Origin: Thermaerobacter marianensis
Lineage (GTDB): Bacteria; Bacillota; Sulfobacillia; DVGY01
Direction of reading: 5' to 3'
DNA length: 64,000 nt
Assembly: GCA_020724425.1 (NCBI GenBank)
Contig: DYGY01000007.1
Span: 1 to 64,000 of the forward strand
The translations under genes and the position numbers were made by a program. How positions within the stretch are numbered: the stretch's first letter is position 1; each line of letters begins with the position of its first letter. A model generated the notes under the pieces. The model ran no database searches. It saw nothing but the letters and a program-made list of their open reading frames with translations, and was not told where the DNA came from. Positions 1 through 64,000 of the stretch are shown in pieces.

Positions 1-66
1 GTTGAAGCAAAGATTCGTGAAACTTTACTAGGTCAGGAAACCTCATCAAACGATGACCAAGCTTGA
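1..66 (+). CDS. recA: RecA recombinase, C-terminal 21 residues (partial)
   Basis: The window opens inside a reading frame that runs 21 codons to a TGA at 64-66. The visible tail begins VEAKIRETLL and then becomes acidic and polar (SSNDDQA). RecA C-termini in Clostridia commonly end with an (I/V)E.KIRE.L segment followed by a short acidic tail. The downstream neighbour rny supports the call, because recA (sometimes with recX) directly precedes rny in many Bacillota. No recX-like frame lies between them. With so few residues visible the identification rests mainly on synteny. Confidence 0.6.
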   Translation, partial: VEAKIRETLLGQETSSNDDQA

Positions 67-152
67 CAGTGCTTGCTCCATATCATACACTTAAAGATGA
101 GGGTTAGGCTGTAAGAAGATTATCTACCACTTTTTTATAGATTATTTCTATT

Positions 153-180
153 TTGACGATAAAGATTAAGTAAATATATT
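153..180 (+). promoter_or_regulatory. Candidate sigma-A promoter upstream of rny
   Basis: TTGACG at 153-158 and TATATT at 175-180 are separated by 16 bp. Predicted transcription would start near 187, about 160 nt before rny, and would cross the intrinsic terminator at 252-281. The promoter therefore serves either a short leader/small RNA or rny by read-through. Confidence 0.5.
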
Positions 181-251
181 ATCAGGGGATTGGTATACCC
201 TCTTTATATGGAAAACTTTATCATCGTCATTGTGTAGTGGTAGAATGCATT

Positions 252-281
252 AGCCGAGTCCTTTTGTGCTCGGCTTTTTTC
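252..281 (+). terminator. Intrinsic terminator between recA and rny
   Basis: AGCCGAG (252-258) pairs with CTCGGCT (269-275) over a 10-nt loop and is followed by a T run. It can end recA transcription or a roughly 95-nt RNA made from the promoter at 153-180. The stretch 67-344 otherwise shows no reading frame worth calling. Confidence 0.75.
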
Positions 282-344
282 GTTCCGAGATGATAGTAAA
301 GCGCCGTAAAAGGGCACCAACTTTAACAGAAGAGAGGTGAGACA

Positions 345-1886
345 ATGCCAGGTTTAAATCCTTTAATAATCATAGTTATCTCTAGTTTAGGAACATTCTT
401 TATCGGATACTTCTTAAGAAAATATGTTGCAGAAGCCAAAATAGGGTCTGCTGAGCAGGAAGCTAAACGATTAGTGGAAGATGCTCAAAAGGCTTCAGAA
501 GCTAAAAAGAGAGAGACTCTTCTTGAAGCTAAAGAAGAAGCACATCGGATGCGTCATGACATGGAGAAAGAATCCAGAGAAAGACGTATTGAACTGCAAA
601 AGATTGAAAAGCGTCTTCTGCAAAGAGAAGAAACTCTAGATCGCAAGCTTGAAAACTTAGATAAAAAAGAAGAAAATCTACGCAAGATAGAAGCTAGATT
701 AGAAGACGACAAACTAGAGGTTCAAAAACTTCAACAAGCCCAGGTAGCGGAGCTAGAAAGAATTTCTCAGCTTAGTCAAGAAGAGGCTAGGTTGATTCTT
801 TTGGATAATGTTCGTAAAGAAGTTACTCAAGAGACAGCTCAGATGATTAGAGTTCTTGAAGCAGAAGCTAAAGAAACAGCTGATAAAAAAGCAAAAGAAG
901 TTATCTCAGCCGCCATCCAGAGGTGTGCTGCTGATCATGTCTCTGAGTCCACTGTCTCCGTTGTGGAGTTACCGAATGATGAGATGAAAGGCCGTATCAT
1001 TGGTAGGGAAGGTAGAAATATTAGAACCTTTGAAAGCCTTACAGGTGTTGACCTGATTATCGATGATACGCCAGAAGCTGTAGTTATTTCTGCCTTTGAT
1101 CCCATTCGTAGAGAAAAAGCTCGTATTGCCTTGGAGAAACTGGTTTCCGATGGTAGGATTCATCCTGCCCGTATTGAGGAGATGTATGCTAAGGCTCAAC
1201 AAGAGGTTGAAACAAGAATCAGAGAAGAAGGCGAAAGAGCTGCTTATGAAACAGGAGTACATGGTTTACATCCTGAATTAATTAAGCTTTTAGGTCGTCT
1301 CCATTTTAGAACAAGCTATGGCCAGAATGTTCTTAAGCATTCTATTGAGGTCTCTATGTTAGCAGCTATGATGGCTGCGGAACTTGATATTGATGTGAAT
1401 GTGGCAAGAAGAGCAGGCTTGCTTCATGATATCGGTAAAGCAGTAGATCATGAAGTTGAGGGCACCCATATTACAATTGGTATGGAACTCCTCAAGAAAT
1501 ATAGAGAGAGTCAGACAATTATTGATGCCATGTGTGCACACCATGGTGACTTTGAACCTAACTCTATTGAAGCAGTGCTAATTACAGCTGCGGATGCTCT
1601 ATCTGCTGCCCGTCCGGGTGCTAGAAGAGAGACCCTCGAATCATATATCCGTCGTCTGCAGAAACTTGAAGAGATTGCTGATGCCTTTGAAGGTGTTGAA
1701 AAGTCATATGCAATACAGGCTGGACGTGAGGTTCGTATCATGGTTAAGCCAGATAGAGTTAACGATGATGAAGCCTATCTCTTAGGCCGTGAGATTGTAA
1801 AACAGATTGAGGAACAACTTGAATACCCAGGACAAATTAAGGTAACGGTGATTAGGGAAACAAGAGTTGTAGATTACGCAAAATAG
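345..1886 (+). CDS. rny: Ribonuclease Y
   Basis: A membrane-anchored endoribonuclease that initiates mRNA decay in Bacillota. The 513-residue product has the full family architecture. There is one N-terminal membrane helix (about residues 5-27) and a long, highly charged coiled coil (about 30-200). A KH RNA-binding domain carries [10 protein letters not shown] at about 216-225, and an HD metal-phosphohydrolase domain carries [12 protein letters not shown] at about 358-369. The family is usually about 520 residues, so the gene is complete. A strong ribosome site (AGAGAGGTGAG) precedes the ATG. It follows recA, as in many Clostridia, and a 14-bp stem terminator follows at once, so it is probably monocistronic. 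Confidence 0.97.
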
Positions 1887-1890
1887 AGGC

Positions 1891-1928
1891 AAATAGGCAG
1901 TAGCCAACGCTACTGCCTATTTTCTTTT
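1891..1928 (+). terminator. Intrinsic terminator after rny
   Basis: A 14-bp perfect stem (1891-1904 with 1909-1922) and CAAC loop, followed by a T-rich run. It starts 5 nt after the rny stop codon. Confidence 0.9.
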
Positions 1929-1970
1929 CTGGATTTATGTTAAGATGGTTTCAGGAAGGGGCGTGTATGT

Positions 1971-2480
1971 ATGATTAATGAAGACAGTCTAGTTAATGGT
2001 AGCATCAGCCTATTAGTATCCATGCTTCTTCGGTATCCTGAACTAAGCTCACTCAATTATGATTCAAAGACTAAATCACTCCACCTTACGTATCTAACCA
2101 GTAGTCAGTTGAGTGAAGAACAAATCCATCACCTCAAGGAAGTGCTAGTAGAGAATCTTGATGCTTATATGAACCTGACAGGAAACGGAATGGATACTTT
2201 TACGATAGAAGTAACACTTGCTGGTAATGTTTCGTTCATTGAAATCACTAGAGATGTACAAACTCTAAGCAAAGGGGAAATATCTCTTCTAACAGGTCTT
2301 CTACATAGGGAACTAGAAACTACCTTGATTTCGGATAATAACGAAGACCTTCTAACTGAGGAACTAACTCTTCAAGAAGAAATCATCGAAGAACTTCTAG
2401 AATTCCTAAGAGATGTTCCGCACAATCAAAATGTCATTGCTTTTCGGGATAATGGCAAGGTATTAGCTTTTAATAAATAG
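1971..2480 (+). CDS. Hypothetical protein in the rny-ymdB interval
   Basis: A 169-residue acidic soluble protein with no signal peptide or membrane segment, which I do not recognise. Ribosome site AGGAAGGG at 1953-1960 supports the ATG at 1971. The C-terminal third contains a strongly acidic helix (residues about 118-145: many E and L) that ends in a basic/hydrophobic tail. It lies 20 nt upstream of ymdB and is probably co-transcribed with it. Base composition resembles its neighbours, so it looks like a resident gene, perhaps lineage-specific. No catalytic motif is visible. Confidence 0.75.
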   Translation: MINEDSLVNGSISLLVSMLLRYPELSSLNYDSKTKSLHLTYLTSSQLSEEQIHHLKEVLVENLDAYMNLTGNGMDTFTIEVTLAGNVSFIEITRDVQTLSKGEISLLTGLLHRELETTLISDNNEDLLTEELTLQEEIIEELLEFLRDVPHNQNVIAFRDNGKVLAFNK

Positions 2481-2500
2481 CTGTGGAGAAGGGGGAGTAT

Positions 2501-3304
2501 ATGTTACACATCCTGTTTATCGGTGATATTGTTGGTAGACCTGGAAGGAAGATGGTCACTGAGACCCTCACAAAAGTAAAACAGGAACTGCCAGTCGATA
2601 TTGTCATAGCCAATGGGGAGAACGCAGCCGGTGGGGTTGGATTGACTCCAGAGACAGCTGATGAGCTATTCTCTTACGGTATTAACATCATTACCCTAGG
2701 TAACCATGCCTGGGATAAAAAAGCGATCTACAATTATCTTGATTCCACCACAAGGGTTATAAGACCGGCTAATCAACCGGGAGCACCACCCGGTCAAGGA
2801 TTAGCCTTTTTAGCTTTACCATCAGGACAAAAGCTTGCAGTTATCAACCTAATGGGCAGAGCTTTCTTTAACAGCATTATGGACTGTCCCTTCAGGGCAG
2901 CAGACGACTTGGTAGAGACAGCTAGAAAGACAACCAATCTGATTGTAGTTGATTTTCATGCTGAAGCAACCAGTGAAAAAGCGGCTTTGGGCTGGTACCT
3001 AGATGGCAAGGTTTCAGCCATCATTGGTACCCATACCCATGTGCAAACAGCTGATGAAAGGATTCTACCTCAGGGTAGTGCCTATATCACAGATGTTGGG
3101 ATGACAGGGCCCTATGATTCCGTAATTGGTTTTACACCCAAGCTTGTCATTGAACGTTTCCTTACCCAGATGCCTGTTCGATTTGAGGTAGCTACAGGAC
3201 CTAGACAATTCTCAGCTCTTTGGATGTCTTTAGATGAAAAGACAGGAAAAACAACAGCGATTAAGCGCATCTTTCATAACGAATTAACGGATAACGTAAA
3301 ATAA
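2501..3304 (+). CDS. ymdB: YmdB-family metallophosphoesterase (cyclic-nucleotide phosphodiesterase)
   Basis: A calcineurin-like metallophosphoesterase of the TIGR00282/YmdB family. The B. subtilis homologue hydrolyses 2',3'-cyclic nucleotides, moderates RNase Y-dependent decay and affects the choice between motility and biofilm. The metal-ligand motifs are in order: GDIVGRPGR near the N-terminus, NGENAAGG, GNHAWD, a DFHAEATSEK segment and GTHTHVQTAD. I chose the ATG at 2501 because GAAGGGGGAG lies 5-12 nt upstream and the protein then begins MLHILFIGD as in the family; the longer frame from 2483 lacks a ribosome site. The length of 267 residues fits. Its location near rny matches the known functional link. 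Confidence 0.93.
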   Translation: MLHILFIGDIVGRPGRKMVTETLTKVKQELPVDIVIANGENAAGGVGLTPETADELFSYGINIITLGNHAWDKKAIYNYLDSTTRVIRPANQPGAPPGQGLAFLALPSGQKLAVINLMGRAFFNSIMDCPFRAADDLVETARKTTNLIVVDFHAEATSEKAALGWYLDGKVSAIIGTHTHVQTADERILPQGSAYITDVGMTGPYDSVIGFTPKLVIERFLTQMPVRFEVATGPRQFSALWMSLDEKTGKTTAIKRIFHNELTDNVK

Positions 3305-3338
3305 TTCTAAAACTTTTGTCGAATCTTGTATGCAATAG

Positions 3339-3367
3339 TTGTCAGTGAGTCCTTTTCTTGGTATTAT
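3339..3367 (+). promoter_or_regulatory. Sigma-A-type promoter for spoVS
   Basis: TTGTCA (3339-3344), a 17-bp spacer and TATTAT (3362-3367), 48 nt before the spoVS start codon. The B. subtilis spoVS promoter is sigma-H dependent; I do not see a clear sigma-H match here, so a vegetative promoter is the best reading. Confidence 0.6.
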
Positions 3368-3414
3368 AGTAAGTAATCTAGAAGCAAAAATTGTACCAGA
3401 GGGGGCTACAGGTA

Positions 3415-3675
3415 GTGGAAGTATTAAAAGTGTCAGCTCGTTCTAATCCAAGTGCAGTGGCAGGAGCAGTTGCTGGAGTAATTAGGGAAGAAGGAAATGT
3501 GGAAATTCAAGCTATTGGTGCCGGAGCTATCAATCAAGCAGTTAAAGCAGTAGCTATAGCCCGCGGTTTTGTGGCCCCGGGCGGCATGGATCTTATTTGT
3601 ATACCTGCTTTCACAGACATAACAATTGATGGTCAGGAAAGAACTGCAATAAGATTCCTGGTACAACCCCGTTAA
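3415..3675 (+). CDS. spoVS: Stage V sporulation protein S
   Basis: A small Alba-fold nucleic-acid-binding-type protein needed for septation and coat/cortex progress during sporulation. From the GTG at 3415 the product is exactly 86 residues, the canonical SpoVS length. It contains the near-invariant stretches EIQAIGAGAINQAVKA and FVAPGGMDLICIPAF. Ribosome site AGAGGGGG at 3398-3405 gives normal spacing to this GTG, while the longer frame from 3391 starts before that site. The gene has its own promoter and a strong terminator. Confidence 0.97.
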   Translation: MEVLKVSARSNPSAVAGAVAGVIREEGNVEIQAIGAGAINQAVKAVAIARGFVAPGGMDLICIPAFTDITIDGQERTAIRFLVQPR

Positions 3676-3692
3676 GTTGGCTTTCGTAAGCG

Positions 3693-3726
3693 AAGTCCTG
3701 TTTGCCCATGGTAAACAGGACTTTTT
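3693..3726 (+). terminator. Intrinsic terminator after spoVS
   Basis: AAGTCCTGTTT (3693-3703) pairs with AAACAGGACTT (3713-3723), followed by a T run. Confidence 0.9.
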
Positions 3727-3811
3727 GTGTTCTTAAGAAGGTTAAACACTCATACTTGTAGAAATGGTTAGATGCCATGTTTGGCAGGAATCTTCAGGAG
3801 GTGGTACCATA

Positions 3812-5011
3812 ATGGACTTTGCCCTGTCGGAAGAACACAAAATGATTCAGGACTTAATTCGCAAATTTGGTACTGAAGTGGAAGACAAGATTAAAGAACT
3901 AGATGAAAAAGCAGAATACGATCCTAACCTTATTAAACGCATGGGTGAACTGGGTATTCTCGGTCTATGTTTTCCACAGAAGTACAATGGTGGTGGCTTT
4001 GACTACATTAGCTTAGCGGTAGCATCTGAAGAATTAGAAAAAATAGACACTTCTTTAAGAGTTGCAGTTTCTGTCCACATTGGTCTTTCAGGGTTAGGAA
4101 TCCTACAATGGGGTAATGAAGAACAAAAATTGAAGTACCTTAGCAAAATGGCTACAGGTGAACTAATCGGTGGTTTTGGCCTTACAGAGCCAAATGCGGG
4201 TACTGATGCTGTTAATCAGCAAACCACTGCTAGGAAAGTTGAAGGTGGCTACATTCTAAACGGTGAGAAAACCTGGATTTCTCTAGCAGATGTCGCTGAT
4301 ATTTTTCTTGTCTTTGCCAAGACCGACACAACTAAAGGTCATGATGGTATTTCCGCTTTCATAGTAGAAAGAAGCTGGGAGGGCTTTAGTTCTTCTCCCA
4401 TTCATGGTAAAATGGGTATTCGTGCAGGTAATACTGGTTCTTTCGCTATGGAAAATGTATTTGTACCTGAAGAAAACCTTCTCGGTGAAGAAGGGCAGGG
4501 TTTTAAGATTGCCATGTCCTGTCTTGATAATGGTCGCTATACAGTAGCAGCAGGTGCTGTAGGCCTAACCCAGGCCTGTATAGATGCTAGTGTTAAATAT
4601 GCTAAAGAAAGAGAGACCTTTGGAGTACCGATAGGTGACCATCAATTAGTTCAAAGAATGATTGGTCATATGGTTCTTAAAGCTGAAGCGGGCCGCCTTT
4701 TAGTATATCGTGCCGGCTACTTAAAGAACCAGGGTAAACGAAATACCCGGGAAACGGCTCTGGCTAAGTGGTATGCAACCCAATCATCTTTTGAAGCTGC
4801 TTCCGATGCAGTACAAATTTACGGAGCTTACGGATATTCTAATGAATATCCTGTTGAACGGTATTTACGAAATGCCAAAGGTGCTGTAATATATGAAGGA
4901 ACAAGAGAGATTTTAGAAGTTATGCAAGGTCAGTATGCACTGGGATACAGGAAAGATAAGCCGATTCCAAGGGACCTTCCGGGTTGGCCTTTTGAAGAAG
5001 ATGCAGAGTAG
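3812..5011 (+). CDS. Acyl-CoA dehydrogenase
   Basis: A FAD-dependent acyl-CoA dehydrogenase of about 399 residues that oxidises an acyl-CoA to the 2-enoyl-CoA and passes electrons to an electron-transferring flavoprotein. Family signatures are visible: FGLTEPNAGTDA (substrate/FAD-binding motif), TWIS, the C-terminal AVQIYGAYGYSNEYPVERY and the catalytic-base region IYEGTREI. Start chosen at 3812 because CAGGAGGTGG lies at 3795-3804; the longer frame from 3764 has no ribosome site. It stands alone here, without etfAB or other beta-oxidation genes, so the chain-length specificity and electron acceptor cannot be read from context. Confidence 0.92.
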   Translation: MDFALSEEHKMIQDLIRKFGTEVEDKIKELDEKAEYDPNLIKRMGELGILGLCFPQKYNGGGFDYISLAVASEELEKIDTSLRVAVSVHIGLSGLGILQWGNEEQKLKYLSKMATGELIGGFGLTEPNAGTDAVNQQTTARKVEGGYILNGEKTWISLADVADIFLVFAKTDTTKGHDGISAFIVERSWEGFSSSPIHGKMGIRAGNTGSFAMENVFVPEENLLGEEGQGFKIAMSCLDNGRYTVAAGAVGLTQACIDASVKYAKERETFGVPIGDHQLVQRMIGHMVLKAEAGRLLVYRAGYLKNQGKRNTRETALAKWYATQSSFEAASDAVQIYGAYGYSNEYPVERYLRNAKGAVIYEGTREILEVMQGQYALGYRKDKPIPRDLPGWPFEEDAE

Positions 5012-5039
5012 AAGGACTTTTTCAAAATAGGGTATACAG

Positions 5040-5080
5040 GCCACTCATTATCTTGCTCTCAAGTAAGGTGAGTGGCTTTT
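5040..5080 (+). terminator. Terminator after acyl-CoA dehydrogenase
   Basis: GCCACTCA (5040-5047) pairs with TGAGTGGC (5069-5076) around a loop that can form an inner CTTG/CAAG stem, followed by TTTT. Confidence 0.75.
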
Positions 5081-5105
5081 CATTTTCTCAATGGAGGTAC
5101 CTATT

Positions 5106-6020
5106 ATGAACCCCTGGGTAGATGCACATAATGATCTCCTGTTCTTAGCTCAAAGGGAAGGAAAACTCTTACACCAGTTAAAGGATAGTCATTCTGACTT
5201 GGATAGAGCTAAGACTACCGGTATTGGTCTTCAGGTATTAGCCCTGTTCAGCCTTAATTCTGATCATCCAGGCCAAGATATTCTTAAAGAGTTGACTTTG
5301 TTCTTTTCTGAACTAACCCGTAATGATACAATCAGGTTAGTCAAAGAAAAAGAGGATCTTAAGGATTTTAAGGGCCTCAAAGTGCTTTTGGCTCTTGAAG
5401 GTAGTGACATACTAGAAAAGGATATCACTAACCTACATATCCTCTATGAGTTAGGAGTACGAATGCTTTCTTTGACCTGGAATCATAGCAATGCTTTAGC
5501 TGATGGCGCTCTAGTCAAAAGACCTAAAGGCCTAAGTGAATTTGGAAAGGAAGTCGTTCATCTAACTAACGCTCTAGGTATGATTATTGATGTCTCTCAT
5601 CTAGCAGAACCTGGTTTCTGGGATATAATAGAGATAAGCAATAGACCGATTATTGCATCTCATTCTAATACCAAAAGTCTATGTGATCATCCAAGAAACT
5701 TAAACGATGATCAGATTAAGGCCATAGCTAAGACCGATGGTGTAATAGGGGTGACCTTTGTTCCTGCCTTTATCCATAGGAGCGATGCAGATATTCACAG
5801 GTTATGTGACCATATTGACCATATCAAATCCTTGGTTGGCATTGACCATATTGGTATCGGCTCCGATTTTAACGGGTTTGATGGAAGTCTACCGGGTTTA
5901 GAAAGAGTGGAAAGATTACCGGAACTCTTTGCTTTACTAGCTAACAGAGGATATACTGAAGAGGAACTACAAAAGATATCAGGCAAGAACTTTATAAGAG
6001 TATTTAAGGAGATTATCTAA
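5106..6020 (+). CDS. Membrane dipeptidase, peptidase family M19
   Basis: A zinc dipeptidase of the renal-dipeptidase family (M19), 304 residues. Zinc-site motifs are visible: the N-terminal VDAHND (HxD), IDVSHL, IIASHSN and IGIGSDFNG. These enzymes cleave dipeptides, some with D-residues. Start set at ATG 5106, preceded by GGAGGT at 5093-5098; the upstream in-frame ATG at 5091 overlaps that ribosome site. The stop codon overlaps the start of the next gene by one base (TAATG), so the two are translationally coupled. No signal peptide is seen, which points to a cytoplasmic enzyme despite the family name. Confidence 0.92.
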   Translation: MNPWVDAHNDLLFLAQREGKLLHQLKDSHSDLDRAKTTGIGLQVLALFSLNSDHPGQDILKELTLFFSELTRNDTIRLVKEKEDLKDFKGLKVLLALEGSDILEKDITNLHILYELGVRMLSLTWNHSNALADGALVKRPKGLSEFGKEVVHLTNALGMIIDVSHLAEPGFWDIIEISNRPIIASHSNTKSLCDHPRNLNDDQIKAIAKTDGVIGVTFVPAFIHRSDADIHRLCDHIDHIKSLVGIDHIGIGSDFNGFDGSLPGLERVERLPELFALLANRGYTEEELQKISGKNFIRVFKEII

Positions 6021-6850
6021 TGACTACTGGTGGTATAGATCTTCATATTCACAGCATTGCTTCAGATGGTACCTTAACTATCCAGGAAATAGCAGAAGAG
6101 GCAAAGGCCGCAGGTCTAAAAAGTATAGCTATTACCGATCATGATTGTCTTGATGGTCTTGATCACAAAAAACAGCTAGAACTCCCTCTAGAAGTAATAT
6201 CCGGAGTGGAACTAAGTACTAAGAGCGAATGGGCTGAAGAGATACACATCCTTGGATACTATTTAAATCCAGAAGATCAAGAGTTACGAGATCTCTTGCT
6301 TAATATGAGACAGAGCAGACAGAATCGCATTATAACCATGGTTTCCAAGCTAAATGACTTAGATATTGATATTTCTTTAGCCAGAGTTAAGGAAATTGCC
6401 GGTCACGATACCTGGGGAAGACCTCACATAGCCAGAGCACTGGTAGAAAAGGGTTATGCTACATCAGTTTCTGAGGCCTTCACCCGGTATCTTGAAGTGG
6501 GCAAGCCCGCCTATGTATCCAGGGAACGCCTGGGTATTGAAGAAGGGATTAAAGCCATTAAAGATGCTGGTGGGCTAGCCATACTAGCTCATCCCGGCCT
6601 ATTGGGAGACTATGACCATATAGCTTCCTTTCTTCCCACACTAAAGGAAATGGGATTAGCCGGAGTTGAAGTTATCTATCCAGAACATAGCCTCGGGTTA
6701 ACAAATAATCTTTTGCACCTCACTGGTAAACTAGATCTGCTACCAACCGGGGGATCAGATTATCATGGCCCAGGCATTAGAGATAACCTCTATTTAGGAA
6801 AAATCAGAGCTCCAGAAGAATGGCTTGTCGCCTTAAAGAACGCTATTTAG
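6020..6850 (+). CDS. PHP-domain phosphoesterase (TrpH/YciV-like)
   Basis: A 276-residue PHP-superfamily metal phosphoesterase. Metal-ligand motifs: DLHIHS...SDG (H9, H11, D16), ITDHDCLDG, a GVELS segment, LAHPG and GGSDYHG. E. coli YciV (RNase AM) and related enzymes hydrolyse 3',5'-nucleoside bisphosphates and act as 5'-3' exonucleases on short RNA. Substrate specificity cannot be assigned from the sequence. It begins one base inside the stop codon of the dipeptidase gene and so is in the same operon. Confidence 0.9.
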   Translation: MTTGGIDLHIHSIASDGTLTIQEIAEEAKAAGLKSIAITDHDCLDGLDHKKQLELPLEVISGVELSTKSEWAEEIHILGYYLNPEDQELRDLLLNMRQSRQNRIITMVSKLNDLDIDISLARVKEIAGHDTWGRPHIARALVEKGYATSVSEAFTRYLEVGKPAYVSRERLGIEEGIKAIKDAGGLAILAHPGLLGDYDHIASFLPTLKEMGLAGVEVIYPEHSLGLTNNLLHLTGKLDLLPTGGSDYHGPGIRDNLYLGKIRAPEEWLVALKNAI

Positions 6851-6879
6851 GTTAAAACCTGTTGGGAGGTTGATGGGTT

Positions 6880-7329
6880 ATGAGTGAAACGACCCGGGAA
6901 TATTACGTATCCTTACAAGATGCAACCACTATCTTAAACGTTTCACCTCAAACATTTCGACAGCTAATATCTGATTACCAGAACTATGTTGAAATCCTTG
7001 GAGATGGGAAAAACAAAGGGCTTTCAGAAGAAGGTTTTCGAAATTTGCAGATGATTGTATCATTACGGGAACAAGGCCTAGCAGCAGAAGAGATTGCAGC
7101 CAGTTTGGAAAAACAGTATACAGTAGAGTCAGTGGAGATGGCTGATCTTTTCGCTGAGATTAAAGAGCTTCGTGAAGCTCTCCTTAAGAGTCAGGAAAGA
7201 TACCTTGAAGATCGTGAGAAGATGATGCTGACCCTACTAAAACTGCAAAAAGAGATACAGCATCTTCGCTATGAACTAGCATCAACAAGTTCTCGCAAGG
7301 AAAGAAAAAAGAAACTTTGGCGTGGATAG
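6880..7329 (+). CDS. MerR-type helix-turn-helix protein with C-terminal coiled coil
   Basis: A 149-residue protein preceded by GGGAGG. The N-terminal part (about residues 8-70) looks like a winged MerR-type DNA-binding domain (YVSLQDATTILNVSPQTFRQLI, then REQGLAAEEIAASL). Residues about 88-140 form a heptad-like coiled coil (EIKELREALLKSQ), ending in a basic tail. No effector domain is visible. This layout resembles the RacA / chromosome-anchoring class and small regulators of phage or plasmid origin. RacA itself cannot be claimed. It follows the PHP gene by 29 nt. Confidence 0.7.
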   Translation: MSETTREYYVSLQDATTILNVSPQTFRQLISDYQNYVEILGDGKNKGLSEEGFRNLQMIVSLREQGLAAEEIAASLEKQYTVESVEMADLFAEIKELREALLKSQERYLEDREKMMLTLLKLQKEIQHLRYELASTSSRKERKKKLWRG

Positions 7330-7392
7330 AGTCATAACCCGTAAGTCAACCCACAGGTCATATATATACATTGTAGATAGGGTGGTGTTAAA

Positions 7393-9492
7393 GTGTCAGG
7401 AGTAGATATTTTCTTCAATCCCAAATCAGTAGCGGTGATTGGAGCATCAAAAGCAAGAGAAAAAGTTGGCTATGCAGTTATAACCAATATTATCAAATCC
7501 GGATATCAGGGCGAGATCTACCCGATTAACCCCAAGGAATCCGAAATGTTTGGTTACAAGGTATACCCCTCCATTGATGTGGCACCAGAGACAGATCTAG
7601 CGGTTATCGCTGTTCCTGCTCCCTATGTCGCATCTGTAGCTGAAGCATGTGGCAAAAAGGGTGTTAAGGGCCTAGTCGTCATCACTGCCGGCTTTAAGGA
7701 GGTAGGTAAGGAGGGACTAGCTCTAGAGAAGGAATTAATGGAGATTGTTGATAGGTATGGTATGCAAATGATGGGTCCAAACTGTCTTGGTTACATTGAT
7801 ACCCATACACCTATCAATGCTTCCTTTGTGGCCAGGCCACCCATAAAAGGTGACATCGCCTTCTTCTCTCAGAGTGGTGCTGTCTGTGTTGCCGTATTAG
7901 AGTGGTCTCTTAAGAGAAACATTGGCTACAGTAAGTTCATCAGTATGGGTAACAAGGCTCATCTAAACGAGGCAGACTTCATCGAAGAAGCAGCAAAAGA
8001 TCCACACACAAGAGTTATTGCCGGCTACATTGAAAGTGTTGAAGAAGGAGAGAGGTTCCTAGAAATAGCTAGAGAAGCCTCCAAAGAAAAACCAATCGTT
8101 CTAATCAAATCAGGTGTATCCGAGGCTGGTGCAAAAGCTGCTTCCTCCCATACGGGTGCCTTAGCAGGTAGCAATGTTGCCTATGATACCGCTTTCCGTC
8201 AGGCAGGTATCATGAGAGCCAAATCATTGCAAGAACTCTTTGATCTGGCCAGTGCCTTTGCCAAGCAGGATGCTCCTAAAGGCAACAGAGTAGCTATTGT
8301 AACCAATGCAGGTGGTCCCGGTATCATCGCTACTGATAGCGTTGAGCTCAACGACCTAAAAATGGCCTCTTTTGAAAAGGAGACCGTAGATAACCTTAGA
8401 GCAGGTCTTCCTGCAGAAAGTAACGTCTATAACCCTGTAGATGTTATCGGTGATGCAGGTGAAGACAGATTCCGTTATGCCATGGAACATGTCATGAAAG
8501 ACCCTAACGTGGATGCAGTCCTAGTCTTAATGGTAGCTACAGCAATGACCGGACCACATGAGATTGCAGAACTAACCGTAGAAATGCACAAGAAGTATCC
8601 CGATGTTTCAGTTGTTGGAGCTTTCATGGGTGGTGAAACCATTGATGAAGCCTTCAAGCTTATGAGTGATAACAACATTCCAGCATATACTTTCCCAGAA
8701 CAAGCTATTGAAAGTCTAGCTAGGCTAGTAAAGTATAATGAACTGCGTGAACGTCTGCAAAGACAAACTGAAGTAGAGGAATTTGATGTAAACAAAGAAG
8801 CAGTAGCTTCAATTTTCAAAAAGGTCAAAGAGGAAGATCGTGTAGTCCTTCTTGGTAGCGAAGCCATGCAGGTTATTGAGGCCTATGGCATTGGTTCAGC
8901 ACCTGTAGCTCTAGCAAAAACTGCCGAACAGGCCGGTGACCTAGCAGACGCCATGGGGTATCCCGTAGTACTTAAAGTTGCCTCTCCTAAAATTATGCAT
9001 AAAACCGATGTCGGTGGTGTCAAACTGAAACTGCAAACTAGAGAGGAAGTTGAGCAGGGATTCATAGAGATATTGGAGAATGTTCATCGATATCTACCAG
9101 ATGTCCTTGTTGACGGTGTCGAGGTCCAGAAGATGCTACCACAGGGTCGCGAAATGATTATTGGTATGTTTAAAGATGTTCAGTTTGGACCAATGATCAT
9201 GTTTGGGCTTGGTGGAATCTATGTAAACCTCTTGCAGGATGTTTCCTTCCGTCTAGCCAATGGTCTAAACAGGGAAGAGGCCATGGAGATGATCCAGGAA
9301 ACAAAAGCATACACCCTCCTCAAGGGGTACAGAGGAGAAAAACAAGCAGATATTGATGGTGTTGTAGAAACAATCCTGAGAGTTAGCAAACTAGTAACAG
9401 ACTTTCCAGAAATCACAGAATTAGACATTAATCCTCTCTTCGCTTATGAAGAAAGCGTTAATTCAATTGATGTGAAAATTACGATTTCTTGA
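7393..9492 (+). CDS. acdA: Acetate--CoA ligase (ADP-forming), fused alpha and beta subunits
   Basis: A 699-residue NDP-forming acyl-CoA synthetase that conserves the thioester bond of acetyl-CoA (or another acyl-CoA) as ATP. It is common in archaea and fermentative anaerobes. The order is CoA-binding Rossmann domain (SVAVIGASK near the N-terminus), succinyl-CoA-ligase-like domain, phospho-histidine segment SSHTGALAGS (about 252-261) and C-terminal ATP-grasp domain (VVLKVASPKIMHKTDVGGV). GTG start with AGGGTGGTG upstream. It is followed after 13 nt by the DRTGG/BioD-like gene, so the two probably form one operon. The acyl specificity is not readable. Gene symbol tentative. Confidence 0.92.
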   Translation: MSGVDIFFNPKSVAVIGASKAREKVGYAVITNIIKSGYQGEIYPINPKESEMFGYKVYPSIDVAPETDLAVIAVPAPYVASVAEACGKKGVKGLVVITAGFKEVGKEGLALEKELMEIVDRYGMQMMGPNCLGYIDTHTPINASFVARPPIKGDIAFFSQSGAVCVAVLEWSLKRNIGYSKFISMGNKAHLNEADFIEEAAKDPHTRVIAGYIESVEEGERFLEIAREASKEKPIVLIKSGVSEAGAKAASSHTGALAGSNVAYDTAFRQAGIMRAKSLQELFDLASAFAKQDAPKGNRVAIVTNAGGPGIIATDSVELNDLKMASFEKETVDNLRAGLPAESNVYNPVDVIGDAGEDRFRYAMEHVMKDPNVDAVLVLMVATAMTGPHEIAELTVEMHKKYPDVSVVGAFMGGETIDEAFKLMSDNNIPAYTFPEQAIESLARLVKYNELRERLQRQTEVEEFDVNKEAVASIFKKVKEEDRVVLLGSEAMQVIEAYGIGSAPVALAKTAEQAGDLADAMGYPVVLKVASPKIMHKTDVGGVKLKLQTREEVEQGFIEILENVHRYLPDVLVDGVEVQKMLPQGREMIIGMFKDVQFGPMIMFGLGGIYVNLLQDVSFRLANGLNREEAMEMIQETKAYTLLKGYRGEKQADIDGVVETILRVSKLVTDFPEITELDINPLFAYEESVNSIDVKITIS

Positions 9493-9505
9493 GGTGATCT
9501 GACTG

Positions 9506-10561
9506 ATGAAAAACATTTTTATCATTGGTACAGGCGGTAGTGGAAAAACAGCTTTTGGCCTAAGCTTAGGTAAAGCCTTACAAGATGCGGGCAAGAAAGT
9601 AGCATACTTCAAACCCGTTGGCTCCACTTTACGTCAGGACAGTGTTGATCAGGATGTAGTACTCATGAAAGAAACTCTTGGTCTTGAAGCTGACCTTGAA
9701 GATATGGTACCTATTCAGTGTAGTCCATTCTACCTGACCAAGTATCCACACAACAAAGACTATATGCCGATAATTCGTGCAGCCTACGAGAAAGTAGCTA
9801 AAGATGCTGACCATGTAATTATCGAAGGCACAACCTCACCAAGAACAATGTTTGCTCTTGGCCTAGATGCCTTCACCCTAGCAAAAGAGTTCGATGCCGG
9901 AATCATCATGGTAAAAAGAGTAGAACATGATGGTGAATTCGATAGACTCATGCTCTATAACGAATACATCGATCTAAAAGGTTTAAAGAGAATCGGAACT
10001 GTCTTTAACAATATTCCTCATGCTCTTTTAGATAAGACAAAAGGAATATACCAGACAATTCTTGAAGAGCATAACTGCGAAGTCTATGGTGTCATTCCTG
10101 CCAATGTACGTATCTCCTCACCAACCGTGAAAGAGATTAACGAAGTACTAGGAGGAGAACTGCTAGAAGGCGATACAGGCTTAAACAACATCGTAGAGGA
10201 TATCCTCATTGGTGCTATGACCCTTGAAAGCGCTCTTCACTATCTAAGAAGAGCCGCTAACAAAGCCATCGTTACCGGTGGTGACAGAGCTGACCTACTC
10301 ATGGCAGCCATTGAAACCAATGCCTCTGTCCTAATCCTAACTGGTGGACTCTATCCTTCAGTAAATGTATTAGCCAGAGCCCATGAGAAAAAGATACCAG
10401 TAATTCTAGTACACTACGATACCTATACAGCAATCGAAAAGCTTCATGATGTGGCCAGAAAGATTAGCCCAACTGATCTTGAAGGTATCGAAGTAGCTCA
10501 CGATAACTTTAACAAGTTCGTGGAAAAAGACAGACTACTAGAAAAAATCTTTACACTCTAA
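9506..10561 (+). CDS. BioD-like P-loop / DRTGG-domain protein (phosphotransacetylase N-terminal type)
   Basis: A 351-residue protein resembling the N-terminal, non-catalytic half of long phosphotransacetylases. It has a deviant P-loop GTGGSGKT at residues 8-15 in a BioD/CobB-like domain (YFKPVGS follows), a central linker, and a DRTGG-type domain (VTGGDRADLL...LILTGG, about 255-285). The catalytic acetyltransferase domain of Pta is absent. Its position immediately after ADP-forming acetyl-CoA synthetase suggests a regulatory or sensing role in acetyl-CoA/acetate metabolism. This is inference from context. Its last 11 codons form the start of a 69-bp direct repeat that recurs at 11084. Confidence 0.8.
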   Translation: MKNIFIIGTGGSGKTAFGLSLGKALQDAGKKVAYFKPVGSTLRQDSVDQDVVLMKETLGLEADLEDMVPIQCSPFYLTKYPHNKDYMPIIRAAYEKVAKDADHVIIEGTTSPRTMFALGLDAFTLAKEFDAGIIMVKRVEHDGEFDRLMLYNEYIDLKGLKRIGTVFNNIPHALLDKTKGIYQTILEEHNCEVYGVIPANVRISSPTVKEINEVLGGELLEGDTGLNNIVEDILIGAMTLESALHYLRRAANKAIVTGGDRADLLMAAIETNASVLILTGGLYPSVNVLARAHEKKIPVILVHYDTYTAIEKLHDVARKISPTDLEGIEVAHDNFNKFVEKDRLLEKIFTL

Positions 10562-10598
10562 GCTAAAAAGGGTATCTTAAACACGAGATACCCTTTTT
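10530..10598 (+). repeat. Direct repeat copy 1 (end of DRTGG gene plus terminator)
   Basis: A 69-bp segment covering the last codons of the DRTGG gene and its terminator. It recurs at 11084-11152 at a constant offset of 554. The first 38 positions are identical. The remaining 31 differ at six positions, all transitions. Confidence 0.95.
10568..10598 (+). terminator. Terminator of the acd-DRTGG operon
   Basis: A 10-bp stem (10568-10577 with 10586-10595), loop TAAACACG, T tract. Confidence 0.9.
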
Positions 10599-10664
10599 CT
10601 CCCATCTTGTTTCTCCTTGATTCTATTAAGCAAATAGGACAATAGGGAGGTTTAAAATAATATT

Positions 10665-11084
10665 GTGACGAATTGCATTTTTTGCGAAATTATTGATAAT
10701 AAAGAACCTGCTTATATAATTTACCAAAATAAATATACAACAGCGTTTCTTGACATTAACCCTGTTGCGACCGGACATATATTGGTTTGCCCAAATGAAC
10801 ATATCGAAAAATTGAACGAAATCAAGCACTCAAGTGTTTCTAATGCTCTTATGAAATCTCTAATACATGTATCAGATTTACTCATTCAATCGGGAATATG
10901 TACAGACTATTCAATCTTGCAAGCAAATGGTGAATTAGCCGACCAAGATATTAAACACCTTCACTTTCACATAATACCTAGACATAGAAATGACCAAGTT
11001 CACTTTAGATTAGAAACTGATAAAGTTGCTGCTCTGAATGATAATTTAGTTTGTGTGCAGAATCTTCTTTTATTTAATAAGTAA
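10665..11084 (+). CDS. HIT-family nucleotide-binding protein
   Basis: A 139-residue histidine-triad protein with CxxC near the N-terminus (NCIFCEI) and the triad HLHFHIIPRH at about 105-114. HIT proteins hydrolyse or transfer nucleoside monophosphates from substrates such as Ap4A or AMP-lysine. The GTG start at 10665 is preceded by AGGGAGG at 10644-10650. The gene is visibly more AT-rich than either neighbour and uses many A/T-ending codons. It sits exactly between two copies of the same 69-bp terminator repeat, which suggests acquisition by insertion. Its stop codon shares its last base with the second repeat copy. Confidence 0.9.
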   Translation: MTNCIFCEIIDNKEPAYIIYQNKYTTAFLDINPVATGHILVCPNEHIEKLNEIKHSSVSNALMKSLIHVSDLLIQSGICTDYSILQANGELADQDIKHLHFHIIPRHRNDQVHFRLETDKVAALNDNLVCVQNLLLFNK

Positions 11085-11152
11085 CAGACTACTAGAAAAA
11101 ATCTTTACACTCTAAGCTAAAGGGGGTGTCTCAAACACGAGACACCCCTTTT
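11084..11152 (+). repeat. Direct repeat copy 2 (flanks the HIT gene)
   Basis: Matches 10530-10598. In this copy the leading 38 bp are a non-coding fossil of the end of the DRTGG gene. The terminator stem carries A-U to G-C changes at paired positions (11123/11148 and 11128/11143). Confidence 0.95.
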
Positions 11153-11153
11153 T
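11122..11153 (+). terminator. Terminator after the HIT gene
   Basis: A 10-bp stem 11122-11131 with 11140-11149, same loop as the first copy, followed by a T run. Confidence 0.9.
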
Positions 11154-11198
11154 CTTCTATACTCATGGCAAACATGAATTACATAATGTATAATACTC

Positions 11199-11227
11199 TT
11201 TACATTTTGCTATATTGATTATACAAT
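11199..11227 (+). promoter_or_regulatory. Sigma-A promoter of the membrane protein / Xre operon
   Basis: TTTACA (11199-11204), 17-bp spacer, TACAAT (11222-11227), 24 nt before the start codon of the first gene. Confidence 0.6.
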
Positions 11228-11250
11228 TAAGTGAGAAGGGGGGACACCCT

Positions 11251-11787
11251 ATGAAAAAGAACCTCGTCTGGTTTGCGGTCTTCCTACTGGTGTTTCTAGT
11301 CTCAAGTGTTATTTGGCAGTTCTTCTTAAAAGGCGATATCAATCCTTGGATGCTGCTAGGTTCAGCGGTTGGAATTGCCCTTGCTTACCTGTTAATTTCA
11401 GCACCTAAGAATTCCTTTACGCTAATTGCTTTAGTTCTGCTAGCGGCAATTAGTATACCTTTAGTCTTCTTAGGGTTAATCTTCCCATACCTAAACTCTA
11501 TCTGGGTTATGATTGGTATCTATTTAGTTACAGTACTGACTATTCTCTTTCTAACAATGAAGTATGGGAGTGCAAGATTTTTTGAAAGCACCCTTGTGGA
11601 CGAGAGAAGCTTGCTTCACTATACTTGGTCTGGCTTCTTTTCATTCATACTGATCAATTTGCTAATTATCGGCGCTTTGATTCAACCCTGGATTCCCCTT
11701 GACCAAACATTGCTCTGGGCAGCCATCCTGCTACTAGGCCTACTTTTCTTCCTTGCTAACTTGATCTATCTGGAGATGAAAAACTAA
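11251..11787 (+). CDS. Polytopic membrane protein of an Xre operon
   Basis: A 178-residue, very hydrophobic protein with about six membrane helices. I see no catalytic motif and do not recognise a named family. The ATG at 11251 follows GAGAAGGGGGG; the longer frame from 11215 begins before this site. The stop overlaps the start of the Xre regulator by one base. Small Xre regulators paired with hypothetical membrane proteins are common in Bacillota, usually with unknown function. Confidence 0.75.
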   Translation: MKKNLVWFAVFLLVFLVSSVIWQFFLKGDINPWMLLGSAVGIALAYLLISAPKNSFTLIALVLLAAISIPLVFLGLIFPYLNSIWVMIGIYLVTVLTILFLTMKYGSARFFESTLVDERSLLHYTWSGFFSFILINLLIIGALIQPWIPLDQTLLWAAILLLGLLFFLANLIYLEMKN

Positions 11788-11993
11788 TGAAAAACCAATT
11801 GAAGGTCTATCGAGCAATGCACAACCTAACCCAGGAGGAACTGGCAAAAAGGCTTCAGGTAACGCGAGCAACCATAAATGCTGTTGAAAATGGAAGGTAT
11901 GATCCATCCCTGAAACTTGCTTTTCAGATAGCCAAGTTCTTTAAAGTCACCATCGAGGATATCTTTATCACTGAAGAAACGGAGGTATTCTAA
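11787..11993 (+). CDS. Xre-family transcriptional regulator (YozG-type)
   Basis: A 68-residue single-domain helix-turn-helix protein. The HTH_3 fold is clear: LTQEELAKRLQVTRATINAVENGRYDPS, then KLAFQIAKFFKVTIEDIF. It starts on the last base of the upstream stop codon and is directly followed by the third gene, so it probably regulates this operon. Confidence 0.9.
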   Translation: MKNQLKVYRAMHNLTQEELAKRLQVTRATINAVENGRYDPSLKLAFQIAKFFKVTIEDIFITEETEVF

Positions 11994-12224
11994 GTGTCAT
12001 ATCTTAATAGAATGGGTTTTGATAAAGGTGATGAACGGGAACTCTCCATTAGCTTATATTCAGCTCGCATTGCCTGGATCTTCACAACTATCATACTAGT
12101 AGTTTGGTCTCTGAAGGATATCTTGAGCACAGGCAGCCTATCCTTTCAGTTTGTCGTTTTCTCAGCATCTCAAACAGTATTTTGGACTTCATATTTATAC
12201 TACAAAAGGAAACTAGGTGGCTAA
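11994..12224 (+). CDS. Small two-helix membrane protein
   Basis: A 76-residue protein starting at GTG 11994, directly after the Xre stop, with GGAGGT about 12 nt upstream. It has a charged N-terminal segment (DKGDERE) followed by two membrane helices. The DERE motif before the first helix is typical of small membrane partners of YozG-type regulators. Function unknown. Confidence 0.7.
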   Translation: MSYLNRMGFDKGDERELSISLYSARIAWIFTTIILVVWSLKDILSTGSLSFQFVVFSASQTVFWTSYLYYKRKLGG

Positions 12225-12226
12225 AG

Positions 12227-12254
12227 GCAAAAGCCGTCTCAGTTAGGAGACGGC
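12227..12254 (-). terminator. Terminator of the DUF441 gene
   Basis: GCCGTCTC / GAGACGGC (8-bp stem, 12233-12254) with a T run on the minus strand (12227-12232). The plus strand lacks a T tract, so it may serve the Xre operon only weakly. Confidence 0.75.
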
Positions 12255-12267
12255 ATAGATTAAGGGG

Positions 12268-12714
12268 TCAATGTAGCACTCTTAACAACATGGCAGCCAT
12301 ACCAGCAGCCACAATCGGACCGGCAGGTATACCCTGGAAAACTAAAATCCCTATTAAAGAACCAATAATTAAGCCTGTGACTACCTCTGGTTGGCTCTGT
12401 AACAGACTGACTCCACCCCCAGCTAGATATGCTGCCAGGATTCCCATGAGAATGGAGATTAAACCTGTCTTGCTACGTATAGTTTCCCAGATTTCAAACC
12501 AGCCAACCTTGCCGGTTGCAAAGGGAACCATAACAGCCAATAGCATCAAACTAATACCAAGAAACAGGCCATTCTTCTCCAAAAAACGAAAGAGAGACTG
12601 ACAGTTCAATACCTGCATCAGTATTAATATGCCTGCAGCCAGAAGTACAGTATTGTTCCCGGCTAGATATCCTAAAGAAGCTATGATAATCATAACCAGT
12701 AAGGCTTCATTCAC
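12268..12714 (-). CDS. DUF441 / UPF0756 family membrane protein
   Basis: A 148-residue protein with four to five membrane helices, showing the layout of the UPF0756 (YtwI/YeaL) family: an N-terminal helix, LAAGILILMQVL, a cytoplasmic segment and GGGVSLLQSQPEVVTGLIIGS. Function unknown in all species. The start region lies within a possible hairpin: CCCTCTCT around 12743 can pair with the GAGAGGG that precedes the ribosome site. Confidence 0.85.
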   Translation of the reverse strand: MNEALLVMIIIASLGYLAGNNTVLLAAGILILMQVLNCQSLFRFLEKNGLFLGISLMLLAVMVPFATGKVGWFEIWETIRSKTGLISILMGILAAYLAGGGVSLLQSQPEVVTGLIIGSLIGILVFQGIPAGPIVAAGMAAMLLRVLH

Positions 12715-12763
12715 AGGATCACCCTCTCTATCTAAAACATATGGAGAGAGGGGAGAACTAATG

Positions 12764-13198
12764 CTAATTCTCTAGGTTTGCTTTGATTCCTAAAAGCATG
12801 CTCTCAGAATTCTTCTTAACCGCCAACTTAGCGACGGGGTCTAGCAGACCTGCAAACATGGGGATCCCTATTTCAAAATCTACCGTTAGGGTTACAGTGG
12901 TTTCTTGACCATCATAGTTGATTTTCCACTCACCTTCAAATTTCTTGACATCGCCTTCGGTTTGCTGATAGCTAATATGAAGGTTTTCATCATCAAAAGT
13001 ATCTTTTTCCTGCCACTTAAGCTTTGTTCCTTTAAGACTAACAACCCATTCCGTTACCGTATAGTTTTCACCACGTTCAACAACCTCAACAGAAATTACA
13101 TTCTCCATAAACTCTGGATATGACTCCATATCCTTGACTTTCTCATAGACTTTCTTGGCAGGTGCTGCAATCTTTTCAGTTACCTCGACATATGGCAT
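12764..13198 (-). CDS. SRPBCC-fold (polyketide cyclase / CoQ10-binding type) protein
   Basis: A 144-residue START/SRPBCC-fold protein beginning MPYVEVTEKIAAPAKKVYE. The pattern KVKDMESYPEFMENV is typical of the RatA/COQ10-like group that binds small hydrophobic ligands. No catalytic residues can be assigned. It is encoded 12 nt downstream of the aminotransferase gene on the same strand, so it is probably co-transcribed. Confidence 0.85.
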   Translation of the reverse strand: MPYVEVTEKIAAPAKKVYEKVKDMESYPEFMENVISVEVVERGENYTVTEWVVSLKGTKLKWQEKDTFDDENLHISYQQTEGDVKKFEGEWKINYDGQETTVTLTVDFEIGIPMFAGLLDPVAKLAVKKNSESMLLGIKANLEN

Positions 13199-13210
13199 TT
13201 ACATACCTCC

Positions 13211-14494
13211 CTAAAGTTGGCTAATAACTTCGGCTACATTAACTGTAGCTTCCTTCATGACCTCAATCACTCTATCTACTTCAGTATCAGTAATTACGGC
13301 AGGAGGCATAACTCTAATGACCTTTGGATTATTAAGTGAATGCAACACCAGAAGATTCCTATCAATGGTTTCTGAGATCATCATACCTCCGGCACCTTCT
13401 GTAGCTAGTTCTAGGCCAATTAGAAGCCCCTTACCCCGGACATCTTTAATAACTTCAGGATATCTTTCTTTCAGATTAGTAAACTCTTTAAGCAAGCGTT
13501 CACCAACTAGTGTAGCTCTTTCTAGAAGATTCTCCTCTAAGATAACCTCTATAGCAGCTACTCCGGCAGCACAACTCAATGGATTACCACCAAAGGTAGA
13601 AGAGTGAATATAGGGGTTCTCATCAAAAATGCTCCAGATCTCAGGCTTTGCCGTAAAGGCACCAATTGGCATCACACCACCACCTAATGACTTGGCCATG
13701 GTGATGATATCAGGCACAACGTTATAGTGTTCTGCAGCAAACATCTTGCCTGTACGACCAATGCCTGTCTGCACTTCATCAAATATTAAAAGAGCACCTT
13801 TTTCATCACAGATTTCTCTAACTGCCTGTAAGTATCCCTCTGGTGGAAGGAGAACCCCACCTTCACCCTGAATCGGTTCAAGGATGACAGCAGCTGTTTC
13901 CTCAGTGACAGCATTCCGCATAGCCTCTATATCCCCAAATGGCACATGGTCAAAATGGGGTAGAAGGGGATAGAAAGGCTTCTTGTATAACTCCCTACCA
14001 CTAGCACTTAAACCCCCAAAAGTCTTCCCATGAAAGGCACCATGAGTTGCTACAAACCTCTCTCTTTTTGTATAGGCACGGGCTAATTTCAAAGCACCTT
14101 CATTAGCTTCAGCACCACTGTTTGCAAAAAAGGAATATTGAAGATTCCCGGGAGTAACTTGAGCTAGAAGCTTACCAAGATCAGCAACCGGCTTATGAGG
14201 AAGAGTTCTGCTAGAAAGGGGAAGGGTATCTAATTGCTTCTTAACGGCCTCAACCACACGGGGGTTTCTATGACCATGAAAAAACAAACCATAGCCCGCA
14301 CAATCAATATATCTTTTTCCATGGATATCAACTAGTGTGGAGCCTTCCGCATACCACTCCAAGGTAGTAAATCCTAGAAAACGATAGAGACGGGCCATAC
14401 CCCCATTCACATATTCACCATAATCACTTAGCGTATCTTCAACAAAACTATCAATGCTTTCTCTGTCTGCAAATAGTTCTTTGGGATCATACAT
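13211..14494 (-). CDS. Class III aminotransferase, putrescine/ornithine type
   Basis: A 427-residue PLP-dependent class III aminotransferase. The closest remembered pattern is E. coli putrescine aminotransferase (YgjG/PatA): FFANSGAEANEGALKLA, GAFHGKTFGGLSASG, HVPFGDIEAMR, LEPIQGEGGV, DEVQTGIGRTG and the PLP lysine in MAKSLGGGVMPIGAF. Such enzymes move the amino group of a diamine or ornithine to 2-oxoglutarate. It lies between an SRPBCC gene and an opine-dehydrogenase-family gene and has its own promoter. Whether the substrate is putrescine, ornithine, lysine or GABA cannot be settled here. Confidence 0.88.
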   Translation of the reverse strand: MYDPKELFADRESIDSFVEDTLSDYGEYVNGGMARLYRFLGFTTLEWYAEGSTLVDIHGKRYIDCAGYGLFFHGHRNPRVVEAVKKQLDTLPLSSRTLPHKPVADLGKLLAQVTPGNLQYSFFANSGAEANEGALKLARAYTKRERFVATHGAFHGKTFGGLSASGRELYKKPFYPLLPHFDHVPFGDIEAMRNAVTEETAAVILEPIQGEGGVLLPPEGYLQAVREICDEKGALLIFDEVQTGIGRTGKMFAAEHYNVVPDIITMAKSLGGGVMPIGAFTAKPEIWSIFDENPYIHSSTFGGNPLSCAAGVAAIEVILEENLLERATLVGERLLKEFTNLKERYPEVIKDVRGKGLLIGLELATEGAGGMMISETIDRNLLVLHSLNNPKVIRVMPPAVITDTEVDRVIEVMKEATVNVAEVISQL

Positions 14495-14543
14495 TGAGGT
14501 ATTCCTCCTACATTAAAGTAACCAGATATTAATACCTACTAGT

Positions 14544-14572
14544 AATATAACTCAGCTACACATAATTGGCAA
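14544..14572 (-). promoter_or_regulatory. Sigma-A promoter of the aminotransferase gene
   Basis: Minus strand: TTGCCA (14572-14567), 17-bp spacer, TATATT (14549-14544), about 50 nt before the start codon. Confidence 0.65.
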
Positions 14573-14574
14573 TG

Positions 14575-14612
14575 AAAAAAGGAAAGAGAATCGGGGCAAA
14601 ACCCGATCCTCT
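14575..14612 (-). terminator. Terminator after the opine-dehydrogenase-family gene
   Basis: An 11-bp stem (14585-14595 with 14602-14612, one wobble) followed on the minus strand by a T-rich run. It separates the opine gene from the aminotransferase transcript. Confidence 0.8.
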
Positions 14613-14636
14613 TGATAAGCCTTAGCCCACTTACCC

Positions 14637-15839
14637 CTATTTGTAGCTGGCAAGTTTAAACCTTCCATCTGTCACATACTGAATCAAATTTTCGGGTGTA
14701 TATCCTTGTAACCCAAGCTTTTCTAAAGTCCTACCACTCATACCATAGTCAATATCATTGATTGCAGATGCCAGAGCAATCATACTGTTAATTGCAGGGG
14801 TAGCTACCCCTGTTAATTCACCAAGAGCCTTGAGTGGTGTAAGACTCATTGGCACATCCTCAAACACATATCTTGTATCTAGTGTGGTCGGAGCTTTAAG
14901 ACCTTCATAAGCGGTATTGTTCTGAATCGCTGTATAAAGATCACTACCTTCAGCTCCATAAGCTTCAGCTAACCAGTCTTTTGCACTGATAGCTTCAACT
15001 CCTAAGGCCCTAGCAATACTCAACCGTTCCTCATCCATGGCCTCTAAAATCCTTGCTACAGCCGGACTTATACCTTCATGATAGTAGTCAAAGGATTCAC
15101 CAGCTTCAATCCTTGCTGCATTAAGAATAGTTGGTGCGGGATGAAAAATAGCCCCAATATTGTCCAAGCTGGTCTCAAGAACATGAGCTGCTGACTTAAA
15201 CTGGGGGAAAGCATGATTTAACATTCTAACAACTTCATTGGTGCGGTAGGCAGGTAAAGCAGCCACCTTCACTTCATTCTTAATACGGTAAATATGCGCT
15301 ACTCTCTCAGCACTATCATCTTTGGATAGTGCTCTGCTAGCATACACAAGAGATTGAGCTTCAGCTATCACCACATCTTCCCAGTTACCCTGACTTCTTA
15401 AGATATACTCAAACTCCAGTGCTCCTCCGGTACGTCCTGGATTCAACACCACAATCTGATCCTTCTTAAGATAGGGGGCTAGGCGATAAGCTAAAGGTCT
15501 ATGGGCAGTGGCTGGCACAACAATCATAATTACATCTGCATCCAAAACAGCCTCTGCCATATTGTCTGTTGCCAGATCTATTCTGGCAAACCCTTCAACC
15601 TGACCACTAAGCTCAATACCACCAGCAGCAGTTATACGTTCAACCTTTTTCTTGTCGGTGCTCAACAGTCTAACAGGGAAGCCTAGCAAACCAAGATGAG
15701 CTGCCATTGCCAGACCACCATTACCAGCACCAACCACCGCGAATTTAGGGTACGACCGTACCCCCACAGAGACCAAATTACCACCAGACGGTCTCAGGTT
15801 GGCAAGAATCTCTCTTCGCTTATCCCACATAATACTCAC
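14637..15839 (-). CDS. NAD/NADP octopine/nopaline dehydrogenase family protein
   Basis: A 400-residue two-domain dehydrogenase. The N-terminal Rossmann domain has VVGAGNGGLAMAAHL, and the C-terminal part fits the octopine-dehydrogenase helical domain. Opine dehydrogenases join or split an amino acid and a 2-oxo acid through an N-(carboxyalkyl) bond; distant relatives have other substrates. I place the start at GTG 15839, seven bases after GGGAGGT; the longer TTG start at 15845 is too close to that site. The protein keeps an unusual polar N-terminal extension before the Rossmann strand. The gene lies behind a c-di-AMP riboswitch and its terminator, so expression should fall when c-di-AMP is high. 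Confidence 0.82.
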   Translation of the reverse strand: MSIMWDKRREILANLRPSGGNLVSVGVRSYPKFAVVGAGNGGLAMAAHLGLLGFPVRLLSTDKKKVERITAAGGIELSGQVEGFARIDLATDNMAEAVLDADVIMIVVPATAHRPLAYRLAPYLKKDQIVVLNPGRTGGALEFEYILRSQGNWEDVVIAEAQSLVYASRALSKDDSAERVAHIYRIKNEVKVAALPAYRTNEVVRMLNHAFPQFKSAAHVLETSLDNIGAIFHPAPTILNAARIEAGESFDYYHEGISPAVARILEAMDEERLSIARALGVEAISAKDWLAEAYGAEGSDLYTAIQNNTAYEGLKAPTTLDTRYVFEDVPMSLTPLKALGELTGVATPAINSMIALASAINDIDYGMSGRTLEKLGLQGYTPENLIQYVTDGRFKLASYK

Positions 15840-15883
15840 AGCCAAAACCTCCCTTTGAGAAAGTATTGGCGGTGGGGAGGGAC

Positions 15884-15914
15884 AAAAAACACCCTAGGGA
15901 ATACCCTGGGTGTT
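15884..15914 (-). terminator. Riboswitch expression-platform terminator
   Basis: Minus strand: AACACCC-AGGG pairs with CCCT-A-GGGTGTT, followed by TTTTT. It lies between the c-di-AMP aptamer and the opine-dehydrogenase gene. A small hairpin (TTGAGC/GCTCAA, 15913-15928) overlaps its 5' edge and could compete with it. Confidence 0.85.
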
Positions 15915-15949
15915 GAGCATTAGCTCAAGACACAGCCAACTCCCCTTTC

Positions 15950-16075
15950 AACGCTTACGAGGTTAGCTGACGGACTAGGATCGAAAGAGTATAACCCCTC
16001 CCATACTCCACATCGGAAGCATGAGATTCGCCCCTTAGATTGGGTCCCCCGCTCTTCATACGAAGACTAAGCGCT
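15950..16075 (-). ncRNA. c-di-AMP riboswitch (ydaO/yuaA leader)
   Basis: On the minus strand this region contains the most conserved elements of the ydaO/yuaA class: GCGGGGGACCCA followed by GGGGCGAAUC, and near the 3' end GUCAGCUAACCUCGUAAGCG. P1 forms between 16068-16075 and 15950-15957 (AGCGCUUA with UAAGCGUU, 8 pairs). A terminator follows 36 nt downstream, the usual arrangement for an OFF switch in which ligand favours termination. Known members mostly control potassium or osmolyte transport and cell-wall hydrolases; here the downstream gene is an opine-dehydrogenase-family enzyme. Confidence 0.93.
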
Positions 16076-16104
16076 CACGTGGCCTAACCGCTACGGCCAA
16101 TTCA

Positions 16105-16134
16105 ATTGTCTGCAAGACCTGAGATTGTTGTCAA
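16105..16134 (-). promoter_or_regulatory. Promoter of the riboswitch transcript
   Basis: Minus strand: TTGACA (16134-16129), 18-bp spacer, GACAAT (16110-16105), about 30 nt upstream of aptamer stem P1. Confidence 0.5.
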
Positions 16135-16207
16135 TACTGTGGAAATATGGTAACATAACGCCAGCTGTCTTGTCAATTACTCTTTTTGCTTAGAAACCAA
16201 TGACAAA

Positions 16208-16560
16208 ATGAAAGCATATACTGATTATCTATACATCTAATACACCAAAAAGAAGCGAACACCTAAAAGACATTGTCAAAGCGAGATCACCGAAGACTTT
16301 ACCCTAACATCTACTATGCACATGACTGCCGCCATCTTTGCTAACGATGAAAAAACGGGCTTAATCAGGATCTAGACCACCTGTTAGAACAATTAGCACC
16401 TCAAGGGGCAAACTATGCTCACCATCAAACAGGGGAGGATAACAGCGAAGCACTCAAGAGTATTATAGTCAGCCACGAGATAATTGTTCCAATCATAAAA
16501 GGAAAACTTGATTTAGGTACCTAGCAGCAAATATTCTATGCTGGGGGAACAGGGGAGACC
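16208..16560 (+). pseudogene. Decayed YjbQ / UPF0047 family gene
   Basis: No intact frame exists, but conceptual translation follows the YjbQ family (secondary thiamine-phosphate synthase activity) along its length. The frame opens at ATG 16208 with MKAYTDYLYI, hits TAA, then reads YTKKKRTPKRH and later TSTMHMTAAIFANDEKTGL. A frameshift near 16360 leads to LDHLLEQLAPQGANYAHHQT, GEDNSEALKS and GKLDLGT. Next comes TAG (16522-16524) exactly where the family has Trp of the GxWQ motif, then QQIFYA. The C-terminus is missing and runs into the P5C dehydrogenase terminator hairpin. At least two stops and one frameshift make it non-functional. Confidence 0.88.
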
Positions 16561-16576
16561 CCGGCTAACCGGGGTC
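16557..16576 (-). terminator. Hairpin after the P5C dehydrogenase gene
   Basis: GACCCCGG / CCGGGGTC with a 4-nt loop, 7 nt beyond the stop codon of the minus-strand gene. There is no clear T tract, so termination efficiency is uncertain. Confidence 0.5.
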
Positions 16577-16582
16577 CCATAC

Positions 16583-18133
16583 TTACATTCTTTCAGATAC
16601 CAGTTTTGGCTGGGTAAAGAGGAGGAGATATTCAGGTCCACCTGCTTTAGAATCAGTACCTGACATATTGAAACCACCAAAGGGATGTACTCCAACTAAA
16701 GCACCTGTTGATTTCCTGTTAAAATACAGATTACCCACATGGAATTCGCTTCTAGCCTTTTCTAGCTTCTCACGATTCCTAGAATATACTGAACCAGTTA
16801 AGCCATAAATGCTGTTATTTGCAATCCTAATGGCATCATCATAGTCTTCTGCCTTAAACAAGGCTAGTACTGGACCAAAGATTTCTTCCTGAGCAATCCT
16901 AGAATCCTCAGCAACCCCTTCAACGACAGTAGGTTCAAGGAAATATCCCTTGCTGCCTTCAACCCTTTTTCCACCAACAAGAACAGTACCTTCACTCTTG
17001 GCAGTATCCATATATCCAAGAATGGTGTTCATGGCAGATTCATCAACCACAGGTCCCATATAGTTTTCTAAGTTGTCAGGCTGACCAATCCTAATCTCTT
17101 TAACCTTAGCGATGACTTTCTCTTTGACTTCATCATAGACATCTCTATGGATGATAGCTCTTGAACAGGCAGAACACTTCTGTCCTTGGAATCCAAAAGC
17201 AGAAGTAACAATACCTTCAACAGCTGCATCAATATCAGCCTCATTATCAACAACAATAGCGTCTTTACCACCCATCTCAGCAATAACCCTCTTAATCCAA
17301 ATCTGACCTTCTCTTGGCTTAGCAGCCAACTCATTGATTCTTAGACCAACCTCCATAGAACCGGTAAAGGCAACAAATCTGGTCTTAGGATGTTCAACAA
17401 GGTAATCACCAATAACACCACCACTGCCAGGTAGGAAGTTAATAACCCCTGCAGGTAAGCCTGCTTCTTCCATAATCTCCATGAACTTGGCAGCAATAAC
17501 GGTTGTTGTACTTGCAGGTTTCAAAATGACTGTATTACCAGCAACAACAGCTGCACTAGTCATACCAGCCAAAATCGCCAATGGGAAGTTCCACGGGGGA
17601 ATAACTATACCTACACCAAGAGGAATATAATACTGCTCATTATCTTCTCCGGGAATACGATAGAGGTTAGTAGGTCTATCAAGCTTAAGCATCTCTCTAC
17701 CATAATACTCTAGGAAGTCGATAGCTTCAGCTGTATCGGCATCTGCTTCAATCCATGTCTTACCTGCTTCATAAACCATCCAGGAGTTTAACTCAAAGCG
17801 ACGTCTTTTCATAATGCTTGCAGCCCTAAAAAGGATCCTCGCTCTTGCTTCTGCACTAACATTCTTCCAGCTCTCAAAGGTACTCAAAGCTACCTGCATA
17901 GCTTTTTCAGCTTCTTCCCGACCGGCCTTACCTGTATATCCAACTACTTCATCAGGGTTAGAAGGGTTATAGGATTCAATCTTCTTTTCGGTATAAATAC
18001 GTTCACCACCAATTATGAGTGGATACTCCTTACCAAACTCTGACCGTACTTTCTTTAGTGCTTCTTCCATCCTCTGCCTGTTAACCGGAATACCAAAATC
18101 GGTAATCTGCTCAACACGGTACTCTGTAAGCAT
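16583..18133 (-). CDS. rocA: L-glutamate gamma-semialdehyde (P5C) dehydrogenase
   Basis: A 516-residue NAD-dependent aldehyde dehydrogenase of the RocA/PruA2 type that oxidises glutamate semialdehyde (in equilibrium with P5C) to glutamate. Visible motifs are PPWNFPLAI, the catalytic glutamate in [12 protein letters not shown], the nucleophile cysteine in [25 protein letters not shown] and the C-terminal [12 protein letters not shown]. Start placed at ATG 18133, seven bases after AGGAGGT; the longer frame from 18229 has no such site. A 19-bp dyad (18157-18175) just upstream is a good operator candidate. Context with an aminotransferase suggests amino-acid or diamine breakdown to glutamate. Confidence 0.95.
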
Positions 18134-18156
18134 ATTGATACCTCCTGTAATTATTT

Positions 18157-18175
18157 TGTGGCAACAGTTACCACA
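18157..18175. promoter_or_regulatory. 19-bp dyad, candidate operator for rocA
   Basis: TGTGG-C-AAC-A-GTT-A-CCACA is symmetric except for one base pair. It is centred about 33 nt before the rocA start codon. A TATAAT-like hexamer lies upstream at 18241-18236 on the minus strand, so the dyad would be downstream of the transcription start. The cognate regulator is unknown. Confidence 0.5.
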
Positions 18176-18265
18176 CTTTTCCCAGAATACTATTTCAGGA
18201 CAAAATGCAAAACTCCTGTCTACCTCCACAAATATATTATAGCTTACAGGTACCCTTAAATATCC

Positions 18266-18731
18266 TCATTTAATCACACCACAAGCTAATCTTCTACCCG
18301 AATCACCTCCAGGCTGAGTCCTATAGTCATCTGGATTTTCATGAATAATGATTGAGCGACCAACCACATCTCTAACCGCAAATCTATTTGTAAAGACACA
18401 CATTCTCGCTTTGCCATTGTTGGAAAAGAGAACAGGTAGATCACCCGCATGATTCCCATGGGGTTGATTATCCGGATTCCAATGCCCACCTGCAGCTAAA
18501 AAGGGATCCTCAGGATTTCCAACCGTGCAATCTCCAAACTCATGAATATGGAAACCATGAGGCCCAATGGGGGGGGTCCCCAGGTACATAATCTGGTAAA
18601 CCAGAAACCTCTACAGAAATCCAGGTACCCCCATAAACTTCTCGAAAACGAACCACCCCAGTAATATCAGGAGCCAAAGGACCTCCTTTAATCCTAGCCA
18701 TTGCCGTAGTCCTATTAGCAAACATCTTCAT
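18266..18731 (-). pseudogene. sodC: Cu/Zn superoxide dismutase family gene with a one-base frameshift
   Basis: Two overlapping frames together encode one Cu/Zn-SOD-family protein. The first begins MKMFANRTTAMARIKGG (ATG 18731 after GAAAGGGG) and reads through VEVSGLPDYVPG. The second continues PPIGPHGFHIHEFGDCT, then GGHWNPDNQPHGNHAGD, and ends GGDSGRRLACGVIK. The metal-ligand histidines and aspartate are in the second frame. The break is at a run of eight C (18569-18576, plus-strand G); removing one base restores an open frame of about 154 residues. There is no signal peptide. It could be a real null allele, a phase-variable tract or a sequencing error. Confidence 0.85.
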
Positions 18732-18843
18732 ACCCCTTTCTAGAGTATAGATATGTTTTTCTCCTGCTAATGGTCCCCTGATAGGAAGAAGGTAATTTGT
18801 GTAGAAGTATCTAGTTGATGGATATTGAAAGGAGCTAAAATCT

Positions 18844-19587
18844 TTGGCACACTTCAATTCTGTAACAGAATATACCCAATTAAATGATGATTTTCCGACT
18901 GCTGTTTTTGAACAGCTTCTCAAAAAGTCCTTTCTGAAACACACTCACACCGGTATAGATCTAAGCAGTGGAATAGGAATGGCCAGTCGCTTCCTAGCTG
19001 CTAAAGGAGTAGCCATTATGGGTATTGAACCCTCAAGTACACTTAGAGCCCAAGCCCGAAAACTTGATGCTATGGCAGGTCTGAGAATCAGGTATTTAGC
19101 CACTAGTCCAGAAGACACAACCCTCAAAAATGCAAATCTTGATTTTGCCCTAGCAGCTAAAAGTTATCACTCTTTTAACAGATCTCTAGTTATCCCGGAA
19201 GTAAAGAGGATTCTCAAACCTTATGGACACTTCATCGTCATAGACTCAGACCTCATTAAAAGCTCTCTAGTTACTGCCACACTTGAACTAATCAGACAGT
19301 ATAGCCCCCATATAAAACTTGCAGACAGTGACGCCAATGAAAGCCTTTATGGTTTTCCCACCGAATGGTTTGGCGAATGGAACACACATAATCTATATAT
19401 GGCAGATCACTGGCAATGCAAATATACCGTTAGTTTCTCCCATCAAGGCTGGCGGGAAAAGATCAAAACCCTCTTTAACCATGAAGAAGTAGATAGGGAC
19501 CTAGCAAAGATTCTTAAACAATCCTATCCCCAACAACCCCTAATAGTGCCATATGTCTGTTCCATTGTTGTCCTTCAAAATATATAA
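18844..19587 (+). CDS. Class I SAM-dependent methyltransferase
   Basis: A 247-residue class I methyltransferase. Motif I is GIDLSSGIGMASRFLAAKG and an acidic residue follows in MGIEPSS; the fold continues with LDFALAAKSYHSF and a post-motif ILKPYGHFIVID. Start taken as TTG 18844, ten bases after GGAG; no ATG or GTG fits the ribosome site. The acceptor substrate is unknown. It is the first gene of a plus-strand run with a glycosyltransferase and a second methyltransferase and is divergent from sodC. Confidence 0.82.
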   Translation: MAHFNSVTEYTQLNDDFPTAVFEQLLKKSFLKHTHTGIDLSSGIGMASRFLAAKGVAIMGIEPSSTLRAQARKLDAMAGLRIRYLATSPEDTTLKNANLDFALAAKSYHSFNRSLVIPEVKRILKPYGHFIVIDSDLIKSSLVTATLELIRQYSPHIKLADSDANESLYGFPTEWFGEWNTHNLYMADHWQCKYTVSFSHQGWREKIKTLFNHEEVDRDLAKILKQSYPQQPLIVPYVCSIVVLQNI

Positions 19588-19591
19588 TCCA

Positions 19592-19621
19592 TTGAGAATT
19601 ACCCTGCCTTTCCGGTACAAT
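19592..19621 (+). promoter_or_regulatory. Promoter of the MGT glycosyltransferase
   Basis: TTGAGA (19592-19597), 18-bp spacer, TACAAT (19616-19621), 24 nt upstream of the start codon. Confidence 0.5.
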
Positions 19622-19645
19622 AGGGATGGTAAAGGGGGGAGCTCA

Positions 19646-20839
19646 ATGAGAAGCATCTTTTTCAGTACACCTGCTCATGGCCATATCAATCCAACACTAC
19701 CCATAGTCAGAGAACTTATCTCCCAGGGAGAAGAAGTGATATACTACTCAACCATAGAGTTTAAGGGAAAGATAGAAGCTACCGGTGCCAATTTTAAGGA
19801 CTACAACCTTGATATCTCCGGACTTGATCCAGAGGAGTTAACTGATTATGCAATCCTGTATCGCACTCTCATGGAAGCAAGTATTGCCTTAATAGATCAA
19901 CTCCTTCCTGAAATGAAAGAATTGAATCCTGATTATATCGTTCATGATTCTCTTAGTCCCTGGGGTAAATACATAGCAAAAATACTCGATATTCCTGCCA
20001 TATCATCAATAAGTACCTTTGCTTTAACAAGGCCTGTTATTTTTCAGGCTGAAGAGTTTCGCCCAAGTATCCCTAAGCTAATCTTTGAAGATGCTAGGCA
20101 TCTCCTTAAGGGCATGGCAGTTCAATATCACCTAGGCAAACATTATGGTACTGGGCCCTTAGACTTTTTTGATAGCTTTACAAACCGAGAAAAACTCAAT
20201 ATCGTTTATACCTCCCTAGAATTGCAACCATATGCTGAACTCTTTGACGATAGTTTTACTTTTGTAGGACCCTCCATATCAATGGAACAACAGGAACTAG
20301 ATTTCTCAATAGACACAGAAAGACCAGTTATCTATATATCCCTAGGTACCCTGCTAAACGAGAATATCCCTTTCTATCACACCTGTTTTACTGCCTTTAG
20401 GCATATGGATGTACTAGTAATTCTCTCAATAGGGGAGAAGATAGATATAAGGGAACTTGGTGAAATTCCAGCTAACTTCATAGTTAGGAATAAGGTTCCT
20501 CAAGTAGAAGTCTTAAAGTATGCAGACCTTTTCATCACTCATGGGGGGATGAACAGTGTTCATGAAGGACTCTACTTTGCTGTGCCACTCATTGTCATTC
20601 CTTTAACCAATGAACAGAGACTTGTAGCTAGACAGGTTGTCGATAATAGGGTTGGTATAGAGCTTACAGAAGTCTCTCCCGAGCTTTTAAAAGAGACCTC
20701 TAATACGGTTTTAGAAAGCCCTACATACTCATACCATGCCTTTAAGATGAGTAACGCTCTAAAAGATGCTGGTGGCTACAAAAGAGCCATACAGGCAATA
20801 CAGGCTTTCAAGGATAGATTTCTAAAGGAGGGTATCTAA
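19646..20839 (+). CDS. Macrolide-type (MGT family) UDP-glycosyltransferase
   Basis: A 397-residue GT1-fold glycosyltransferase. The N-terminus has the acceptor-domain pattern FFSTPAHGHINPTLPIVREL, and the C-terminal nucleotide-sugar site has ISLGTLLN and THGGMNSVHEGLYFAVP. The MGT family transfers sugars to small lipophilic acceptors such as macrolides and glycolipids. ATG at 19646 follows AAAGGGGGGAG; the longer frame from 19553 overlaps the upstream gene and lacks a site. It is followed immediately by a methyltransferase gene. The acceptor is unknown. Confidence 0.88.
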   Translation: MRSIFFSTPAHGHINPTLPIVRELISQGEEVIYYSTIEFKGKIEATGANFKDYNLDISGLDPEELTDYAILYRTLMEASIALIDQLLPEMKELNPDYIVHDSLSPWGKYIAKILDIPAISSISTFALTRPVIFQAEEFRPSIPKLIFEDARHLLKGMAVQYHLGKHYGTGPLDFFDSFTNREKLNIVYTSLELQPYAELFDDSFTFVGPSISMEQQELDFSIDTERPVIYISLGTLLNENIPFYHTCFTAFRHMDVLVILSIGEKIDIRELGEIPANFIVRNKVPQVEVLKYADLFITHGGMNSVHEGLYFAVPLIVIPLTNEQRLVARQVVDNRVGIELTEVSPELLKETSNTVLESPTYSYHAFKMSNALKDAGGYKRAIQAIQAFKDRFLKEGI

Positions 20840-21547
20840 GTGAGGATGTATTCAGATTTGGCCTGGATCTGGCCAATTATTAGCCCCCCGGAAGACTATA
20901 TTGAAGAAGCTTTAGAGTTCACAAGAATCATCAAGAACAACAGAGCCACAATGCTCCATCTTGGTTGTGGGGGAGGACATCTAGATAGAACCCTAAAAGA
21001 CCACTTCAAGATTACCGGGGTTGATCTTAGCCCCACCATGTTAGAACTAGCAGAGAAACTTAACCCAGAATGCAACTATCAAATAGGTGATATGCGTAAT
21101 GTTAAGCTTAAGGAAACCTTTGATAGTGTCCTCATTGCTGACTCTATCAGCTATATGCTAACGGAAAAAGACCTACAAAAAGCCTTCCAGACAGCATATG
21201 ACCATCTAGAGCCAGGAGGTCTTTTCATCACCTATGCTGAAGCCACTAAAGAAACCTTTGCAAACAACAAGGTCAGTCACAGCACTCATCAGCAGGACTC
21301 TCTAGACATACTGTTTATCGAAAATCTCTATGATTGTAACCCCCAAGACACTGTCTATGAAGCAGTATTTATGTTCCTAATCAGGCAGGAGGGGAAAATC
21401 CTTGCCCTTGAAACTGACAAACACACTCTAGGTATCTTCCCCCTAAGAACATGGAAGGAGACTCTAGAGAAAGTCGGTTTTGAAGCAATTGAAACAAAGA
21501 ACTCTATCTGTAACATCCCACTCTTTGTCGCAAAAAAGACATTTTAG
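20840..21547 (+). CDS. Class I SAM-dependent methyltransferase
   Basis: A 235-residue methyltransferase with motif I MLHLGCGGGHLDRTL, acidic loop GVDLSPTMLELA, motif II region FDSVLIADSISYM and LEPGGLFITY. GTG at 20840 comes right after the glycosyltransferase stop with AGGAGG at 20827-20832; ATG at 20846 is a second option. It closes a three-gene tailoring-like set and is followed by a strong terminator. Confidence 0.85.
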   Translation: MRMYSDLAWIWPIISPPEDYIEEALEFTRIIKNNRATMLHLGCGGGHLDRTLKDHFKITGVDLSPTMLELAEKLNPECNYQIGDMRNVKLKETFDSVLIADSISYMLTEKDLQKAFQTAYDHLEPGGLFITYAEATKETFANNKVSHSTHQQDSLDILFIENLYDCNPQDTVYEAVFMFLIRQEGKILALETDKHTLGIFPLRTWKETLEKVGFEAIETKNSICNIPLFVAKKTF

Positions 21548-21551
21548 AAAC

Positions 21552-21581
21552 TGGCACGGTAGCTACCGTGCCACCCTTTTT
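21552..21581 (+). terminator. Terminator after the methyltransferase gene
   Basis: A 10-bp perfect stem TGGCACGGTA / TACCGTGCCA (21552-21573) followed by a C/T run. Confidence 0.85.
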
Positions 21582-21657
21582 GCTACGAGATTCTGGCAAC
21601 CAGATACCTTTTTTGATAAAATTAAAGATTGAGAATGCAACTTCGGAGGTGCAGATA

Positions 21658-23013
21658 ATGGAGGAAACCATTCAGCATAAAAGTGATAGCAAACGCTATC
21701 TGGTAAAGACCTTTGGCTGCCAGATGAATGAACATGATTCTGAGAGAATTGCCGGTCAATTGAACAGCCTTGGTTTTGTAGAAGCACAAGGAGAAGAAGA
21801 TGCAGACATCATTCTTCTCAACACCTGTGCCATTAGAGATACAGCAGAACAGAAAATCTATGGTGAAATCGGGAGACTAAAACAACTAAAAGACAAGAAA
21901 CCTAGCCTAATCTTAGGCGTATCTGGCTGTATGCCCCATGAGGAAGTAACTATTAAGAGACTAAAGGCTCAAGCCCCTCATGTGGATATAGTCTTTGGTA
22001 CCCATAATATCCCCGAACTACCGAGTATACTGAAAAAAGCAACAGCCGCAGATGAAATGGTAGTAGATGTCTGGCAGGAATCAAAAGAACTAAGAGAACA
22101 TCTACCTACCAAAAGAAGAAGTGGCTTTAAAGCCTGGGTAACCATCATCTATGGTTGTGACAAGTTCTGCACATACTGTATAGTTCCATATACCAGAGGA
22201 AGAGAAAAAAGCAGAAAACCAGAAGATATAGTTGATGAAATCAGAGAGCTTGGTAATCAGGGATATAAAGAGATTACCCTTTTAGGTCAAAACGTTAACT
22301 CCTATGGTAAAGACCTTGAAGGCTATACATTTGCTAATCTCTTAAGAGATGTTGATAAGATTGATAACATTCGCTGGGTAAGATACATGACATCCCATCC
22401 AAGAGACTTTACAGATGATATGGTTGATGCCATAGCTAACAGTGAAAAGATTGTAGAGCATTTCCATCTCCCGGTCCAATCGGGTAGCAATGAGATTCTT
22501 CGCAGGATGAACAGAAGATATACCAGAGAGCAATATCTAGATCTTGTAAAGCAAATTAAAGAAAAGGTACCTAACGCAGCCATAACTACAGATATCATCG
22601 TTGGCTTCCCTGGGGAGACCGATGAAGACTTTCAACAAACCCTTGAACTGGTGAAAGAAGTACAGTATGATAACGCCTATACCTTTATATACTCACCAAG
22701 AGAGGGTACTGTAGCTGCCAAATGGGAAGATCCCATCGACCCGGAAACAAAAAAGGAAAGATTAAACCAACTCATGGAGCTCCAGTATGAAATCAGTCTC
22801 AAACACAACAAAGAGTTAGTTGGCAAAGAGTTAGAGGTACTAATTGAAGGTGAAAGCAAAAAGACCAAAGGAATTCTAAGTACCAGAACAAGAACAAACA
22901 AGCTGGTACTAGTACCAGGAGACCCTACCTTAACAGGCAAATTCGGAAGAGTTAGGGTTACCGAAGCACAAACATGGATTCTCAAGGGAGAACTTATCAA
23001 CGTGGAAGACTAG
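21658..23013 (+). CDS. miaB: tRNA-2-methylthio-N6-dimethylallyladenosine synthase
   Basis: A 451-residue radical-SAM methylthiotransferase that adds the 2-methylthio group to i6A37 of tRNA. The N-terminal UPF0004 domain has the auxiliary-cluster cysteines (TFGCQMNEHDSE, NTCAIRD, SGCMPHE). The radical-SAM site is YGCDKFCTYCIVPYTRG. A TRAM domain ends the protein. Start at ATG 21658, seven bases after GGAGGT. It is 12 nt upstream of mutS, and miaA, its partner in the same modification, is in the same run. Confidence 0.97.
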   Translation: MEETIQHKSDSKRYLVKTFGCQMNEHDSERIAGQLNSLGFVEAQGEEDADIILLNTCAIRDTAEQKIYGEIGRLKQLKDKKPSLILGVSGCMPHEEVTIKRLKAQAPHVDIVFGTHNIPELPSILKKATAADEMVVDVWQESKELREHLPTKRRSGFKAWVTIIYGCDKFCTYCIVPYTRGREKSRKPEDIVDEIRELGNQGYKEITLLGQNVNSYGKDLEGYTFANLLRDVDKIDNIRWVRYMTSHPRDFTDDMVDAIANSEKIVEHFHLPVQSGSNEILRRMNRRYTREQYLDLVKQIKEKVPNAAITTDIIVGFPGETDEDFQQTLELVKEVQYDNAYTFIYSPREGTVAAKWEDPIDPETKKERLNQLMELQYEISLKHNKELVGKELEVLIEGESKKTKGILSTRTRTNKLVLVPGDPTLTGKFGRVRVTEAQTWILKGELINVED

Positions 23014-23025
23014 GAGGTATATCTT

Positions 23026-25584
23026 GTGTCTGAATACACACCACTAATGCAGCAATTCCTTGAACTGAAAAAACAGCATCCAGATAAGATCCTCTTTTTC
23101 CGCTTAGGAGATTTCTATGAGATGTTCTTTGATGATGCTAAGCTATCAAGCAGAGAACTAGAAATTACCCTGACTTCTAGAGATGGTGGTAATGGTCAGC
23201 GAGTAGATATGTGTGGTGTACCTCACCATTCTGCTCGCACATATATCCTTAGGCTCATTGAAAAAGGATACAAAATAGCTATCGCTGAACAGGTTGAAGA
23301 CCCAAAACAAGCAAAGGGTCTTGTTAAGAGAGAAGTCGTAAAAATCATCACCCCAGGAACCATAACTGACCCAGACTTCATTAAACCGGAGCAGAATAAC
23401 TTCCTTGTAGCTATAAGTACCCGTGATGAAAGATACGGTCTAGCAGCAATTGATGCTCTAACAGGGGATTTCATTGTCACAGAACTAAACTCCTTAACAG
23501 AAACCCTTGATGAAATTACAAGGCTTGGTGCAAAAGAGATAGTCATTCCCGATGATCTCACCCTAAATGCCCCTAAAGAGATTCTCTTAACTAGGCATAA
23601 TAAGAGGTTCTTTCGTTTGGATTTGGCAGAAGAGATCCTTTTAAGACATTTTAAGGTGAAATCTCTAAAGGGTTTTGGTTGTGATAACCTTCTTTTGGCC
23701 AAGAGTGCTGCCGGAGGACTCCTTAACTATCTAGAAAATGCCCAGAAGTCAGACCTAAACCATGTAACAGGCTTAAGAACATACCAGCTTGAAAAACAAA
23801 TGCTAATTGACTCTACCGCTAGAAGAAATCTGGAAATATCAGCCCGTTTGCAAGATGGATCTAAAGAAGGTACACTCCTATCAATACTTGATAGTACAGA
23901 AACAGCCATGGGTAGCAGGCTATTAAAACGCTGGTTGGAACAACCCCTAATGGATATTAGCGAAATAGAGGAACGTCAGGAGGCCATTGAAGAACTAACC
24001 CATGATAGTCTTCTTAGAGCCAACCTGACCGATAAGCTAAAGGATATCTATGATTTAGAACGCCTCTCAGGTAAGCTAGCATACTCTTCAGCTAATGCTA
24101 GAGATCTCTTGGCCCTAGCTCAATCCCTGAGTGTACTGCCTGACATTAAGAATCTCCTTTCAGGTAGAAAATCTCTTAGTCTAGAGATTCAACCCCTACC
24201 TGAATTAGTCTCCTTAATTAGGAGTGCCTTTGTCATGGATCCCCCTCTGACGGTAACCGAGGGGGGCATAATTAGACAAGGATACAATGCTGAGGTTGAT
24301 GAACTACGGTCAATGACCCATAATGTTCAACAGTGGTTAGCTCAACTAGAAGCCAATGAAAGAAACAAGACAGGAATTAAGAACCTGAAAATCGGTTTTA
24401 ACAGGTTATTTGGGTACTACATAGAGATAACCAAAAGCAATCTCAAAAGTGTACCTGAAGAATACATTCGTAAACAGACCCTTGTGGGTTCAGAACGCTT
24501 CATCACCCCAGAGCTAAAAGAACAAGAAGAAAAAATTCTTCATGCAGAAGAGAAACTTAAGGCCATAGAACACTCCTTGTTTGAAGAAATTAGAGATAAG
24601 GCGAAAGAAGAGATTGAAAAAATCCAGACCACTGCTCAAAGCATTGCCAAACTAGATGTGTATCTTTCCTTAGCTAAGATAGCTTTAAAGAATGACTATG
24701 TAAGACCTAAGGTAGATGACGGTGATACCATTTACATCGAAGCTGGTAAACATCCAGTGTTAGATGTAACTCTAGGCAGCAGCTTTATACCCAATGATAC
24801 TATCTTAGATCAAACTGGCCAGCGCCTGCTTCTGATTACCGGACCCAATATGGCAGGGAAGAGTACCTATATGAGACAGGTAGCCCTAATCACCATAATG
24901 GCCCAAATAGGGTCATTTGTTCCTGCAAAAAAGGCACAAATCGGTTTAGTAGATCGTATCTTTACTAGGATAGGGGCAGCAGATGATCTGGCTAGCGGTC
25001 AGAGTACCTTCATGGTTGAGATGACAGAGGTAGCTAACATACTTCATAACGCTACACCAAAGAGCCTTGTTCTTCTAGACGAAGTAGGTCGAGGTACAAA
25101 CACCTTTGATGGCATTAGTATAGCCTGGGCAGTAGTCGAATACCTTCACAACCATAAGAGACTAGGTTGCAAGACACTCTTTGCCACCCACTACCATGAG
25201 CTAACACAACTAGAGGAACAGCTTGCCGGAGTCAAAAACTACTCTGTCAAGGTTGATGATGACGGAAACCGGGTAGTCTTTCTTCACAAAATCGAGAGGG
25301 GATTTTCAAACCGTTCCTACGGTATTCATGTGGCTAAACTCGCCGGTATTCCTGAGAGCCTTAACAAAAGAGCAAGAGAAATCTTAGCCACGTTGGAAGA
25401 TAACACTTCCCTAAAGCAACTAAGTTTCTTTTCTACAGAAGTTGCTGTAGCTGAAGAAGTAGAGGATTACGGCATCTTAGAAGAAATAGAAGAAATTGAC
25501 ATCAACGAATTAACACCACTTGAAGCCCTGTTTCAGATTTCTAACTGGCAGAAACGAATGCGTAATGGGGGTGAGAACCATTAA
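23026..25584 (+). CDS. mutS: DNA mismatch repair protein MutS
   Basis: An 852-residue mismatch-recognition ATPase. The N-terminal mismatch-binding motif FFRLGDFYEMF (Phe-x-Glu type, Y-E context), the Walker A GPNMAGKSTYMRQ (about 606-618), DEVGRGTNTFDG and THYHELT are all present. GTG start preceded by AGGAGGT. The reading frame overlaps mutL by about 20 nt. Length fits the family. Confidence 0.98.
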   Translation: MSEYTPLMQQFLELKKQHPDKILFFRLGDFYEMFFDDAKLSSRELEITLTSRDGGNGQRVDMCGVPHHSARTYILRLIEKGYKIAIAEQVEDPKQAKGLVKREVVKIITPGTITDPDFIKPEQNNFLVAISTRDERYGLAAIDALTGDFIVTELNSLTETLDEITRLGAKEIVIPDDLTLNAPKEILLTRHNKRFFRLDLAEEILLRHFKVKSLKGFGCDNLLLAKSAAGGLLNYLENAQKSDLNHVTGLRTYQLEKQMLIDSTARRNLEISARLQDGSKEGTLLSILDSTETAMGSRLLKRWLEQPLMDISEIEERQEAIEELTHDSLLRANLTDKLKDIYDLERLSGKLAYSSANARDLLALAQSLSVLPDIKNLLSGRKSLSLEIQPLPELVSLIRSAFVMDPPLTVTEGGIIRQGYNAEVDELRSMTHNVQQWLAQLEANERNKTGIKNLKIGFNRLFGYYIEITKSNLKSVPEEYIRKQTLVGSERFITPELKEQEEKILHAEEKLKAIEHSLFEEIRDKAKEEIEKIQTTAQSIAKLDVYLSLAKIALKNDYVRPKVDDGDTIYIEAGKHPVLDVTLGSSFIPNDTILDQTGQRLLLITGPNMAGKSTYMRQVALITIMAQIGSFVPAKKAQIGLVDRIFTRIGAADDLASGQSTFMVEMTEVANILHNATPKSLVLLDEVGRGTNTFDGISIAWAVVEYLHNHKRLGCKTLFATHYHELTQLEEQLAGVKNYSVKVDDDGNRVVFLHKIERGFSNRSYGIHVAKLAGIPESLNKRAREILATLEDNTSLKQLSFFSTEVAVAEEVEDYGILEEIEEIDINELTPLEALFQISNWQKRMRNGGENH

Positions 25585-27244
25585 GATTCATCATTTAGAT
25601 GAAAAAACCGTAATGCAAATAGCTGCAGGAGAAGTAATTGAGAGGCCTGCTTCCGTTATCAAAGAACTCATCGAAAACTCTATCGATGCTAGTAGTACCC
25701 GTATTGACATTCGCGTCGTTGATGGTGGTAAAAAAGAGATCTCTGTAATTGATAATGGGGAGGGCATGGTAAAAGAAGACTTGCAACTGGCTTTTAAAAG
25801 ACATGCCACAAGCAAAATTCAAACCATCCAGGACCTTGATATCCTCCATACCTTAGGATTTAGAGGGGAAGCTTTACCCAGCATAGCCTCTGTTTCAAGA
25901 GTAGAGGTTACAACAAGAACTCAAGAGGAAACTACAGGTACCCATGGCATCTGGGAAGAAGGAAAACTCCTTGATCTCTACCCAACTGCCTTTTCCCAAG
26001 GAACAAAAATTCAGGTAAAGGATCTCTTTTTCAATCTACCTGCTAGAAAGAAGCATTTAAAAGCCACCTCTACAGAGTTCCAGAAGATTAGTGCCCTGAT
26101 ATATTCCTTTGCTCTGGCATATCCTCATATAGCCTTTAGCTTATACCATAATGATAAACTCTCTTTAGAAACCCATGGTACTAGTCTAGAAGATGTTCTT
26201 GTCAATCTCTTTGGCAACAGTACCGTTGAGAAACTCATACCTGTAAATGGAGAGCTTGATGGTATCAATCTCCATGGTTATATAGGTAAACCTGAGCTTT
26301 CCCGAAATACCCGCAATAACCAGTATCTCTTTGTAAATGGCAGACAGATTTATGTGGGTATGCTTTCAGAGATTATCAAGAATGCCTATAAGAATCTCTT
26401 GATGGTACATCAACACCCAATGCTAATTCTTTATCTAGAGGTGCCAGCACACCTAGTTGATGTTAATGTTCATCCTAGCAAGATGCAAGTTAGATTTGCC
26501 CAGTTTGATAGAATAGCCGCCATCCTTGATCGCAGTATCAGAGATGCCTTAGGAAGTAGTCCTCTGATTCCTAAAGTCAATCTACAGGAACCAAAGCAAT
26601 TCCAACAGGACTATCTACCCTTAAGAGAACAACCCAAATCATACTCACTAGATATAAAGGAGAGCTCTCTACCTCCACTTATTCCTTTAGGACAGATAGG
26701 CAATACCTATATAGTCTGTAAAGGTCAGGAAGGGCTCTACCTGATAGATCAACATGCGGCACATGAACGGATATATTTTGACCAGCTCCTTGAAAATAAC
26801 CGAGTGCTAGCTACTCAGCACTTAGCTGTACCTATCGTAGTCGAACTAACCCCTTCTGAATACACTCTCTTTGAAGAGTTCAAAGAGACCATTAACGACA
26901 TGGGATTTAATGCTGAAGAGTTTGGCTCTAACTCAGTAATCATAAGAGAAGTACCTATCCTTTTTAAGAACGAAGCCAACGAACCAGTATTCCTTGATTT
27001 GCTCCAGCGATTAACAAGTCTAAATACCAGCAAAACAATTACCGAAGGGGATATACCTCTTTATGCCATGGCCGCCTGTAAAGCAGCAATCAAAGCAAAT
27101 GACCGGCTACATACACTAGAAATTGAGGCTCTGTTAGACCAGTTAGGTAACACCCCCAATCCCTATACCTGTCCCCATGGTAGACCAACCATTGTCCAAC
27201 TCACTCTTGAAGAACTAGCTAGACTATTTAAGAGAACAGGCTAG
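25565..27244 (+). CDS. mutL: DNA mismatch repair protein MutL (endonuclease type)
   Basis: A GHKL ATPase of about 559 residues with AAGEVIERPASVIKELIENS, DNGEGM and RGEALPSI. The C-terminal half has the endonuclease motif DQHAAHERI (about 394-402), with ACKAAIKAND and CPHGRPT also conserved, so this is the nicking MutL of species lacking MutH. The start is uncertain. ATG 25565 lies inside mutS and has no good ribosome site. The family usually starts at the IKIHHL segment, where the codon is ATT (25580), overlapping the mutS stop and preceded by GGGGTGAG. I report the first ATG. Confidence 0.95.
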   Translation: MGVRTIKIHHLDEKTVMQIAAGEVIERPASVIKELIENSIDASSTRIDIRVVDGGKKEISVIDNGEGMVKEDLQLAFKRHATSKIQTIQDLDILHTLGFRGEALPSIASVSRVEVTTRTQEETTGTHGIWEEGKLLDLYPTAFSQGTKIQVKDLFFNLPARKKHLKATSTEFQKISALIYSFALAYPHIAFSLYHNDKLSLETHGTSLEDVLVNLFGNSTVEKLIPVNGELDGINLHGYIGKPELSRNTRNNQYLFVNGRQIYVGMLSEIIKNAYKNLLMVHQHPMLILYLEVPAHLVDVNVHPSKMQVRFAQFDRIAAILDRSIRDALGSSPLIPKVNLQEPKQFQQDYLPLREQPKSYSLDIKESSLPPLIPLGQIGNTYIVCKGQEGLYLIDQHAAHERIYFDQLLENNRVLATQHLAVPIVVELTPSEYTLFEEFKETINDMGFNAEEFGSNSVIIREVPILFKNEANEPVFLDLLQRLTSLNTSKTITEGDIPLYAMAACKAAIKANDRLHTLEIEALLDQLGNTPNPYTCPHGRPTIVQLTLEELARLFKRTG

Positions 27245-27255
27245 GGGGGGAAGGT

Positions 27256-28206
27256 ATGAAAATACTAATCATTCTTGGCCCTACCGCTTCCGGGAAGAGC
27301 AGTCTGGCCCTAAATCTAGCCAGACATATTGATATGGAAATTATTTCAGGTGACTCAGCCCAAGTCTATAGGGGACTAGACATAGGTACAGCCAAACCAA
27401 CAAAAGAGGAACTAAAGCTACTCCCTCATCATCTAATTGATATACGCGACCCAAAAGAGACATATAGTGTAGCAGACTTTCAAATGGACGCTAGAACAAA
27501 AATCAAAGAGATAGAAACAAAAGGTAAACTACCCGTTATTGTAGGAGGAACAGCCCTTTACATCAAAGCCTTACTCTATAATTATCCTTTAAGTACTGAT
27601 GCAGGTGCCAATCAGGACCTAAGACAAAAACTAAGAGACCGTCTGGAAAGGGAAGGTAACCTTTCTCTCCATACAGAACTAAAGGAAATCGATCCCCAGG
27701 CTGCAACCAAGATTCATTCCAATGATTCAAAGCGAATTATCCGGGCTCTAGAAGTATATTATTCAACTGGCAAGCTATTTAGCTCCATGAGAGAAAACAC
27801 CCCGGCAGAACCCGTATATGATTTCATGAAAATTGGTCTACATTGGGAACGCAATCTTCTCTACCAGCGTATAAATAATAGGGTAGAGGAGATGATAGAG
27901 GCAGGATTTCTCAAAGAAGTACAAAATCTCCTAACTAACGGATATGACCTTGAGCTACCCGCCCTACAGGCTTTAGGATATAAAGAGCTAGGTAGCTACC
28001 TAAAAGGAGACATAGCTACCTTAGAGGAAGCCATAGAACTAATTAAGAGAAATACCAGACGCTTTGCCAAAAGACAACTTTCCTGGTTTAGAGCTGATAA
28101 GGACATTCACTGGCTCTATCCAGAACAGTCCTCGGAAAAACAGATGATTGCAAATGTATTAACTTTTCTGGAAGGAAAATGGTTAACTCATGGCGAATAC
28201 CGTTAG
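27256..28206 (+). CDS. miaA: tRNA dimethylallyltransferase
   Basis: A 316-residue enzyme that transfers a dimethylallyl group to A37 of tRNAs reading UNN codons, the step before MiaB. P-loop GPTASGKSSLA near the N-terminus, then SGDSAQVYRGLDIGTAKP, HHLIDI, VGGTALYIKALL and the C-terminal FAKRQLSWFR. It starts 11 nt after mutL with GGGGGGAAGG upstream. Confidence 0.97.
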   Translation: MKILIILGPTASGKSSLALNLARHIDMEIISGDSAQVYRGLDIGTAKPTKEELKLLPHHLIDIRDPKETYSVADFQMDARTKIKEIETKGKLPVIVGGTALYIKALLYNYPLSTDAGANQDLRQKLRDRLEREGNLSLHTELKEIDPQAATKIHSNDSKRIIRALEVYYSTGKLFSSMRENTPAEPVYDFMKIGLHWERNLLYQRINNRVEEMIEAGFLKEVQNLLTNGYDLELPALQALGYKELGSYLKGDIATLEEAIELIKRNTRRFAKRQLSWFRADKDIHWLYPEQSSEKQMIANVLTFLEGKWLTHGEYR

Positions 28207-28270
28207 ATATATAGCTACACCTATTGTTTTTTCGTAGTTCTAACCTTAACACCTACTGGGAGGGCTCTAT

Positions 28271-28528
28271 GTGGGAAAACAGACAGTCAATCTACAGGAT
28301 AGTTTCTTAAACCAGGTACGTAAAGAGAACATACCCGTGATAATTTATCTGGTAAACGGCGTTCAGTTAAGAGGTATTGTCAAAGGATTTGATAACTTCA
28401 CAATCGTTTTAGAGTATGAAGGACGCCAATCCATGGTATATAAACACGCTGTCTCAACGATTGCTCCCGGTAGCACTGGTTTCTCGTTTCACTTCTCTGA
28501 AGGCAAGTCAGACGAGTCATCTCGCTGA
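28271..28528 (+). CDS. hfq: RNA chaperone Hfq
   Basis: An 85-residue Sm-like RNA-binding protein. The Sm1 motif is [16 protein letters not shown]...[10 protein letters not shown] and the Sm2 motif is [10 protein letters not shown] (YKHA). GTG start at 28271 with GGGAGGG upstream. The order miaA-hfq is conserved in Bacillota. The C-terminal tail is short, as usual for Gram-positive Hfq. Confidence 0.96.
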
Positions 28529-28572
28529 CTAGACTTAAATAGATAGTTTAGGGTACAATTAGTCTTGGCGAA

Positions 28573-28605
28573 CTAAGCAGGCCTGCATTATGCAGGCCTG
28601 TTTAG
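28573..28605 (+). other. Strong hairpin between hfq and the SCP2 gene
   Basis: A 15-bp stem (28573-28587 with 28591-28605, one G-U pair) and 3-nt loop. It is followed by only three Ts, so it is either a weak terminator or an mRNA stability element. Confidence 0.55.
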
Positions 28606-28632
28606 TATCACTTGATAGAAAGGAAGTCCACT

Positions 28633-28953
28633 GTGATTGATATTCAGCAGCTTGTTGAAGAAATTAAAGAGAGAGCAAATGCACATCCTGAGAAACTGAA
28701 TGGTCTTGATGGTGTTTATGTTTTTGACGTTCGTGGGAGCCATGGAGCGATATACACATTTGAAGTCGCTAATGGTACACTAACAGTAAGGTCAGCAGAT
28801 AGCCCCAAAGCAGATGTCACCTTTGTTGTAGCAGATAGAGATCTAAATGATATGGTCCATGGTAAGCTCAGCGCCATGATGGCTTTTATGAGTGGTAAAC
28901 TTCAGGTCAGAGGTGACCTGAATAAAGCAATGAAACTTGAAAAACTCCTGTGA
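28633..28953 (+). CDS. SCP2 sterol-binding domain protein
   Basis: A 106-residue single-domain SCP2-fold protein that binds lipid-like ligands in a hydrophobic tunnel. Family patterns: GVYVFDVRG, then ADVTFVVADRDLNDMVHGKLSAMMAFMSGKLQVRGDLNKAM split over 60-105. GTG 28633 follows AAAGGAAG. The frame upstream to 28612 has no ribosome site. The ligand is unknown. It lies just upstream of a ThiF/MoeB-type gene. Confidence 0.88.
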   Translation: MIDIQQLVEEIKERANAHPEKLNGLDGVYVFDVRGSHGAIYTFEVANGTLTVRSADSPKADVTFVVADRDLNDMVHGKLSAMMAFMSGKLQVRGDLNKAMKLEKLL

Positions 28954-28969
28954 AAAAGGGGAGCTTAAA

Positions 28970-30046
28970 ATGCTTAATGACCGGGAACAAGAAGTATATT
29001 CTCGACAAATTCTCTTATCAGGTATAGGTATAGAAGGACAAGAGAAACTCAAAGAAGCAAAAGTCCTTCTAGTTGGAGCCGGTGGTCTAGGTAGCCCTAC
29101 AGCCATTTACCTTGCCGCTGCAGGAATAGGTACCTTAGGTATTATTGATGGAGATCAAGTTTCATTAAGTAACCTTCACAGGCAAATTCTTTACGATGAA
29201 GGGGATATAAGCAAAGACAAGGCAGAAACGGCTGGAAATATTCTGAAAAAACGTTACAACACTAGGGTAATCCCCTACAACTATCCACTAACTAAAGATA
29301 ATGCATTAGGTCTTTTTAGGGAGTATGATGTCATTGTAAATGGTAGTGATAACTTTCCAACAAGATATCTTGCAAACGACGCAGCTGTGCTCACAGGAAA
29401 ACCACTGGTAGATGCCAGCATTCTTGGTTTCCAAGGTCAGGCAACCACATATATCCCGGGTAATGGTTGCTATCGTTGTCTCTTTCCGGAACCACCAGAA
29501 CCAGGTGCCATACCAACATGTTCCGATGCTGGAGTAATTGGTCCAATTGCAGGACACCTAGGGACACTACAGGCTCTAGAAACTATCAAACTGATCCTAG
29601 AAATTGGTGAAACCCTGGCAAATCGCTTGCTTCTCATAGATGGACTCTATGGAGACTATCAAACCGTAGAGTGGGAAAGAGATCCTAACTGCTCTGTGTG
29701 TGGAGATAATCCCTCAATCAGAAAACTTATTGACTATGATGAGTTCTGTACTACTAGAACTCCATCCGATTGGGAGATTACAAACTCTCAGGTAGATGCC
29801 CTTTTAAGAACAGGACAATATAGGATTCTTGATATTCGCTCCAACTGGGAGGTAAAGCGTCACAAAATACCTGATGCCGTACACATCCCCCTATCAAACT
29901 TAGAGCAACAAATAGGTATGTTAGATAGATACTTCAGATATATAGTGGTTTGCACTAGTGGCAACAAAAGCATAGTTGCTACCATGATTCTAAGAGACCA
30001 TGGTTATGAGGCATTTAATCTGAAGAATGGATTAAGAGCACGGTAG
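28970..30046 (+). CDS. ThiF/MoeB-family adenylyltransferase with C-terminal rhodanese domain
   Basis: A 358-residue E1-like enzyme that adenylates the C-terminal glycine of a sulfur-carrier protein (MoaD/ThiS type). Nucleotide site VGAGGLGSP, substrate-interaction LSNLHRQILY, conserved TCSDAGVIGP, and zinc pairs CYRC and CSVC. Residues about 262-358 form a rhodanese domain with the active loop VVCTSGNKS, expected to carry the sulfur. ATG at 28970 is preceded by AGGGGAGC. No ThiS or MoaD gene is nearby, so the pathway (thiamin, molybdopterin or other) remains open. Confidence 0.92.
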   Translation: MLNDREQEVYSRQILLSGIGIEGQEKLKEAKVLLVGAGGLGSPTAIYLAAAGIGTLGIIDGDQVSLSNLHRQILYDEGDISKDKAETAGNILKKRYNTRVIPYNYPLTKDNALGLFREYDVIVNGSDNFPTRYLANDAAVLTGKPLVDASILGFQGQATTYIPGNGCYRCLFPEPPEPGAIPTCSDAGVIGPIAGHLGTLQALETIKLILEIGETLANRLLLIDGLYGDYQTVEWERDPNCSVCGDNPSIRKLIDYDEFCTTRTPSDWEITNSQVDALLRTGQYRILDIRSNWEVKRHKIPDAVHIPLSNLEQQIGMLDRYFRYIVVCTSGNKSIVATMILRDHGYEAFNLKNGLRAR

Positions 30047-30069
30047 GGAGGCCAACGCCTCCCTTTTTT
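30046..30069 (+). terminator. Terminator after the ThiF/MoeB-rhodanese gene
   Basis: GGGAGGC / GCCTCCC, CAAC loop, T6. The first base of the stem is the last base of the stop codon. Confidence 0.92.
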
Positions 30070-30132
30070 GATGTCCCGAATAACCCTAGCTGCATATAAT
30101 GAGGAGGTAAAAAACATTCCGGGGGTAAAGTT

Positions 30133-31032
30133 ATGACTCGTATAAACATCAAAGGCAAACAAGTGGCAAGTGTACAAGAAAACTCTATCGAACATACAAC
30201 CGAAAACCAACAAGCAAGAGAACTTCTATCCGCACTAGACAAAATGATAGGGTTACAGAAAGTCAAAAACCTTGTCAAAGAGATCTATGCTTTTATCGAA
30301 ATTCAACAGCGAAGAGAAAAAGAGAACCTCCTAACAGAACCAACGGTACTGCATATGATCTTCAAGGGTAATCCGGGAACAGGGAAGACAACAGTAGCTC
30401 GTTTCCTAGGTAGTCTCTTTTTTCAAATGGGAATCCTAAAGAAGGGCCATATCGTAGAAGTGGAAAGAGCAGACCTTGTGGGTGAATACATTGGCCATAC
30501 GGCCTTAAAAACACGGGAAAAAATAACTAGTGCTCTAGATGGTATTCTCTTTATCGATGAAGCATACTCCCTTGCTAGAGGTGGAGAAAAAGACTTTGGT
30601 AAGGAAGCAATCGATACCCTAGTAAAAGCCATGGAAGATAACAGAGGAAACCTGATTGTAATCCTTGCCGGTTATGAAAGAGAGATGGAAACCTTTCTGC
30701 GGGCAAACCCAGGATTAAGGTCAAGATTCCCTATTCACCTAACTTACCCTGACTACTCCATCACAGAACTATTAAGTATTGCTGAATCCATGCTAGCAGA
30801 AAGAGAATATCGAATGACTCTAGTAGCCAAAAACCGCTTAAGAAACGTTCTCTTAAGTGCACAACAAAACTCAATAACAAGTGAAGGTAATGCCAGAATG
30901 GTACGTAACTATATCGAAAAAGCCATTCGGACACAAGCGTTACGACTGGTCAAAACCTCACAGTACTCTAGAGAGGATCTCATAACCATTAACGAACAAG
31001 ATATTGCTCTCCTAGAATCAGACCACCCTTAA
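30133..31032 (+). CDS. spoVK: Stage V sporulation protein K (CbbX-type AAA ATPase)
   Basis: A 299-residue AAA+ ATPase. Walker A is GNPGTGKTTVA (about 76-86), Walker B GILFIDEAYSL, followed by the sensor region VILAGYEREM and NPGLRSRFP arginine finger. The position between hfq and hflX is the B. subtilis spoVK position. It is needed for late sporulation; its substrate is unknown. The start ATG follows a GGGGG site. Confidence 0.93.
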   Translation: MTRINIKGKQVASVQENSIEHTTENQQARELLSALDKMIGLQKVKNLVKEIYAFIEIQQRREKENLLTEPTVLHMIFKGNPGTGKTTVARFLGSLFFQMGILKKGHIVEVERADLVGEYIGHTALKTREKITSALDGILFIDEAYSLARGGEKDFGKEAIDTLVKAMEDNRGNLIVILAGYEREMETFLRANPGLRSRFPIHLTYPDYSITELLSIAESMLAEREYRMTLVAKNRLRNVLLSAQQNSITSEGNARMVRNYIEKAIRTQALRLVKTSQYSREDLITINEQDIALLESDHP

Positions 31033-31035
31033 TTC

Positions 31036-31044
31036 TGGTATAAT
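31036..31044 (+). promoter_or_regulatory. Extended -10 promoter of hflX
   Basis: TGG-TATAAT (TG at 31036-31037, hexamer 31039-31044) with no recognisable -35. Predicted start near 31051, only about nine bases before the hflX start codon. Confidence 0.6.
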
Positions 31045-31059
31045 ATACTTGAAAGGAGA

Positions 31060-32361
31060 GTGATCTGCATAGTTATTGAAACTGCTCTTCCAGAAGATAG
31101 AGTACTCCTAGTGGTAGTTGAAACTGACCAGCAATGGAGCATGAAAGACATAGGGCGTGAACTATCTGAATTAGCGCAGACTGCCGGAGCTAATGTTGTA
31201 GGTATAATTGAACAGCAAAGGGATAAGCCTCATCCTGCATTCTTTGTTGGTACTGGCAAGCTAGAGGAAATAAGGAAAGATATTAGTTTTTATGACGCAA
31301 ACCTAGTTGTGTTTTCAGGGTCTCTTAGTCCTGCCCAGCAACGCAATTTGGAAAGAGAACTAGATGTCCGGGTAATAGATAGAACCCAGCTCATCCTGGA
31401 TATTTTTGCTCAAAGAGCTAGAACTAGAGAAGGTAAGCTGCAGGTAGAGCTTGCCCAGCTAACCTACCTCTTACCACGCCTTACCGGAAAAGGACAGGCT
31501 TTATCTAGACTCGGTGGTGGAATTGGTACTAGAGGCCCAGGTGAAACAAAACTAGAGGCCGATCGAAGACGAATTAGAAAAAGAATCGCTGATCTCAAAA
31601 ATGATATAGAAGAAGTAAAGAAAACTAGAAGGATTCAAAGAAGTGGACAAAAACATAATCTACCCTTAATAGCCCTAGTAGGGTATACCAATGCCGGTAA
31701 ATCTACGTTATTGCAAACACTGATGCACATGACCCAACCAGATAAACAAGAACAGGTCTATATAGCCAATCAGCTTTTCGCTACTCTTGATCCCCTAATG
31801 AGACTAATATCCATTAAAGGTCATGATAGCTTCCTCATCACCGATACAGTAGGGTTTATCCGTGATCTACCACCAACCCTGATTGCCGCTTTCAAGGCTA
31901 CCCTTGAAGTTATTCAGGAAGCTGACATCCTCCTACACGTAGTAGATGGTTCAGAGGAGAACCTAGATTTACATCTAGCAGCCACCAGAGAGGTCTTAGA
32001 AGATCTTAAGGTTATTAATAAACCAACCATAACTGTTCTTAATAAAGCTGATCTTGGCAGTATGCCTAGTTCTAGGGGAATAGAAAACCCCGTTCAGATA
32101 TCAGCATTGAACCAAACCGGCATCCACCAACTACTGACAATGATTGATACCTTGCTTCTAGAAAGCAAAGAAAAAGGAACCTGGTTAATACCCTATCAAG
32201 AAATGCAGTTAGTGGATCTTCTTCACCAACATGGCCAAGTTATAAACTCAGAATATACCCCAGAAGGAATACTCATCAAAGGAGAGATAGAGAAAAGAAA
32301 AAGCAAAAACTTGCACCAATATACCATACTAGAACATATTAATAGGGAAGAGAGACACTAG
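31060..32361 (+). CDS. hflX: Ribosome-associated GTPase HflX
   Basis: A GTPase of about 433 residues that splits stalled 70S/100S ribosomes. The HflX N-terminal domain has FVGTGKLEEI and GIGTRGPGETKLE. The G domain has GYTNAGKSTLL (about 207-217), DTVGFIRDLP and NKAD. The start is unclear: GTG 31060 lies one base after AAGGAG, unusually close, and no other standard start codon fits. With the promoter starting near 31051 the mRNA would have a very short leader. HflX follows spoVK, as in B. subtilis. Confidence 0.94.
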   Translation: MICIVIETALPEDRVLLVVVETDQQWSMKDIGRELSELAQTAGANVVGIIEQQRDKPHPAFFVGTGKLEEIRKDISFYDANLVVFSGSLSPAQQRNLERELDVRVIDRTQLILDIFAQRARTREGKLQVELAQLTYLLPRLTGKGQALSRLGGGIGTRGPGETKLEADRRRIRKRIADLKNDIEEVKKTRRIQRSGQKHNLPLIALVGYTNAGKSTLLQTLMHMTQPDKQEQVYIANQLFATLDPLMRLISIKGHDSFLITDTVGFIRDLPPTLIAAFKATLEVIQEADILLHVVDGSEENLDLHLAATREVLEDLKVINKPTITVLNKADLGSMPSSRGIENPVQISALNQTGIHQLLTMIDTLLLESKEKGTWLIPYQEMQLVDLLHQHGQVINSEYTPEGILIKGEIEKRKSKNLHQYTILEHINREERH

Positions 32362-32381
32362 TATCTAGGAGGGCTTTAGTT

Positions 32382-32807
32382 GTGGAGTGGCTAGCTCTTC
32401 TCCTTTCTTCAAGTATCCTGATTATGTCTTTTATTGTGCTCCTAATAAAAAACTATCAGGCCAGTCTACTTGCCTATGTAGGTTTATTTCTCTATGCTTA
32501 TCTAACCGAATTTAAAATCTTGGGCACAGGAATCTTGATTCTGTTTCTTGCTCTAACACTCATGACAATGATTATTCATCATAACTGGTCAAACATCCGT
32601 AGCCACACCTGGTTAAGAATTCAAACAGTGGCTTCCGGGATTAGTGGAGCCATTATAGGCTATCTAATAATGGGTCCCTGGCTGGCCCTGGGGGGATACC
32701 TCTTTTTAGGACTCCTGGTACAGCAAAACAAAGCAGGCTTAGCACTACTCTTAGAATTCTTGTTAATTTTCATCATGGTTAGCACATTTTTCTTACATGT
32801 AACCTAA
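32382..32807 (+). CDS. Small polytopic membrane protein
   Basis: A 141-residue protein with about five membrane helices and no recognised motif. GTG start at 32382 with AGGAGGG upstream. It lies between hflX and glnR, where B. subtilis has a cysteine-desulfurase-like gene, so this is a different occupant of the slot. It is likely co-transcribed with hflX (20 nt apart). Confidence 0.72.
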   Translation: MEWLALLLSSSILIMSFIVLLIKNYQASLLAYVGLFLYAYLTEFKILGTGILILFLALTLMTMIIHHNWSNIRSHTWLRIQTVASGISGAIIGYLIMGPWLALGGYLFLGLLVQQNKAGLALLLEFLLIFIMVSTFFLHVT

Positions 32808-32812
32808 AATAG

Positions 32813-32841
32813 TTGACATCAACCTAACATTGGTTTAGTAT
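32813..32841 (+). promoter_or_regulatory. glnR promoter with overlapping palindrome
   Basis: TTGACA (32813-32818), 17-bp spacer, TAGTAT (32836-32841). GTTGA-CA-TCAAC (32812-32823) is a perfect 12-nt dyad over the -35, a likely regulator site. It does not match the B. subtilis GlnR consensus TGTNA-N7-TNACA well. Confidence 0.6.
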
Positions 32842-32861
32842 GTTTTTATGGAGGTGGGGAA

Positions 32862-33230
32862 ATGAATCAACCTGATAAAGGCTTGTATTCTATTAGTAAG
32901 GTTTCGGAATTAACAGGCTTAACTCCTAGACAAATCAGGTATTACGAGGACAAAGGTTTAATCAGTCCTAGAAGAACAGAAGGTAAACAGAGAGTATATG
33001 GAAAAAAGGAAGTCTCTGTCCTAAAGGAGATTAACAATCTAGTAAAACAAGGAATGCCTCTGAGCAGTATCGTTGAACTCATAAACACAGAAGAAACAAA
33101 GACTTCAGCTGAAATACTAAAGGGCAATACCCTTGCAACACAGATAACATCCCTGTATCCCTTGAACAACAGACAAGAAGTAGAGAGGATAGTCTCTAGA
33201 TTAAGAGCAGTCAAAAGAAAAAAGGAGTGA
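32862..33230 (+). CDS. glnR: MerR-family regulator GlnR
   Basis: A 122-residue MerR-type regulator: [25 protein letters not shown] near the N-terminus, RVYGKKEV wing, then a short C-terminal tail. GlnR represses glnA and other nitrogen genes when glutamine synthetase is feedback-inhibited. It ends four nt before glnA. The C-terminus, which in B. subtilis senses glutamine synthetase, is present but cannot be aligned by eye. Confidence 0.9.
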
Positions 33231-33234
33231 TTTC

Positions 33235-34566
33235 ATGCCTACATACTCCCATCAAGACATTGAAAGATTAGTCAAAGAACATAACATCCGCTTTATTCGT
33301 CTTCAATTTTCAGATATTCTTGGAGTAATAAAGAACGTAGCTATTCCTGTAGAACAGCTCTCTAAAGCATTAGCAGGCGAGCTTATGTTTGATGGCTCCT
33401 CAATTGAAGGTTTTGTCCGTATCGAAGAATCAGACATGCGTTTAATGCCTGACCCCAATTCCTTTACCATTTTTCCCTGGACTCCCAAAGAAGCTGGAAC
33501 CGCTAGGCTTATCTGTGATGTCTTAAAACCTAATGGAGATCCTTTCCTAGGAGACCCAAGATCAACCCTTAAGAAAGTATTAGCAGAAGCAGCGGAACTT
33601 GGTTACGAACTCAATGTTGGTCCAGAACCAGAATTTTTTCTTTTTCAACAGGACAAGGATGGCAAACCAACAACCAACCCGCTAGATCAGGCCAGTTACT
33701 TCGATCTAGGTCCTATTGACAAAGGAGAAATTGCTAGAAGAGACATGGTTCTAACCCTTCAGGAAATGGGCTTTGAAATTGAAGCGGCCCATCATGAGGT
33801 AGCTCCATCACAACATGAAATAGATTTCAAGTATGCTGATGCAATCACCACCGCTGATAATATAGCAACTTTTCGCTTTGTAGTTAGAACCATTGCAATG
33901 CACCATGGTCTCCATGCTACATTTATGCCTAAACCTGTCTATGGCATTAATGGCTCTGGTATGCACCTGCATCAATCACTATTCAAAGGACAAGAAAATG
34001 CTTTCTATGACCCTAACAGTCCTAACGAATTAAGTGCTGTAGCCTTACAATACCTTGCCGGCATCCTTACCCATGCCCGCGGCTTTACTGCCATAACTAA
34101 TCCCTTGATAAACTCATACAAGCGTTTAGTTCCTGGTTATGAGGCCCCAGTCTATGTTGCCTGGTCTGAAGGGAATCGCAGTCCACTAGTACGCATACCT
34201 GCCCGTAGAGGTATAGGTACAAGAATAGAGATACGTAGTCCCGATCCTTCTTGTAATCCCTATTTAGCCCTAGCAGTAACATTGAAAGCAGGTCTTGATG
34301 GCATCAAGAATGAGCTAACACCACCACCCGCTATTCAAAGAAACGTATATGATATGTCATTGCTAGAAAGGGAAGAGGAAGGCATTGATAGCCTGCCCGG
34401 AAGCCTAGAAGAAGCCCTATTTGAACTACAGAAGGATAAGATCATTCAGGAAGCCCTAGGAGAACACATCTATACAAACTTCCTAGCTGCCAAACAAATC
34501 GAGTGGGATGTCTATCGTCAACAAGTACATCAATGGGAAACAGATCAATACCTAAATACATTCTAA
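33235..34566 (+). CDS. glnA: Glutamine synthetase type I (GSI-alpha)
   Basis: A 443-residue ATP-dependent glutamate-ammonia ligase. Signatures: [26 protein letters not shown], the ATP-loop [10 protein letters not shown], and [16 protein letters not shown]. The adenylylation-site insert of GSI-beta is absent, consistent with the feedback-inhibited Bacillus type that signals through GlnR. It is co-transcribed with glnR. Confidence 0.97.
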
Positions 34567-34590
34567 AAAAAGGGTGCCAAATTGGCACCC
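34565..34590 (-). terminator. Terminator of lexA (shared with glnA)
   Basis: GGGTGCC / GGCACCC stem with a run of seven A upstream on the plus strand, giving T7 on the minus strand. The stem is one base from the lexA stop. It may also stop glnA transcripts. Confidence 0.85.
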
Positions 34591-35202
34591 TCAGAACTTT
34601 CTTACCAAACCTGTTACCTTACCTAATATCTCCACCGAATCTACGATTATTGGCTCCATAAATTGATTTTCAGGTTGCAACCTAAAATATCCCTGTTCCT
34701 TATAAAACCGTTTAACTGTAGCTTCATCCTCTACCAAAGCCACTACAACATCACCATTATCAGCTGTAGCCTGCTGCCTTACGATAACATAATCTCCATC
34801 AAAGATACCCGCTTCAATCATACTATCACCTTTTATCCTTAACATAAAAACCTGATCCTCATGGGTAAAATCTCGAGGCAGGGGAAAGGTGTACTCCACA
34901 TTCTCTATTGCCAGTATAGGTTCTCCAGCAGTCACCGTACCAACAACTGGTACAAAAGATACCATTTGATTATCAAAAGCCGACTCCTGATGCCTAAGCT
35001 CAAGAGCCCTTGGCTTACTAGGGTCCCTCTTGATATATCCCTTCTTTTCTAAGCGATACAGATGCCCATGAACAGTAGAGCTTGATCTTAACCCCAAAGC
35101 CTGGCCAATCTCTCTAACAGAGGGTGGATAACCTTTCTTTCTCTGATGCTCCAAAACATACTCCAAAACTTCCTGTTGTCTCTTAGTCAAATCATCATAC
35201 AT
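34591..35202 (-). CDS. lexA: SOS repressor LexA
   Basis: A 203-residue SOS repressor. The N-terminal winged HTH has [25 protein letters not shown]. The self-cleavage site is A92-G93 (VTAGEP), the nucleophile S127 (KGDSM) and the general base K164 (ATVKRF). Start at ATG 35202, with only a weak site (GAGG) four bases upstream. A leader of about 100 nt is predicted from the promoter at 35312-35340. It is divergent from yneA across SOS boxes, as in B. subtilis. Confidence 0.97.
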
Positions 35203-35311
35203 AAATCCTCAGGCTCACATCTCTGACAAGCAGAGAGCAAAGCCCTTCCTCCTTTCATAATAGGGGAGGATTCTCCCTCTCAGTTTTCCCCCGGAGCCTT
35301 ATGTCATGGCA

Positions 35312-35340
35312 ATTATATCATGTTGCATTCAAAAACGCAA
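35312..35340 (-). promoter_or_regulatory. lexA promoter
   Basis: Minus strand: TTGCGT (35340-35335), 17-bp spacer, TATAAT (35317-35312). The -35 overlaps the LexA box at 35338-35351. Confidence 0.65.
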
Positions 35341-35351
35341 ACGATTGTTCG
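35338..35351. promoter_or_regulatory. LexA (DinR) box 1
   Basis: Minus strand CGAAC-AATC-GTTTG, one mismatch to CGAAC-N4-GTTCG. It overlaps the -35 of lexA, giving autoregulation. Confidence 0.75.
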
Positions 35352-35358
35352 AAAAACC

Positions 35359-35387
35359 TTGACATCCGAACCTAGGTGCGCTATTCT
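35359..35387 (+). promoter_or_regulatory. yneA promoter
   Basis: TTGACA (35359-35364), 17-bp spacer, TATTCT (35382-35387). LexA box 2 fills the spacer and box 3 lies just downstream of the start point. Confidence 0.75.
35367..35380. promoter_or_regulatory. LexA (DinR) box 2
   Basis: CGAAC-CTAG-GTGCG, one mismatch to the consensus, between the -35 and -10 of yneA. Confidence 0.75.
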
Positions 35388-35400
35388 ATAGATAGCTAAT

Positions 35401-35414
35401 CGAACACTAGTTCT
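35401..35414. promoter_or_regulatory. LexA (DinR) box 3
   Basis: CGAAC-ACTA-GTTCT, one mismatch to the consensus, in the yneA leader. Confidence 0.8.
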
Positions 35415-35428
35415 TAGGGAGGTTTCTT

Positions 35429-35689
35429 ATGAGACATTTATATGCATGGTTTCTCTTAGCTCTAATATTGATTCCCATTCTACTTGTTCAGATCCCTGTA
35501 AGTGCCCAAGGTACAGAAGAAGAGTATCTACAGATAACTGTCAAACAAGGAGACACACTCTGGAATATAGCTGAAACACATAAACCAAAGGGTCAGGATA
35601 TAAGAAAATTCATGTATCAAATAGAGAAGCTCAATGAGTTAGAAACATTAGTATTACAGCCAGGACAGGTACTCTTGATCCCCAAATAG
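35429..35689 (+). CDS. yneA: YneA-like SOS cell-division inhibitor (LysM protein)
   Basis: An 86-residue exported or membrane-anchored protein: hydrophobic N-terminal helix (about 5-24, ending VSAQG) followed by one LysM domain (ITVKQGDTLWNIAE ... LQPGQVLLIPK). B. subtilis YneA has the same layout and is encoded divergently from lexA; it delays division during SOS. Two LexA boxes in the promoter support the same role here. The protein is somewhat shorter than B. subtilis YneA. The next feature downstream is the dif candidate. Confidence 0.88.
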   Translation: MRHLYAWFLLALILIPILLVQIPVSAQGTEEEYLQITVKQGDTLWNIAETHKPKGQDIRKFMYQIEKLNELETLVLQPGQVLLIPK

Positions 35690-35711
35690 GGGATCTAATT
35701 TTTTATTTGTA

Positions 35712-35739
35712 ACTTCGCATAAGTTATATTATGTTAACT
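35712..35739 (+). other. dif: Chromosome dimer resolution site (dif)
   Basis: A 28-bp sequence with the layout 11-6-11: XerC-type arm ACTTCGCATAA (35712-35722), central GTTATA (35723-35728), XerD-type arm TTATGTTAACT (35729-35739). It starts and ends like the B. subtilis dif as I remember it (ACTT...TTATG...ACT), and CGCATAA plus TTATGTTAA are shared with E. coli dif. It is intergenic, and the prevailing coding strand switches within about 5 kb. XerC/XerD would act here to resolve dimeric chromosomes at the terminus. Confidence 0.85.
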
Positions 35740-35756
35740 TAAATGTTTTACAAATA

Positions 35757-35779
35757 AGCCCTGGATTGACCAGGGCTTT
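35757..35779. terminator. Bidirectional terminator between yneA/dif and the next minus-strand gene
   Basis: AGCCCTGG / CCAGGGCT stem (35757-35775) with T-rich sequence on both sides. Confidence 0.75.
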
Positions 35780-35782
35780 CAG

Positions 35783-36064
35783 CTATGAAGCATATTTTTC
35801 ATTGGTTAAGAGCTTTTCTAACTTGCTTATTATCTGTTGTGTATTCTCATTACCCGTATAAATCAGTGGTTCTGCCGGAAATCGGTCAATAAATTCACGT
35901 ACTCGTTCAATATCTTCAAGTGCTTTTTTGAGATGATACCATGCCTGTGTAACACTGTCATCTTCAAGCGAAATTGATAAGAGCAATTCTTTCACTGCTT
36001 GTAGTTCAACCTCTACCTCTTCAAGATCTTCTCTTATAAAGCCAGCAGATAGAAAATGAGCCAT
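35783..36064 (-). CDS. Hypothetical acidic helical protein
   Basis: A 93-residue acidic protein that is almost entirely predicted helix (REDLEEVEVELQAVKELLLSI ... HLKKALEDIERVREF). I do not recognise a family. ATG 36064 lies about eight bases after GGGGGTG; the GTG at 36076 is inside that site. Its stop is next to the bidirectional terminator. Confidence 0.65.
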   Translation of the reverse strand: MAHFLSAGFIREDLEEVEVELQAVKELLLSISLEDDSVTQAWYHLKKALEDIERVREFIDRFPAEPLIYTGNENTQQIISKLEKLLTNEKYAS

Positions 36065-36193
36065 TTCCGGATACACCCCCTTAGTTAGAGTGTAATCATT
36101 TCTACCTAAACTGTCAAATCTGGCATTTTTTCGACAAAAGTGTTAACCAATGAATATGCTAGAGTACAGGTTGTAATTTGGGAGGTCGAGTTA

Positions 36194-37045
36194 ATGCTGC
36201 TAGAAAGAGTCTTTGTGCCAAATCGTGACACCTACATTTCTAGCATTAGACCACGACAGAACTTCCGTTTCTCCTCTGAGTTAAGAGTTACGGAAGCTAT
36301 TACAGCACAAGAAATCTCGCTACTGCAGTTCCTAGAACTACAGAACCTTCCAGTTAACAGCGTTATTGAACAAGCTCTTCTACAGTGTTATGTTCTTAAT
36401 TCCATACCTGCCTCTGCAGATCTCTCGATTCATCCCATCCTAAGCTACTGGAAATCTGGTACAGCAACTTGGAACAACCCACCGATAATAGACTCTGTTA
36501 GCAAAGCAACATTTAGTGGGATTCTCCTCCCCCATTCGGCCTTGACTATAGATATAACTGATCTGGCTCAGGAATGGTTAATGGGTTCTTTACGTAACAG
36601 AGGTCTAGCCATACTAGCTACAGATACCCTTTCCTTAAGATTAGCTAGTGTAAATCAGAAAAACATCCGTCTATGGCCTCAGCTAACTATTAAATTCAAA
36701 CTTAAAGGTGAAGAGATCAGTATTGTTCCAGAGGTTATCGTAAGAACAGATGAAGAGGAATATGTTGCTGATACCACTTGGAGACATACAAGGATACAGG
36801 ATGTATCCAAATCAGCTCTAACTACCTATCTCATAACTAATCTAGGTGGCGATATGGCAGAAGTCTATCTCTCAGTGTCTCCAGATGAGCTGGTCTGGTT
36901 ACCTGATAGCAGGACTTACGAAATCCTACCTGGAGAATCATTAAAGGTCTTTCCTACCACCTATCTCAGTTATATTCGTATGTCATATCGTTCAGATACC
37001 ACCACTTCTCTAAAATTCTTCTTTCAAATGCAACAGGCCACCTGA
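36194..37045 (+). CDS. DNRLRE-domain protein
   Basis: A 283-residue protein. Residues about 1-165 match the DNRLRE pattern (RDTYISSIRPRQNF, then SYWKSGTATWNNPP and AQEWL). This beta-sandwich domain occurs in surface and spore-associated proteins. The C-terminal part (about 195-283) resembles DUF6385 (TRIQDVSKSAL ... ILPGESLKVF). There is no signal peptide. ATG 36194 follows GGGAGG. Confidence 0.8.
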   Translation: MLLERVFVPNRDTYISSIRPRQNFRFSSELRVTEAITAQEISLLQFLELQNLPVNSVIEQALLQCYVLNSIPASADLSIHPILSYWKSGTATWNNPPIIDSVSKATFSGILLPHSALTIDITDLAQEWLMGSLRNRGLAILATDTLSLRLASVNQKNIRLWPQLTIKFKLKGEEISIVPEVIVRTDEEEYVADTTWRHTRIQDVSKSALTTYLITNLGGDMAEVYLSVSPDELVWLPDSRTYEILPGESLKVFPTTYLSYIRMSYRSDTTTSLKFFFQMQQAT

Positions 37046-37062
37046 TACTGTCACTTTAATTT

Positions 37063-37098
37063 CTCTGATGCATAGGCTAACATGGATAAACATCAGAG
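37063..37098 (+). other. Hairpin abutting the cysH ribosome site
   Basis: CTCTGATG (37063-37070) pairs with CATCAGAG (37091-37098), immediately before the GGAGG used by cysH. It may influence translation. It does not match a riboswitch class I know. Confidence 0.4.
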
Positions 37099-37109
37099 GG
37101 AGGATTTCC

Positions 37110-37820
37110 ATGAAGAGCACAATCGGAGAGCACCTGAAGACTATAGCTGAAGCATTGGAATTGGCACCAATCGAAGAGGTTTTAACCTGGGGTATGGAAA
37201 CCTATGGAGCGAATATTTCATTAGCATGCAGTTTAGGTCCTGAAGATCTAGTACTCATACACCATATTCACACACTGAATCTACCTATCAAGGCTTTTTT
37301 CCTGGATACTGATCTACACTTTCCTGAAACCTATGAGCTTAAGGAAAAAATAGAGGAACACTATGGTTTCAAGTTAGATGTCTACAACGCTCATATTTCT
37401 TTAGAGGAACAGAACAAGATCTATGGGCCTTCACTATTTACAAACAACCCTGATCACTGTTGCCAAATTCGTAAGGTGGAGCCGCTAGAACATGCTTTAC
37501 ACAGACTTAGTGCCTGGATGACCGGTATCCGTAGAGAGCAATCCCCTACCAGAGCTAACACCCCAATAATTCAGTGGGATAGTCGTTTTAACCTAATTAA
37601 GATAAATCCGTTAGTTAACTGGACTAACGAGGATATTTGGTCATACATTCATAGTAAGTCAATACCATACAACTCCTTACATGACAAAAATTATCCCAGT
37701 ATTGGTTGTGCTCCCTGTACCAATCCAGTTTCACTGGGAGAGAACTCTCGCTCCGGTCGCTGGCAAGGGTTTAACAAAACTGAATGTGGTCTGCATCAAG
37801 GAGAGAATAGCTATGAGTGA
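37110..37820 (+). CDS. cysH: Assimilatory adenylylsulfate (APS) reductase
   Basis: A 236-residue PAPS/APS reductase that reduces activated sulfate to sulfite. The PP-loop-like region is ACSLGPEDLVL. The cysteine pattern CC...CxxC (HCCQIRK, GCAPCTNP) binds a [4Fe-4S] cluster, which marks APS- rather than PAPS-using enzymes. The C-terminal ECGLH supplies the catalytic cysteine. ATG 37110 follows GGGAGG. Its last 8 nt overlap sat, so the two are translationally coupled. Confidence 0.94.
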   Translation: MKSTIGEHLKTIAEALELAPIEEVLTWGMETYGANISLACSLGPEDLVLIHHIHTLNLPIKAFFLDTDLHFPETYELKEKIEEHYGFKLDVYNAHISLEEQNKIYGPSLFTNNPDHCCQIRKVEPLEHALHRLSAWMTGIRREQSPTRANTPIIQWDSRFNLIKINPLVNWTNEDIWSYIHSKSIPYNSLHDKNYPSIGCAPCTNPVSLGENSRSGRWQGFNKTECGLHQGENSYE

Positions 37821-38946
37821 ACTCATATTACCTCACGGTGGTGAACTTGTTCAGTTAACTGTTCTAGAAGACTTATCAGAACAGTCAGCTAATCTACCTC
37901 AAATCCCCATAGATGCTTTTCATATTAGGGATGTGGAGTTATTAGCAACCGGTGCGTATAGCCCCCTAACTGGCTTTTTGGGCAGGAAAGACTACTTATC
38001 TGTACTCAAGGAAATGAGGTTAGGTAATGGGTTGATCTTTAGCCTCCCTATCACTCTACCTGTACCAACAGAGATGAAGGATATCCTTTTGACTCATGAA
38101 GAGGTGGCCCTGATAGATAAAGATGATACTGTCCATGCAATTATCAAAGTCCTAGACCTATTTACCCGTGATAGGGAAAAAGAAGCACAAGCCATCTATG
38201 GCACCAATGATAATGCCCATCCGGGAGTCAAAAGACTAAAATCAGAATCAGACTTGCTCCTTAGTGGCTACATTGAAGTGGCTAAAAAACCAGATTCAGC
38301 TTATGTAACTCTAACTCCAGCTCAAACTCGTGAACTCTTTAAGGAACAACAATGGCAAACTATTGTAGGTTTCCAAACCCGAAACCCCATACACAGGGCC
38401 CATGAATATCTACATCGCTGTGTTCTTGAACTATTTGATGCACTTCTCCTGCACCCACTAATGGGTGAAACAAAAGCCGATGATATTCCTAGAGAAACCA
38501 GGTGGAAAACCTATGAAACTCTATTAAATGAATACTATCCTTCCAAGAGAGTTATATTATCGGCATTCCCTGCTAGTATGCGCTACGCGGGTCCTAGAGA
38601 AGCCATTTTTCATGCCCTTGTACGTAAAAACTATGGTTGTACCCACTTCATAATTGGTAGGGATCATGCTGGTGTAGCTAACTATTATGGCCCGTATGAT
38701 GCACAAGAAGCAGTTAAGAGCTTAGCACCTAGAGAACTTGGCATAACTCCTCTCTATTTTGATAATGCCTTTTATTGTACCAAATGTGAAACAATGGCAA
38801 CAAAGAAAACCTGCCCCCATTCTGAAGAATATCATCTGAATCTTAGTGGAACACAAGTTCGTAAACTGCTACAAGAAGGACGTTTTCCACCTGCAGAACT
38901 GACCCGCAAAGAGATAGCCGATATTTTAGCTCACGAATTGGTATAA
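37813..38946 (+). CDS. sat: Sulfate adenylyltransferase (ATP sulfurylase)
   Basis: A 377-residue monofunctional ATP sulfurylase. Catalytic motifs: FQTRNPIHRAHEY (about 188-200), GRDHAGVANYYGPYD, and FCTKCETMATKKTCPH, a zinc-type Cys/His cluster found in the bacterial form. ATG 37813 follows AAGGAG and overlaps the cysH end. The pair makes APS and reduces it. The absence of aprAB and dsr genes points to assimilation rather than respiration. Confidence 0.95.
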   Translation: MSELILPHGGELVQLTVLEDLSEQSANLPQIPIDAFHIRDVELLATGAYSPLTGFLGRKDYLSVLKEMRLGNGLIFSLPITLPVPTEMKDILLTHEEVALIDKDDTVHAIIKVLDLFTRDREKEAQAIYGTNDNAHPGVKRLKSESDLLLSGYIEVAKKPDSAYVTLTPAQTRELFKEQQWQTIVGFQTRNPIHRAHEYLHRCVLELFDALLLHPLMGETKADDIPRETRWKTYETLLNEYYPSKRVILSAFPASMRYAGPREAIFHALVRKNYGCTHFIIGRDHAGVANYYGPYDAQEAVKSLAPRELGITPLYFDNAFYCTKCETMATKKTCPHSEEYHLNLSGTQVRKLLQEGRFPPAELTRKEIADILAHELV

Positions 38947-38947
38947 T
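38939..38947 (+). promoter_or_regulatory. Extended -10 promoter before the polysaccharide deacetylase
   Basis: TGG-TATAAT, overlapping the end of sat. Predicted start near 38954. Confidence 0.45.
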
Positions 38948-39028
38948 CGGTAAGAAATTAGGGATTCCCAAATAGCAACCATTCCTATAAAATCCATGTT
39001 AGATATCATAAACAGGAGTGAAAACCTA

Positions 39029-39868
39029 TTGGGAGAAATTGTAGGTCATGGACCATTACTCTGTCTGTTAATCCTTTTGTTGGGCTGGTCAGTATATCTA
39101 TTCGTGAAATCAAGAACACTCTTTATAGCTAACGGTCTAAGCCGAAAGCTACTCATATCAATATTTACAACGCTCTTGACTCTAGGAATTTTAATGACAT
39201 TCTCCAACTATTATGTATACCAAGGAATAGGGCACCAGCCCAACATCCACCGTCATGGTGACCGAAGTCAATTAGCAGTATCTCTTACCTTTGATGATGG
39301 CCCCCACCCTATCTATACATCGTTAATCCTTGATATCCTGAAGGATTATGATGTCCAAGCTACCTTCTTTGTAGTTGGACAACATGCCCTAGACTATCCA
39401 GATATCACCAAGAGGATTGTGGATGAAGGACATACAATTGGTAACCATACCTATACCCATATAAATATACCGACAGCTTCTTTAGCCACACTAACCAAAG
39501 AAGTCTTAAAGACCAATGCTGTCATTTATGATTTGACTGGTGTTTATCCTGAATATATTCGTCCACCCCGGGGGATGTATGACAATCGTTTGGGAAAGCT
39601 AGCTCACCTAGGTAACCAAGAAATTGTGTTATGGAGTATTTCCTCTCAAGACTGGAAACCAAATACCACACCTACAGAGATTACCCGGAGGACACTTAGC
39701 GCAGTACGTCCTGGAGATATTCTTCTCTTCCATGACAGTGGTGCTTTAGTGTCATCAAGTGGTGCTAGCAGAATGGCTACAGTTGAAGCCCTACCAGGAA
39801 TAATCGAGGGTTTACAAAAGGATGGCTACAAGATAGTCCCTTTAGCTGAACTGCTAGAATCAGAATGA
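39029..39868 (+). CDS. Membrane-anchored polysaccharide deacetylase
   Basis: A protein of about 279 residues with two N-terminal membrane helices followed by a NodB domain facing outward. Catalytic motifs: SLTFDDGPHP (Asp-Asp), GNHTYTH (His-x3-His), RPPRGMY, and LFHDSG. It should remove acetyl groups from peptidoglycan or a related glycan. I chose TTG 39029 because AGGAG lies ten bases upstream; ATG 38996 gives an 11-residue longer protein but has no ribosome site. Confidence 0.9.
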   Translation: MGEIVGHGPLLCLLILLLGWSVYLFVKSRTLFIANGLSRKLLISIFTTLLTLGILMTFSNYYVYQGIGHQPNIHRHGDRSQLAVSLTFDDGPHPIYTSLILDILKDYDVQATFFVVGQHALDYPDITKRIVDEGHTIGNHTYTHINIPTASLATLTKEVLKTNAVIYDLTGVYPEYIRPPRGMYDNRLGKLAHLGNQEIVLWSISSQDWKPNTTPTEITRRTLSAVRPGDILLFHDSGALVSSSGASRMATVEALPGIIEGLQKDGYKIVPLAELLESE

Positions 39869-39882
39869 AAGGATTCAGCATT

Positions 39883-40518
39883 ATGCAAGAACCTACAATT
39901 CGTTTAGCCAATAGGAAGGACTCTTCTTTTGTTGCCGAGGTCTTCATGTTAGCCTTTCCTGATAGTGTGGACCACTTTGTTAAAGATGAATCACTATATC
40001 CACTCATAAAGGAATTTCTTAGTGATCTCTTTGCCCTTTATTACAAAAGTGAAAAGGAAGCATTCTTTGTCTGCGAAATTGAGGGCAAGATTGTTGGTTA
40101 TGCGCTCATGCCTTCAGGTTTGAACTCACTAATCTCAAAAGCTCTCTTTTCATCCTTAGTAGTTAAGTGGTTTGGTATTCTCTGGCGTAGACGTAAGATT
40201 ATCCTTCACATCAACATTAAAGATCTCTTTAGAGACAAGTTAACATTCTGGCGTTCAACATTATCCTCAAGACATACTCGCAGCAAAGCGCGAGTATTAT
40301 CCATTGCAATGCACCCTGATTACCAAGGTTATGGCATCGGCTCCCTACTCTTAGATCACGGATTAAAATACTTAAGAACAAAATCACAACGGGTCCAACT
40401 TGAAGTTAGACCCGAAAATACTCCTGCAATCAGATTATATGAAAAGTTTGGCTTCAAGGTCAAAGGAACCATGAAAGATAGTCGTGGTGACTGGTTAGTC
40501 CTAGAAAAAATCTTATAG
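39883..40518 (+). CDS. GNAT-family N-acetyltransferase
   Basis: A 211-residue GNAT acetyltransferase: the acetyl-CoA loop is HPDYQGYGIGSLLLDHGL, followed by LEVRPENTPAIRLYEKFGFKV. A middle insert (about 85-125) is rich in hydrophobic and basic residues. ATG 39883 has AAAGGA upstream; the earlier ATG overlaps the previous stop. It is convergent with the next gene, one base apart. Substrate unknown. Confidence 0.88.
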   Translation: MQEPTIRLANRKDSSFVAEVFMLAFPDSVDHFVKDESLYPLIKEFLSDLFALYYKSEKEAFFVCEIEGKIVGYALMPSGLNSLISKALFSSLVVKWFGILWRRRKIILHINIKDLFRDKLTFWRSTLSSRHTRSKARVLSIAMHPDYQGYGIGSLLLDHGLKYLRTKSQRVQLEVRPENTPAIRLYEKFGFKVKGTMKDSRGDWLVLEKIL

Positions 40519-40519
40519 C

Positions 40520-41674
40520 CTATCTCCCCTGCATTATTTCATCAAGGGTTATGAAAGTATATCCCCTTCTTTGCAATTCCGACAGAATATCAGGAAGAGC
40601 TGCCACTGTTTCTTCAATGTTTGCATGTAGCATAATTATGGCACCATCATAGGCCGTATCTGCTAGACGTTTCACCAGTTTGTCCTTGCCTGGGAATGGA
40701 TAATCAACTGCGGCAATGTTAGTCCAGAGCAGAATTCTATGTCCTGTCCTACTTACCCCATTAAGAACATTCTGATTAAATGTGGCATATGGAGGGCGGA
40801 AATACCTTGTTTCATGTCCAGTCAGATCCTTTATAATACTGGCTGTTTTAAGAATTTCTTCATCAATCTCAGCTGAACTGAGACTGCGCAGATCCCGATG
40901 TGTATATGAGTGATTCTCTAACTGATGTCCTTGATTAGCTATAGCTTTAATTAGATCAGGATATCTCTGAGCGTCTTGACCAACTACAAAAAAGGTTGCC
41001 TTGGCACCATAGATGGCTAGGGTTTGCAAAATTCTTTCAGTGAGTTCAGGGTCTGGCCCATCATTAAAGGTTAAAGCGATTCTTTTCTTCTCTGTAGTTA
41101 CAGAGGGTATAATTGGCAATGGACTTGTAACCGGAGTCTTTGATGATACCTCTTCTTTTACTGGCTTTGCTGGTTCTGCAGCAATTATTACCTTCTTAGG
41201 GACCAAAAGTTCTTGCCCAACATAAATAAATTCGGGATTAGTAAGCTTATTTAAAGCAATTAGTTCAGTTGTGGAGGTACCCAGGCGCAATGCTATTCCA
41301 CTCAGAGTATCTCCCTTTCTTACTGTATATTTCTCAGTGGACTCTTTGATAACTAGCTGTTCAAGATCCTTTATGATTATGCTAGCAGTCTGCCTACCAA
41401 CAACTCCATCAACTAGTATCTGTTTATCTTTTTGATACGCTTGAACTGCCCTGAAGGTCTGCATACCAAAGATACCATCTGTAGGCCCTACCGGGTAGTT
41501 TAGTGCTGTGAGGCTTTCTTGCAACAGCCTAACTTCAGCACCCCTATCACCTTGTCTGATAACAGTATCCACAGTGGACCATTTGACCAGCAAATCTGAG
41601 TTTGCCTCCACTGTTCCAGGTATCATTAACAAGACAAAAACAAGCAAAATATAGCCGAGGCCACGCTTGTACAC
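40520..41674 (-). CDS. Exported polysaccharide deacetylase with peptidoglycan-binding and LysM domains
   Basis: A 384-residue secreted protein: signal peptide (about 1-24, ending TVEA), PG_binding_1 domain ([14 protein letters not shown] ... [13 protein letters not shown]), LysM ([13 protein letters not shown]), a Pro/Ser/Thr linker and a NodB domain. NodB motifs are [25 protein letters not shown] and MLHAN. The first Asp of the usual TFDDGP is Asn here; that Asp is the presumed catalytic base, so activity may be reduced or the base supplied differently. GTG start after AAGGAGGG. Confidence 0.9.
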
Positions 41675-41722
41675 AAAAAACCCTCCTTAGCTCTTTTGCT
41701 TGTATCTTGTCCAAAACTAGAG

Positions 41723-41749
41723 AGAAAAATACCGGTTAGAACCGGTATT
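41723..41749 (-). terminator. Terminator of the TIGR04086 gene
   Basis: ATACCGGT / ACCGGTAT stem (41729-41748) with a T run on the minus strand. Confidence 0.85.
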
Positions 41750-41750
41750 C

Positions 41751-42152
41751 TTACAGATTTATGCCGATAACTCCACCCAATGCACCTATTGTAAAGCCCA
41801 GTAATACTTTGAGAAACACCTCAGAGAGAACTAAAGCCGAAGGAAATATCAGAACTGATAGAGCTGCTGTTATCAATATATAGATGACACCGACCATTCC
41901 TCCGTGAACAAAACCTCTTGTCCTCGCCTTTCTAGAAGCAATAGCGCCACCAACCGCGATGACAGCAAAACCAGTGTATGATAAAACCATCATAGTCAGT
42001 TCCTCTGTTAATTCACTAAAATAGATTACACTAGCCATAACTAAAGATAGAATAATTGATAGAATGGCAACAGTTAAAACTCCTGAGAGCAAAGCTTTGG
42101 GGTCTATAGCGGGCAACTGCTCCTGTTTTTTTAATCTTGATATTGAAGACAT
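41751..42152 (-). CDS. TIGR04086 family membrane protein
   Basis: A 133-residue protein with a short basic N-terminus and four membrane helices. The pattern (GGAIASRKARTRGFVHGG between helices 2 and 3) is that of the TIGR04086/YrzE family, widespread in spore-forming Clostridia and of unknown function. ATG 42152 follows GGAGGT. Confidence 0.82.
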   Translation of the reverse strand: MSSISRLKKQEQLPAIDPKALLSGVLTVAILSIILSLVMASVIYFSELTEELTMMVLSYTGFAVIAVGGAIASRKARTRGFVHGGMVGVIYILITAALSVLIFPSALVLSEVFLKVLLGFTIGALGGVIGINL

Positions 42153-42210
42153 TTTCCCCACCTCCCTCCATCTGCTATATGTTATACAACAAGGTGGGGA
42201 TATATGCTGA

Positions 42211-42241
42211 AAAGCGAATGCCCTGTTAGGACATTCGCTTT
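42211..42241 (-). terminator. Terminator of the small charged protein gene
   Basis: AGCGAATG / CATTCGCT stem (42213-42239) and T run on the minus strand. Confidence 0.8.
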
Positions 42242-42244
42242 CTG

Positions 42245-42487
42245 TTACCGTTCCTGCCGGTTTATCTTCTGGCGATCTCGTTTGTGATCCTTAAAGCTAG
42301 GGGTAACGCGTCGAGCCTGATCAGAAGGAAAATGACCTTGCAAATTTTCTCCATGCTGCTCAGTAAAGCGGTTGATCATCTGCTCATCACTAACATTCCC
42401 CGGAAGCCCCAAGTCTTCAGCAAACTCATGCCTTAGCCTATCAACAGCATTACGCTGTTGTTCATTGTCACGCTTCTTGCGACCCAC
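42245..42487 (-). CDS. Small highly charged hypothetical protein
   Basis: An 80-residue protein rich in Arg, Glu, Gln and Asp with no hydrophobic core stretch (MGRKKRDNEQQRNAVDRLRH at the start, KDHKRDRQKINRQER at the end). GTG 42487 is preceded by AAGGAGGTG. Its composition suggests a disordered or nucleic-acid-associated protein, possibly a spore protein, but I cannot match a family. Confidence 0.7.
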   Translation of the reverse strand: MGRKKRDNEQQRNAVDRLRHEFAEDLGLPGNVSDEQMINRFTEQHGENLQGHFPSDQARRVTPSFKDHKRDRQKINRQER

Positions 42488-42580
42488 AAGAACACCTCCT
42501 TGCATATCCGACATCTCTAGCCGAACACTGCAAGAATAGTATTCCCGGGATACAAAAGAATTTGCCTGCAACAATTTAAT

Positions 42581-43378
42581 CTAATCGTCGATTTCTGGTA
42601 AAAAATCCTTTTGCAAACCTTCCTGCCAATGACTTATTTCTGATAACATAACCTCATCAGTTAGATTTAGCTGTAGTGGTGTAATAGAAATCATGTTATT
42701 CTTTATTGCCGCAATATCTGTATCTTCACTATTATTGTCTTCCATAACTTCTCCAGCCATCCAATAATATTTACGACCCCGAGGATCAATTCTTTCCTCA
42801 AACAAATTACTATACTTTCTCTCTCCAAGTCTAGTTATGGCAACACCACTGAACTTATTACGCTCTAAGGGTGGTATGTTAATATTCAGAAGGGTAGCTT
42901 TAGGTAAACCTTCCTTAGCAATTCTTTGCACTAATACAGCGATAAAGTCAGCTGCTGGTCCAAAATCAACATCATCAAATGCAGTTAACGATACCGCTAA
43001 AGAAGGTATTCCCAACAACACACCTTCCATGGCTGCTGAAACAGTCCCAGAATACAGAACATCTGTACCCAAATTTGAACCCCTATTTATCCCGGAAATG
43101 ACTAGGTCTGGTGGTTCTGGTAATACAGCTTTTACCCCGATTTTGGTACAATCTGCAGGTGTTCCATTAACAGACCAGATTTGACCCTTAGCACTAGGAA
43201 AGTCAACCTCTGTTATGTGCAATGGCTTATGCAATGTAATTGCGTGTCCACTGGCACTCCTTTCTCTATCCGGTGCAACAACATAAACTTCTATGTTAGG
43301 CAGTCTCTCAAGATGTTCTCTTAAAGACTGAATCCCTTCTGCATAGACACCATCATCATTGGTCAGTAGTACGCGCAT
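42581..43378 (-). CDS. surE: 5'/3'-nucleotidase SurE
   Basis: A 265-residue metal-dependent nucleotidase that dephosphorylates nucleoside 5'- and 3'-monophosphates. N-terminal metal site LLTNDDGVYAEGI, then APDRERSASGHAIT, NGTPADCTK and ISGINRGSNLG. Complete length for the family. Confidence 0.97.
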   Translation of the reverse strand: MRVLLTNDDGVYAEGIQSLREHLERLPNIEVYVVAPDRERSASGHAITLHKPLHITEVDFPSAKGQIWSVNGTPADCTKIGVKAVLPEPPDLVISGINRGSNLGTDVLYSGTVSAAMEGVLLGIPSLAVSLTAFDDVDFGPAADFIAVLVQRIAKEGLPKATLLNINIPPLERNKFSGVAITRLGERKYSNLFEERIDPRGRKYYWMAGEVMEDNNSEDTDIAAIKNNMISITPLQLNLTDEVMLSEISHWQEGLQKDFLPEIDD

Positions 43379-43440
43379 ATTAGTTCCTCCTTTGCATTTT
43401 TTATACTGTATATCAAATACTCATCTCATTCAAGAGAAAT

Positions 43441-44181
43441 TCAATTTTTGCTTAAGAAAACCTCTAATCCATCAGTCTGTAACTTAAGAATTCCTTGTTC
43501 AAAAGGATAGTAAGCATTAGCAGTATCAATGTGTTCCCCACTCCTTACCAAAATTTCTGGCTCTAACTGCTTAATTAACCTTAAAGCAACAGAATTCGCT
43601 ACATCATCGGTGAGAATAACCACATCTGCTTTTAACTCCGGCTTAAGTCTGAAAAAGACCTTCTGTTCCCTTTCCGTGAGGTTATGAACAATCACCATAT
43701 TGACTGAACCTGAACTCAAAAATATCACTGCACCTCTCTCTTCAACCATCTCTTCTAACATTGGGGGGTATAGAACCCTAATACAACTATTCTTATCTAG
43801 CTCTAATTTTCTTTCACTTGTTAATGGCTGAACAGTTAGTGTTGACCACACAACTTCATGATCCATAGCCCAGATCATCTTAATATCAAAGGTTTTTGCT
43901 AGAGCACTAACTAGATGGCCATCTAGGTCTTCTCTACCAAGAATCACCACAAGATCAAGTGACTTAATCTCATTCTTTACAAGAAAAGAATGGATATAGC
44001 TGTATGACTCATAGATATCATGCACGACCAACACATTCTTTTCAGCTGTCTCTATCAAGATAAAGGTACCCTTGAGATCCAAAAACTGCATCTCAAATTC
44101 CAAGAGATCCCCTCCTGCTGGATAAGCCAGAGGATATATAAGCAAAAAGACTATTACCATTAGGATTCCTAACCTGGCCAT
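43441..44181 (-). CDS. ComEC C-terminal-like protein lacking the metal site (degenerate MBL fold)
   Basis: A 246-residue protein with an N-terminal hydrophobic helix (about 3-22). The order MQFLDL-...-ILIETAEKNVLVV, IKSLDLVVILGREDLDGHLV follows the start of the beta-lactamase-fold domain of ComEC, where FLDVGQGD and THPHADHIGGL are expected. Here the Gly-Gln-Gly-Asp and HxHxDH metal ligands are replaced, so hydrolytic activity is unlikely. The stand-alone form with an export or anchor helix suggests a binding or structural role. ATG 44181 follows GGAAGGAGG. This call is by pattern only. Confidence 0.55.
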   Translation of the reverse strand: MARLGILMVIVFLLIYPLAYPAGGDLLEFEMQFLDLKGTFILIETAEKNVLVVHDIYESYSYIHSFLVKNEIKSLDLVVILGREDLDGHLVSALAKTFDIKMIWAMDHEVVWSTLTVQPLTSERKLELDKNSCIRVLYPPMLEEMVEERGAVIFLSSGSVNMVIVHNLTEREQKVFFRLKPELKADVVILTDDVANSVALRLIKQLEPEILVRSGEHIDTANAYYPFEQGILKLQTDGLEVFLSKN

Positions 44182-44356
44182 GTGACATCCTCCTTCCTAT
44201 TCCATCAAAAACCTATCATAACAGGAGCAAAAAACCAGGCTCAACTAGATACTTAATTATATAGGTAAAAGAGGTTAACATATGCAAAGCCTATTAAGGC
44301 CTAAAGGACAAATAGATAATATCTAGAAGAATGTATGTGAGAGGAGATCAGACATC

Positions 44357-45280
44357 ATGAAACTAGTTAGTACCATCAAGTTTAAACCTGAGCAACTAGA
44401 GCTAATGAAAGATTTGGAAATAGTTGATGGCATAAAAAGTGAAGACCTTAAAGAGCAAATCGAGGATGCAGATATCTTCTTTGGTACCATGGATCAAGAA
44501 ACCTTTAGAAGAGCTAAAGCATTGAAATGGTGGCATATCCAGTTCTCGGGCGTAGATCACTTTCTTTATCCAGAAGTAATAGATAGTAATGTTATATTGA
44601 CCAACTCTAGAGGATTACACAGTGACACCATAGCTGACCATGTTTTTATGTTGACCCTTGCCCTACTAAGAGATTTGCCTAAAGCCATCGACAACCAGAA
44701 AAAACACCTGTGGGATCACTATCCAGCAAGAGAGCTTAAGGGAATGACAATGGGGATAATCGGTTTAGGTCAAATTGGTAGAACCATTGCTTTTAGAGCT
44801 AAACATTTTGGTCTTAATACCAGAGGCGTTAGATTTAGTCCTGAACCTGTTGATTCTGTTGATGTGGTCTATAGCCCGGATGAGTTACACGATTTTCTTC
44901 CCTTTTGTGACATACTAGTCTTGATATGTCCCTTAACAGAAAAAACAAGAGGCCTAATCGGCCCCAAAGAACTTGCTTTGCTACCAAAAGGTAGCTATTT
45001 AATTAACGTGGCTAGAGGACCTATTCTAGATGAGCAGGCAATCTATGAATCCCTAGCCAATGGGCACTTAGCTGGAGCTGGTTTGGATGTATTTACTGAG
45101 GAACCTTTACCGGCAGAAAGCCCTCTCTGGAGTCAGCCAGGAGTTATTATAACGCCTCATAACGCTGGCACCCAGAAAGACTACCTTGCCAAAGCAACAG
45201 CCATGTTTATCGATAACCTCAATCTCTACCGGGCTTGTAAAACGCTTAAGAACATCATCAACAAGGAACTAGGCTACTAA
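44357..45280 (+). CDS. D-isomer-specific 2-hydroxyacid dehydrogenase family protein
   Basis: A 307-residue NAD(P)-dependent dehydrogenase. Nucleotide site GIIGLGQIGRTIAFRAKHFG (about 131-150), catalytic arginine in INVARGPILDE, glutamate in FTEEPLP and histidine in ITPHNAG. This family reduces 2-oxo acids such as hydroxypyruvate or glyoxylate; specificity is open. GAGAGGAGA precedes the ATG. It is an isolated plus-strand gene in a minus-strand block; its stop overlaps that of ylbF by four bases. Confidence 0.9.
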   Translation: MKLVSTIKFKPEQLELMKDLEIVDGIKSEDLKEQIEDADIFFGTMDQETFRRAKALKWWHIQFSGVDHFLYPEVIDSNVILTNSRGLHSDTIADHVFMLTLALLRDLPKAIDNQKKHLWDHYPARELKGMTMGIIGLGQIGRTIAFRAKHFGLNTRGVRFSPEPVDSVDVVYSPDELHDFLPFCDILVLICPLTEKTRGLIGPKELALLPKGSYLINVARGPILDEQAIYESLANGHLAGAGLDVFTEEPLPAESPLWSQPGVIITPHNAGTQKDYLAKATAMFIDNLNLYRACKTLKNIINKELGY

Positions 45281-45633
45281 AACTCATCTTCCAATCCTGA
45301 CCATAACTCAATGTTATCAGTCAGGATTTTTTCTATGTCTGCTAGTATAGTAATTACTCTTGTTTCAGCCTCTAAGAAAGCCTTTATCTTGGGATTAAGA
45401 CTTATAATCTCATAAAGCTTTTCCATTCTCTCCTGTTCTTCAGGTGCTATCCCATTACCACTTAACTGTGCAGCATGCACTGATAACTGTTGCTGCCTGA
45501 AGTCCTGAAATGTCTTCTGGGCTATCTCATCATCCATGATATCATTTTTCGCTTCCCAATACTTTTGATACTCATCACTGTTCTTTAATGCTCTAGCTAA
45601 TTGATGCGCATAATCATACACTGCTTGACTCAT
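45277..45633 (-). CDS. YlbF/YmcA family protein
   Basis: A 118-residue helical protein with the YlbF-family pattern (AYDYAHQLARALK-type start, KTFQDFRQQQLSVHAAQLSG, EKLYEIISLNPKIKAFLEAE). In B. subtilis YlbF, YmcA and YaaT form the Y-complex that modulates RNase Y and sporulation. ATG 45633 follows AGGAGG. RNase Y and YmdB are in the same window, but 40 kb away. Confidence 0.85.
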   Translation of the reverse strand: MSQAVYDYAHQLARALKNSDEYQKYWEAKNDIMDDEIAQKTFQDFRQQQLSVHAAQLSGNGIAPEEQERMEKLYEIISLNPKIKAFLEAETRVITILADIEKILTDNIELWSGLEDEF

Positions 45634-45653
45634 CACAGGCACCTCCTGAATTC

Positions 45654-46988
45654 TTAGAGTTGCTTTCTTTGTTCAGTCATACCTTCTGTAGCGTCTCTCT
45701 TAATTCTCAGGCCTCTCTCTAACATTTCAGCTACAACTCGTTTTTCGTCAATTCTTGTACTTTTGCCGTTTTCCACAACTATGTTGCCATCAATAATAAC
45801 TGTCTCAACATCCTTACCCTGAACCGAATATGCCAACAAAGAAGCCAAATTATGATGAGGGGTTAAGTGTGCTTGATTCAAGTCAATTACAATGAGATCT
45901 GCTTTAAAGCCAGCTGCAATATTCCCTACCCTATCAAAACCCAACACCTTAGCCCCATCTATAGTTGCCATTCTCAAAATTTGTTCGCTGTTAATAGCTG
46001 AAGCGTCACCTGTATAGTTTTTCTGTAACCAGGCAGCTAGTTTCATCTCAGCAAAAAGGTCTAGTGTGTTAGTACTAGCTGCACCATCAGTCCCAAGGGA
46101 TACCAGACCACCCTGAGCCAATAGAGAAGCAATCGGTGCAACACCACTAGCAAGCTTCAGATTACTAACCGGATTATGGGCAATACCTACCTGTTTTTCT
46201 ACCAGTATCTTTTGATCAGAATCATCCACATGTACTGTATGAGCTGCTAAAACCTGATGTTCAAACAAGCCAAGCTCCTCAAGAACCTTAACCGGTGACT
46301 TATTAAACTGCCTATAGCTATCTTCAACCTCTTTAAGAGTCTCAGAAACATGAATATGGATACCTGTACCAAGCTCTGAAGCAAGATCTATAACCTCATT
46401 TAGAAAATCTGGTGGACAGGTATATAAAGCATGAGGACCAAGCATAACCTGAATGCGACCATGACCGGCTAGATGATAAGTATCAAAGAATTCCCTACTG
46501 CCTAAGAGATATTCCTGTGTGTTCGGACCTAACCCAATCATACCCTTGGCTAGACTAGCACGCATACCACTCTCAAGTACAGCCTCTGCTGTCTTATCCA
46601 TATAGAAATACATATCTGCAAACGTGGTAGTCCCACTCTTTTGCATCTCCAGGATAGCTGCAAGAGAACCCCAATATACATCTTCAGGAGTCATGCAATC
46701 CTCAGCAGGAAAGATGTCTCTTTCTAGCCATGTCTGTAAGGGAACATCATCCGAATATCCTCTTAAAAGACTCATAGCTGCATGGTTATGTGTATTAACA
46801 AGACCAGGCATAATAGCTCTACCAGGAAGGGAAAGAACCCTATCAGGTTGCCATTCTAGAAGATGCAGATCACTTACAGAACCCACACTCTTTATCAGGT
46901 TATCTTCAATGGCAACATAACCATTCTGAATTACCTTTAATGTTACATCCCAGTATAGAATCGCTGCATCTTTAAGCAATATTTTCAA
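45654..46988 (-). CDS. mtaD: 5-methylthioadenosine/S-adenosylhomocysteine deaminase
   Basis: A 444-residue metal-dependent amidohydrolase that deaminates MTA and SAH to the inosyl forms. Metal motifs: MPGLVNTHNHAAMSLLRG, HIHVSETLKE, LAAHTVHVD and SLGTDGAAS. TTG start at 46988 with GGGAGGG upstream. It lies after ahcY and mtnP on the same strand, giving a complete salvage module for adenosyl nucleosides. Confidence 0.92.
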   Translation of the reverse strand: MKILLKDAAILYWDVTLKVIQNGYVAIEDNLIKSVGSVSDLHLLEWQPDRVLSLPGRAIMPGLVNTHNHAAMSLLRGYSDDVPLQTWLERDIFPAEDCMTPEDVYWGSLAAILEMQKSGTTTFADMYFYMDKTAEAVLESGMRASLAKGMIGLGPNTQEYLLGSREFFDTYHLAGHGRIQVMLGPHALYTCPPDFLNEVIDLASELGTGIHIHVSETLKEVEDSYRQFNKSPVKVLEELGLFEHQVLAAHTVHVDDSDQKILVEKQVGIAHNPVSNLKLASGVAPIASLLAQGGLVSLGTDGAASTNTLDLFAEMKLAAWLQKNYTGDASAINSEQILRMATIDGAKVLGFDRVGNIAAGFKADLIVIDLNQAHLTPHHNLASLLAYSVQGKDVETVIIDGNIVVENGKSTRIDEKRVVAEMLERGLRIKRDATEGMTEQRKQL

Positions 46989-47002
46989 GAGTGTTTCCCT
47001 CC

Positions 47003-48253
47003 CTATACTTGCCAGCTCTTTAGGTACCTAACTTGATCCTCTGTTAGAGAATCTATTTTAATCCCTAAAGCTTCTAAACGCATAGCCAGTACCATTCTAT
47101 CTAATTCTACCGGAAGATTAACCACTCTTTTACCCAGTTCCTGATAATGCTGGGCCACATGGTTAAGGGCCAATACTTGAGAAGCAAAAGAAAGATCCAT
47201 AATCTCTGCTGGATGTCCATCACCGGCAGCTAAATTTACTAATCTACCTTCAGCTAGGAGATAGATTCTTCTACCATCAGTCAGGGTGTATTCCGTAATG
47301 TTTGGCCGTACTTCCTTTTGCTCAACACTTAAGCTATCTAAGTCAGGTTTAGCAATTTCAACATCAAAATGACCAGCATTGGCAAGAATGGCTTTATCTT
47401 TCATGGCAAGAAAATGCTCTTTACGAATCGCATACTTATTACCCGTTACTGTAACAAAGAAATCGCCTTGTCTAGCAGCATCCACCAAAGGCATGACTCT
47501 GAAACCATCCATTAAGGCTTCATTAGCCCTAATTGGATCTACTTCGGTTACAATCACATCGGCACCAAGACCCTTAGCTCGCATGGCTACACCTTTACCA
47601 CACCAGCCATAACCAACGATAACGGCTGTCTTACCTGATACCACAAGATTGGTATTCCTCATGATAGCATCCCAGGTAGATTGGCCTGTACCATACCGAT
47701 TATCAAAAAGATACTTGCTATAGGCGTCATTTACAGCCAGCATGGGGAACTCTAAAACCCCATCTGCTTCCATAGCTCTTAACCTTATGACTCCTGTAGT
47801 GGTCTCTTCTGAGCCACCTAGAATATCACCTAATGCTTCTCTTCTTTCTTGATGCAATAAAGAGACTAAATCGCCACCATCATCAAGAATCAGCTGTGGT
47901 TTATCATCTACAATCTTGTTAAGGAAACTATGATATTCTTCAGGTGTTGCTCCATACCAGGCATACACCTTCACACCTTCAGAAGCTAAAGCAGCAGCCA
48001 CATCATCCTGAGTAGATAAAGGATTGCTACCGGCAATACTAACCTCTGCACCTGCTCTTTGCAAAATCATAGCAAGGTATGCAGTCTTAGCTTCCAAATG
48101 CAAAGCAATACCTATCCTTTTGCCCTCTAATGCCCTAGTATACCTCTTATCAGAACCTATTAGATTGAGTACAGGGAGATGATTACTAACCCAGTCAATC
48201 TTTTTTTTCCCTCTAGCCTTCAGATTAAGATCTCTTACCATTGATGTGGTCAC
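47003..48253 (-). CDS. ahcY: Adenosylhomocysteinase
   Basis: A 416-residue NAD-dependent hydrolase that splits S-adenosylhomocysteine (or the inosyl form made by MtaD). The NAD-binding motif is [17 protein letters not shown]. Catalytic-region motifs include [25 protein letters not shown] and NAGHFDVEI. The length is that of the short archaeal/thermophilic form without the eukaryotic-type insert. GTG start after AGGGGGTCC. Confidence 0.95.
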
Positions 48254-48265
48254 TATCAGGACCCC

Positions 48266-49057
48266 CTATTTACTTAATCCTGGTAAATCATACCCTAATT
48301 CTACACAGCTACAATGGTGTTCCGCAGGAATATTTGGTATGGCTGACATAACCAGCTCTTTTAGGTTCTTCCCGTGTTCAGCCATAATCTCCAAAACCTC
48401 TTCATGACTGACAACATTGGTAGATACACCTGCCGCATAATTGGTTACCATACCTACAGTGCTATAGCACATACCAGCTTCTCTAGCGAGAACAACCTCA
48501 GGAACACTGGTCATACCCACAACATCGCCACCAAGTATTCTGTATGCTTTAATCTCAGCTGCTGTTTCAAAACGAGGTCCCTCTGCTGTTACATAGCAAC
48601 CCCCATTATGCATTGAAAGACCAAGCTCTCTACCCTTGTCATAAAGGATTTGGCGTAATTGGGGACAATATGGTTCGGTTACGTTTTGATGGATAACTCC
48701 AGCTTCTCCACCTTCAAAGAAAGTAACGGGGCGGACTTTAGTAAAGTCTAGGAATTGATCTAACATAACCATATCACCGGGAACTAGCTCTTCTCTTAAA
48801 GAACCTACCGCTGCTGTAGCAATAATTCTCTTTACACCAAGGCTCTTTAAAGCCCAGATATTTGCCCTATAGTTAACCAGATGAGGTGGTACTGAATGAC
48901 CCCTGCCATGTCTGGCCATGAAACCAACTTCTTCTCCATTATAGGTACCACTGATAACTAAAGCATCACCATATGGTGTTTTAATATCAAGTTCCTTGAT
49001 GTTGTCAAGAATCCCTGGATCATATACACCTGTTCCTCCGATAATAGCTACTCTCAT
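48266..49057 (-). CDS. mtnP: S-methyl-5'-thioadenosine phosphorylase
   Basis: A 263-residue MTAP/PNP-family phosphorylase that releases a purine base and 5-methylthioribose-1-phosphate. Motifs: IGGTGVYDPG, RHGRGHSVPPHLVNYRANIWAL (seen as GHSVPPH), TAAVGSL and GMTSVPEVVLAREA. I use ATG 49057 (site AAAGGAG upstream) rather than the longer frame from 49087. In similar clusters, related enzymes prefer methylthioinosine or other 6-oxopurines, so the base preference is open. Confidence 0.92.
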   Translation of the reverse strand: MRVAIIGGTGVYDPGILDNIKELDIKTPYGDALVISGTYNGEEVGFMARHGRGHSVPPHLVNYRANIWALKSLGVKRIIATAAVGSLREELVPGDMVMLDQFLDFTKVRPVTFFEGGEAGVIHQNVTEPYCPQLRQILYDKGRELGLSMHNGGCYVTAEGPRFETAAEIKAYRILGGDVVGMTSVPEVVLAREAGMCYSTVGMVTNYAAGVSTNVVSHEEVLEIMAEHGKNLKELVMSAIPNIPAEHHCSCVELGYDLPGLSK

Positions 49058-49077
49058 GCTTTTTTCTCCTTTCAGAT

Positions 49078-49108
49078 TAAAAGGCACCCGCTTTACACAA
49101 GGGCGCCC
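49078..49108 (-). terminator. Terminator between marR and mtnP
   Basis: GGCGCCC / GGGTGCC stem (one G-U) then TTTT on the minus strand. It separates the regulator from the salvage operon. Confidence 0.75.
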
Positions 49109-49124
49109 TGTATCTCAAAATATG

Positions 49125-49631
49125 TTAAGATTCCTTGCAATCCCTGGTATCATGAGTCATCACTTCATGCAATCTCTTGAGCGTCTTTAGCAGATGTTCC
49201 TGTTCAGCAAGCTCTACCTCAGCAAAAATGGATGCCAGGTACCCTTCCCTTGCCTTGAGGACCTCTTCAATTAAACGATGACCCTTTTCTTTAACAACTA
49301 TCCGGATAACCCGACGGTCCTCGGGATTACGTTCCCTCTCCACTAGTTCATTGCGTTCCATCCTATCAACCAAATCAGTTACCGTACTAGAAGCAAGATA
49401 AAGATGCTGACACAGTTCACCCATAGTTAAATCGCCACGGTGCACAAGAACCTGCAAGGCTTCAAACTGTGGTGGTGTAATGTCAAAACTATTAAGAATT
49501 TCTCGACCTCTTTGTTTGACGATATATGAAACTGTACGGAGATAGTAGTCAGTTTCCTGAACCATATTCTCAAAATCAGGTTTGAACTTGTCCTCCTGTG
49601 CCTTATCAAAACTATCAGGTGTTCTAGTCAT
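49125..49631 (-). CDS. MarR-family transcriptional regulator
   Basis: A 168-residue winged-helix regulator. DNA-recognition region: MGELCQHLYLASSTVTDLVDRMERNELVERERNPEDRRV (about 90-130), with helices on both sides for dimerisation. ATG 49631 follows AAAGGTGG. No nearby efflux or degradative operon indicates its ligand. It is 22 nt downstream of ndk. Confidence 0.9.
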   Translation of the reverse strand: MTRTPDSFDKAQEDKFKPDFENMVQETDYYLRTVSYIVKQRGREILNSFDITPPQFEALQVLVHRGDLTMGELCQHLYLASSTVTDLVDRMERNELVERERNPEDRRVIRIVVKEKGHRLIEEVLKAREGYLASIFAEVELAEQEHLLKTLKRLHEVMTHDTRDCKES

Positions 49632-49653
49632 CCGGCTCACCACCTTTCTTGTT

Positions 49654-50100
49654 CTAGTAGACCCAGTCCTCTATCTTTTTAGCATAATCAATAATCTCAT
49701 TATCATTAAAGAATAGGCTTATTTCTCTCTCTGCAGACTCTAGAGCATCTGAACCATGAATGACATTCTTGCCAATGGTAAGACCAAAATCTCCCCTAAT
49801 AGTTCCTGGAGCAGCTTGCTGAGGGTTAGTAGCACCCATAAGAGTCCTAGCTACCCCTACCGCATTGTCACCCTCTAAAACCATAGCAACAACAGGACCA
49901 GAAGTAATGAACTCTACTAGTTCACCAAAAAACGGTTTATCCTGATGAGCCTCATAATGACGACCCGCCAATTCCTCTGTAATATGTACCATTTTTACGC
50001 CGGCAAGGCGAAGTCCTTTAGCCTCAAAACGACCAATAATTTCACCCACCAGATTTCTTTGTACGCCATCAGGTTTGACCATAACAAATGTACGTTCCAC
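49654..50100 (-). CDS. ndk: Nucleoside-diphosphate kinase
   Basis: A 148-residue NDP kinase. Catalytic histidine in [16 protein letters not shown] (about 115-130), plus [21 protein letters not shown] and [18 protein letters not shown] start with TAAGGAGG ten bases upstream. Confidence 0.97.
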
Positions 50101-50118
50101 TACCTATTTCCTCCTTAA

Positions 50119-50136
50119 CTAGTATTTCGATACTAG
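50119..50136. other. Perfect tetraloop hairpin upstream of ndk
   Basis: CTAGTAT / ATACTAG around a 4-nt loop (TTCG on plus, CGAA on minus), directly before the ndk ribosome site. There is no T tract. It could be an mRNA stability or translational element. Confidence 0.45.
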
Positions 50137-50155
50137 AATAACATGATAGACCCGA

Positions 50156-52351
50156 CTATACAACTCTTTCCCTTTTAACCTGTATAATTTCCTCACTTAC
50201 AAGCAAGATCAACACACTTGTTGGATAGATCATAGCTGTAGCCGCCGCTACCACACCAGAATCATTTACAACCAAGGCAACTAAGGCACCAATCACTCCA
50301 GCAGCAATTCCCGTTGCCATTACAGGTTTCTTCTCCATGATCCTTCTAAATATTCCTGATGGTAAAAAAACAAGCAGAGCAACAATAAACACGGATGTTA
50401 ATAACACCCTAGTCCAGACCGTATACTTAATGAGTTTCCAGTTCAGTGAGGCTTTACGATAGATTATCTCTCCTAAGGCCTTCATACCACCCTCCTTGAT
50501 TGTATAAAATGCCTGACCAATATGAGAACCCTGAACCATAAAAACATCTACTGCCACGATAACCCCCAAAAAGATAAATGCAAACCCACCAATTAATAAC
50601 CACTTCTTCAGTACTGTCCCTGTATAATGCAAAGAAAGAATAGCATAGCCAAAAGCCACACTGACTGTCAATAACCCACCAAAATTAGCACCAAGACCAG
50701 GTAACCCTATTAACATAACCCCACCAACTCCAAACAATACAAGTAGGGGGTTAAGTCTTCTATGGCTCTGCAAGATTCCACAAGCGAGTATTAATAGCCC
50801 CCCAACCAAAAAACCCATATACTCATTACCGATACCGTAATATCTGGCACCACCTAAAGCAGAATACCCTAAAGGAGAAGTTATAATTAGATGGGCACCT
50901 GTCAGAAGATCCAAGAGAATGACTAGCAAAGTTAGACCAGCAATCACAATGATACCCTTTAGATAATCCCCATCCACAGAAAAGGATATTAAAGCGACAA
51001 GACCCAGAGTCAAAAGGATTGTAACAAGAATACTCTCCCATAGCCCCGTAACACCAAGCAATGGCAAAAGCAAATATGCTAATGGAACCAGTAGCAGTAC
51101 ATATAAAGCATAAGGGGTTAGCACCATCAAGGAATGCTTTTTAAGCATAACCAGCACCAAAACAATCATGACCAAAATCAACATCGTTACATATCCCTGA
51201 ATCAAAGGTGTTCTTCTTAGTTGATTCTGCCTAGTTTCAAAATATAACTGATCTAAGAGATAAACATCTGCCTGCCCCTCCCTGATAAATGGTTGACCTA
51301 GACCTTGTCCTTTAATACCCATTAGAGCAAGAATGCTCTTTGATACATCTAGATTAGTAACTAGACCAAGTCTCTTGGTAGCACCAGAGGATAAAAACCC
51401 AGAATTCTTACCATCATAAACAAGAAGAGGTGTTAACCACTTGGCCTGGTTGAACTCATTCCCGATTAAACCTGGGTTAAATAGAATCAAAATATCAGTA
51501 GGAGTCATACTCATACTAACACCCTCAAGCAGACTATCAAGACCAAGTAGAAACTCTCTTTCCCAGTTTTGATATACACTTAAGGGTATGCTCCCATAAA
51601 TAGCCTCAAGCCTAACAAAGTCGCCATACTCAATCAAATGTACACCTTTTCCCTGTTCAGCCATTCTATCCATAATTCCCTGACTATCGGTTCTAAAGAT
51701 AGTTGGTGAATCCGAATCAATAATAGCTTCAACAAAAGCAGAGGAGACACTCCCACCCTTATCTATTAACATTAAAGCAGCAAATCTACCTTGCTCACCA
51801 AGATAGACATCCGAATTACCATAAACAAATCTGCTAACTCCGTGATCCTTTAACTCTTCACCTAAAGCCCCCACCCGACTCTCACTCATACCGCTACTAT
51901 TAATGTCATGCAAATGTCGTGGGTTTAGAATAAAATAGTCTCCTAAAGGCTCCTTGTTATTATATCTCCTGTAAACCTCTAAGGCCTGCTTTCCATATGG
52001 CAGTATAGCATCTCTATCATAGAACCTTATCTCTCTAGATGCTTCAGCAGGAAACCCACTATTCATGGTCACATAGCCATGCTCTATTTGCCTTCTGTAT
52101 GCAGAATTAGTGTTCATCAGCCCAACCATGCCTGAATCAACAAGTAGGGTAGTGGTTCCCTGCAATTCATACAACTGTATAAATCTCTCCCAGCTTAGTC
52201 CGGGTACAGATACCATAATTATGTTATCTTTTCTGTCCCATTGGGGCTCTGTAGTCTTAATTCTTCCTCCCACAATCCTTTCCTGAGAGAAAGCAAAAAT
52301 AAGACCCAATATAGCTATGACAAGCATTAGTCTGAAAACATTTCTTGTCAT
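50156..52351 (-). CDS. Large polytopic membrane protein with N-terminal extracytoplasmic domain
   Basis: A 731-residue protein with a signal/anchor helix (about 5-22), an outside domain of about 365 residues and ten or so membrane helices (about 390-725). The outside domain begins DNIIMVSVPGLSWERF and may be distantly related to the alkaline-phosphatase/phosphoglycerate-mutase fold; I cannot see all metal ligands. A conserved-looking loop is ARYYGIGNEYMGFLVGG. Its start overlaps the upstream glycosyltransferase stop by 4 nt, so it probably belongs to the glycan cluster. The function is unknown. Confidence 0.7.
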   Translation of the reverse strand: MTRNVFRLMLVIAILGLIFAFSQERIVGGRIKTTEPQWDRKDNIIMVSVPGLSWERFIQLYELQGTTTLLVDSGMVGLMNTNSAYRRQIEHGYVTMNSGFPAEASREIRFYDRDAILPYGKQALEVYRRYNNKEPLGDYFILNPRHLHDINSSGMSESRVGALGEELKDHGVSRFVYGNSDVYLGEQGRFAALMLIDKGGSVSSAFVEAIIDSDSPTIFRTDSQGIMDRMAEQGKGVHLIEYGDFVRLEAIYGSIPLSVYQNWEREFLLGLDSLLEGVSMSMTPTDILILFNPGLIGNEFNQAKWLTPLLVYDGKNSGFLSSGATKRLGLVTNLDVSKSILALMGIKGQGLGQPFIREGQADVYLLDQLYFETRQNQLRRTPLIQGYVTMLILVMIVLVLVMLKKHSLMVLTPYALYVLLLVPLAYLLLPLLGVTGLWESILVTILLTLGLVALISFSVDGDYLKGIIVIAGLTLLVILLDLLTGAHLIITSPLGYSALGGARYYGIGNEYMGFLVGGLLILACGILQSHRRLNPLLVLFGVGGVMLIGLPGLGANFGGLLTVSVAFGYAILSLHYTGTVLKKWLLIGGFAFIFLGVIVAVDVFMVQGSHIGQAFYTIKEGGMKALGEIIYRKASLNWKLIKYTVWTRVLLTSVFIVALLVFLPSGIFRRIMEKKPVMATGIAAGVIGALVALVVNDSGVVAAATAMIYPTSVLILLVSEEIIQVKRERVV

Positions 52352-53436
52352 TTCCCGACTATTCCCCTGTCTTTTTGTAGAACCTCACTATATACCTCCA
52401 TTGTTTGTTGAACCATTCTCTCAGCAGTAAATTCGGTAAGAACTCTCCTTCTGCTGTTAGACCCAAAAAGCTCCATCATCGGTCGATCAAAAATCAATCT
52501 CTTTAATGCCTGTGCTAATGCTTGTGGTTGATCAGGTGGAACAAGATAACCTGTTATCCCCGGCTCTACTAAGTCAGGAATCCCTCCCACATCACTGGCT
52601 ATGATCGGTTTTCCACAAGCCATAGCTTCAAGAATTGCATAAGATAGTCCCTCACTTCTAGAAGGCATAACAAAGAGACTGAGCTGACTCATGAAAGCCT
52701 CCACATCCTCAACCATTCCTAAGAAACTAACCTTATCCCCAAGCCCATATTCTTCAACTAGTCTCTGCAGACGCCATTTTTCTGGACCCATCCCGGCAAC
52801 TAGACACCTAACAGCGAGACCCTCATTTTTAAGCAAAGCCAATGCTCCTAGCAAAACATCAACACCCTTTTCTTTGACTAACCTTACCATTGTACCCACA
52901 GTTAATTCCCCTGCCGCCTTGCTATAATCCTGATAGATAACCTCTAGTCCATTATGAACCACATAAACATCCTTTGCTTTCCACGTTCTCGCAATATATG
53001 TGGCTAAAGGATAGGAAACCGCTATATAGGCACTAGTCCTTTTCTGAAGCTGCCTTTCAAGTATTGTGTTAATTTTACTTAATCCTTTTTGCACACTCCA
53101 GATAGGATAATTATGAACAGTATAGACCAGAGGAGGTGGCTTCTTTCTTAACAGTAAAGCTAACCTAGCTATCAAAGCAGCCTTCATTCCATGGACATGA
53201 ACAAGATCAGGACTTTCATTCTTGATAACCCTAGCTAACTCCCCAATACTCCTGATGTCTCTACGATAAGATAGACCATCTGAGATATCTAACTGACAAC
53301 TCTTAAGCTGATATCTTTCAGCTAGCTCTCTTGAACCAACAAAAACTACCTCAAGAGAGCCTAAGCTGCTTAACAGAGTATCAATATGCTTTTTCATGCC
53401 ACCATCAACTAAGCGAACCACCATCACTATTTTCAT
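52348..53436 (-). CDS. Glycosyltransferase family 4
   Basis: A 362-residue GT-B glycosyltransferase: MKIVMVVRLVDGGMKKHIDTLL at the N-terminus, HVHGMKAAL, then the GT4 donor-binding segment PSRSEGLSYAILEAMACGKPIIASDVGGIPDLV. ATG 53436 has AGGGGG seven bases upstream; the frame extends further to 53544 without support. The sugar donor and acceptor are unknown. Confidence 0.9.
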   Translation of the reverse strand: MKIVMVVRLVDGGMKKHIDTLLSSLGSLEVVFVGSRELAERYQLKSCQLDISDGLSYRRDIRSIGELARVIKNESPDLVHVHGMKAALIARLALLLRKKPPPLVYTVHNYPIWSVQKGLSKINTILERQLQKRTSAYIAVSYPLATYIARTWKAKDVYVVHNGLEVIYQDYSKAAGELTVGTMVRLVKEKGVDVLLGALALLKNEGLAVRCLVAGMGPEKWRLQRLVEEYGLGDKVSFLGMVEDVEAFMSQLSLFVMPSRSEGLSYAILEAMACGKPIIASDVGGIPDLVEPGITGYLVPPDQPQALAQALKRLIFDRPMMELFGSNSRRRVLTEFTAERMVQQTMEVYSEVLQKDRGIVGK

Positions 53437-53514
53437 CATCGATCCCCCTGAGGATAGTTTTCCAATATAGGCTAAAAGTATAAGACAGGCCAACAAATGA
53501 CCTGTCTCAAATTT

Positions 53515-53744
53515 CATGGAGACAACGTGACATACTCCTACCACCTACGCTAATGCTTAGAGGTGGGGGCTTCTTGGGACGTACCAACTAATGTTGATAT
53601 AATTACCAAGCTAACCCCGTTTGCCCAACGGTTTTTTATATGCTTTTCATGACTGATTATATATAGCACAACATATGTTCGGGTGTTTTTCAACGAGGCA
53701 ACAATTCATCCCCCACCTAAAGAGGATGGGGGATGAATTGTTGC
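53515..53744. mobile_element. Palindromic non-coding element, possible IS200/IS605-type remnant
   Basis: About 230 bp without a reading frame in the middle of the glycan cluster. One end has an interrupted hairpin (CCACCT 53541-53546 with AGGTGG 53561-53566, followed by GGGCTTCTTGGGAC). The other end has an 18-bp perfect stem (53698-53715 with 53727-53744). Both share the core CCCCCACCT. Between them lies a CCGTT/AACGG hairpin. Subterminal hairpins with this core resemble IS200/IS605 ends and TnpB guide-RNA 3' ends as I recall them, but there is no transposase. The gap 53437-53750 holds nothing else. Confidence 0.4.
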
Positions 53745-53750
53745 ATTAGG

Positions 53751-54830
53751 TTAAACTGACTTACCAGTATACTCATAATAGACCCGTTCTAACTGAGTAG
53801 TAGTTTCAAAAAGATTATAATGCTTCTTAACTATCATATGTCCCTCAAAAGCTGCTTGATTTAGCTTCTCCTCCTGACAACTACTAGCTATCCTTTTGAC
53901 TAACTCCTCATCTGCAGGAAATTCATACCCCCACCTTCTAAATATATAATCTGTATGGGTAGCTAGATCAACTAAAGACCCAAATCCAGGTGAGTTCATG
54001 GCAAAAACGGGCCTCTGACATGCCATTGCTTCAAGTGCCGCCCTACCACTAGCAAACACCAGGTCAGCCATCTGCAGAAACTTCCTTACTTCCGTTTGTC
54101 TACCCACAAATTTGATTCTTAATAAAGGATGCTGCAACCCTTCCGCTTCCTTTTCAAGACTAGTAATGAAAGGCCCATCACCAACAAGAACTAGATTCCA
54201 TCCTTTTAACTTCTCAGCTAGGATTAGAGAAACTCTTAGCAACTGCCTTATTGGTCTCTCTTTACCATCTCCAAATCTGCTAATCACTACAGAAGTGAAC
54301 CACTCAGGGTCTAACCCATACTCCCTACAGAGAGATTTATCCGTGCTAAGAACCGGAAACTCTTTTAAATCAATGCCATTACGGATTACCGATACCTTCT
54401 CTGGATGTGCTGTTCCGTTAAGGAGAAAACTAGCTACCGTAAGATTAACAGCGATAATCCTTTTTACTGTAGTGCATACCTGATAACCCAAGGGCGATCT
54501 ATCTAGCCCATAATCATAAGGACCATGTACTGTAACAAAGAAAGGTATATCCAAGATCTTAGCCAATTTATGGCCCTCAATAATCGCTTGAAAGGGATGG
54601 GCATGAATGAGATCAGGTCTGAACTCTCTGCATCTATCGACATACCTCTCATCAAAAGGTATATACTCAAAATTTGGATGAGCTTTCAACTTTTCCAATA
54701 GTTCCTGATAGACAGCTACTGAAGAGAGCAGGACCTTATGACCTCTTAATAATAGTTCATTAACCTGTGATAGAATATGAGTTTCAACGCCACCAAGCTC
54801 CAAACGATCAGCGAGAACAGCGATATTCAA
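53751..54830 (-). CDS. Glycosyltransferase family 4
   Basis: A 359-residue GT-B glycosyltransferase: NIAVLADRLELGGVETHILSQ at the N-terminus, IHAHPFQAI, SVIRNGIDL, VLVGDGPF and ADLVFASGRAALEAMAC. The start is probably TTG 54830, seven bases after GGAGG and overlapping the upstream stop as TTGA; ATG 54845 would place the ribosome site inside the coding region. Confidence 0.88.
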   Translation of the reverse strand: MNIAVLADRLELGGVETHILSQVNELLLRGHKVLLSSVAVYQELLEKLKAHPNFEYIPFDERYVDRCREFRPDLIHAHPFQAIIEGHKLAKILDIPFFVTVHGPYDYGLDRSPLGYQVCTTVKRIIAVNLTVASFLLNGTAHPEKVSVIRNGIDLKEFPVLSTDKSLCREYGLDPEWFTSVVISRFGDGKERPIRQLLRVSLILAEKLKGWNLVLVGDGPFITSLEKEAEGLQHPLLRIKFVGRQTEVRKFLQMADLVFASGRAALEAMACQRPVFAMNSPGFGSLVDLATHTDYIFRRWGYEFPADEELVKRIASSCQEEKLNQAAFEGHMIVKKHYNLFETTTQLERVYYEYTGKSV

Positions 54831-55993
54831 ACCTCTATCCTCCATTTCCTAAAATGTTCAGTGAGTATATTATTAATCCGACAACAGCGCTCTCCCCATG
54901 AGTTTTGCTTAGCTATTGCTCTAGCTTTCAGACTGATAAGTTCCTTCATCTGTCTATCACTTATCCTTTCTAGCGCTCGCTTACAATTCAGTTCAAACTC
55001 CCTGTAGTCAGTACTCAACCAGATAACATCAGATATTGCCGGAACTTCCGGGAGCAATGTTGATACCACCGGCTTGCCAACCGACAGATACTCCCATAGT
55101 TTAATTGGATTAGTATGGATTGTCGTCTTATTCAGCTTAAAGGGTATAATGGCGATATCAAAAGCCTGAAGATATTGAGGAAGAACCTTATATTCTTTAA
55201 CTCCCAACCAGAAAACATTAGATTTCTCTAAAATAGCTTGGCCATGTTGTTTAGGACCAATTAAGACAATATTCCAATCAGGATGTCTTTCTGCTAGGTA
55301 TTCAATTAACTCAAAGTCAACCCACTCATATAGAGCTCCTGTAAACCCAACTCTTGGTTCCGATATTGAAGCAATATCTGCTGGAAGAGATTTCATTTCC
55401 CTAGAAAAATGCTTGTAGTCAGTACCATTAGGGACTAGATAGGTTCTTGGATTCTCTTTCTTCCTCTCCTTATAAAGACCCATGGCAGTCGTTATTACCA
55501 CATCAGCCTTCCTGTTTAACCTCTCTTCCTTTTGCTTAATACTTTTAGAAGACCAGCTAAATGATTCAAAACTATCCACACAATCATAGATTACTGCTTC
55601 TTCGTCTAGGTGCCCCACCAGATCAACCATGTATGGATTATAAATCCATAGCAGTCGTTTCTTTTGATCAGAGGAGCTAATAGCCTGTAATATTTGCTTA
55701 ATCACCAGATCAAGATTAATCGACTGTAGTCTTTCAGTCGGAATCCCAGCCGAAACAGCTATCTTAACAGGTTCAAGCACCGATAACCTTTCATTTATCA
55801 CCCTTAATCTTAAGGAACCAGATAGGGCTACTACAGCCTTCTCCTTCGCTACTGGAAAGGGTGGATCAACATAAAGAACAGAATAACTGTCAGCAAGCCT
55901 TGACATAATCTGCTGGGGACGCTGCCAAAGAAAGTCCCACCGCGTTGAGGAAAGGCAAACAATTAGAATCTTTTTAGAGAAGTCTGGAAACAA
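54827..55993 (-). CDS. Glycosyltransferase (GT4-like, UDP-galactopyranose type fold)
   Basis: A 388-residue glycosyltransferase with the pattern STRWDFLWQRPQQIMSRLA, YDCVDSFESFSW, VPNGTDYKHF, VGFTGALYEWVDFELI, IPFKLNKTT and PIKLWEYLSVGKPVVST. This set occurs in GT4-like enzymes of surface polysaccharide clusters. I prefer TTG 55993 (GAAGGTGG seven bases upstream), which still overlaps the preceding gene by 20 nt; the frame itself runs to an ATG at 56038. Confidence 0.85.
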   Translation of the reverse strand: MFPDFSKKILIVCLSSTRWDFLWQRPQQIMSRLADSYSVLYVDPPFPVAKEKAVVALSGSLRLRVINERLSVLEPVKIAVSAGIPTERLQSINLDLVIKQILQAISSSDQKKRLLWIYNPYMVDLVGHLDEEAVIYDCVDSFESFSWSSKSIKQKEERLNRKADVVITTAMGLYKERKKENPRTYLVPNGTDYKHFSREMKSLPADIASISEPRVGFTGALYEWVDFELIEYLAERHPDWNIVLIGPKQHGQAILEKSNVFWLGVKEYKVLPQYLQAFDIAIIPFKLNKTTIHTNPIKLWEYLSVGKPVVSTLLPEVPAISDVIWLSTDYREFELNCKRALERISDRQMKELISLKARAIAKQNSWGERCCRINNILTEHFRKWRIEV

Positions 55994-56933
55994 GTTTAAC
56001 CACCTTCTCTGCTCTGTTTTTGTAGTTATCACGTTCATAGACCAATTGCTGGCCTTGTTTCGCTATTTGCTTTCGTTCTTCAGACTCTTCTAGAAATCTC
56101 AATACAAGATTAATAGTCTCTTTGCCGTTATGGGACCAAACAAGATGTTTGCCAAACTCAAATAGCTTTTCATGGGCTAGGGTATATGCTGTTAGATAGA
56201 AAGCACCACAACCAAGCACTTCATAGGTACGCATAGAAGTTTGACTTTTTGAATTGGTCACAACATGCAAACCAAGCACTATCTTGGCAGATGAATATAC
56301 GACGGGAAGTTCTTCATAAGGTAGTATGCCTCCACAAATATCAGGAGGAAGATAAACATCCCTTGAGTTATCATCCCACCATACCCCAAAGACCTTCAAA
56401 TCCAAACCATATTCAAGCAAAGGTCTTAACAGATAGGCCGCCTGACTAGAACGACTACTGTAATTAGAAGCAACCAATACCATATCATGTTGATAAAGAG
56501 GGTTAGCTGCCACTTCTTGATGAAACTTTGGATTACAACCAAAAAGAAGTGTATCAGCAAGATGCCCTAAAGCTTGATATTGGGGAACAAGCTCCTCCAT
56601 AGTTGTAAAGGTCAGCAAGGCGTTGTCCGCATAAACCCTTGAAAACGATGTGAAAAGAATTGGGTCCTCAATAGCCCAATATACAAGGGGAACTTTCTTC
56701 CTTTTAAGAATAGCAAAGAAGGAATCAAGATTAACCCCAACGGCATGGCCTTCAGCAAAAACAAAATCAGGCTTGTAGTCATCTATTACATCTTGAAAAT
56801 ATTGCTCCTGTCTATCAACAGGAACTTTCCAGAGTCCGATGATTTTTGTATCATGTCCTAGTTCTTTGAAACCCTCTGCAATACCGTACTTTATCAAAGG
56901 AGGATCGTTGGAAAATAGGATTTTCACTTTCAT
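55974..56933 (-). CDS. CgeB-like glycosyltransferase
   Basis: A 319-residue protein of the CgeB/DUF3880 type: the N-terminal half reads KPDFVFAEGHAVG and VYWAIEDPI, and the C-terminal half RTYEVLGCGAFYLT and ERDNYKNRAEKV. B. subtilis CgeB glycosylates the outer spore layer. The stop/start with the upstream gene overlaps by one base (TGATG), so it is translationally coupled. Confidence 0.85.
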   Translation of the reverse strand: MKVKILFSNDPPLIKYGIAEGFKELGHDTKIIGLWKVPVDRQEQYFQDVIDDYKPDFVFAEGHAVGVNLDSFFAILKRKKVPLVYWAIEDPILFTSFSRVYADNALLTFTTMEELVPQYQALGHLADTLLFGCNPKFHQEVAANPLYQHDMVLVASNYSSRSSQAAYLLRPLLEYGLDLKVFGVWWDDNSRDVYLPPDICGGILPYEELPVVYSSAKIVLGLHVVTNSKSQTSMRTYEVLGCGAFYLTAYTLAHEKLFEFGKHLVWSHNGKETINLVLRFLEESEERKQIAKQGQQLVYERDNYKNRAEKVVKLVSRLL

Positions 56934-58036
56934 CAGTCCATTTTTGAAATAATTAAAGCTCTCTGCCGCTCCAAAATGTCATGCCAGTTAAAGGATTGAA
57001 CTATCTCTTGGCCTTTCTCATATAGTTCTTCAGAGTATTCCTTAGACAGCAAAGCTATTATGTTAGTGGCAATTTCTGATAATTCTTGAGTACAAACCAG
57101 GCCGATATCTGTTCTCTCTACCATAACCCCCATATCACCATGCTTACCTACCAAAGGTAACAGGCCGTAAGCCAAATACTCCAGGAATCTCAAAGGAAAT
57201 CCATATCGATCTAGCAGTCTAGAAGATAGCATTGCCCAGCCCACATCAGCCCGGCTAAACCAGGCCGGCACCTCATAATGAGGTCTAAGTCCCAAAAAAG
57301 CCACATAATCTTCCAGTTTTAACTTCTGAGTTAGATGCTTCAATTTTTTCTCTAGTGGACCGATACCCAATATGACAACTCGAGCATCACCTTTCGCCTG
57401 TAAGACTAAAGGCCAGGCTCGGATGAGATATGCCAGACCAGAAAAAGAATGTAAAGAACCTGCATATATAACGGTAGGGGGATGCTTCACAGCTTCCCTG
57501 CCATTCAAAAAAACAGGACTTAACCCGTTTGGGCTATGATAGGCGGGTAAAGAATCTGATAACCTCTTGTTGGTTAATTTTTGAGAAACGCTGAACACCA
57601 GGTCAGCCTGCCTCATAACACTCAGTTCCAATTCCTCAATAATCCTTTGTTTCTTAGGGAACATGGCAGGCATATAACCAAGATCTTCATAAACTAGCGG
57701 GTTTCCAGACAGCTTTCTATGTCTAGAACCAATTAACCCAGCCCATAAGCCTTCAACAAAAATCAAATCATAATCATCAGCAAGGAAATTTAGAAAGTGG
57801 GTTTCCACAACCTCATTGCTAAGAACATCTCTTAAAGAAGCTATAGGTATCTGAAAATGAGTTACATTAGAAGCCCGAATTCTTTCCCCTAACATTCGTG
57901 GTTTTTTCCAGTACAGGCAGGAGACAACATGAAGTGTCTCTGTATGTTCTGCCCAATAATCAATGAGTGCATAAACTCGATGATTGGCCATAACACCAAA
58001 ATCTATCGTTGTGATTATAAGGATTTTCTTAAACAA
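56933..58036 (-). CDS. Glycosyltransferase family 4, first gene of the glycan operon
   Basis: A 367-residue GT-B glycosyltransferase: KKILIITTIDFGVMANHRVY, EDLGYMPAMFPKKQ, SPNGLSPVF, VIYAGSLHSFSGLAYLI, VVILGIGPLEKKL and PLRFLEYLAYGLLPLV. TTG 58036 lies eight bases after GGGTGGGG; GTG 58042 is only two bases from it and gives two more residues. The first gene in a tightly overlapping run of four. Confidence 0.87.
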   Translation of the reverse strand: MFKKILIITTIDFGVMANHRVYALIDYWAEHTETLHVVSCLYWKKPRMLGERIRASNVTHFQIPIASLRDVLSNEVVETHFLNFLADDYDLIFVEGLWAGLIGSRHRKLSGNPLVYEDLGYMPAMFPKKQRIIEELELSVMRQADLVFSVSQKLTNKRLSDSLPAYHSPNGLSPVFLNGREAVKHPPTVIYAGSLHSFSGLAYLIRAWPLVLQAKGDARVVILGIGPLEKKLKHLTQKLKLEDYVAFLGLRPHYEVPAWFSRADVGWAMLSSRLLDRYGFPLRFLEYLAYGLLPLVGKHGDMGVMVERTDIGLVCTQELSEIATNIIALLSKEYSEELYEKGQEIVQSFNWHDILERQRALIISKMD

Positions 58037-58164
58037 AAACACATCCCCACCCGAAAATCCCCTACCAACCTGACAGGGAAAATAAGAAATACAATTGACT
58101 CACGACATTATACGTAAATTATGGGATAAAGTTGCATTCTGAAATTAGGTGCTTATATTGCTAC

Positions 58165-58198
58165 ATCAAAAAGCACTGACTGTTCACCAATCAGTGCT
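58165..58198 (-). terminator. Terminator of the InlB-repeat lipoprotein gene
   Basis: AGCACTGA / TCAGTGCT (58172-58198) followed by TTTTT on the minus strand. One arm lies in the last codons of the gene. Confidence 0.85.
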
Positions 58199-59665
58199 CG
58201 TTTTCCCCAAATATTTAAATCTGTAGAAATTCTTAACCCGGAAACTACCATCATCTCTTATATCCACATTACAGCTCAGCTGATAATATCCTTCTTGGTA
58301 GGTGATACCTTGAGCAGAAGAATATATAAATGGTTCCTGTAGCTTTAAAATAATATTGACTTGGTCTTCCTGCAATACTGCATTAACAAACGAAAACTCC
58401 TTTGCAGTAAGGATATATGAGGCTGTAGGGCCATCCCAACCAGTAGGGCGAATATAATAAAATCTAGTCTGATCTAGTTCAAAGTGCTCAAGGTAGAACG
58501 GCATATAGGAATCGTGAAAATACTGTTCCCATAGGCTATTAATCTCTTGAATACCTTCGGCCTCAAAGAGAAGATTTGTGATTGGTATGTTGGGATCTCT
58601 GGCAATATTGGCAGGTAAAATAAATAATGCATCATGCCATACCGCCAAACTTTGAAACCAACCATATAGTTCTTTAGGATCACCCTTGATAATCTCTATT
58701 GTTGGTTCTCTAGGACTCAAAGGCTCTAGTTTTCTTAGTTCATAAGCAATTCTCTCTTTGGATACCACATTTTCCGTCTTGAGACCTTCAATAGCATCAA
58801 CAATATCAGCAATGTTCCTTCTAATCCAGGACTCCTTGGCCCCAGGTAAACTTTCTGCCTGTTCCAGATACAGACCAGCCTCAGCCCATCTCTTTTCTGT
58901 TAATGCCACACTTGCCCGGATTAAAATCTCTTCTAATTTTAGATTAGTGTAGTGTGCTTTAAACTGCATATCAGTGAAAACAGTAACTGTATAACTCTCT
59001 TCTGTGGACACCTCTTGACCAGCCATAGTCCATTTAGCGAACGCGTAACCAGGTTTTGGCTGGGCTTTCAAAGTGACTTCTTGACCATGTTCATAAATGC
59101 CAGCACCCGCTGTAATTCCCGCCTCTTCAATATTGGCTTCTGCACTTACCTGATATTCCTGCAACTTGAAGTGCGCTATCAGTTGCCTATCACTTTTAAC
59201 CACAAAGCTATACCAGCGATATGTACTGGCTTCTTCACCATTCTCTGTCCAGTTCCTTAGTGCGTAACCCTTTTTGGGGTCTGCTTTAACTGTGACTCTT
59301 TCCCCGTGTGAGTATGTTCCGGCACCACTGACAATGCCCTTGTCCTCATCTCCACTAACTAGGGTTATTTCATATGTCTTTATAGCAAACTCTGCAGTCA
59401 GTCTAACATCATCTTTTATCTTCAGAATGTAAGTCGGATTTTGACTCACTTCCTTATCATCTTCTAACCATCTGATAAATACATAGCCTTCTGCAGGCTT
59501 GGCTTCTAGAGTTGCCTCTTGCCCGTATCCATACTTACCAGCACCAAAGACTGTGCCCATTCCCTCATCTTCGATATCTACACTAACCTCATACCGAGAT
59601 AAGCAACCATTAGATATAATCAAAGTAATCACTATCATGCTAAAAAGTGTTAGCTTCTTGAACAC
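58184..59665 (-). CDS. Lipoprotein with three InlB B-type repeats
   Basis: A 493-residue surface lipoprotein. The signal peptide ends in a lipobox (ISNGC, Cys about 21). Three tandem repeats of about 70 residues follow (about 26-92, 93-168, 169-241). Each has the pattern GxGKYxxGQEATLxAxPxxGYxFxxW, typical of the divergent InlB B-repeat (bacterial_2) domain. The remaining 250 residues are a mixed helical/strand region of unknown type with no catalytic motif. GTG 59665 after GGGAGTGAG. Confidence 0.85.
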   Translation of the reverse strand: MFKKLTLFSMIVITLIISNGCLSRYEVSVDIEDEGMGTVFGAGKYGYGQEATLEAKPAEGYVFIRWLEDDKEVSQNPTYILKIKDDVRLTAEFAIKTYEITLVSGDEDKGIVSGAGTYSHGERVTVKADPKKGYALRNWTENGEEASTYRWYSFVVKSDRQLIAHFKLQEYQVSAEANIEEAGITAGAGIYEHGQEVTLKAQPKPGYAFAKWTMAGQEVSTEESYTVTVFTDMQFKAHYTNLKLEEILIRASVALTEKRWAEAGLYLEQAESLPGAKESWIRRNIADIVDAIEGLKTENVVSKERIAYELRKLEPLSPREPTIEIIKGDPKELYGWFQSLAVWHDALFILPANIARDPNIPITNLLFEAEGIQEINSLWEQYFHDSYMPFYLEHFELDQTRFYYIRPTGWDGPTASYILTAKEFSFVNAVLQEDQVNIILKLQEPFIYSSAQGITYQEGYYQLSCNVDIRDDGSFRVKNFYRFKYLGKTSTDW

Positions 59666-59678
59666 GTTCTCACTCCCA

Positions 59679-60035
59679 TTAAGATTTGCGTAGATCTAAG
59701 ATAAGAGTAAAGACACCTAGAATCAGAAAAACTATAAATAGCTCAACACTGTACTCTAGGACAATAAACCAGAGGTATGTGATAAGATTAATGATATCTC
59801 CTAAGACAGGTATGCCGCTTCGACGAACTCCTAGATGAAAATTAGGATCAATAATTGCTTTGTTAGCAATAAAGCCAATTACTAGAGCTAATGTAAAAAA
59901 AACAAAACTTCTACCATAACCTTTTTCGTACTCAGTGATATAAGGTAAAACTAAAGTAATTATTGCTCCTGCTAATGGAAGAACCCATAGACCAACACTG
60001 AAAAATTCATTGAATGCAAAAGATATAGCTTCCAA
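59679..60035 (-). CDS. Small four-helix membrane protein
   Basis: A 118-residue protein with four membrane helices and a conserved-looking NKAIIDPNFHLGVRRSG loop. I place the start at TTG 60035, seven bases after GGAGG (60043-60047). The open frame continues upstream through the tRNA gene, which cannot be coding. No family recognised. Confidence 0.65.
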   Translation of the reverse strand: MEAISFAFNEFFSVGLWVLPLAGAIITLVLPYITEYEKGYGRSFVFFTLALVIGFIANKAIIDPNFHLGVRRSGIPVLGDIINLITYLWFIVLEYSVELFIVFLILGVFTLILDLRKS

Positions 60036-60069
60036 GCTATCACCTCCATTATCAGTCCTATATTCTCCC

Positions 60070-60098
60070 TTGCTTTGAAAGATTCCATATGCTATTAT
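60070..60098 (+). promoter_or_regulatory. tRNA-Pro promoter
   Basis: TTGCTT (60070-60075), 17-bp spacer, TATTAT (60093-60098), 18 nt before the mature 5' end. Confidence 0.6.
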
Positions 60099-60116
60099 AG
60101 TATCGTTCCATTTGAA

Positions 60117-60194
60117 CGGGCTGTGGCGCAGCTTGGCTAGCGTGCTTGAATGGGGTTCAAGAGGCCCCCGGTTCAAATCCGGGCAGCCCGACCA
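60117..60194 (+). tRNA. tRNA-Pro (anticodon GGG)
   Basis: A full cloverleaf with encoded CCA. The acceptor stem is CGGGCTG with CAGCCCG. The D arm is GCGCAGCTTGGCTAGCGT, anticodon stem CTTGA/TCAAG with loop ATGGGGT (anticodon GGG), and the T arm is CCCCGGTTCAAATCCGGG. It reads CCC (and CCU by wobble). It is a single gene with its own promoter and terminator, opposite to its neighbours. Confidence 0.96.
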
Positions 60195-60204
60195 CTGAAA
60201 CCTA

Positions 60205-60237
60205 GACCCTGCACACGTTGCGGGGTCTTTGTATTTT
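60205..60237 (+). terminator. Terminator of tRNA-Pro
   Basis: GACCCTGCA / TGCGGGGTC (9 pairs, one G-U), then a T-rich stretch. Confidence 0.85.
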
Positions 60238-61039
60238 ACCTGTCCTTATTCTCTTGCAACAACCTTTTTATTTCCCTTAATTCCATCTCTACCTTGTCAA
60301 TCTTTTGATTGAGTTCTATGACTTTCTCCTGGATTTCTTGTGTTGCTTCTCTGTCTTTTTCACTGTCTTCAGAGATAAAGAAGGAAGCTACCTGAGCCGT
60401 TAATACAGCCACAAAACCAATACCAAGAACCATTAACAACAAAGCTATTATCTTGCCACCCCAGGTAACAGGAGCCATATCCCCATAACCAACAGTGGTT
60501 ACTGTAGTGATAGCTAGCCACCAACCATTACCAATACTACCGAGGTTTTCATCTTCTAAGAAGAAAAGCAGACTGCCTCCCACCACTATAAGTAGCATAA
60601 GAAGAATAACTACATACTGAAACTGATGGGGAGAGAATACTCTTCTAGCCCCAAGCACCACTCTTCTTGACAGGATGAATAACCTTATCAATTTTAGTAT
60701 TCCAAACACCTTACCTATTGCTAATATTCTTAGAAGTCTTGCTAACTGCCAGCTTTCAGGCACCAATAGAGGTATCGTCACTAAAACTATCACTATGTTT
60801 AGCCAATATTCCTTGAAAACACCCTTCTTTTGACCTTTAGGGCTGAGAATTAGTATGAGCAGAAACTCTCCCAAAAAAGCTAGCCAGATAATAACATTCA
60901 TTATATCTGAGACTATTCTTAAGGTCGGGTCATCTGTTAGCCTGTGTACACTCAAGACAGGAATAGATAGCAGAGCCATAATAATCATAGGTATCTCTAA
61001 TTTTTGCTTGATTTGTGCTAGATCCTTGTTCACGTTCAA
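60236..61039 (-). CDS. Voltage-gated-type potassium channel
   Basis: A 267-residue channel subunit: about six membrane helices, an S4-like segment rich in Arg/Lys (RLLRILAIGKVFGILKLIRLF), pore helix and selectivity filter TTVTTVGYGDMAPV (about 183-196), then a charged C-terminal coiled coil (KVIELNQKIDKVEMELREIK). No RCK domain is visible. It has its own terminator region. Confidence 0.92.
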   Translation of the reverse strand: MNVNKDLAQIKQKLEIPMIIMALLSIPVLSVHRLTDDPTLRIVSDIMNVIIWLAFLGEFLLILILSPKGQKKGVFKEYWLNIVIVLVTIPLLVPESWQLARLLRILAIGKVFGILKLIRLFILSRRVVLGARRVFSPHQFQYVVILLMLLIVVGGSLLFFLEDENLGSIGNGWWLAITTVTTVGYGDMAPVTWGGKIIALLLMVLGIGFVAVLTAQVASFFISEDSEKDREATQEIQEKVIELNQKIDKVEMELREIKRLLQENKDR

Positions 61040-61101
61040 ACCTCCACTTAATGTCTAGCTCTTTCTTTTCGGCAACAATAGTCCCAATCCTTTTAGACTA
61101 T

Positions 61102-61135
61102 AAAGAAAATACCCCCTCAAAGGTATTGAAGGGGT
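61102..61135 (-). terminator. Terminator of spoIVA
   Basis: A 10-bp stem (61111-61121 with 61126-61135, one wobble), followed on the minus strand by a T-rich run. Confidence 0.8.
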
Positions 61136-61151
61136 TAGCATCGAGATAGAC

Positions 61152-62630
61152 TTAGATAATGATACAAATCAAACCTACGCCACCTTCATTAGCAATCCGT
61201 TCAAGTGTTTCTCTGAGCTTGGTACGGGCGTTTTCCGGTACAGAGGCAAGTTTGTCATTAATACCTTCACGCAAAAGTTCATCGAGTGATTTGCCAAATA
61301 TGTCTGTTTCCCAAATCTTTCGAGGATCATCCTCAAACTTCTCCATTAAGTAGTTGACTAGCTGTTCTGATTGTTTTTCTGTTCCAATCATAGGTGTGAC
61401 TTCAGTAGCTACATGAACTCTAAAGAAATGAAGAGTTGAGGCGTTTGCTCTTAATCTAACCCCGAACTGGTTACCCTTTTTGATAAGCTCAGGTTCTTCA
61501 AACTCAATATCTGAGAAGTCAGGTTCTACGATACCATACCCTCTCTCACGAACATCTAGGAGGGAGCCGGATATCTTGTCATATTCCTCTTTGGCTACCT
61601 TAAAGTCTTTCATTAGTCGTAAGAGGATTCCTTTGCTACGAATATCATAACCCGTCATCTCATACATGACATCCCAGAAGAGCTCTTCCCTTGCATCAAG
61701 GTCCACATTAGCTATTCCTTCACCCATATCAAGTTCCACAATACTAGCTTCCTCAATGAATTCAAATTGAGAGATAACATCGACTGCTGCTTGCACATCT
61801 CTAATCTTAGTTACTTCCATTAGCGAATCGGTGACAGCTCTTTCAAAATCCTGCCTTAACCAGTGGGAACTATCTAGTTCTTCTACCCAGTCAGGTAGGG
61901 TGATGTTCATCTCACGAACCGGGAATTCATAAAGAACTTCCTCCATCAATGCATAGAGATCCATCTCTGTCAGTTGAGAGATATTAAGAGGAATGACCGG
62001 TACCCCATATTTCTCCTCTAAATCGATAGCCAGATCCTGAGTCTCTGCAGACATCGGATGTTTTGAGTTTAGCACTACGATAAAAGGCTTACCAATGTCA
62101 CTAATTTCACTGATAATCTTTTCTTCTGCTGGTACATAACTGTCTCTGGTAATATCGCCAAAGGAACCATCTGTGGTAATTACAAGGCCTATAGTGGCAT
62201 GATCAGTTAGAACCTTCCTTGAACCTATCTCAGCTGCTTCCTCAAAGGGAATCTCATAATCAAACCAAGGGGTATCAACTAGACGTGGACCATCATCTTC
62301 TTCATAACCTAAAGCCCCATCTACCGGATACCCTACTGAATCAACTAGGCGGACACGGAAATGTAGCTCATCCTTGAAGCTAACTTCTACAGCTTCATCA
62401 GGGACAAACTTTGGCTCTGTGGTCATAACTGTCCGACCTGCTCCCCCTTGTGGCAGCTCATCAATGGTTCTTTCCCTCTCATGAGGGTCTTCGATATATG
62501 GGATAACCAGAAGCTCCATAAACCTCTTAATAAAGCTCGACTTCCCCGTTCTTACAGGACCTAAGACTCCAATATAGATATCACCGTTAGTTCTTTGAGC
62601 AATATCACGAAAAATATTAAACTCAGCCAT
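61152..62630 (-). CDS. spoIVA: Stage IV sporulation protein A (spore coat assembly ATPase)
   Basis: A 492-residue ATPase that polymerises on the outer forespore membrane and anchors the coat. The P-loop is GPVRTGKSSFIKRF at about 24-37, and the conserved DLPQGGAGRTVMTTEPKFVP follows (seen as ELPQGGAGRT). The C-terminal end reads EGGVGLICIII, typical of the family. AAAAGGAGGG precedes the ATG. This gene firmly marks the organism as an endospore former. Confidence 0.98.
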   Translation of the reverse strand: MAEFNIFRDIAQRTNGDIYIGVLGPVRTGKSSFIKRFMELLVIPYIEDPHERERTIDELPQGGAGRTVMTTEPKFVPDEAVEVSFKDELHFRVRLVDSVGYPVDGALGYEEDDGPRLVDTPWFDYEIPFEEAAEIGSRKVLTDHATIGLVITTDGSFGDITRDSYVPAEEKIISEISDIGKPFIVVLNSKHPMSAETQDLAIDLEEKYGVPVIPLNISQLTEMDLYALMEEVLYEFPVREMNITLPDWVEELDSSHWLRQDFERAVTDSLMEVTKIRDVQAAVDVISQFEFIEEASIVELDMGEGIANVDLDAREELFWDVMYEMTGYDIRSKGILLRLMKDFKVAKEEYDKISGSLLDVRERGYGIVEPDFSDIEFEEPELIKKGNQFGVRLRANASTLHFFRVHVATEVTPMIGTEKQSEQLVNYLMEKFEDDPRKIWETDIFGKSLDELLREGINDKLASVPENARTKLRETLERIANEGGVGLICIII

Positions 62631-62794
62631 ACGCTATTAATCCCTCCTTTTCCCTTGAAGAGTTCTCAAACTTAGTCTAACCTGCTCTATGTCAATCCCC
62701 CCTTTATGGATATCTGTACCCTGGGGTAACTATTCCTTTCCCTAAACCTTTTATGCAGGTCATGTCCCTTTTAGACCAACTAATGCCAATAGGC

Positions 62795-62821
62795 AAAAAA
62801 AATAAGCCTCATAGTGAGGCT
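62795..62821 (-). terminator. Terminator after the PanE-family gene
   Basis: AGCCTCA / TGAGGCT with T8-rich run on the minus strand. The arm overlaps the stop codon. The interval 62631-62819 otherwise holds only the spoIVA leader. Confidence 0.9.
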
Positions 62822-63842
62822 AAATACTTTTAAGTAGTTTGTCTTTTCTCCTGCGCCAATCTTGTCTTTCATATCTACCATGGACCATACCTGTAAGAAT
62901 CTCTGCAAGAGTTTGGTTAACAGGTGTATCTATTCCTAATTCCCTACCCTTTTTAACTATTGCTCCATTAAGATATGATACTTCTGTTTCTTTAGCACCT
63001 TTATCCACATCTACCCAGAAAGAAGGCATCTTGTTCCCTCTGCCCCCTACCATGGCATCATAAAGCATTTTTCTTGCCAGCTTAGGAGGTAGATAACCCA
63101 TGATAGCTACATATACCCTTACAGGAAAACCAGGTAGATCAACAAGACCAATGTTTGCTTTCTTCATAACCTTTAACGCTTCTCTTAGAGCTTGTTGCTC
63201 AAGCCCAAAAAGGTCTAAATCCAAGAAGATTTCCTGAGGAGACAAATCTAGGATAGCTGATAAAGCATTAGCATTAATATTTAGCAAAAGCTTAGACCAC
63301 TTTAGACTCTCATGACTACTTATATATGTACTCTTTAAGCCGGTACTCAAAAAAAGCTCATAAACTTCAATAGCTGCCTCTTTGTTGCCAGCAAAAGGAG
63401 CTATACCAATACCACCACTATTATTCTGACTTATTACTCCAGGCTCAAGAAAGGAAGCACTAGTAGTCGTTGTACCGGCAATAACCCTATCTCCCAAAAA
63501 ATCTGCTAGAATATCCTCATTGCCAATACCATTCTGAAAACTAACAACCAGGCTGTTTTTCATATTTATCTGGATTTCTCTAGCAGCTTTAGCTGTATCA
63601 TAAGACTTGACTGTCAGGAATACCACATCAGGTTTAAAAGAACTAACCTCAGAGACATCGGTAAATGTACTGATGTTATCTAGATAGTGTTCCTGATCCT
63701 TGTTCTTAAATACAATACCTGACTTCTCTATAGCATCCATATGTGGTTTACGACCAAGCAACCCTACTTCATGACCTGCTAACCTTAGATGTGCTCCTAA
63801 GACAGACCCTAGTGCACCTGAACCAAAACATAATACCCTCAC
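62820..63842 (-). CDS. panE: 2-dehydropantoate 2-reductase family protein (PanE/ApbA)
   Basis: A 340-residue NADP-dependent dehydrogenase with FGSGALGSVLGAHLRLAGH at the N-terminus, FLTVKSYDT, SFQNGIGNEDIL, the catalytic lysine region LKWSKLLLNINANALSAIL and PSFWVDVDKGAKETEVSYLNG. Ketopantoate reductases make pantoate for CoA; paralogues act on other oxo acids. GTG start overlapping the plsY stop by one base. The gene sits where gpsA usually lies between plsY and spoIVA. Confidence 0.88.
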   Translation of the reverse strand: MRVLCFGSGALGSVLGAHLRLAGHEVGLLGRKPHMDAIEKSGIVFKNKDQEHYLDNISTFTDVSEVSSFKPDVVFLTVKSYDTAKAAREIQINMKNSLVVSFQNGIGNEDILADFLGDRVIAGTTTTSASFLEPGVISQNNSGGIGIAPFAGNKEAAIEVYELFLSTGLKSTYISSHESLKWSKLLLNINANALSAILDLSPQEIFLDLDLFGLEQQALREALKVMKKANIGLVDLPGFPVRVYVAIMGYLPPKLARKMLYDAMVGGRGNKMPSFWVDVDKGAKETEVSYLNGAIVKKGRELGIDTPVNQTLAEILTGMVHGRYERQDWRRRKDKLLKSI

Positions 63843-64000
63843 TACTCTTTCTCCTTTTTCTCTGTCGCATATCTTTGACTAAACTTTAGTTCCTCTCCCT
63901 TAATAAGTCTCTGAATGTTAGCCTTATGCCTCACTAACACAAACAGAGAACCAATTACACCAAAAAGTATATAAGCTAGAGGTGCCCCTGTTAGATATAG
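63842..64000 (-). CDS. plsY: Glycerol-3-phosphate acyltransferase PlsY, C-terminal part (partial)
   Basis: A minus-strand frame enters at the window edge and ends at TAG (63844-63842). The visible 52 residues contain one membrane helix (LAYILFGVIGSLFVLVRHKAN) and the typical PlsY C-terminus RHKANIQRLIKGEE followed by a longer charged tail. PlsY transfers the acyl group of acyl-phosphate to glycerol-3-phosphate. The N-terminal three-quarters lie outside the window. Confidence 0.85.
   Translation of the reverse strand, partial: LYLTGAPLAYILFGVIGSLFVLVRHKANIQRLIKGEELKFSQRYATEKKEKE

What the first reader, a model, noticed from the sequence alone, without database searches (positions are those of the whole stretch)
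15839..16134. c-di-AMP riboswitch controlling an opine-dehydrogenase-family gene
The aptamer carries the class-defining segments (GGGGGACCC, GGGGCGAAUC, GUCAGCUAACCUCGUAAGCG) and is followed by a terminator and then the coding region. The usual targets I know are K+ and osmolyte transporters and wall hydrolases. A metabolic dehydrogenase as sole target would suggest that its product or substrate is an osmolyte, or that this enzyme class is part of turgor control. The neighbouring aminotransferase and P5C dehydrogenase could supply or remove amino-acid precursors.
Basis: partly seen in the sequence, partly recalled or inferred. Interest (0 to 1): 0.75.

Follow-up and report, generated by a model that had tools for sequence, protein, structure and literature searches.

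The report
c-di-AMP riboswitch on opine dehydrogenase
A true c-di-AMP riboswitch, the only one found in this genome, sits in front of an opine dehydrogenase gene; the same pairing recurs in 77 other bacterial genomes, usually with a vitamin-B12 mutase next door, which points to an uncharacterised pathway, perhaps for a salt-protecting compound, switched by this second messenger.

Summary
Rfam's c-di-AMP model hits window 16083-15937 (minus strand) at 79.6 bits (gathering score 38), followed by an intrinsic terminator (15914-15884) and the opine dehydrogenase gene (GTG 15839 to 14637). It is the only c-di-AMP riboswitch found in the 2.08-Mb, 92%-complete assembly.

The pairing is not a local oddity. 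In scans of the window's class and a phylum sample, 83 riboswitches lie just upstream of an opine dehydrogenase or its operon, in 78 genomes of 32 families, often as the genome's sole c-di-AMP riboswitch. The window's gene falls in a 20-member group, all 20 riboswitch-linked.

Around it is a module no paper found here describes: riboswitch > [ATP-grasp ligase] > opine dehydrogenase > B12-dependent glutamate-mutase-like enzyme > [asparagine-synthetase-like amidotransferase or ligase]. The mutase is present in 76 of the 83. The ligase, and in one locus the amidotransferase, also occur behind their own riboswitch.

Best explanation: an OFF switch on an opine-type biosynthetic pathway whose product is probably an osmolyte or K+ counter-ion. 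Switch and association are strong; the product is inference. Published target lists (Block 2010; Nelson 2013) could not be read, so priority is unverified.

The parts
16105..16134 (-). Candidate promoter TTGACA-18-GACAAT (a second candidate is 16176-16147, TTGACA-18-TACCAT with TG)
   Evidence: Consensus scan; the region's site count is not above shuffles, so weak evidence
15937..16083 (-). c-di-AMP riboswitch aptamer (RF00379, ydaO/yuaA)
   Evidence: Rfam cmscan 79.6 bits, gathering score 38; own model R1 101 bits; only one position (15977 T for G, otherwise 44 of 45) departs uniquely from relatives
15910..15933 (-). Candidate antiterminator hairpin GUGU..UUGAGC/GCUCAA..CAC that would hide the 5' arm of the terminator
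   Evidence: Thermodynamic fold with the 3' arm withheld; not conserved as a mechanism in relatives
15884..15914 (-). Intrinsic terminator: AACACCCAGGG-UAUU-CCCUAGGGUGUU with T6 tract
   Evidence: Fold -16.6 kcal/mol; terminators follow 47 of 83 related riboswitches against 3 of 83 shuffled
15848..15854 (-). Shine-Dalgarno-like AGGGAGG, 8 nt before GTG
   Evidence: Read from the sequence
14637..15839 (-). Opine dehydrogenase (CENDH/octopine dehydrogenase family), start GTG 15839 (longer TTG ORF from 15845)
   Evidence: PF02317 170 bits; 1bg6 279.6 bits over residues 34-385; His235, Arg325, Asp330 conserved in 166, 163 and 163 of 166 relatives
14584..14613 (-). Terminator-like hairpin after the opine dehydrogenase gene, separating it from the aminotransferase
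   Evidence: 12 pairs, 6 GC, T-rich tail
13211..14494 (-). Class-III aminotransferase; neighbour, probably not part of the unit
   Evidence: PF00202 370 bits; below the putrescine-aminotransferase cut-offs; no homologue in the other opine-dehydrogenase loci
16583..18229 (-). L-glutamate gamma-semialdehyde (P5C) dehydrogenase; upstream neighbour, not part of the unit
   Evidence: TIGR01237 752 bits, over cut-off; no homologue in the other loci

Best explanation
A c-di-AMP OFF riboswitch controls an opine dehydrogenase that belongs to an uncharacterised biosynthetic module. When c-di-AMP is high (K+ and turgor sufficient) the aptamer is locked and the terminator at 15914-15884 stops transcription; when c-di-AMP falls the RNA reads through and the enzyme is made. 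The enzyme reductively joins an amino acid to a 2-oxo acid. In most relatives the same transcript carries a B12-dependent glutamate-mutase-like enzyme, and often an ATP-grasp ligase or an asparagine-synthetase-like amidotransferase, so the product is probably an opine-type, sometimes amidated or peptide-linked, solute or K+ counter-ion made under osmotic need. In the window's genome the riboswitch-controlled gene stands alone; the only full-length copy of the mutase lies on another contig next to a second, unswitched opine dehydrogenase. Shown: riboswitch, terminator, enzyme family, recurrence, module. Inferred: polarity, substrates, product, osmotic role.
For: Rfam hit 79.6 bits; terminator, with terminators after 47 of 83 related riboswitches against 3 of 83 shuffled. 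83 riboswitches upstream of opine-dehydrogenase units; 20 of 20 in the window's group, SH-aLRT 87. Catalytic His/Arg/Asp conserved. Mutase: fold closest to glutamate mutase 1cb7 (E 6.6e-19), B12 His and Gly invariant in 61 of 61, MutL next to it in L198 (PF13941, 560 bits). ATP-grasp gene behind its own riboswitch in L030 while its genome (G057) has riboswitch > ODH > mutase elsewhere (L081); amidotransferase and ODH-mutase each with its own riboswitch side by side in L206. Other riboswitch targets of the same class include an NlpC/P60 protein, an ABC ATPase with CBS domain and an amino-acid/K+ permease. Own genome has a CdaA-type diadenylate cyclase. Published precedent for c-di-AMP (with Na+) control of an osmolyte-biosynthesis gene: lysine-2,3-aminomutase in Dehalobacter (PMC9337991).
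Against: No substrate or product is known; opines are not established bacterial compatible solutes in any paper found. Direct pairing between the conserved aptamer strand and the terminator arms is not above chance in relatives, and the switching strand proposed for the window is only weakly favoured (z -1.9). The window's gene lacks the mutase next door. Many opine dehydrogenase-mutase pairs lack the riboswitch and lie beside lysine/DAP genes, so the chemistry is not solely a c-di-AMP matter.
Confidence: 0.5

Rival explanations
1. The module makes a cell-wall building block rather than a solute: the D-Ala-D-Ala-ligase-like enzyme makes an unusual dipeptide and the asparagine-synthetase-like enzyme amidates a wall precursor; c-di-AMP controls it as it controls wall hydrolases.
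For: ATP-grasp enzyme is of the Dala_Dala_lig_C family (PF07478); c-di-AMP riboswitches control wall hydrolases, also in this class and in Streptomyces (PMC10117811); unswitched copies lie beside DapF and an aminotransferase.
Against: The ligase scores below every Ddl cut-off and is absent from most switched loci, including the window's; no wall transporter or murein gene recurs in the operon.
Confidence: 0.17
2. The dehydrogenase is catabolic or redox-balancing (NADH reoxidation, or degradation of an opine or secondary amine), with c-di-AMP acting as a general growth or energy signal.
For: Invertebrate octopine dehydrogenases serve NAD regeneration (established knowledge); the relative octopine dehydrogenase 3c7a matches at 56.6 bits; solo, mutase-free riboswitch-ODH loci exist (7 of 83).
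Against: In most loci the gene is tied to a mutase and often to ATP-using amide-forming enzymes, a biosynthetic pattern; no opine or amino-acid uptake gene recurs in the units.
Confidence: 0.18
3. The riboswitch works with another polarity or level (ON switch or translational control), so the pathway is induced rather than repressed by c-di-AMP.
For: No conserved antiterminator pairing could be shown; 36 of 83 related riboswitches have no terminator by this scan.
Against: The window has a clear terminator right after the aptamer, and the tested members described in papers read here terminate on ligand binding (Dehalobacter, PMC9337991; rpfA, PMC10117811).
Confidence: 0.1
4. Chance or passive neighbourhood: the riboswitch lies there without controlling the gene.
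For: None beyond the solo arrangement in the window.
Against: 83 same-strand pairings in 32 families, among proteins mostly 45-57% identical to the window's; the label is far more clustered on the tree than shuffles, yet needs at least 7 changes; a rough estimate from about 3 riboswitches per genome gives about 0.001 expected per gene.
Confidence: 0.02

Closest known systems
c-di-AMP (ydaO/yuaA) riboswitch, RF00379
   Same: Full-length covariance-model match, conserved segments, terminator expression platform
   Different: Target is an opine dehydrogenase module, not the K+/amino-acid transporters and wall enzymes named in the sources read
Na+/c-di-AMP tandem riboswitch on lysine-2,3-aminomutase, Dehalobacter sp. 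CF (PMC9337991)
   Same: c-di-AMP OFF control of a biosynthetic enzyme for an amino-acid-derived osmolyte
   Different: Different enzyme chemistry, and no Na+ aptamer hit in the window
N-(1-D-carboxyethyl)-L-norvaline dehydrogenase (CENDH, Arthrobacter, PDB 1bg6) and octopine dehydrogenase (3c7a)
   Same: Whole-length homology and catalytic His/Arg/Asp
   Different: Substrates unknown; riboswitch-controlled; usually paired with a B12 mutase
Glutamate (methylaspartate) mutase MutS/MutE with MutL
   Same: Partner enzyme's fold (1cb7, E 6.6e-19), B12-binding His, MutL in one locus
   Different: Single fused chain with the B12 domain first, about 17% identity in the structural match; weak Pfam MutE score
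N-acetylglutaminylglutamine amide (NAGGN) osmolyte system
   Same: Combines an asparagine-synthetase-like amidotransferase with an ATP-grasp-type ligase (family knowledge)
   Different: The amidotransferase scores 274 against a cut-off of 570 for TIGR03104 and fits asparagine synthase B better; it is not that system

Membership tests
c-di-AMP riboswitch (RF00379) | Covariance-model score over the gathering threshold | tested here: met
   79.6 vs 38 bits
c-di-AMP riboswitch (RF00379) | Conserved paired core with covariation in relatives | tested here: met
   17 of 30 pairs have two-sided changes that keep the pair in 25 relatives
c-di-AMP riboswitch (RF00379) | Downstream expression platform | tested here: met
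   Terminator 15914-15884
c-di-AMP riboswitch (RF00379) | Aptamer strand and terminator mutually exclusive | tested here: inconclusive
   Window-specific alternative fold exists but complementarity in relatives is not above shuffles
c-di-AMP riboswitch (RF00379) | Binds c-di-AMP | not testable with these tools
   Needs in-line probing
Opine dehydrogenase (PF02317, CENDH type) | Octopine_DH helical domain plus Rossmann domain | tested here: met
   170.3 bits, cut-off 30; NAD-binding domain residues 34-133
Opine dehydrogenase (PF02317, CENDH type) | Catalytic His, Arg, Asp | tested here: met
   H235 166/166, R325 163/166, D330 163/166; identification with the octopine dehydrogenase triad rests on family knowledge and the alignment
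Opine dehydrogenase (PF02317, CENDH type) | Reductive coupling of amino acid and 2-oxo acid | not testable with these tools
   Needs enzyme assay
Glutamate mutase (partner enzyme in relatives) | Fold | tested here: met
   Top Foldseek hits 1cb7 and 6h9e; model pLDDT 90
Glutamate mutase (partner enzyme in relatives) | Family profile MutE over cut-off | tested here: inconclusive
   33.8 bits for the own-genome copy (cut-off 26.6), 16.8 and 20.9 for two others
NAGGN osmolyte system | TIGR03104 amidotransferase | tested here: not met
   274 vs cut-off 570

The most novel reading that the evidence does not exclude
Across many Bacillota-type lineages, c-di-AMP riboswitches control an undescribed pathway in which an opine dehydrogenase, a B12-dependent glutamate-mutase-like enzyme and an amide- or peptide-forming enzyme make a new class of compatible solute or K+ counter-ion; in some genomes this is the only riboswitch-borne output of c-di-AMP.
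Probability: 0.4. Interest if true: 0.82.

Novelty: new variant of a known kind. Interest (0 to 1): 0.62.

Why it matters
c-di-AMP is essential in many bacteria, and the targets of its riboswitch usually reveal how cells handle K+ and turgor. A conserved biosynthetic module as target, sole target in several genomes, would point to an unrecognised osmolyte or counter-ion and give a genetic handle on it: the riboswitch marks the genes, and a handful of enzymes can be assayed together.

Tried and rejected
(1) Neighbouring aminotransferase and P5C dehydrogenase as part of the unit: rejected, no homologue in any other locus and a terminator-like hairpin between. (2) A universal antiterminator in which the conserved aptamer strand pairs with the terminator: not supported, observed complementarity equals shuffled; the downstream-strand variant is not enriched either (mean z 0.05). 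(3) First riboswitch alignment A1 mixed strands and was discarded, replaced by A2. (4) NAGGN-type osmolyte system: defining profile not met. (5) Presence of the ATP-grasp partner in the window's genome: only a 32% Ddl-like hit. (6) An asparagine synthetase-like gene exists elsewhere in the window's genome (39%) but no link was shown. (7) The published target lists (Block 2010, Nelson 2013) are not held; text searches for riboswitch with opine/octopine dehydrogenase found nothing relevant.

Full report
CHECK OF THE OBSERVATION. Rfam's RF00379 covers 16083-15937 with the full model at 79.6 bits (gathering score 38). The sequence then runs into a hairpin with a T6 tract, 15914-15884, a Shine-Dalgarno-like AGGGAGG and a GTG start at 15839. 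The whole genome (2.08 Mb, 45 contigs, 92% complete) has no second match, so 'sole target' is correct as far as the assembly goes. The genome has one diadenylate cyclase, in a CdaA-YbbR arrangement, so the ligand can be made.

THE TARGET. The protein is an opine dehydrogenase of the Arthrobacter CENDH type: PF02317 at 170 bits and 1bg6 at 279.6 bits over nearly its whole length. Residues His235, Arg325 and Asp330 are conserved in 166, 163 and 163 of 166 homologues; by alignment with octopine dehydrogenase these correspond, from family knowledge, to its catalytic triad. The gene is followed by a terminator-like hairpin at 14613-14584, so the aminotransferase is probably separate.

RECURRENCE. 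I searched the window's class (154 genomes) and an even sample of its phylum (399 genomes), fetched the opine dehydrogenase loci, built a covariance model from 25 riboswitches of the class (several of these already lie at opine dehydrogenase units, so it is not independent of them, but the Rfam model finds the class members on its own) and scanned all loci. After removing duplicate records, 83 riboswitches lie on the same strand just upstream of an opine dehydrogenase gene or its operon. They fall in 78 genomes and 32 family codes, counted by hand from the handles. More distant paralogues of about 31-40% identity mostly lack it. In at least 13 class genomes the single riboswitch found is the one at this gene. 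In a tree of 166 proteins the window's gene is inside a 20-member group (SH-aLRT 87) in which all 20 are riboswitch-linked; over the whole tree the label needs 17 changes, at least 7 forced by well-supported branches, against about 55 in shuffles. One named record is a Bacillota MAG, Yes71-24 (L002).

THE MODULE. Counting gene order behind the 83 riboswitches: RS-ODH-mutase 36; RS-ligase-ODH-mutase 18; RS-ODH-mutase-amidotransferase 12; RS-ODH alone 7 (including the window and one at a contig end); RS-ODH-mutase-ligase 5; RS-amidotransferase-ODH-mutase 2; three rarer orders. No other protein recurs to this degree. The mutase is a single chain of about 550 residues with an N-terminal B12-binding domain whose His14 and Gly17 are invariant in 61 of 61. 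Its AlphaFold model (pLDDT 90) is closest to glutamate mutase 1cb7 (E 6.6e-19); of the three copies scanned, only the own-genome one is above the Pfam MutE cut-off. In L198 it is preceded by MutL (PF13941, 560 bits), the protein family that accompanies glutamate mutase. The ligase is D-Ala-D-Ala-ligase-like but below all Ddl cut-offs. The amidotransferase fits asparagine synthase B (555 bits against 499).

TWO INDEPENDENT LINKS. In genome G057 the riboswitch-ODH-mutase unit (L081) and a riboswitch-ligase unit (L030) lie on separate contigs. In L206 an amidotransferase with its own riboswitch stands next to a riboswitch-ODH-mutase unit. Enzymes repeatedly placed under the same signal are likely to act in one pathway. 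The ODH-mutase pair also exists without the riboswitch in records titled Chloroflexi and Halanaerobiales, and as a second copy in the window's own genome on contig 21 next to P-type ATPase, DapF and an aminotransferase. That contig holds the only full-length mutase of the genome; a MutL gene lies on contig 7.

HOW IT PROBABLY WORKS. Shown: aptamer, terminator, enzyme family, recurrence, module. Inferred: OFF polarity, by analogy with members tested in papers and from the terminator. In the window a fold exists in which the aptamer strand CAGCUAACCUC pairs with GGGGAGUUGGCUG and a hairpin at 15933-15910 hides the terminator's 5' arm, but tests across relatives gave no enrichment of such pairing, so the detailed switching path is a hypothesis. 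High c-di-AMP signals absence of osmotic distress (PMC9337991 as read), so the pathway would be made under osmotic or K+ need. An opine dehydrogenase plus a glutamate-mutase-like enzyme plus amide-forming enzymes suggests a small polar amino-acid derivative. [quoted passage not shown] Product, substrates and role are unproven.

NOVELTY. The RNA is an ordinary member of a known class. The target module is what is new, as far as I could search: no paper held combines a riboswitch with opine or octopine dehydrogenase in a relevant way, or glutamate mutase with opine dehydrogenase. The primary target lists of 2010 and 2013 could not be opened, so the gene association itself may already be listed there.

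Noticed in passing
window 18266-18944 (-): A Cu/Zn superoxide dismutase appears split over two overlapping ORFs (18540-18944 and 18266-18589), as by a frameshift; only the second was scanned, and it carries the PF00080 match from profile position 25 on.
   Followed up: no
L193:6148-6538: Two complete c-di-AMP aptamers in tandem in front of the same opine dehydrogenase-mutase operon.
   Followed up: partly
L206:5028-8806: Amidotransferase and opine dehydrogenase-mutase units side by side, each with its own c-di-AMP riboswitch.
   Followed up: partly
L110:4902-14267 (own genome, contig 21): Second, unswitched opine dehydrogenase with the genome's only full-length mutase, beside a cation P-type ATPase, DapF and an aminotransferase; the same layout recurs in several other unswitched loci.
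   Followed up: partly
window 15977: The aptamer has T where 44 of 45 relatives have G; effect on binding unknown.
   Followed up: no
window 12268-13198 (-): A polyketide-cyclase/RatA-like START-domain protein and a DUF441 membrane protein lie downstream of the aminotransferase.
   Followed up: no
window 7393-10561 (+): Acetate-CoA ligase (ADP-forming)-like protein followed by a phosphotransacetylase N-domain/DRTGG-like protein, a likely energy-conserving pair.
   Followed up: no

Follow-up and report, generated by a model that had tools for sequence, protein, structure and literature searches.

Recombination at dif is well established: XerC and XerD bring the sites into synapsis, FtsK activates the complex and one crossover takes place. 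dif and the lexA-yneA gene pair are, each separately, textbook knowledge, and the dif site of E. coli, unlike the site described here, is not known to have lexA or an SOS division inhibitor adjoining it. For streptococci and lactococci, the Xer review PMC5357621 describes a dif-type site next to which one gene is conserved, as is found here. The site of this difSL/XerS system has 31 bp and the recombinase gene as neighbour, whereas the site in the 64-kb stretch of DNA analysed here (the window) has 28 bp and an SOS locus next to it; lexA, SOS and yneA gave no match in the main text of this review. Passages of PMC6851548 describe pairs of lexA and a divergently oriented gene for an SOS division inhibitor (among them yneA and sosA), which is also the arrangement in the window, with a LysM-domain product and with LexA boxes between the genes. 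In the same passages no mention of dif beside the lexA-inhibitor pair was found. In PMC3025954, which prints the dif sequences of B. subtilis and E. coli, LexA appears once, for comparing conservation. The literature considered consisted of open-licence papers (subscription journals and preprints were outside its scope), in which no report of lexA or yneA adjoining dif was apparent, so that the novelty of the lexA-dif linkage is provisional.

The site in the window is the plus-strand 28-mer ACTTCGCATAAGTTATATTATGTTAACT. It has 28 bp like the dif site of B. subtilis and the 11-6-11 layout of the E. coli site, and it is identical to each of them in 22/28 positions, with 10/11 in the XerD arm (references as printed in PMC3025954). 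It occurs once in the window, with 0 copies expected from 100 shuffles, and it is the single match at ≤3 mismatches in the genome (2.08 Mb in 45 contigs, with a completeness of 92%), in which the reversed pattern used as control gave 0 matches. These identities and the uniqueness confirm the 11-6-11 dif site claimed in the preliminary description; the findings named there as speaking against it, a better dif elsewhere or extra copies, were both absent at ≤3 mismatches from the 92%-complete genome. The XerC and XerD arms are named after their presumed counterparts in the sites of E. coli and B. subtilis. A dif profile of 100 distinct dif sites, taken from the pattern matches of this analysis, assigns 34.0 bits to the 28-mer and 4.1 bits to the runner-up position in the window; high scores of the source sites themselves are expected, because the profile was built from them. 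Beyond the 28 bp, sequence conservation is restricted to a weak preference for A/T at the few positions directly adjoining the site. The 28-mer is almost certainly the dif site resolving joined sister chromosomes of this bacterium.

The same genome encodes a XerD-type recombinase (TIGR02225, 397 bits, over the cut-off), a XerC-type recombinase (TIGR02224, 339.5 bits, barely above the cut-off of 335.15) and an FtsK with gamma domain (PF09397, 98.6 bits). The recombinase genes are located on contigs other than that of dif, and a third integrase is more distant than the XerC and XerD types. The XerS model reaches about 125 bits in the XerD- and XerC-type genes compared to its cut-off of 267. If the E. 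coli and B. subtilis systems are taken as models, the left arm of the 28-mer would be bound by XerC and the right arm by XerD. At division, the septal translocase FtsK would pair both dif copies of a dimeric chromosome and activate XerD, and one crossover at the paired copies would then restore two monomers.

lexA (-) and yneA (+) are divergent, and dif follows the yneA stop codon after 22 bp and is separated from lexA by 510 bp (Table 1). The preliminary description had placed it 23 bp after yneA; the adjacency holds, the exact distance does not. This differs from the B. subtilis type: in genome G277, whose site is identical to the B. subtilis type, 22 kb separate dif from lexA, which is upstream and oriented as in the window. 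Judged from its sequence, the 86-aa product is YneA, as indicated by the NCBIfam equivalog match, the LysM domain, the hydrophobic N-terminus of the translation, the divergent lexA and the LexA boxes. The latter were scanned for with the LexA-box motif CGAAC-N4-GTTCG. The terminator-like hairpin on the yneA stop codon has 7 bp, and its T-run extends up to dif. The location of dif in a transcription-free pocket was considered as a general rule and rejected: terminators are present on both sides here, and other regions are mixed. With a simple finder, 61 dif regions (see below) gave terminators in the expected direction in 8 cases upstream and 9 downstream, and in the wrong direction in 6 and 4 cases, and therefore no general claim of such a pocket is made.

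Table 1. Features of the terminus gene block and the dif site (positions in the window).
Feature	Position	Strand	Basis and remarks
mutS	23026-25584	+	conserved left block; recognised from translation
mutL	25520-27244	+	conserved left block; recognised from translation
miaA	27256-28206	+	conserved left block; recognised from translation
hfq	28271-28528	+	conserved left block; recognised from translation
SpoVK-like AAA ATPase	30133-31032	+	family search
hflX	31060-32361	+	family search
MerR/GlnR-like regulator	32862-33230	+	family search
glnA	33235-34566	+	recognised from translation
lexA, SOS repressor	34591-35202	-	NCBIfam TIGR00498 251 bits; Pfam LexA_DNA_bind and Peptidase_S24
Three LexA-box-like sites, lexA-yneA gap	35338-35414		starts 35338, 35367, 35401; each 1/10 mismatch
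Promoter-like site toward yneA	35359-35387	+	overlaps middle LexA box; consensus match only
yneA, LysM-domain SOS cell-division suppressor, 86 aa	35429-35689	+	NCBIfam NF010723 63.5 bits (cut-off 60); Pfam LysM 38.3 bits
Intrinsic-terminator-like hairpin on yneA stop codon	35677-35695	+	-12.8 kcal/mol, z -2.8
dif site	35712-35739	+	XerC arm 35712-35722, centre 35723-35728, XerD arm 35729-35739
Hairpin ending convergent minus gene, directed at dif	35756-35778	-	-16.9 kcal/mol, z -3.7
97-aa ORF convergent with yneA, adjoins dif	35783-36076	-	no family above cut-off

The preliminary description had further claimed that two replichores meet at dif, with mostly plus genes to the left of it and mostly minus genes to the right of about 40.5 kb. 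Both statements agree with the non-overlapping, retained ORFs, of which 27/33 are on the plus strand left of dif and 23/29 on the minus strand right of it; the switch is not sharp, with plus genes persisting at 36.1-40.5 kb. The junction is also supported by the GGGNAGGG motifs, as 7/7 in the window are directed at dif (4 on the plus strand to the left, 3 on the minus strand to the right). The GC skew of the window amounts to -0.019 on the left side of dif and to -0.169 on the right side, without a clean extremum exactly at dif because it already falls from about 10 kb on. Among the homologous dif regions, those with enough flank have a higher GC skew upstream than downstream of dif in 56/57 cases, and the mean plus-coding fraction drops from 0.79 to 0.26 across dif (61-region set, 57 with enough flank). 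The dif pattern therefore finds dif sites of the replication terminus. The SRS octamer GAGAAGGG, considered as a polarity signal, has a weak polarity (upstream of dif the two strands carry 22 and 8 copies, downstream of it 13 and 18). Polarity is stronger for G-rich octamers such as GGGGAGGG, with 97 pointing to dif and 16 in the opposite direction.

To relate both loci across the Bacillota, a relaxed dif pattern and the LexA positions were compared genome by genome. The pattern matched 91/154 genomes of the class, with the reversed control in 1, and 211/348 genomes of the phylum sample, with reversed controls in about 18. Within the class, 50 dif-lexA pairs are on one contig, 33 of them ≤5 kb apart (17 families) and 47 ≤25 kb (22 families); 40 more dif sites are on a contig other than that of lexA and 4 are without a LexA match. 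Among the matches listed for the phylum sample there are 51 same-contig pairs, of which 32 are ≤5 kb (20 families) and 41 ≤25 kb apart (25 families), 9 dif sites on other contigs and 81 without a listed lexA. A near-finished set of 38 genomes of ≤3 contigs was chosen against contig-length bias, and 33/38 were counted (the five with a best dif <25 bits were excluded; G196, which has a dif match, is not included). In 11 of these 33 genomes lexA is ≤1 kb from dif, and the count rises to 21 for ≤5 kb, to 24 for ≤10 kb and to 26 for ≤30 kb, compared to 0.02, 0.11, 0.22 and 0.66 expected from random placement, an expectation that ignores relatedness, so that the figures give an effect size and not a test over independent events. 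In 25/26 near-finished genomes with lexA ≤30 kb, lexA is on the XerC-arm side and on the opposite strand. Unlinked cases of this set have lexA-dif distances of 722 kb (G132) and 1.14 Mb (G116).

Moreover, 61 dif-centred regions including the window were compiled with one genome per family, preferring a dif site well inside the contig, with some regions cut by contig ends; the choice of the genome within a family was not blind, as the lexA distances in the class and the phylum sample were already known. The profile places lexA ≤10 kb from dif in 41 of these regions, in 40/41 of them upstream and on the minus strand. yneA adjoins lexA in 25/41. The yneA stop codon precedes dif by 22-354 bp in 17 regions, the window having the smallest gap, and over all regions the spacing ranges from 22 bp to 8.6 kb. 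In other genomes, for example Thermovorax subterraneus and Fervidicola ferrireducens, dif is located 168-171 bp upstream of lexA. The conservation that the preliminary description had raised as an "if" is thus real at the level of families. Its SOS division-inhibitor locus beside dif stands as well, with the amendment that the conserved partner is lexA and the block behind it, more than yneA. A different arrangement occurs in family f5: in G092 (L149), yneA and lexA are not divergent upstream of dif but follow each other downstream of it, both on the plus strand, and in G004 and G084 lexA is likewise downstream of dif on the same strand.

For the gene content of the 61 regions, all ORFs were clustered without annotation and the named families were then recounted by separate profiles. 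LexA tops the families near dif with 36 regions by clustering and 41 by profile, a frequency that no second gene family reaches in the 61 regions. It is followed in the profile counts by YneA (27), YnbB (26), MiaA (23), the SpoVK-like ATPase (23), Hfq (22), MutL (20), HflX (14) and MutS (12); the names YnbB, MiaA, Hfq, MutL, MutS and HflX are our assignments from recognised sequence motifs. The homologues of mutS, mutL, miaA and hfq form a cluster that recurs near dif in other families. The genes of the block are nearly all upstream of dif, with lexA on the minus strand in 40/41 regions and the others mostly on the plus strand, and no mainly-downstream gene family was found in >10/61 regions. 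Other block genes are present in 32/41 lexA-linked compared to 1/20 unlinked regions. From these upstream frequencies and orientations it follows that dif closes a long-lived block of the left arm, of which lexA-yneA are the last genes.

Viewed from lexA, the block behind this gene persists in loci that lack a visible dif. A recognisable dif is present ≤10 kb from lexA in only 6/37 LexA clusters, and 8/80 lexA-centred loci have a site >35 bits, which is upstream of lexA and on the opposite strand in 8/8. A dif of the searched pattern is absent genome-wide from 9/18 genomes behind the lexA-centred loci, so that in these lineages the dif sequence may have diverged. Genomes without the searched pattern include Anoxynatronum, Tissierella, Soehngenia, Peptoniphilus and Blautia (behind L078, L085, L103, L109, L133 and L139), which are candidates for a diverged dif or another resolution system. 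As 37/58 inner branches of the LexA tree are open, the tree cannot date the linkage. On this poorly resolved tree the unlinked cases are scattered (13 changes vs a shuffled mean of 17.1), a distribution compatible with, but no proof of, a linked ancestor and repeated loss.

In most sampled families with a recognisable dif of this type the gene order is retained, small insertions aside. The best explanation, to which we assign a probability of about three in four, is that the 28-mer is a chromosomal dif closing an inherited terminus block that was kept in place by counter-selection of rearrangements. An ancestral terminus block mutS-mutL-miaA-hfq-hflX-lexA-yneA-dif would have been located in the left replichore, ending with lexA (-) and yneA (+); the order observed today was probably present early in the Bacillota. 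We see an even chance that its retention was mainly due to the need of dif to stay at the switch of strand polarity and of translocase-guiding motifs. If dif must stay there, inversions and relocations beside it would be counter-selected, and the nearest genes would thereby stay as well. According to PMC5993296, inversions close to the terminus are less frequent and shorter than elsewhere, and counter-selection of such inversions is documented in many groups, among them the Firmicutes, which fits the skew switch in 56/57 regions. Against this explanation stand the lack of a sharp GC-skew extremum at dif in the window, the low share of LexA clusters with a recognisable dif ≤10 kb away (6/37) and the existence of unlinked families, some with lexA >700 kb from dif. 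Moreover, the conservation is one-sided, which would not be expected from a symmetric polarity constraint. This confinement to the lexA side argues for another reading, in which specific selection holds the SOS checkpoint (lexA, yneA) at dif; we consider it unlikely, at clearly lower odds than the inherited block. lexA-yneA would, tentatively, be replicated last and share the midcell position of the terminus toward the end of the cycle, and membrane-targeted YneA would accordingly be made beside the septum that endangers unresolved or broken termini; the suggestion that the YneA dose follows the completion of replication is similarly doubtful. It would fit such selection that lexA is the commonest gene near dif (41/61 families) and yneA the closest on median, that order and orientation are nearly invariant (25/26) and that families without detected yneA still have lexA and dif no more than about 100-270 bp apart. 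Yet the block behind lexA survives at lexA-centred loci without visible dif, and in the window a terminator-like hairpin ends yneA before dif. The spacing between yneA and dif varies from 22 bp to 8.6 kb, and yneA is found beside lexA in 25/41 linked vs 6/15 unlinked families (p = 0.23; 15/20 unlinked families were compared, the five without a located lexA being left out). Coupling of YneA to dif as the cause of the linkage was rejected on these grounds: direct coupling is not supported, because the presence of yneA does not track the linkage, the spacing varies, a terminator-like hairpin follows yneA and dif keeps its place next to lexA in families where yneA goes undetected. That lexA(-yneA)-dif forms a functional unit of ancestral origin in Bacillota chromosomes, with selection keeping the SOS repressor and the division inhibitor at the dimer-resolution site, is a speculative proposal to which we give limited credence, and it is no more probable that replication times the checkpoint and that it is made at the place and moment at which the terminus faces the closing septum.

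A regulatory contact has far less to recommend it. In families f73, f60 and f148, for which the YneA profile is negative in the sampled region, dif is upstream of lexA and in some genomes near a LexA box, at 4-165 bp in f73 (5 genomes; L161, L205-L208) and at about 24 bp in f148 (1 genome; L219), so that LexA and Xer proteins could meet there. It is very improbable that LexA bound close to dif directly tunes Xer recombination, or that Xer/FtsK traffic tunes the expression of lexA/yneA, since the nearest LexA box in the window is about 300 bp from dif with yneA in between, most families have it further away, and only 4/61 regions have a LexA-box-like match in the interval that extends from 300 bp before dif to 100 bp after it, one of them on the downstream side. 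Some relatives have at least two dif-like sites (e.g., G008, G135, G186), as would be expected if the 28-mer were part of an Xer-using mobile element and did not serve chromosomal dimer resolution; with a single copy in the 92%-complete genome, core genes on its left and the same place in many families, this is hardly credible. The inherited, terminus-anchored gene order accounts for much of the linkage pattern. The recurrence of dif beside lexA/yneA in many Bacillota families may reflect selection on how the terminus is built, and a direct functional link of YneA or LexA with dif is possible and not needed.

Outside operons, it is unusual for bacterial gene order that a non-coding 28-bp site keeps one and the same regulatory gene as its neighbour in the majority of the families sampled from a phylum. 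For many fragmentary Bacillota genomes, lexA is thereby a practical pointer to dif and the replication terminus. Whether the terminus-placed SOS checkpoint is functional or a by-product of a constraint on chromosome polarity is a question that is now testable in B. subtilis.

Two good dif-like sites per genome were seen in G008, G101, G135, G154, G186 and G224, for which Xer-using mobile elements or contamination of draft assemblies are candidate explanations. In the window, a stretch at 12268-18944, which has its genes on the minus strand and a negative GC skew inside the otherwise plus left arm, appears to be a local inversion or insertion and contains a putrescine/ornithine-type aminotransferase gene. 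Directly before miaB, at 19553-21547, a macrolide-family (MGT) glycosyltransferase gene and a methyltransferase-like gene form a pair that is atypical among the surrounding core genes.
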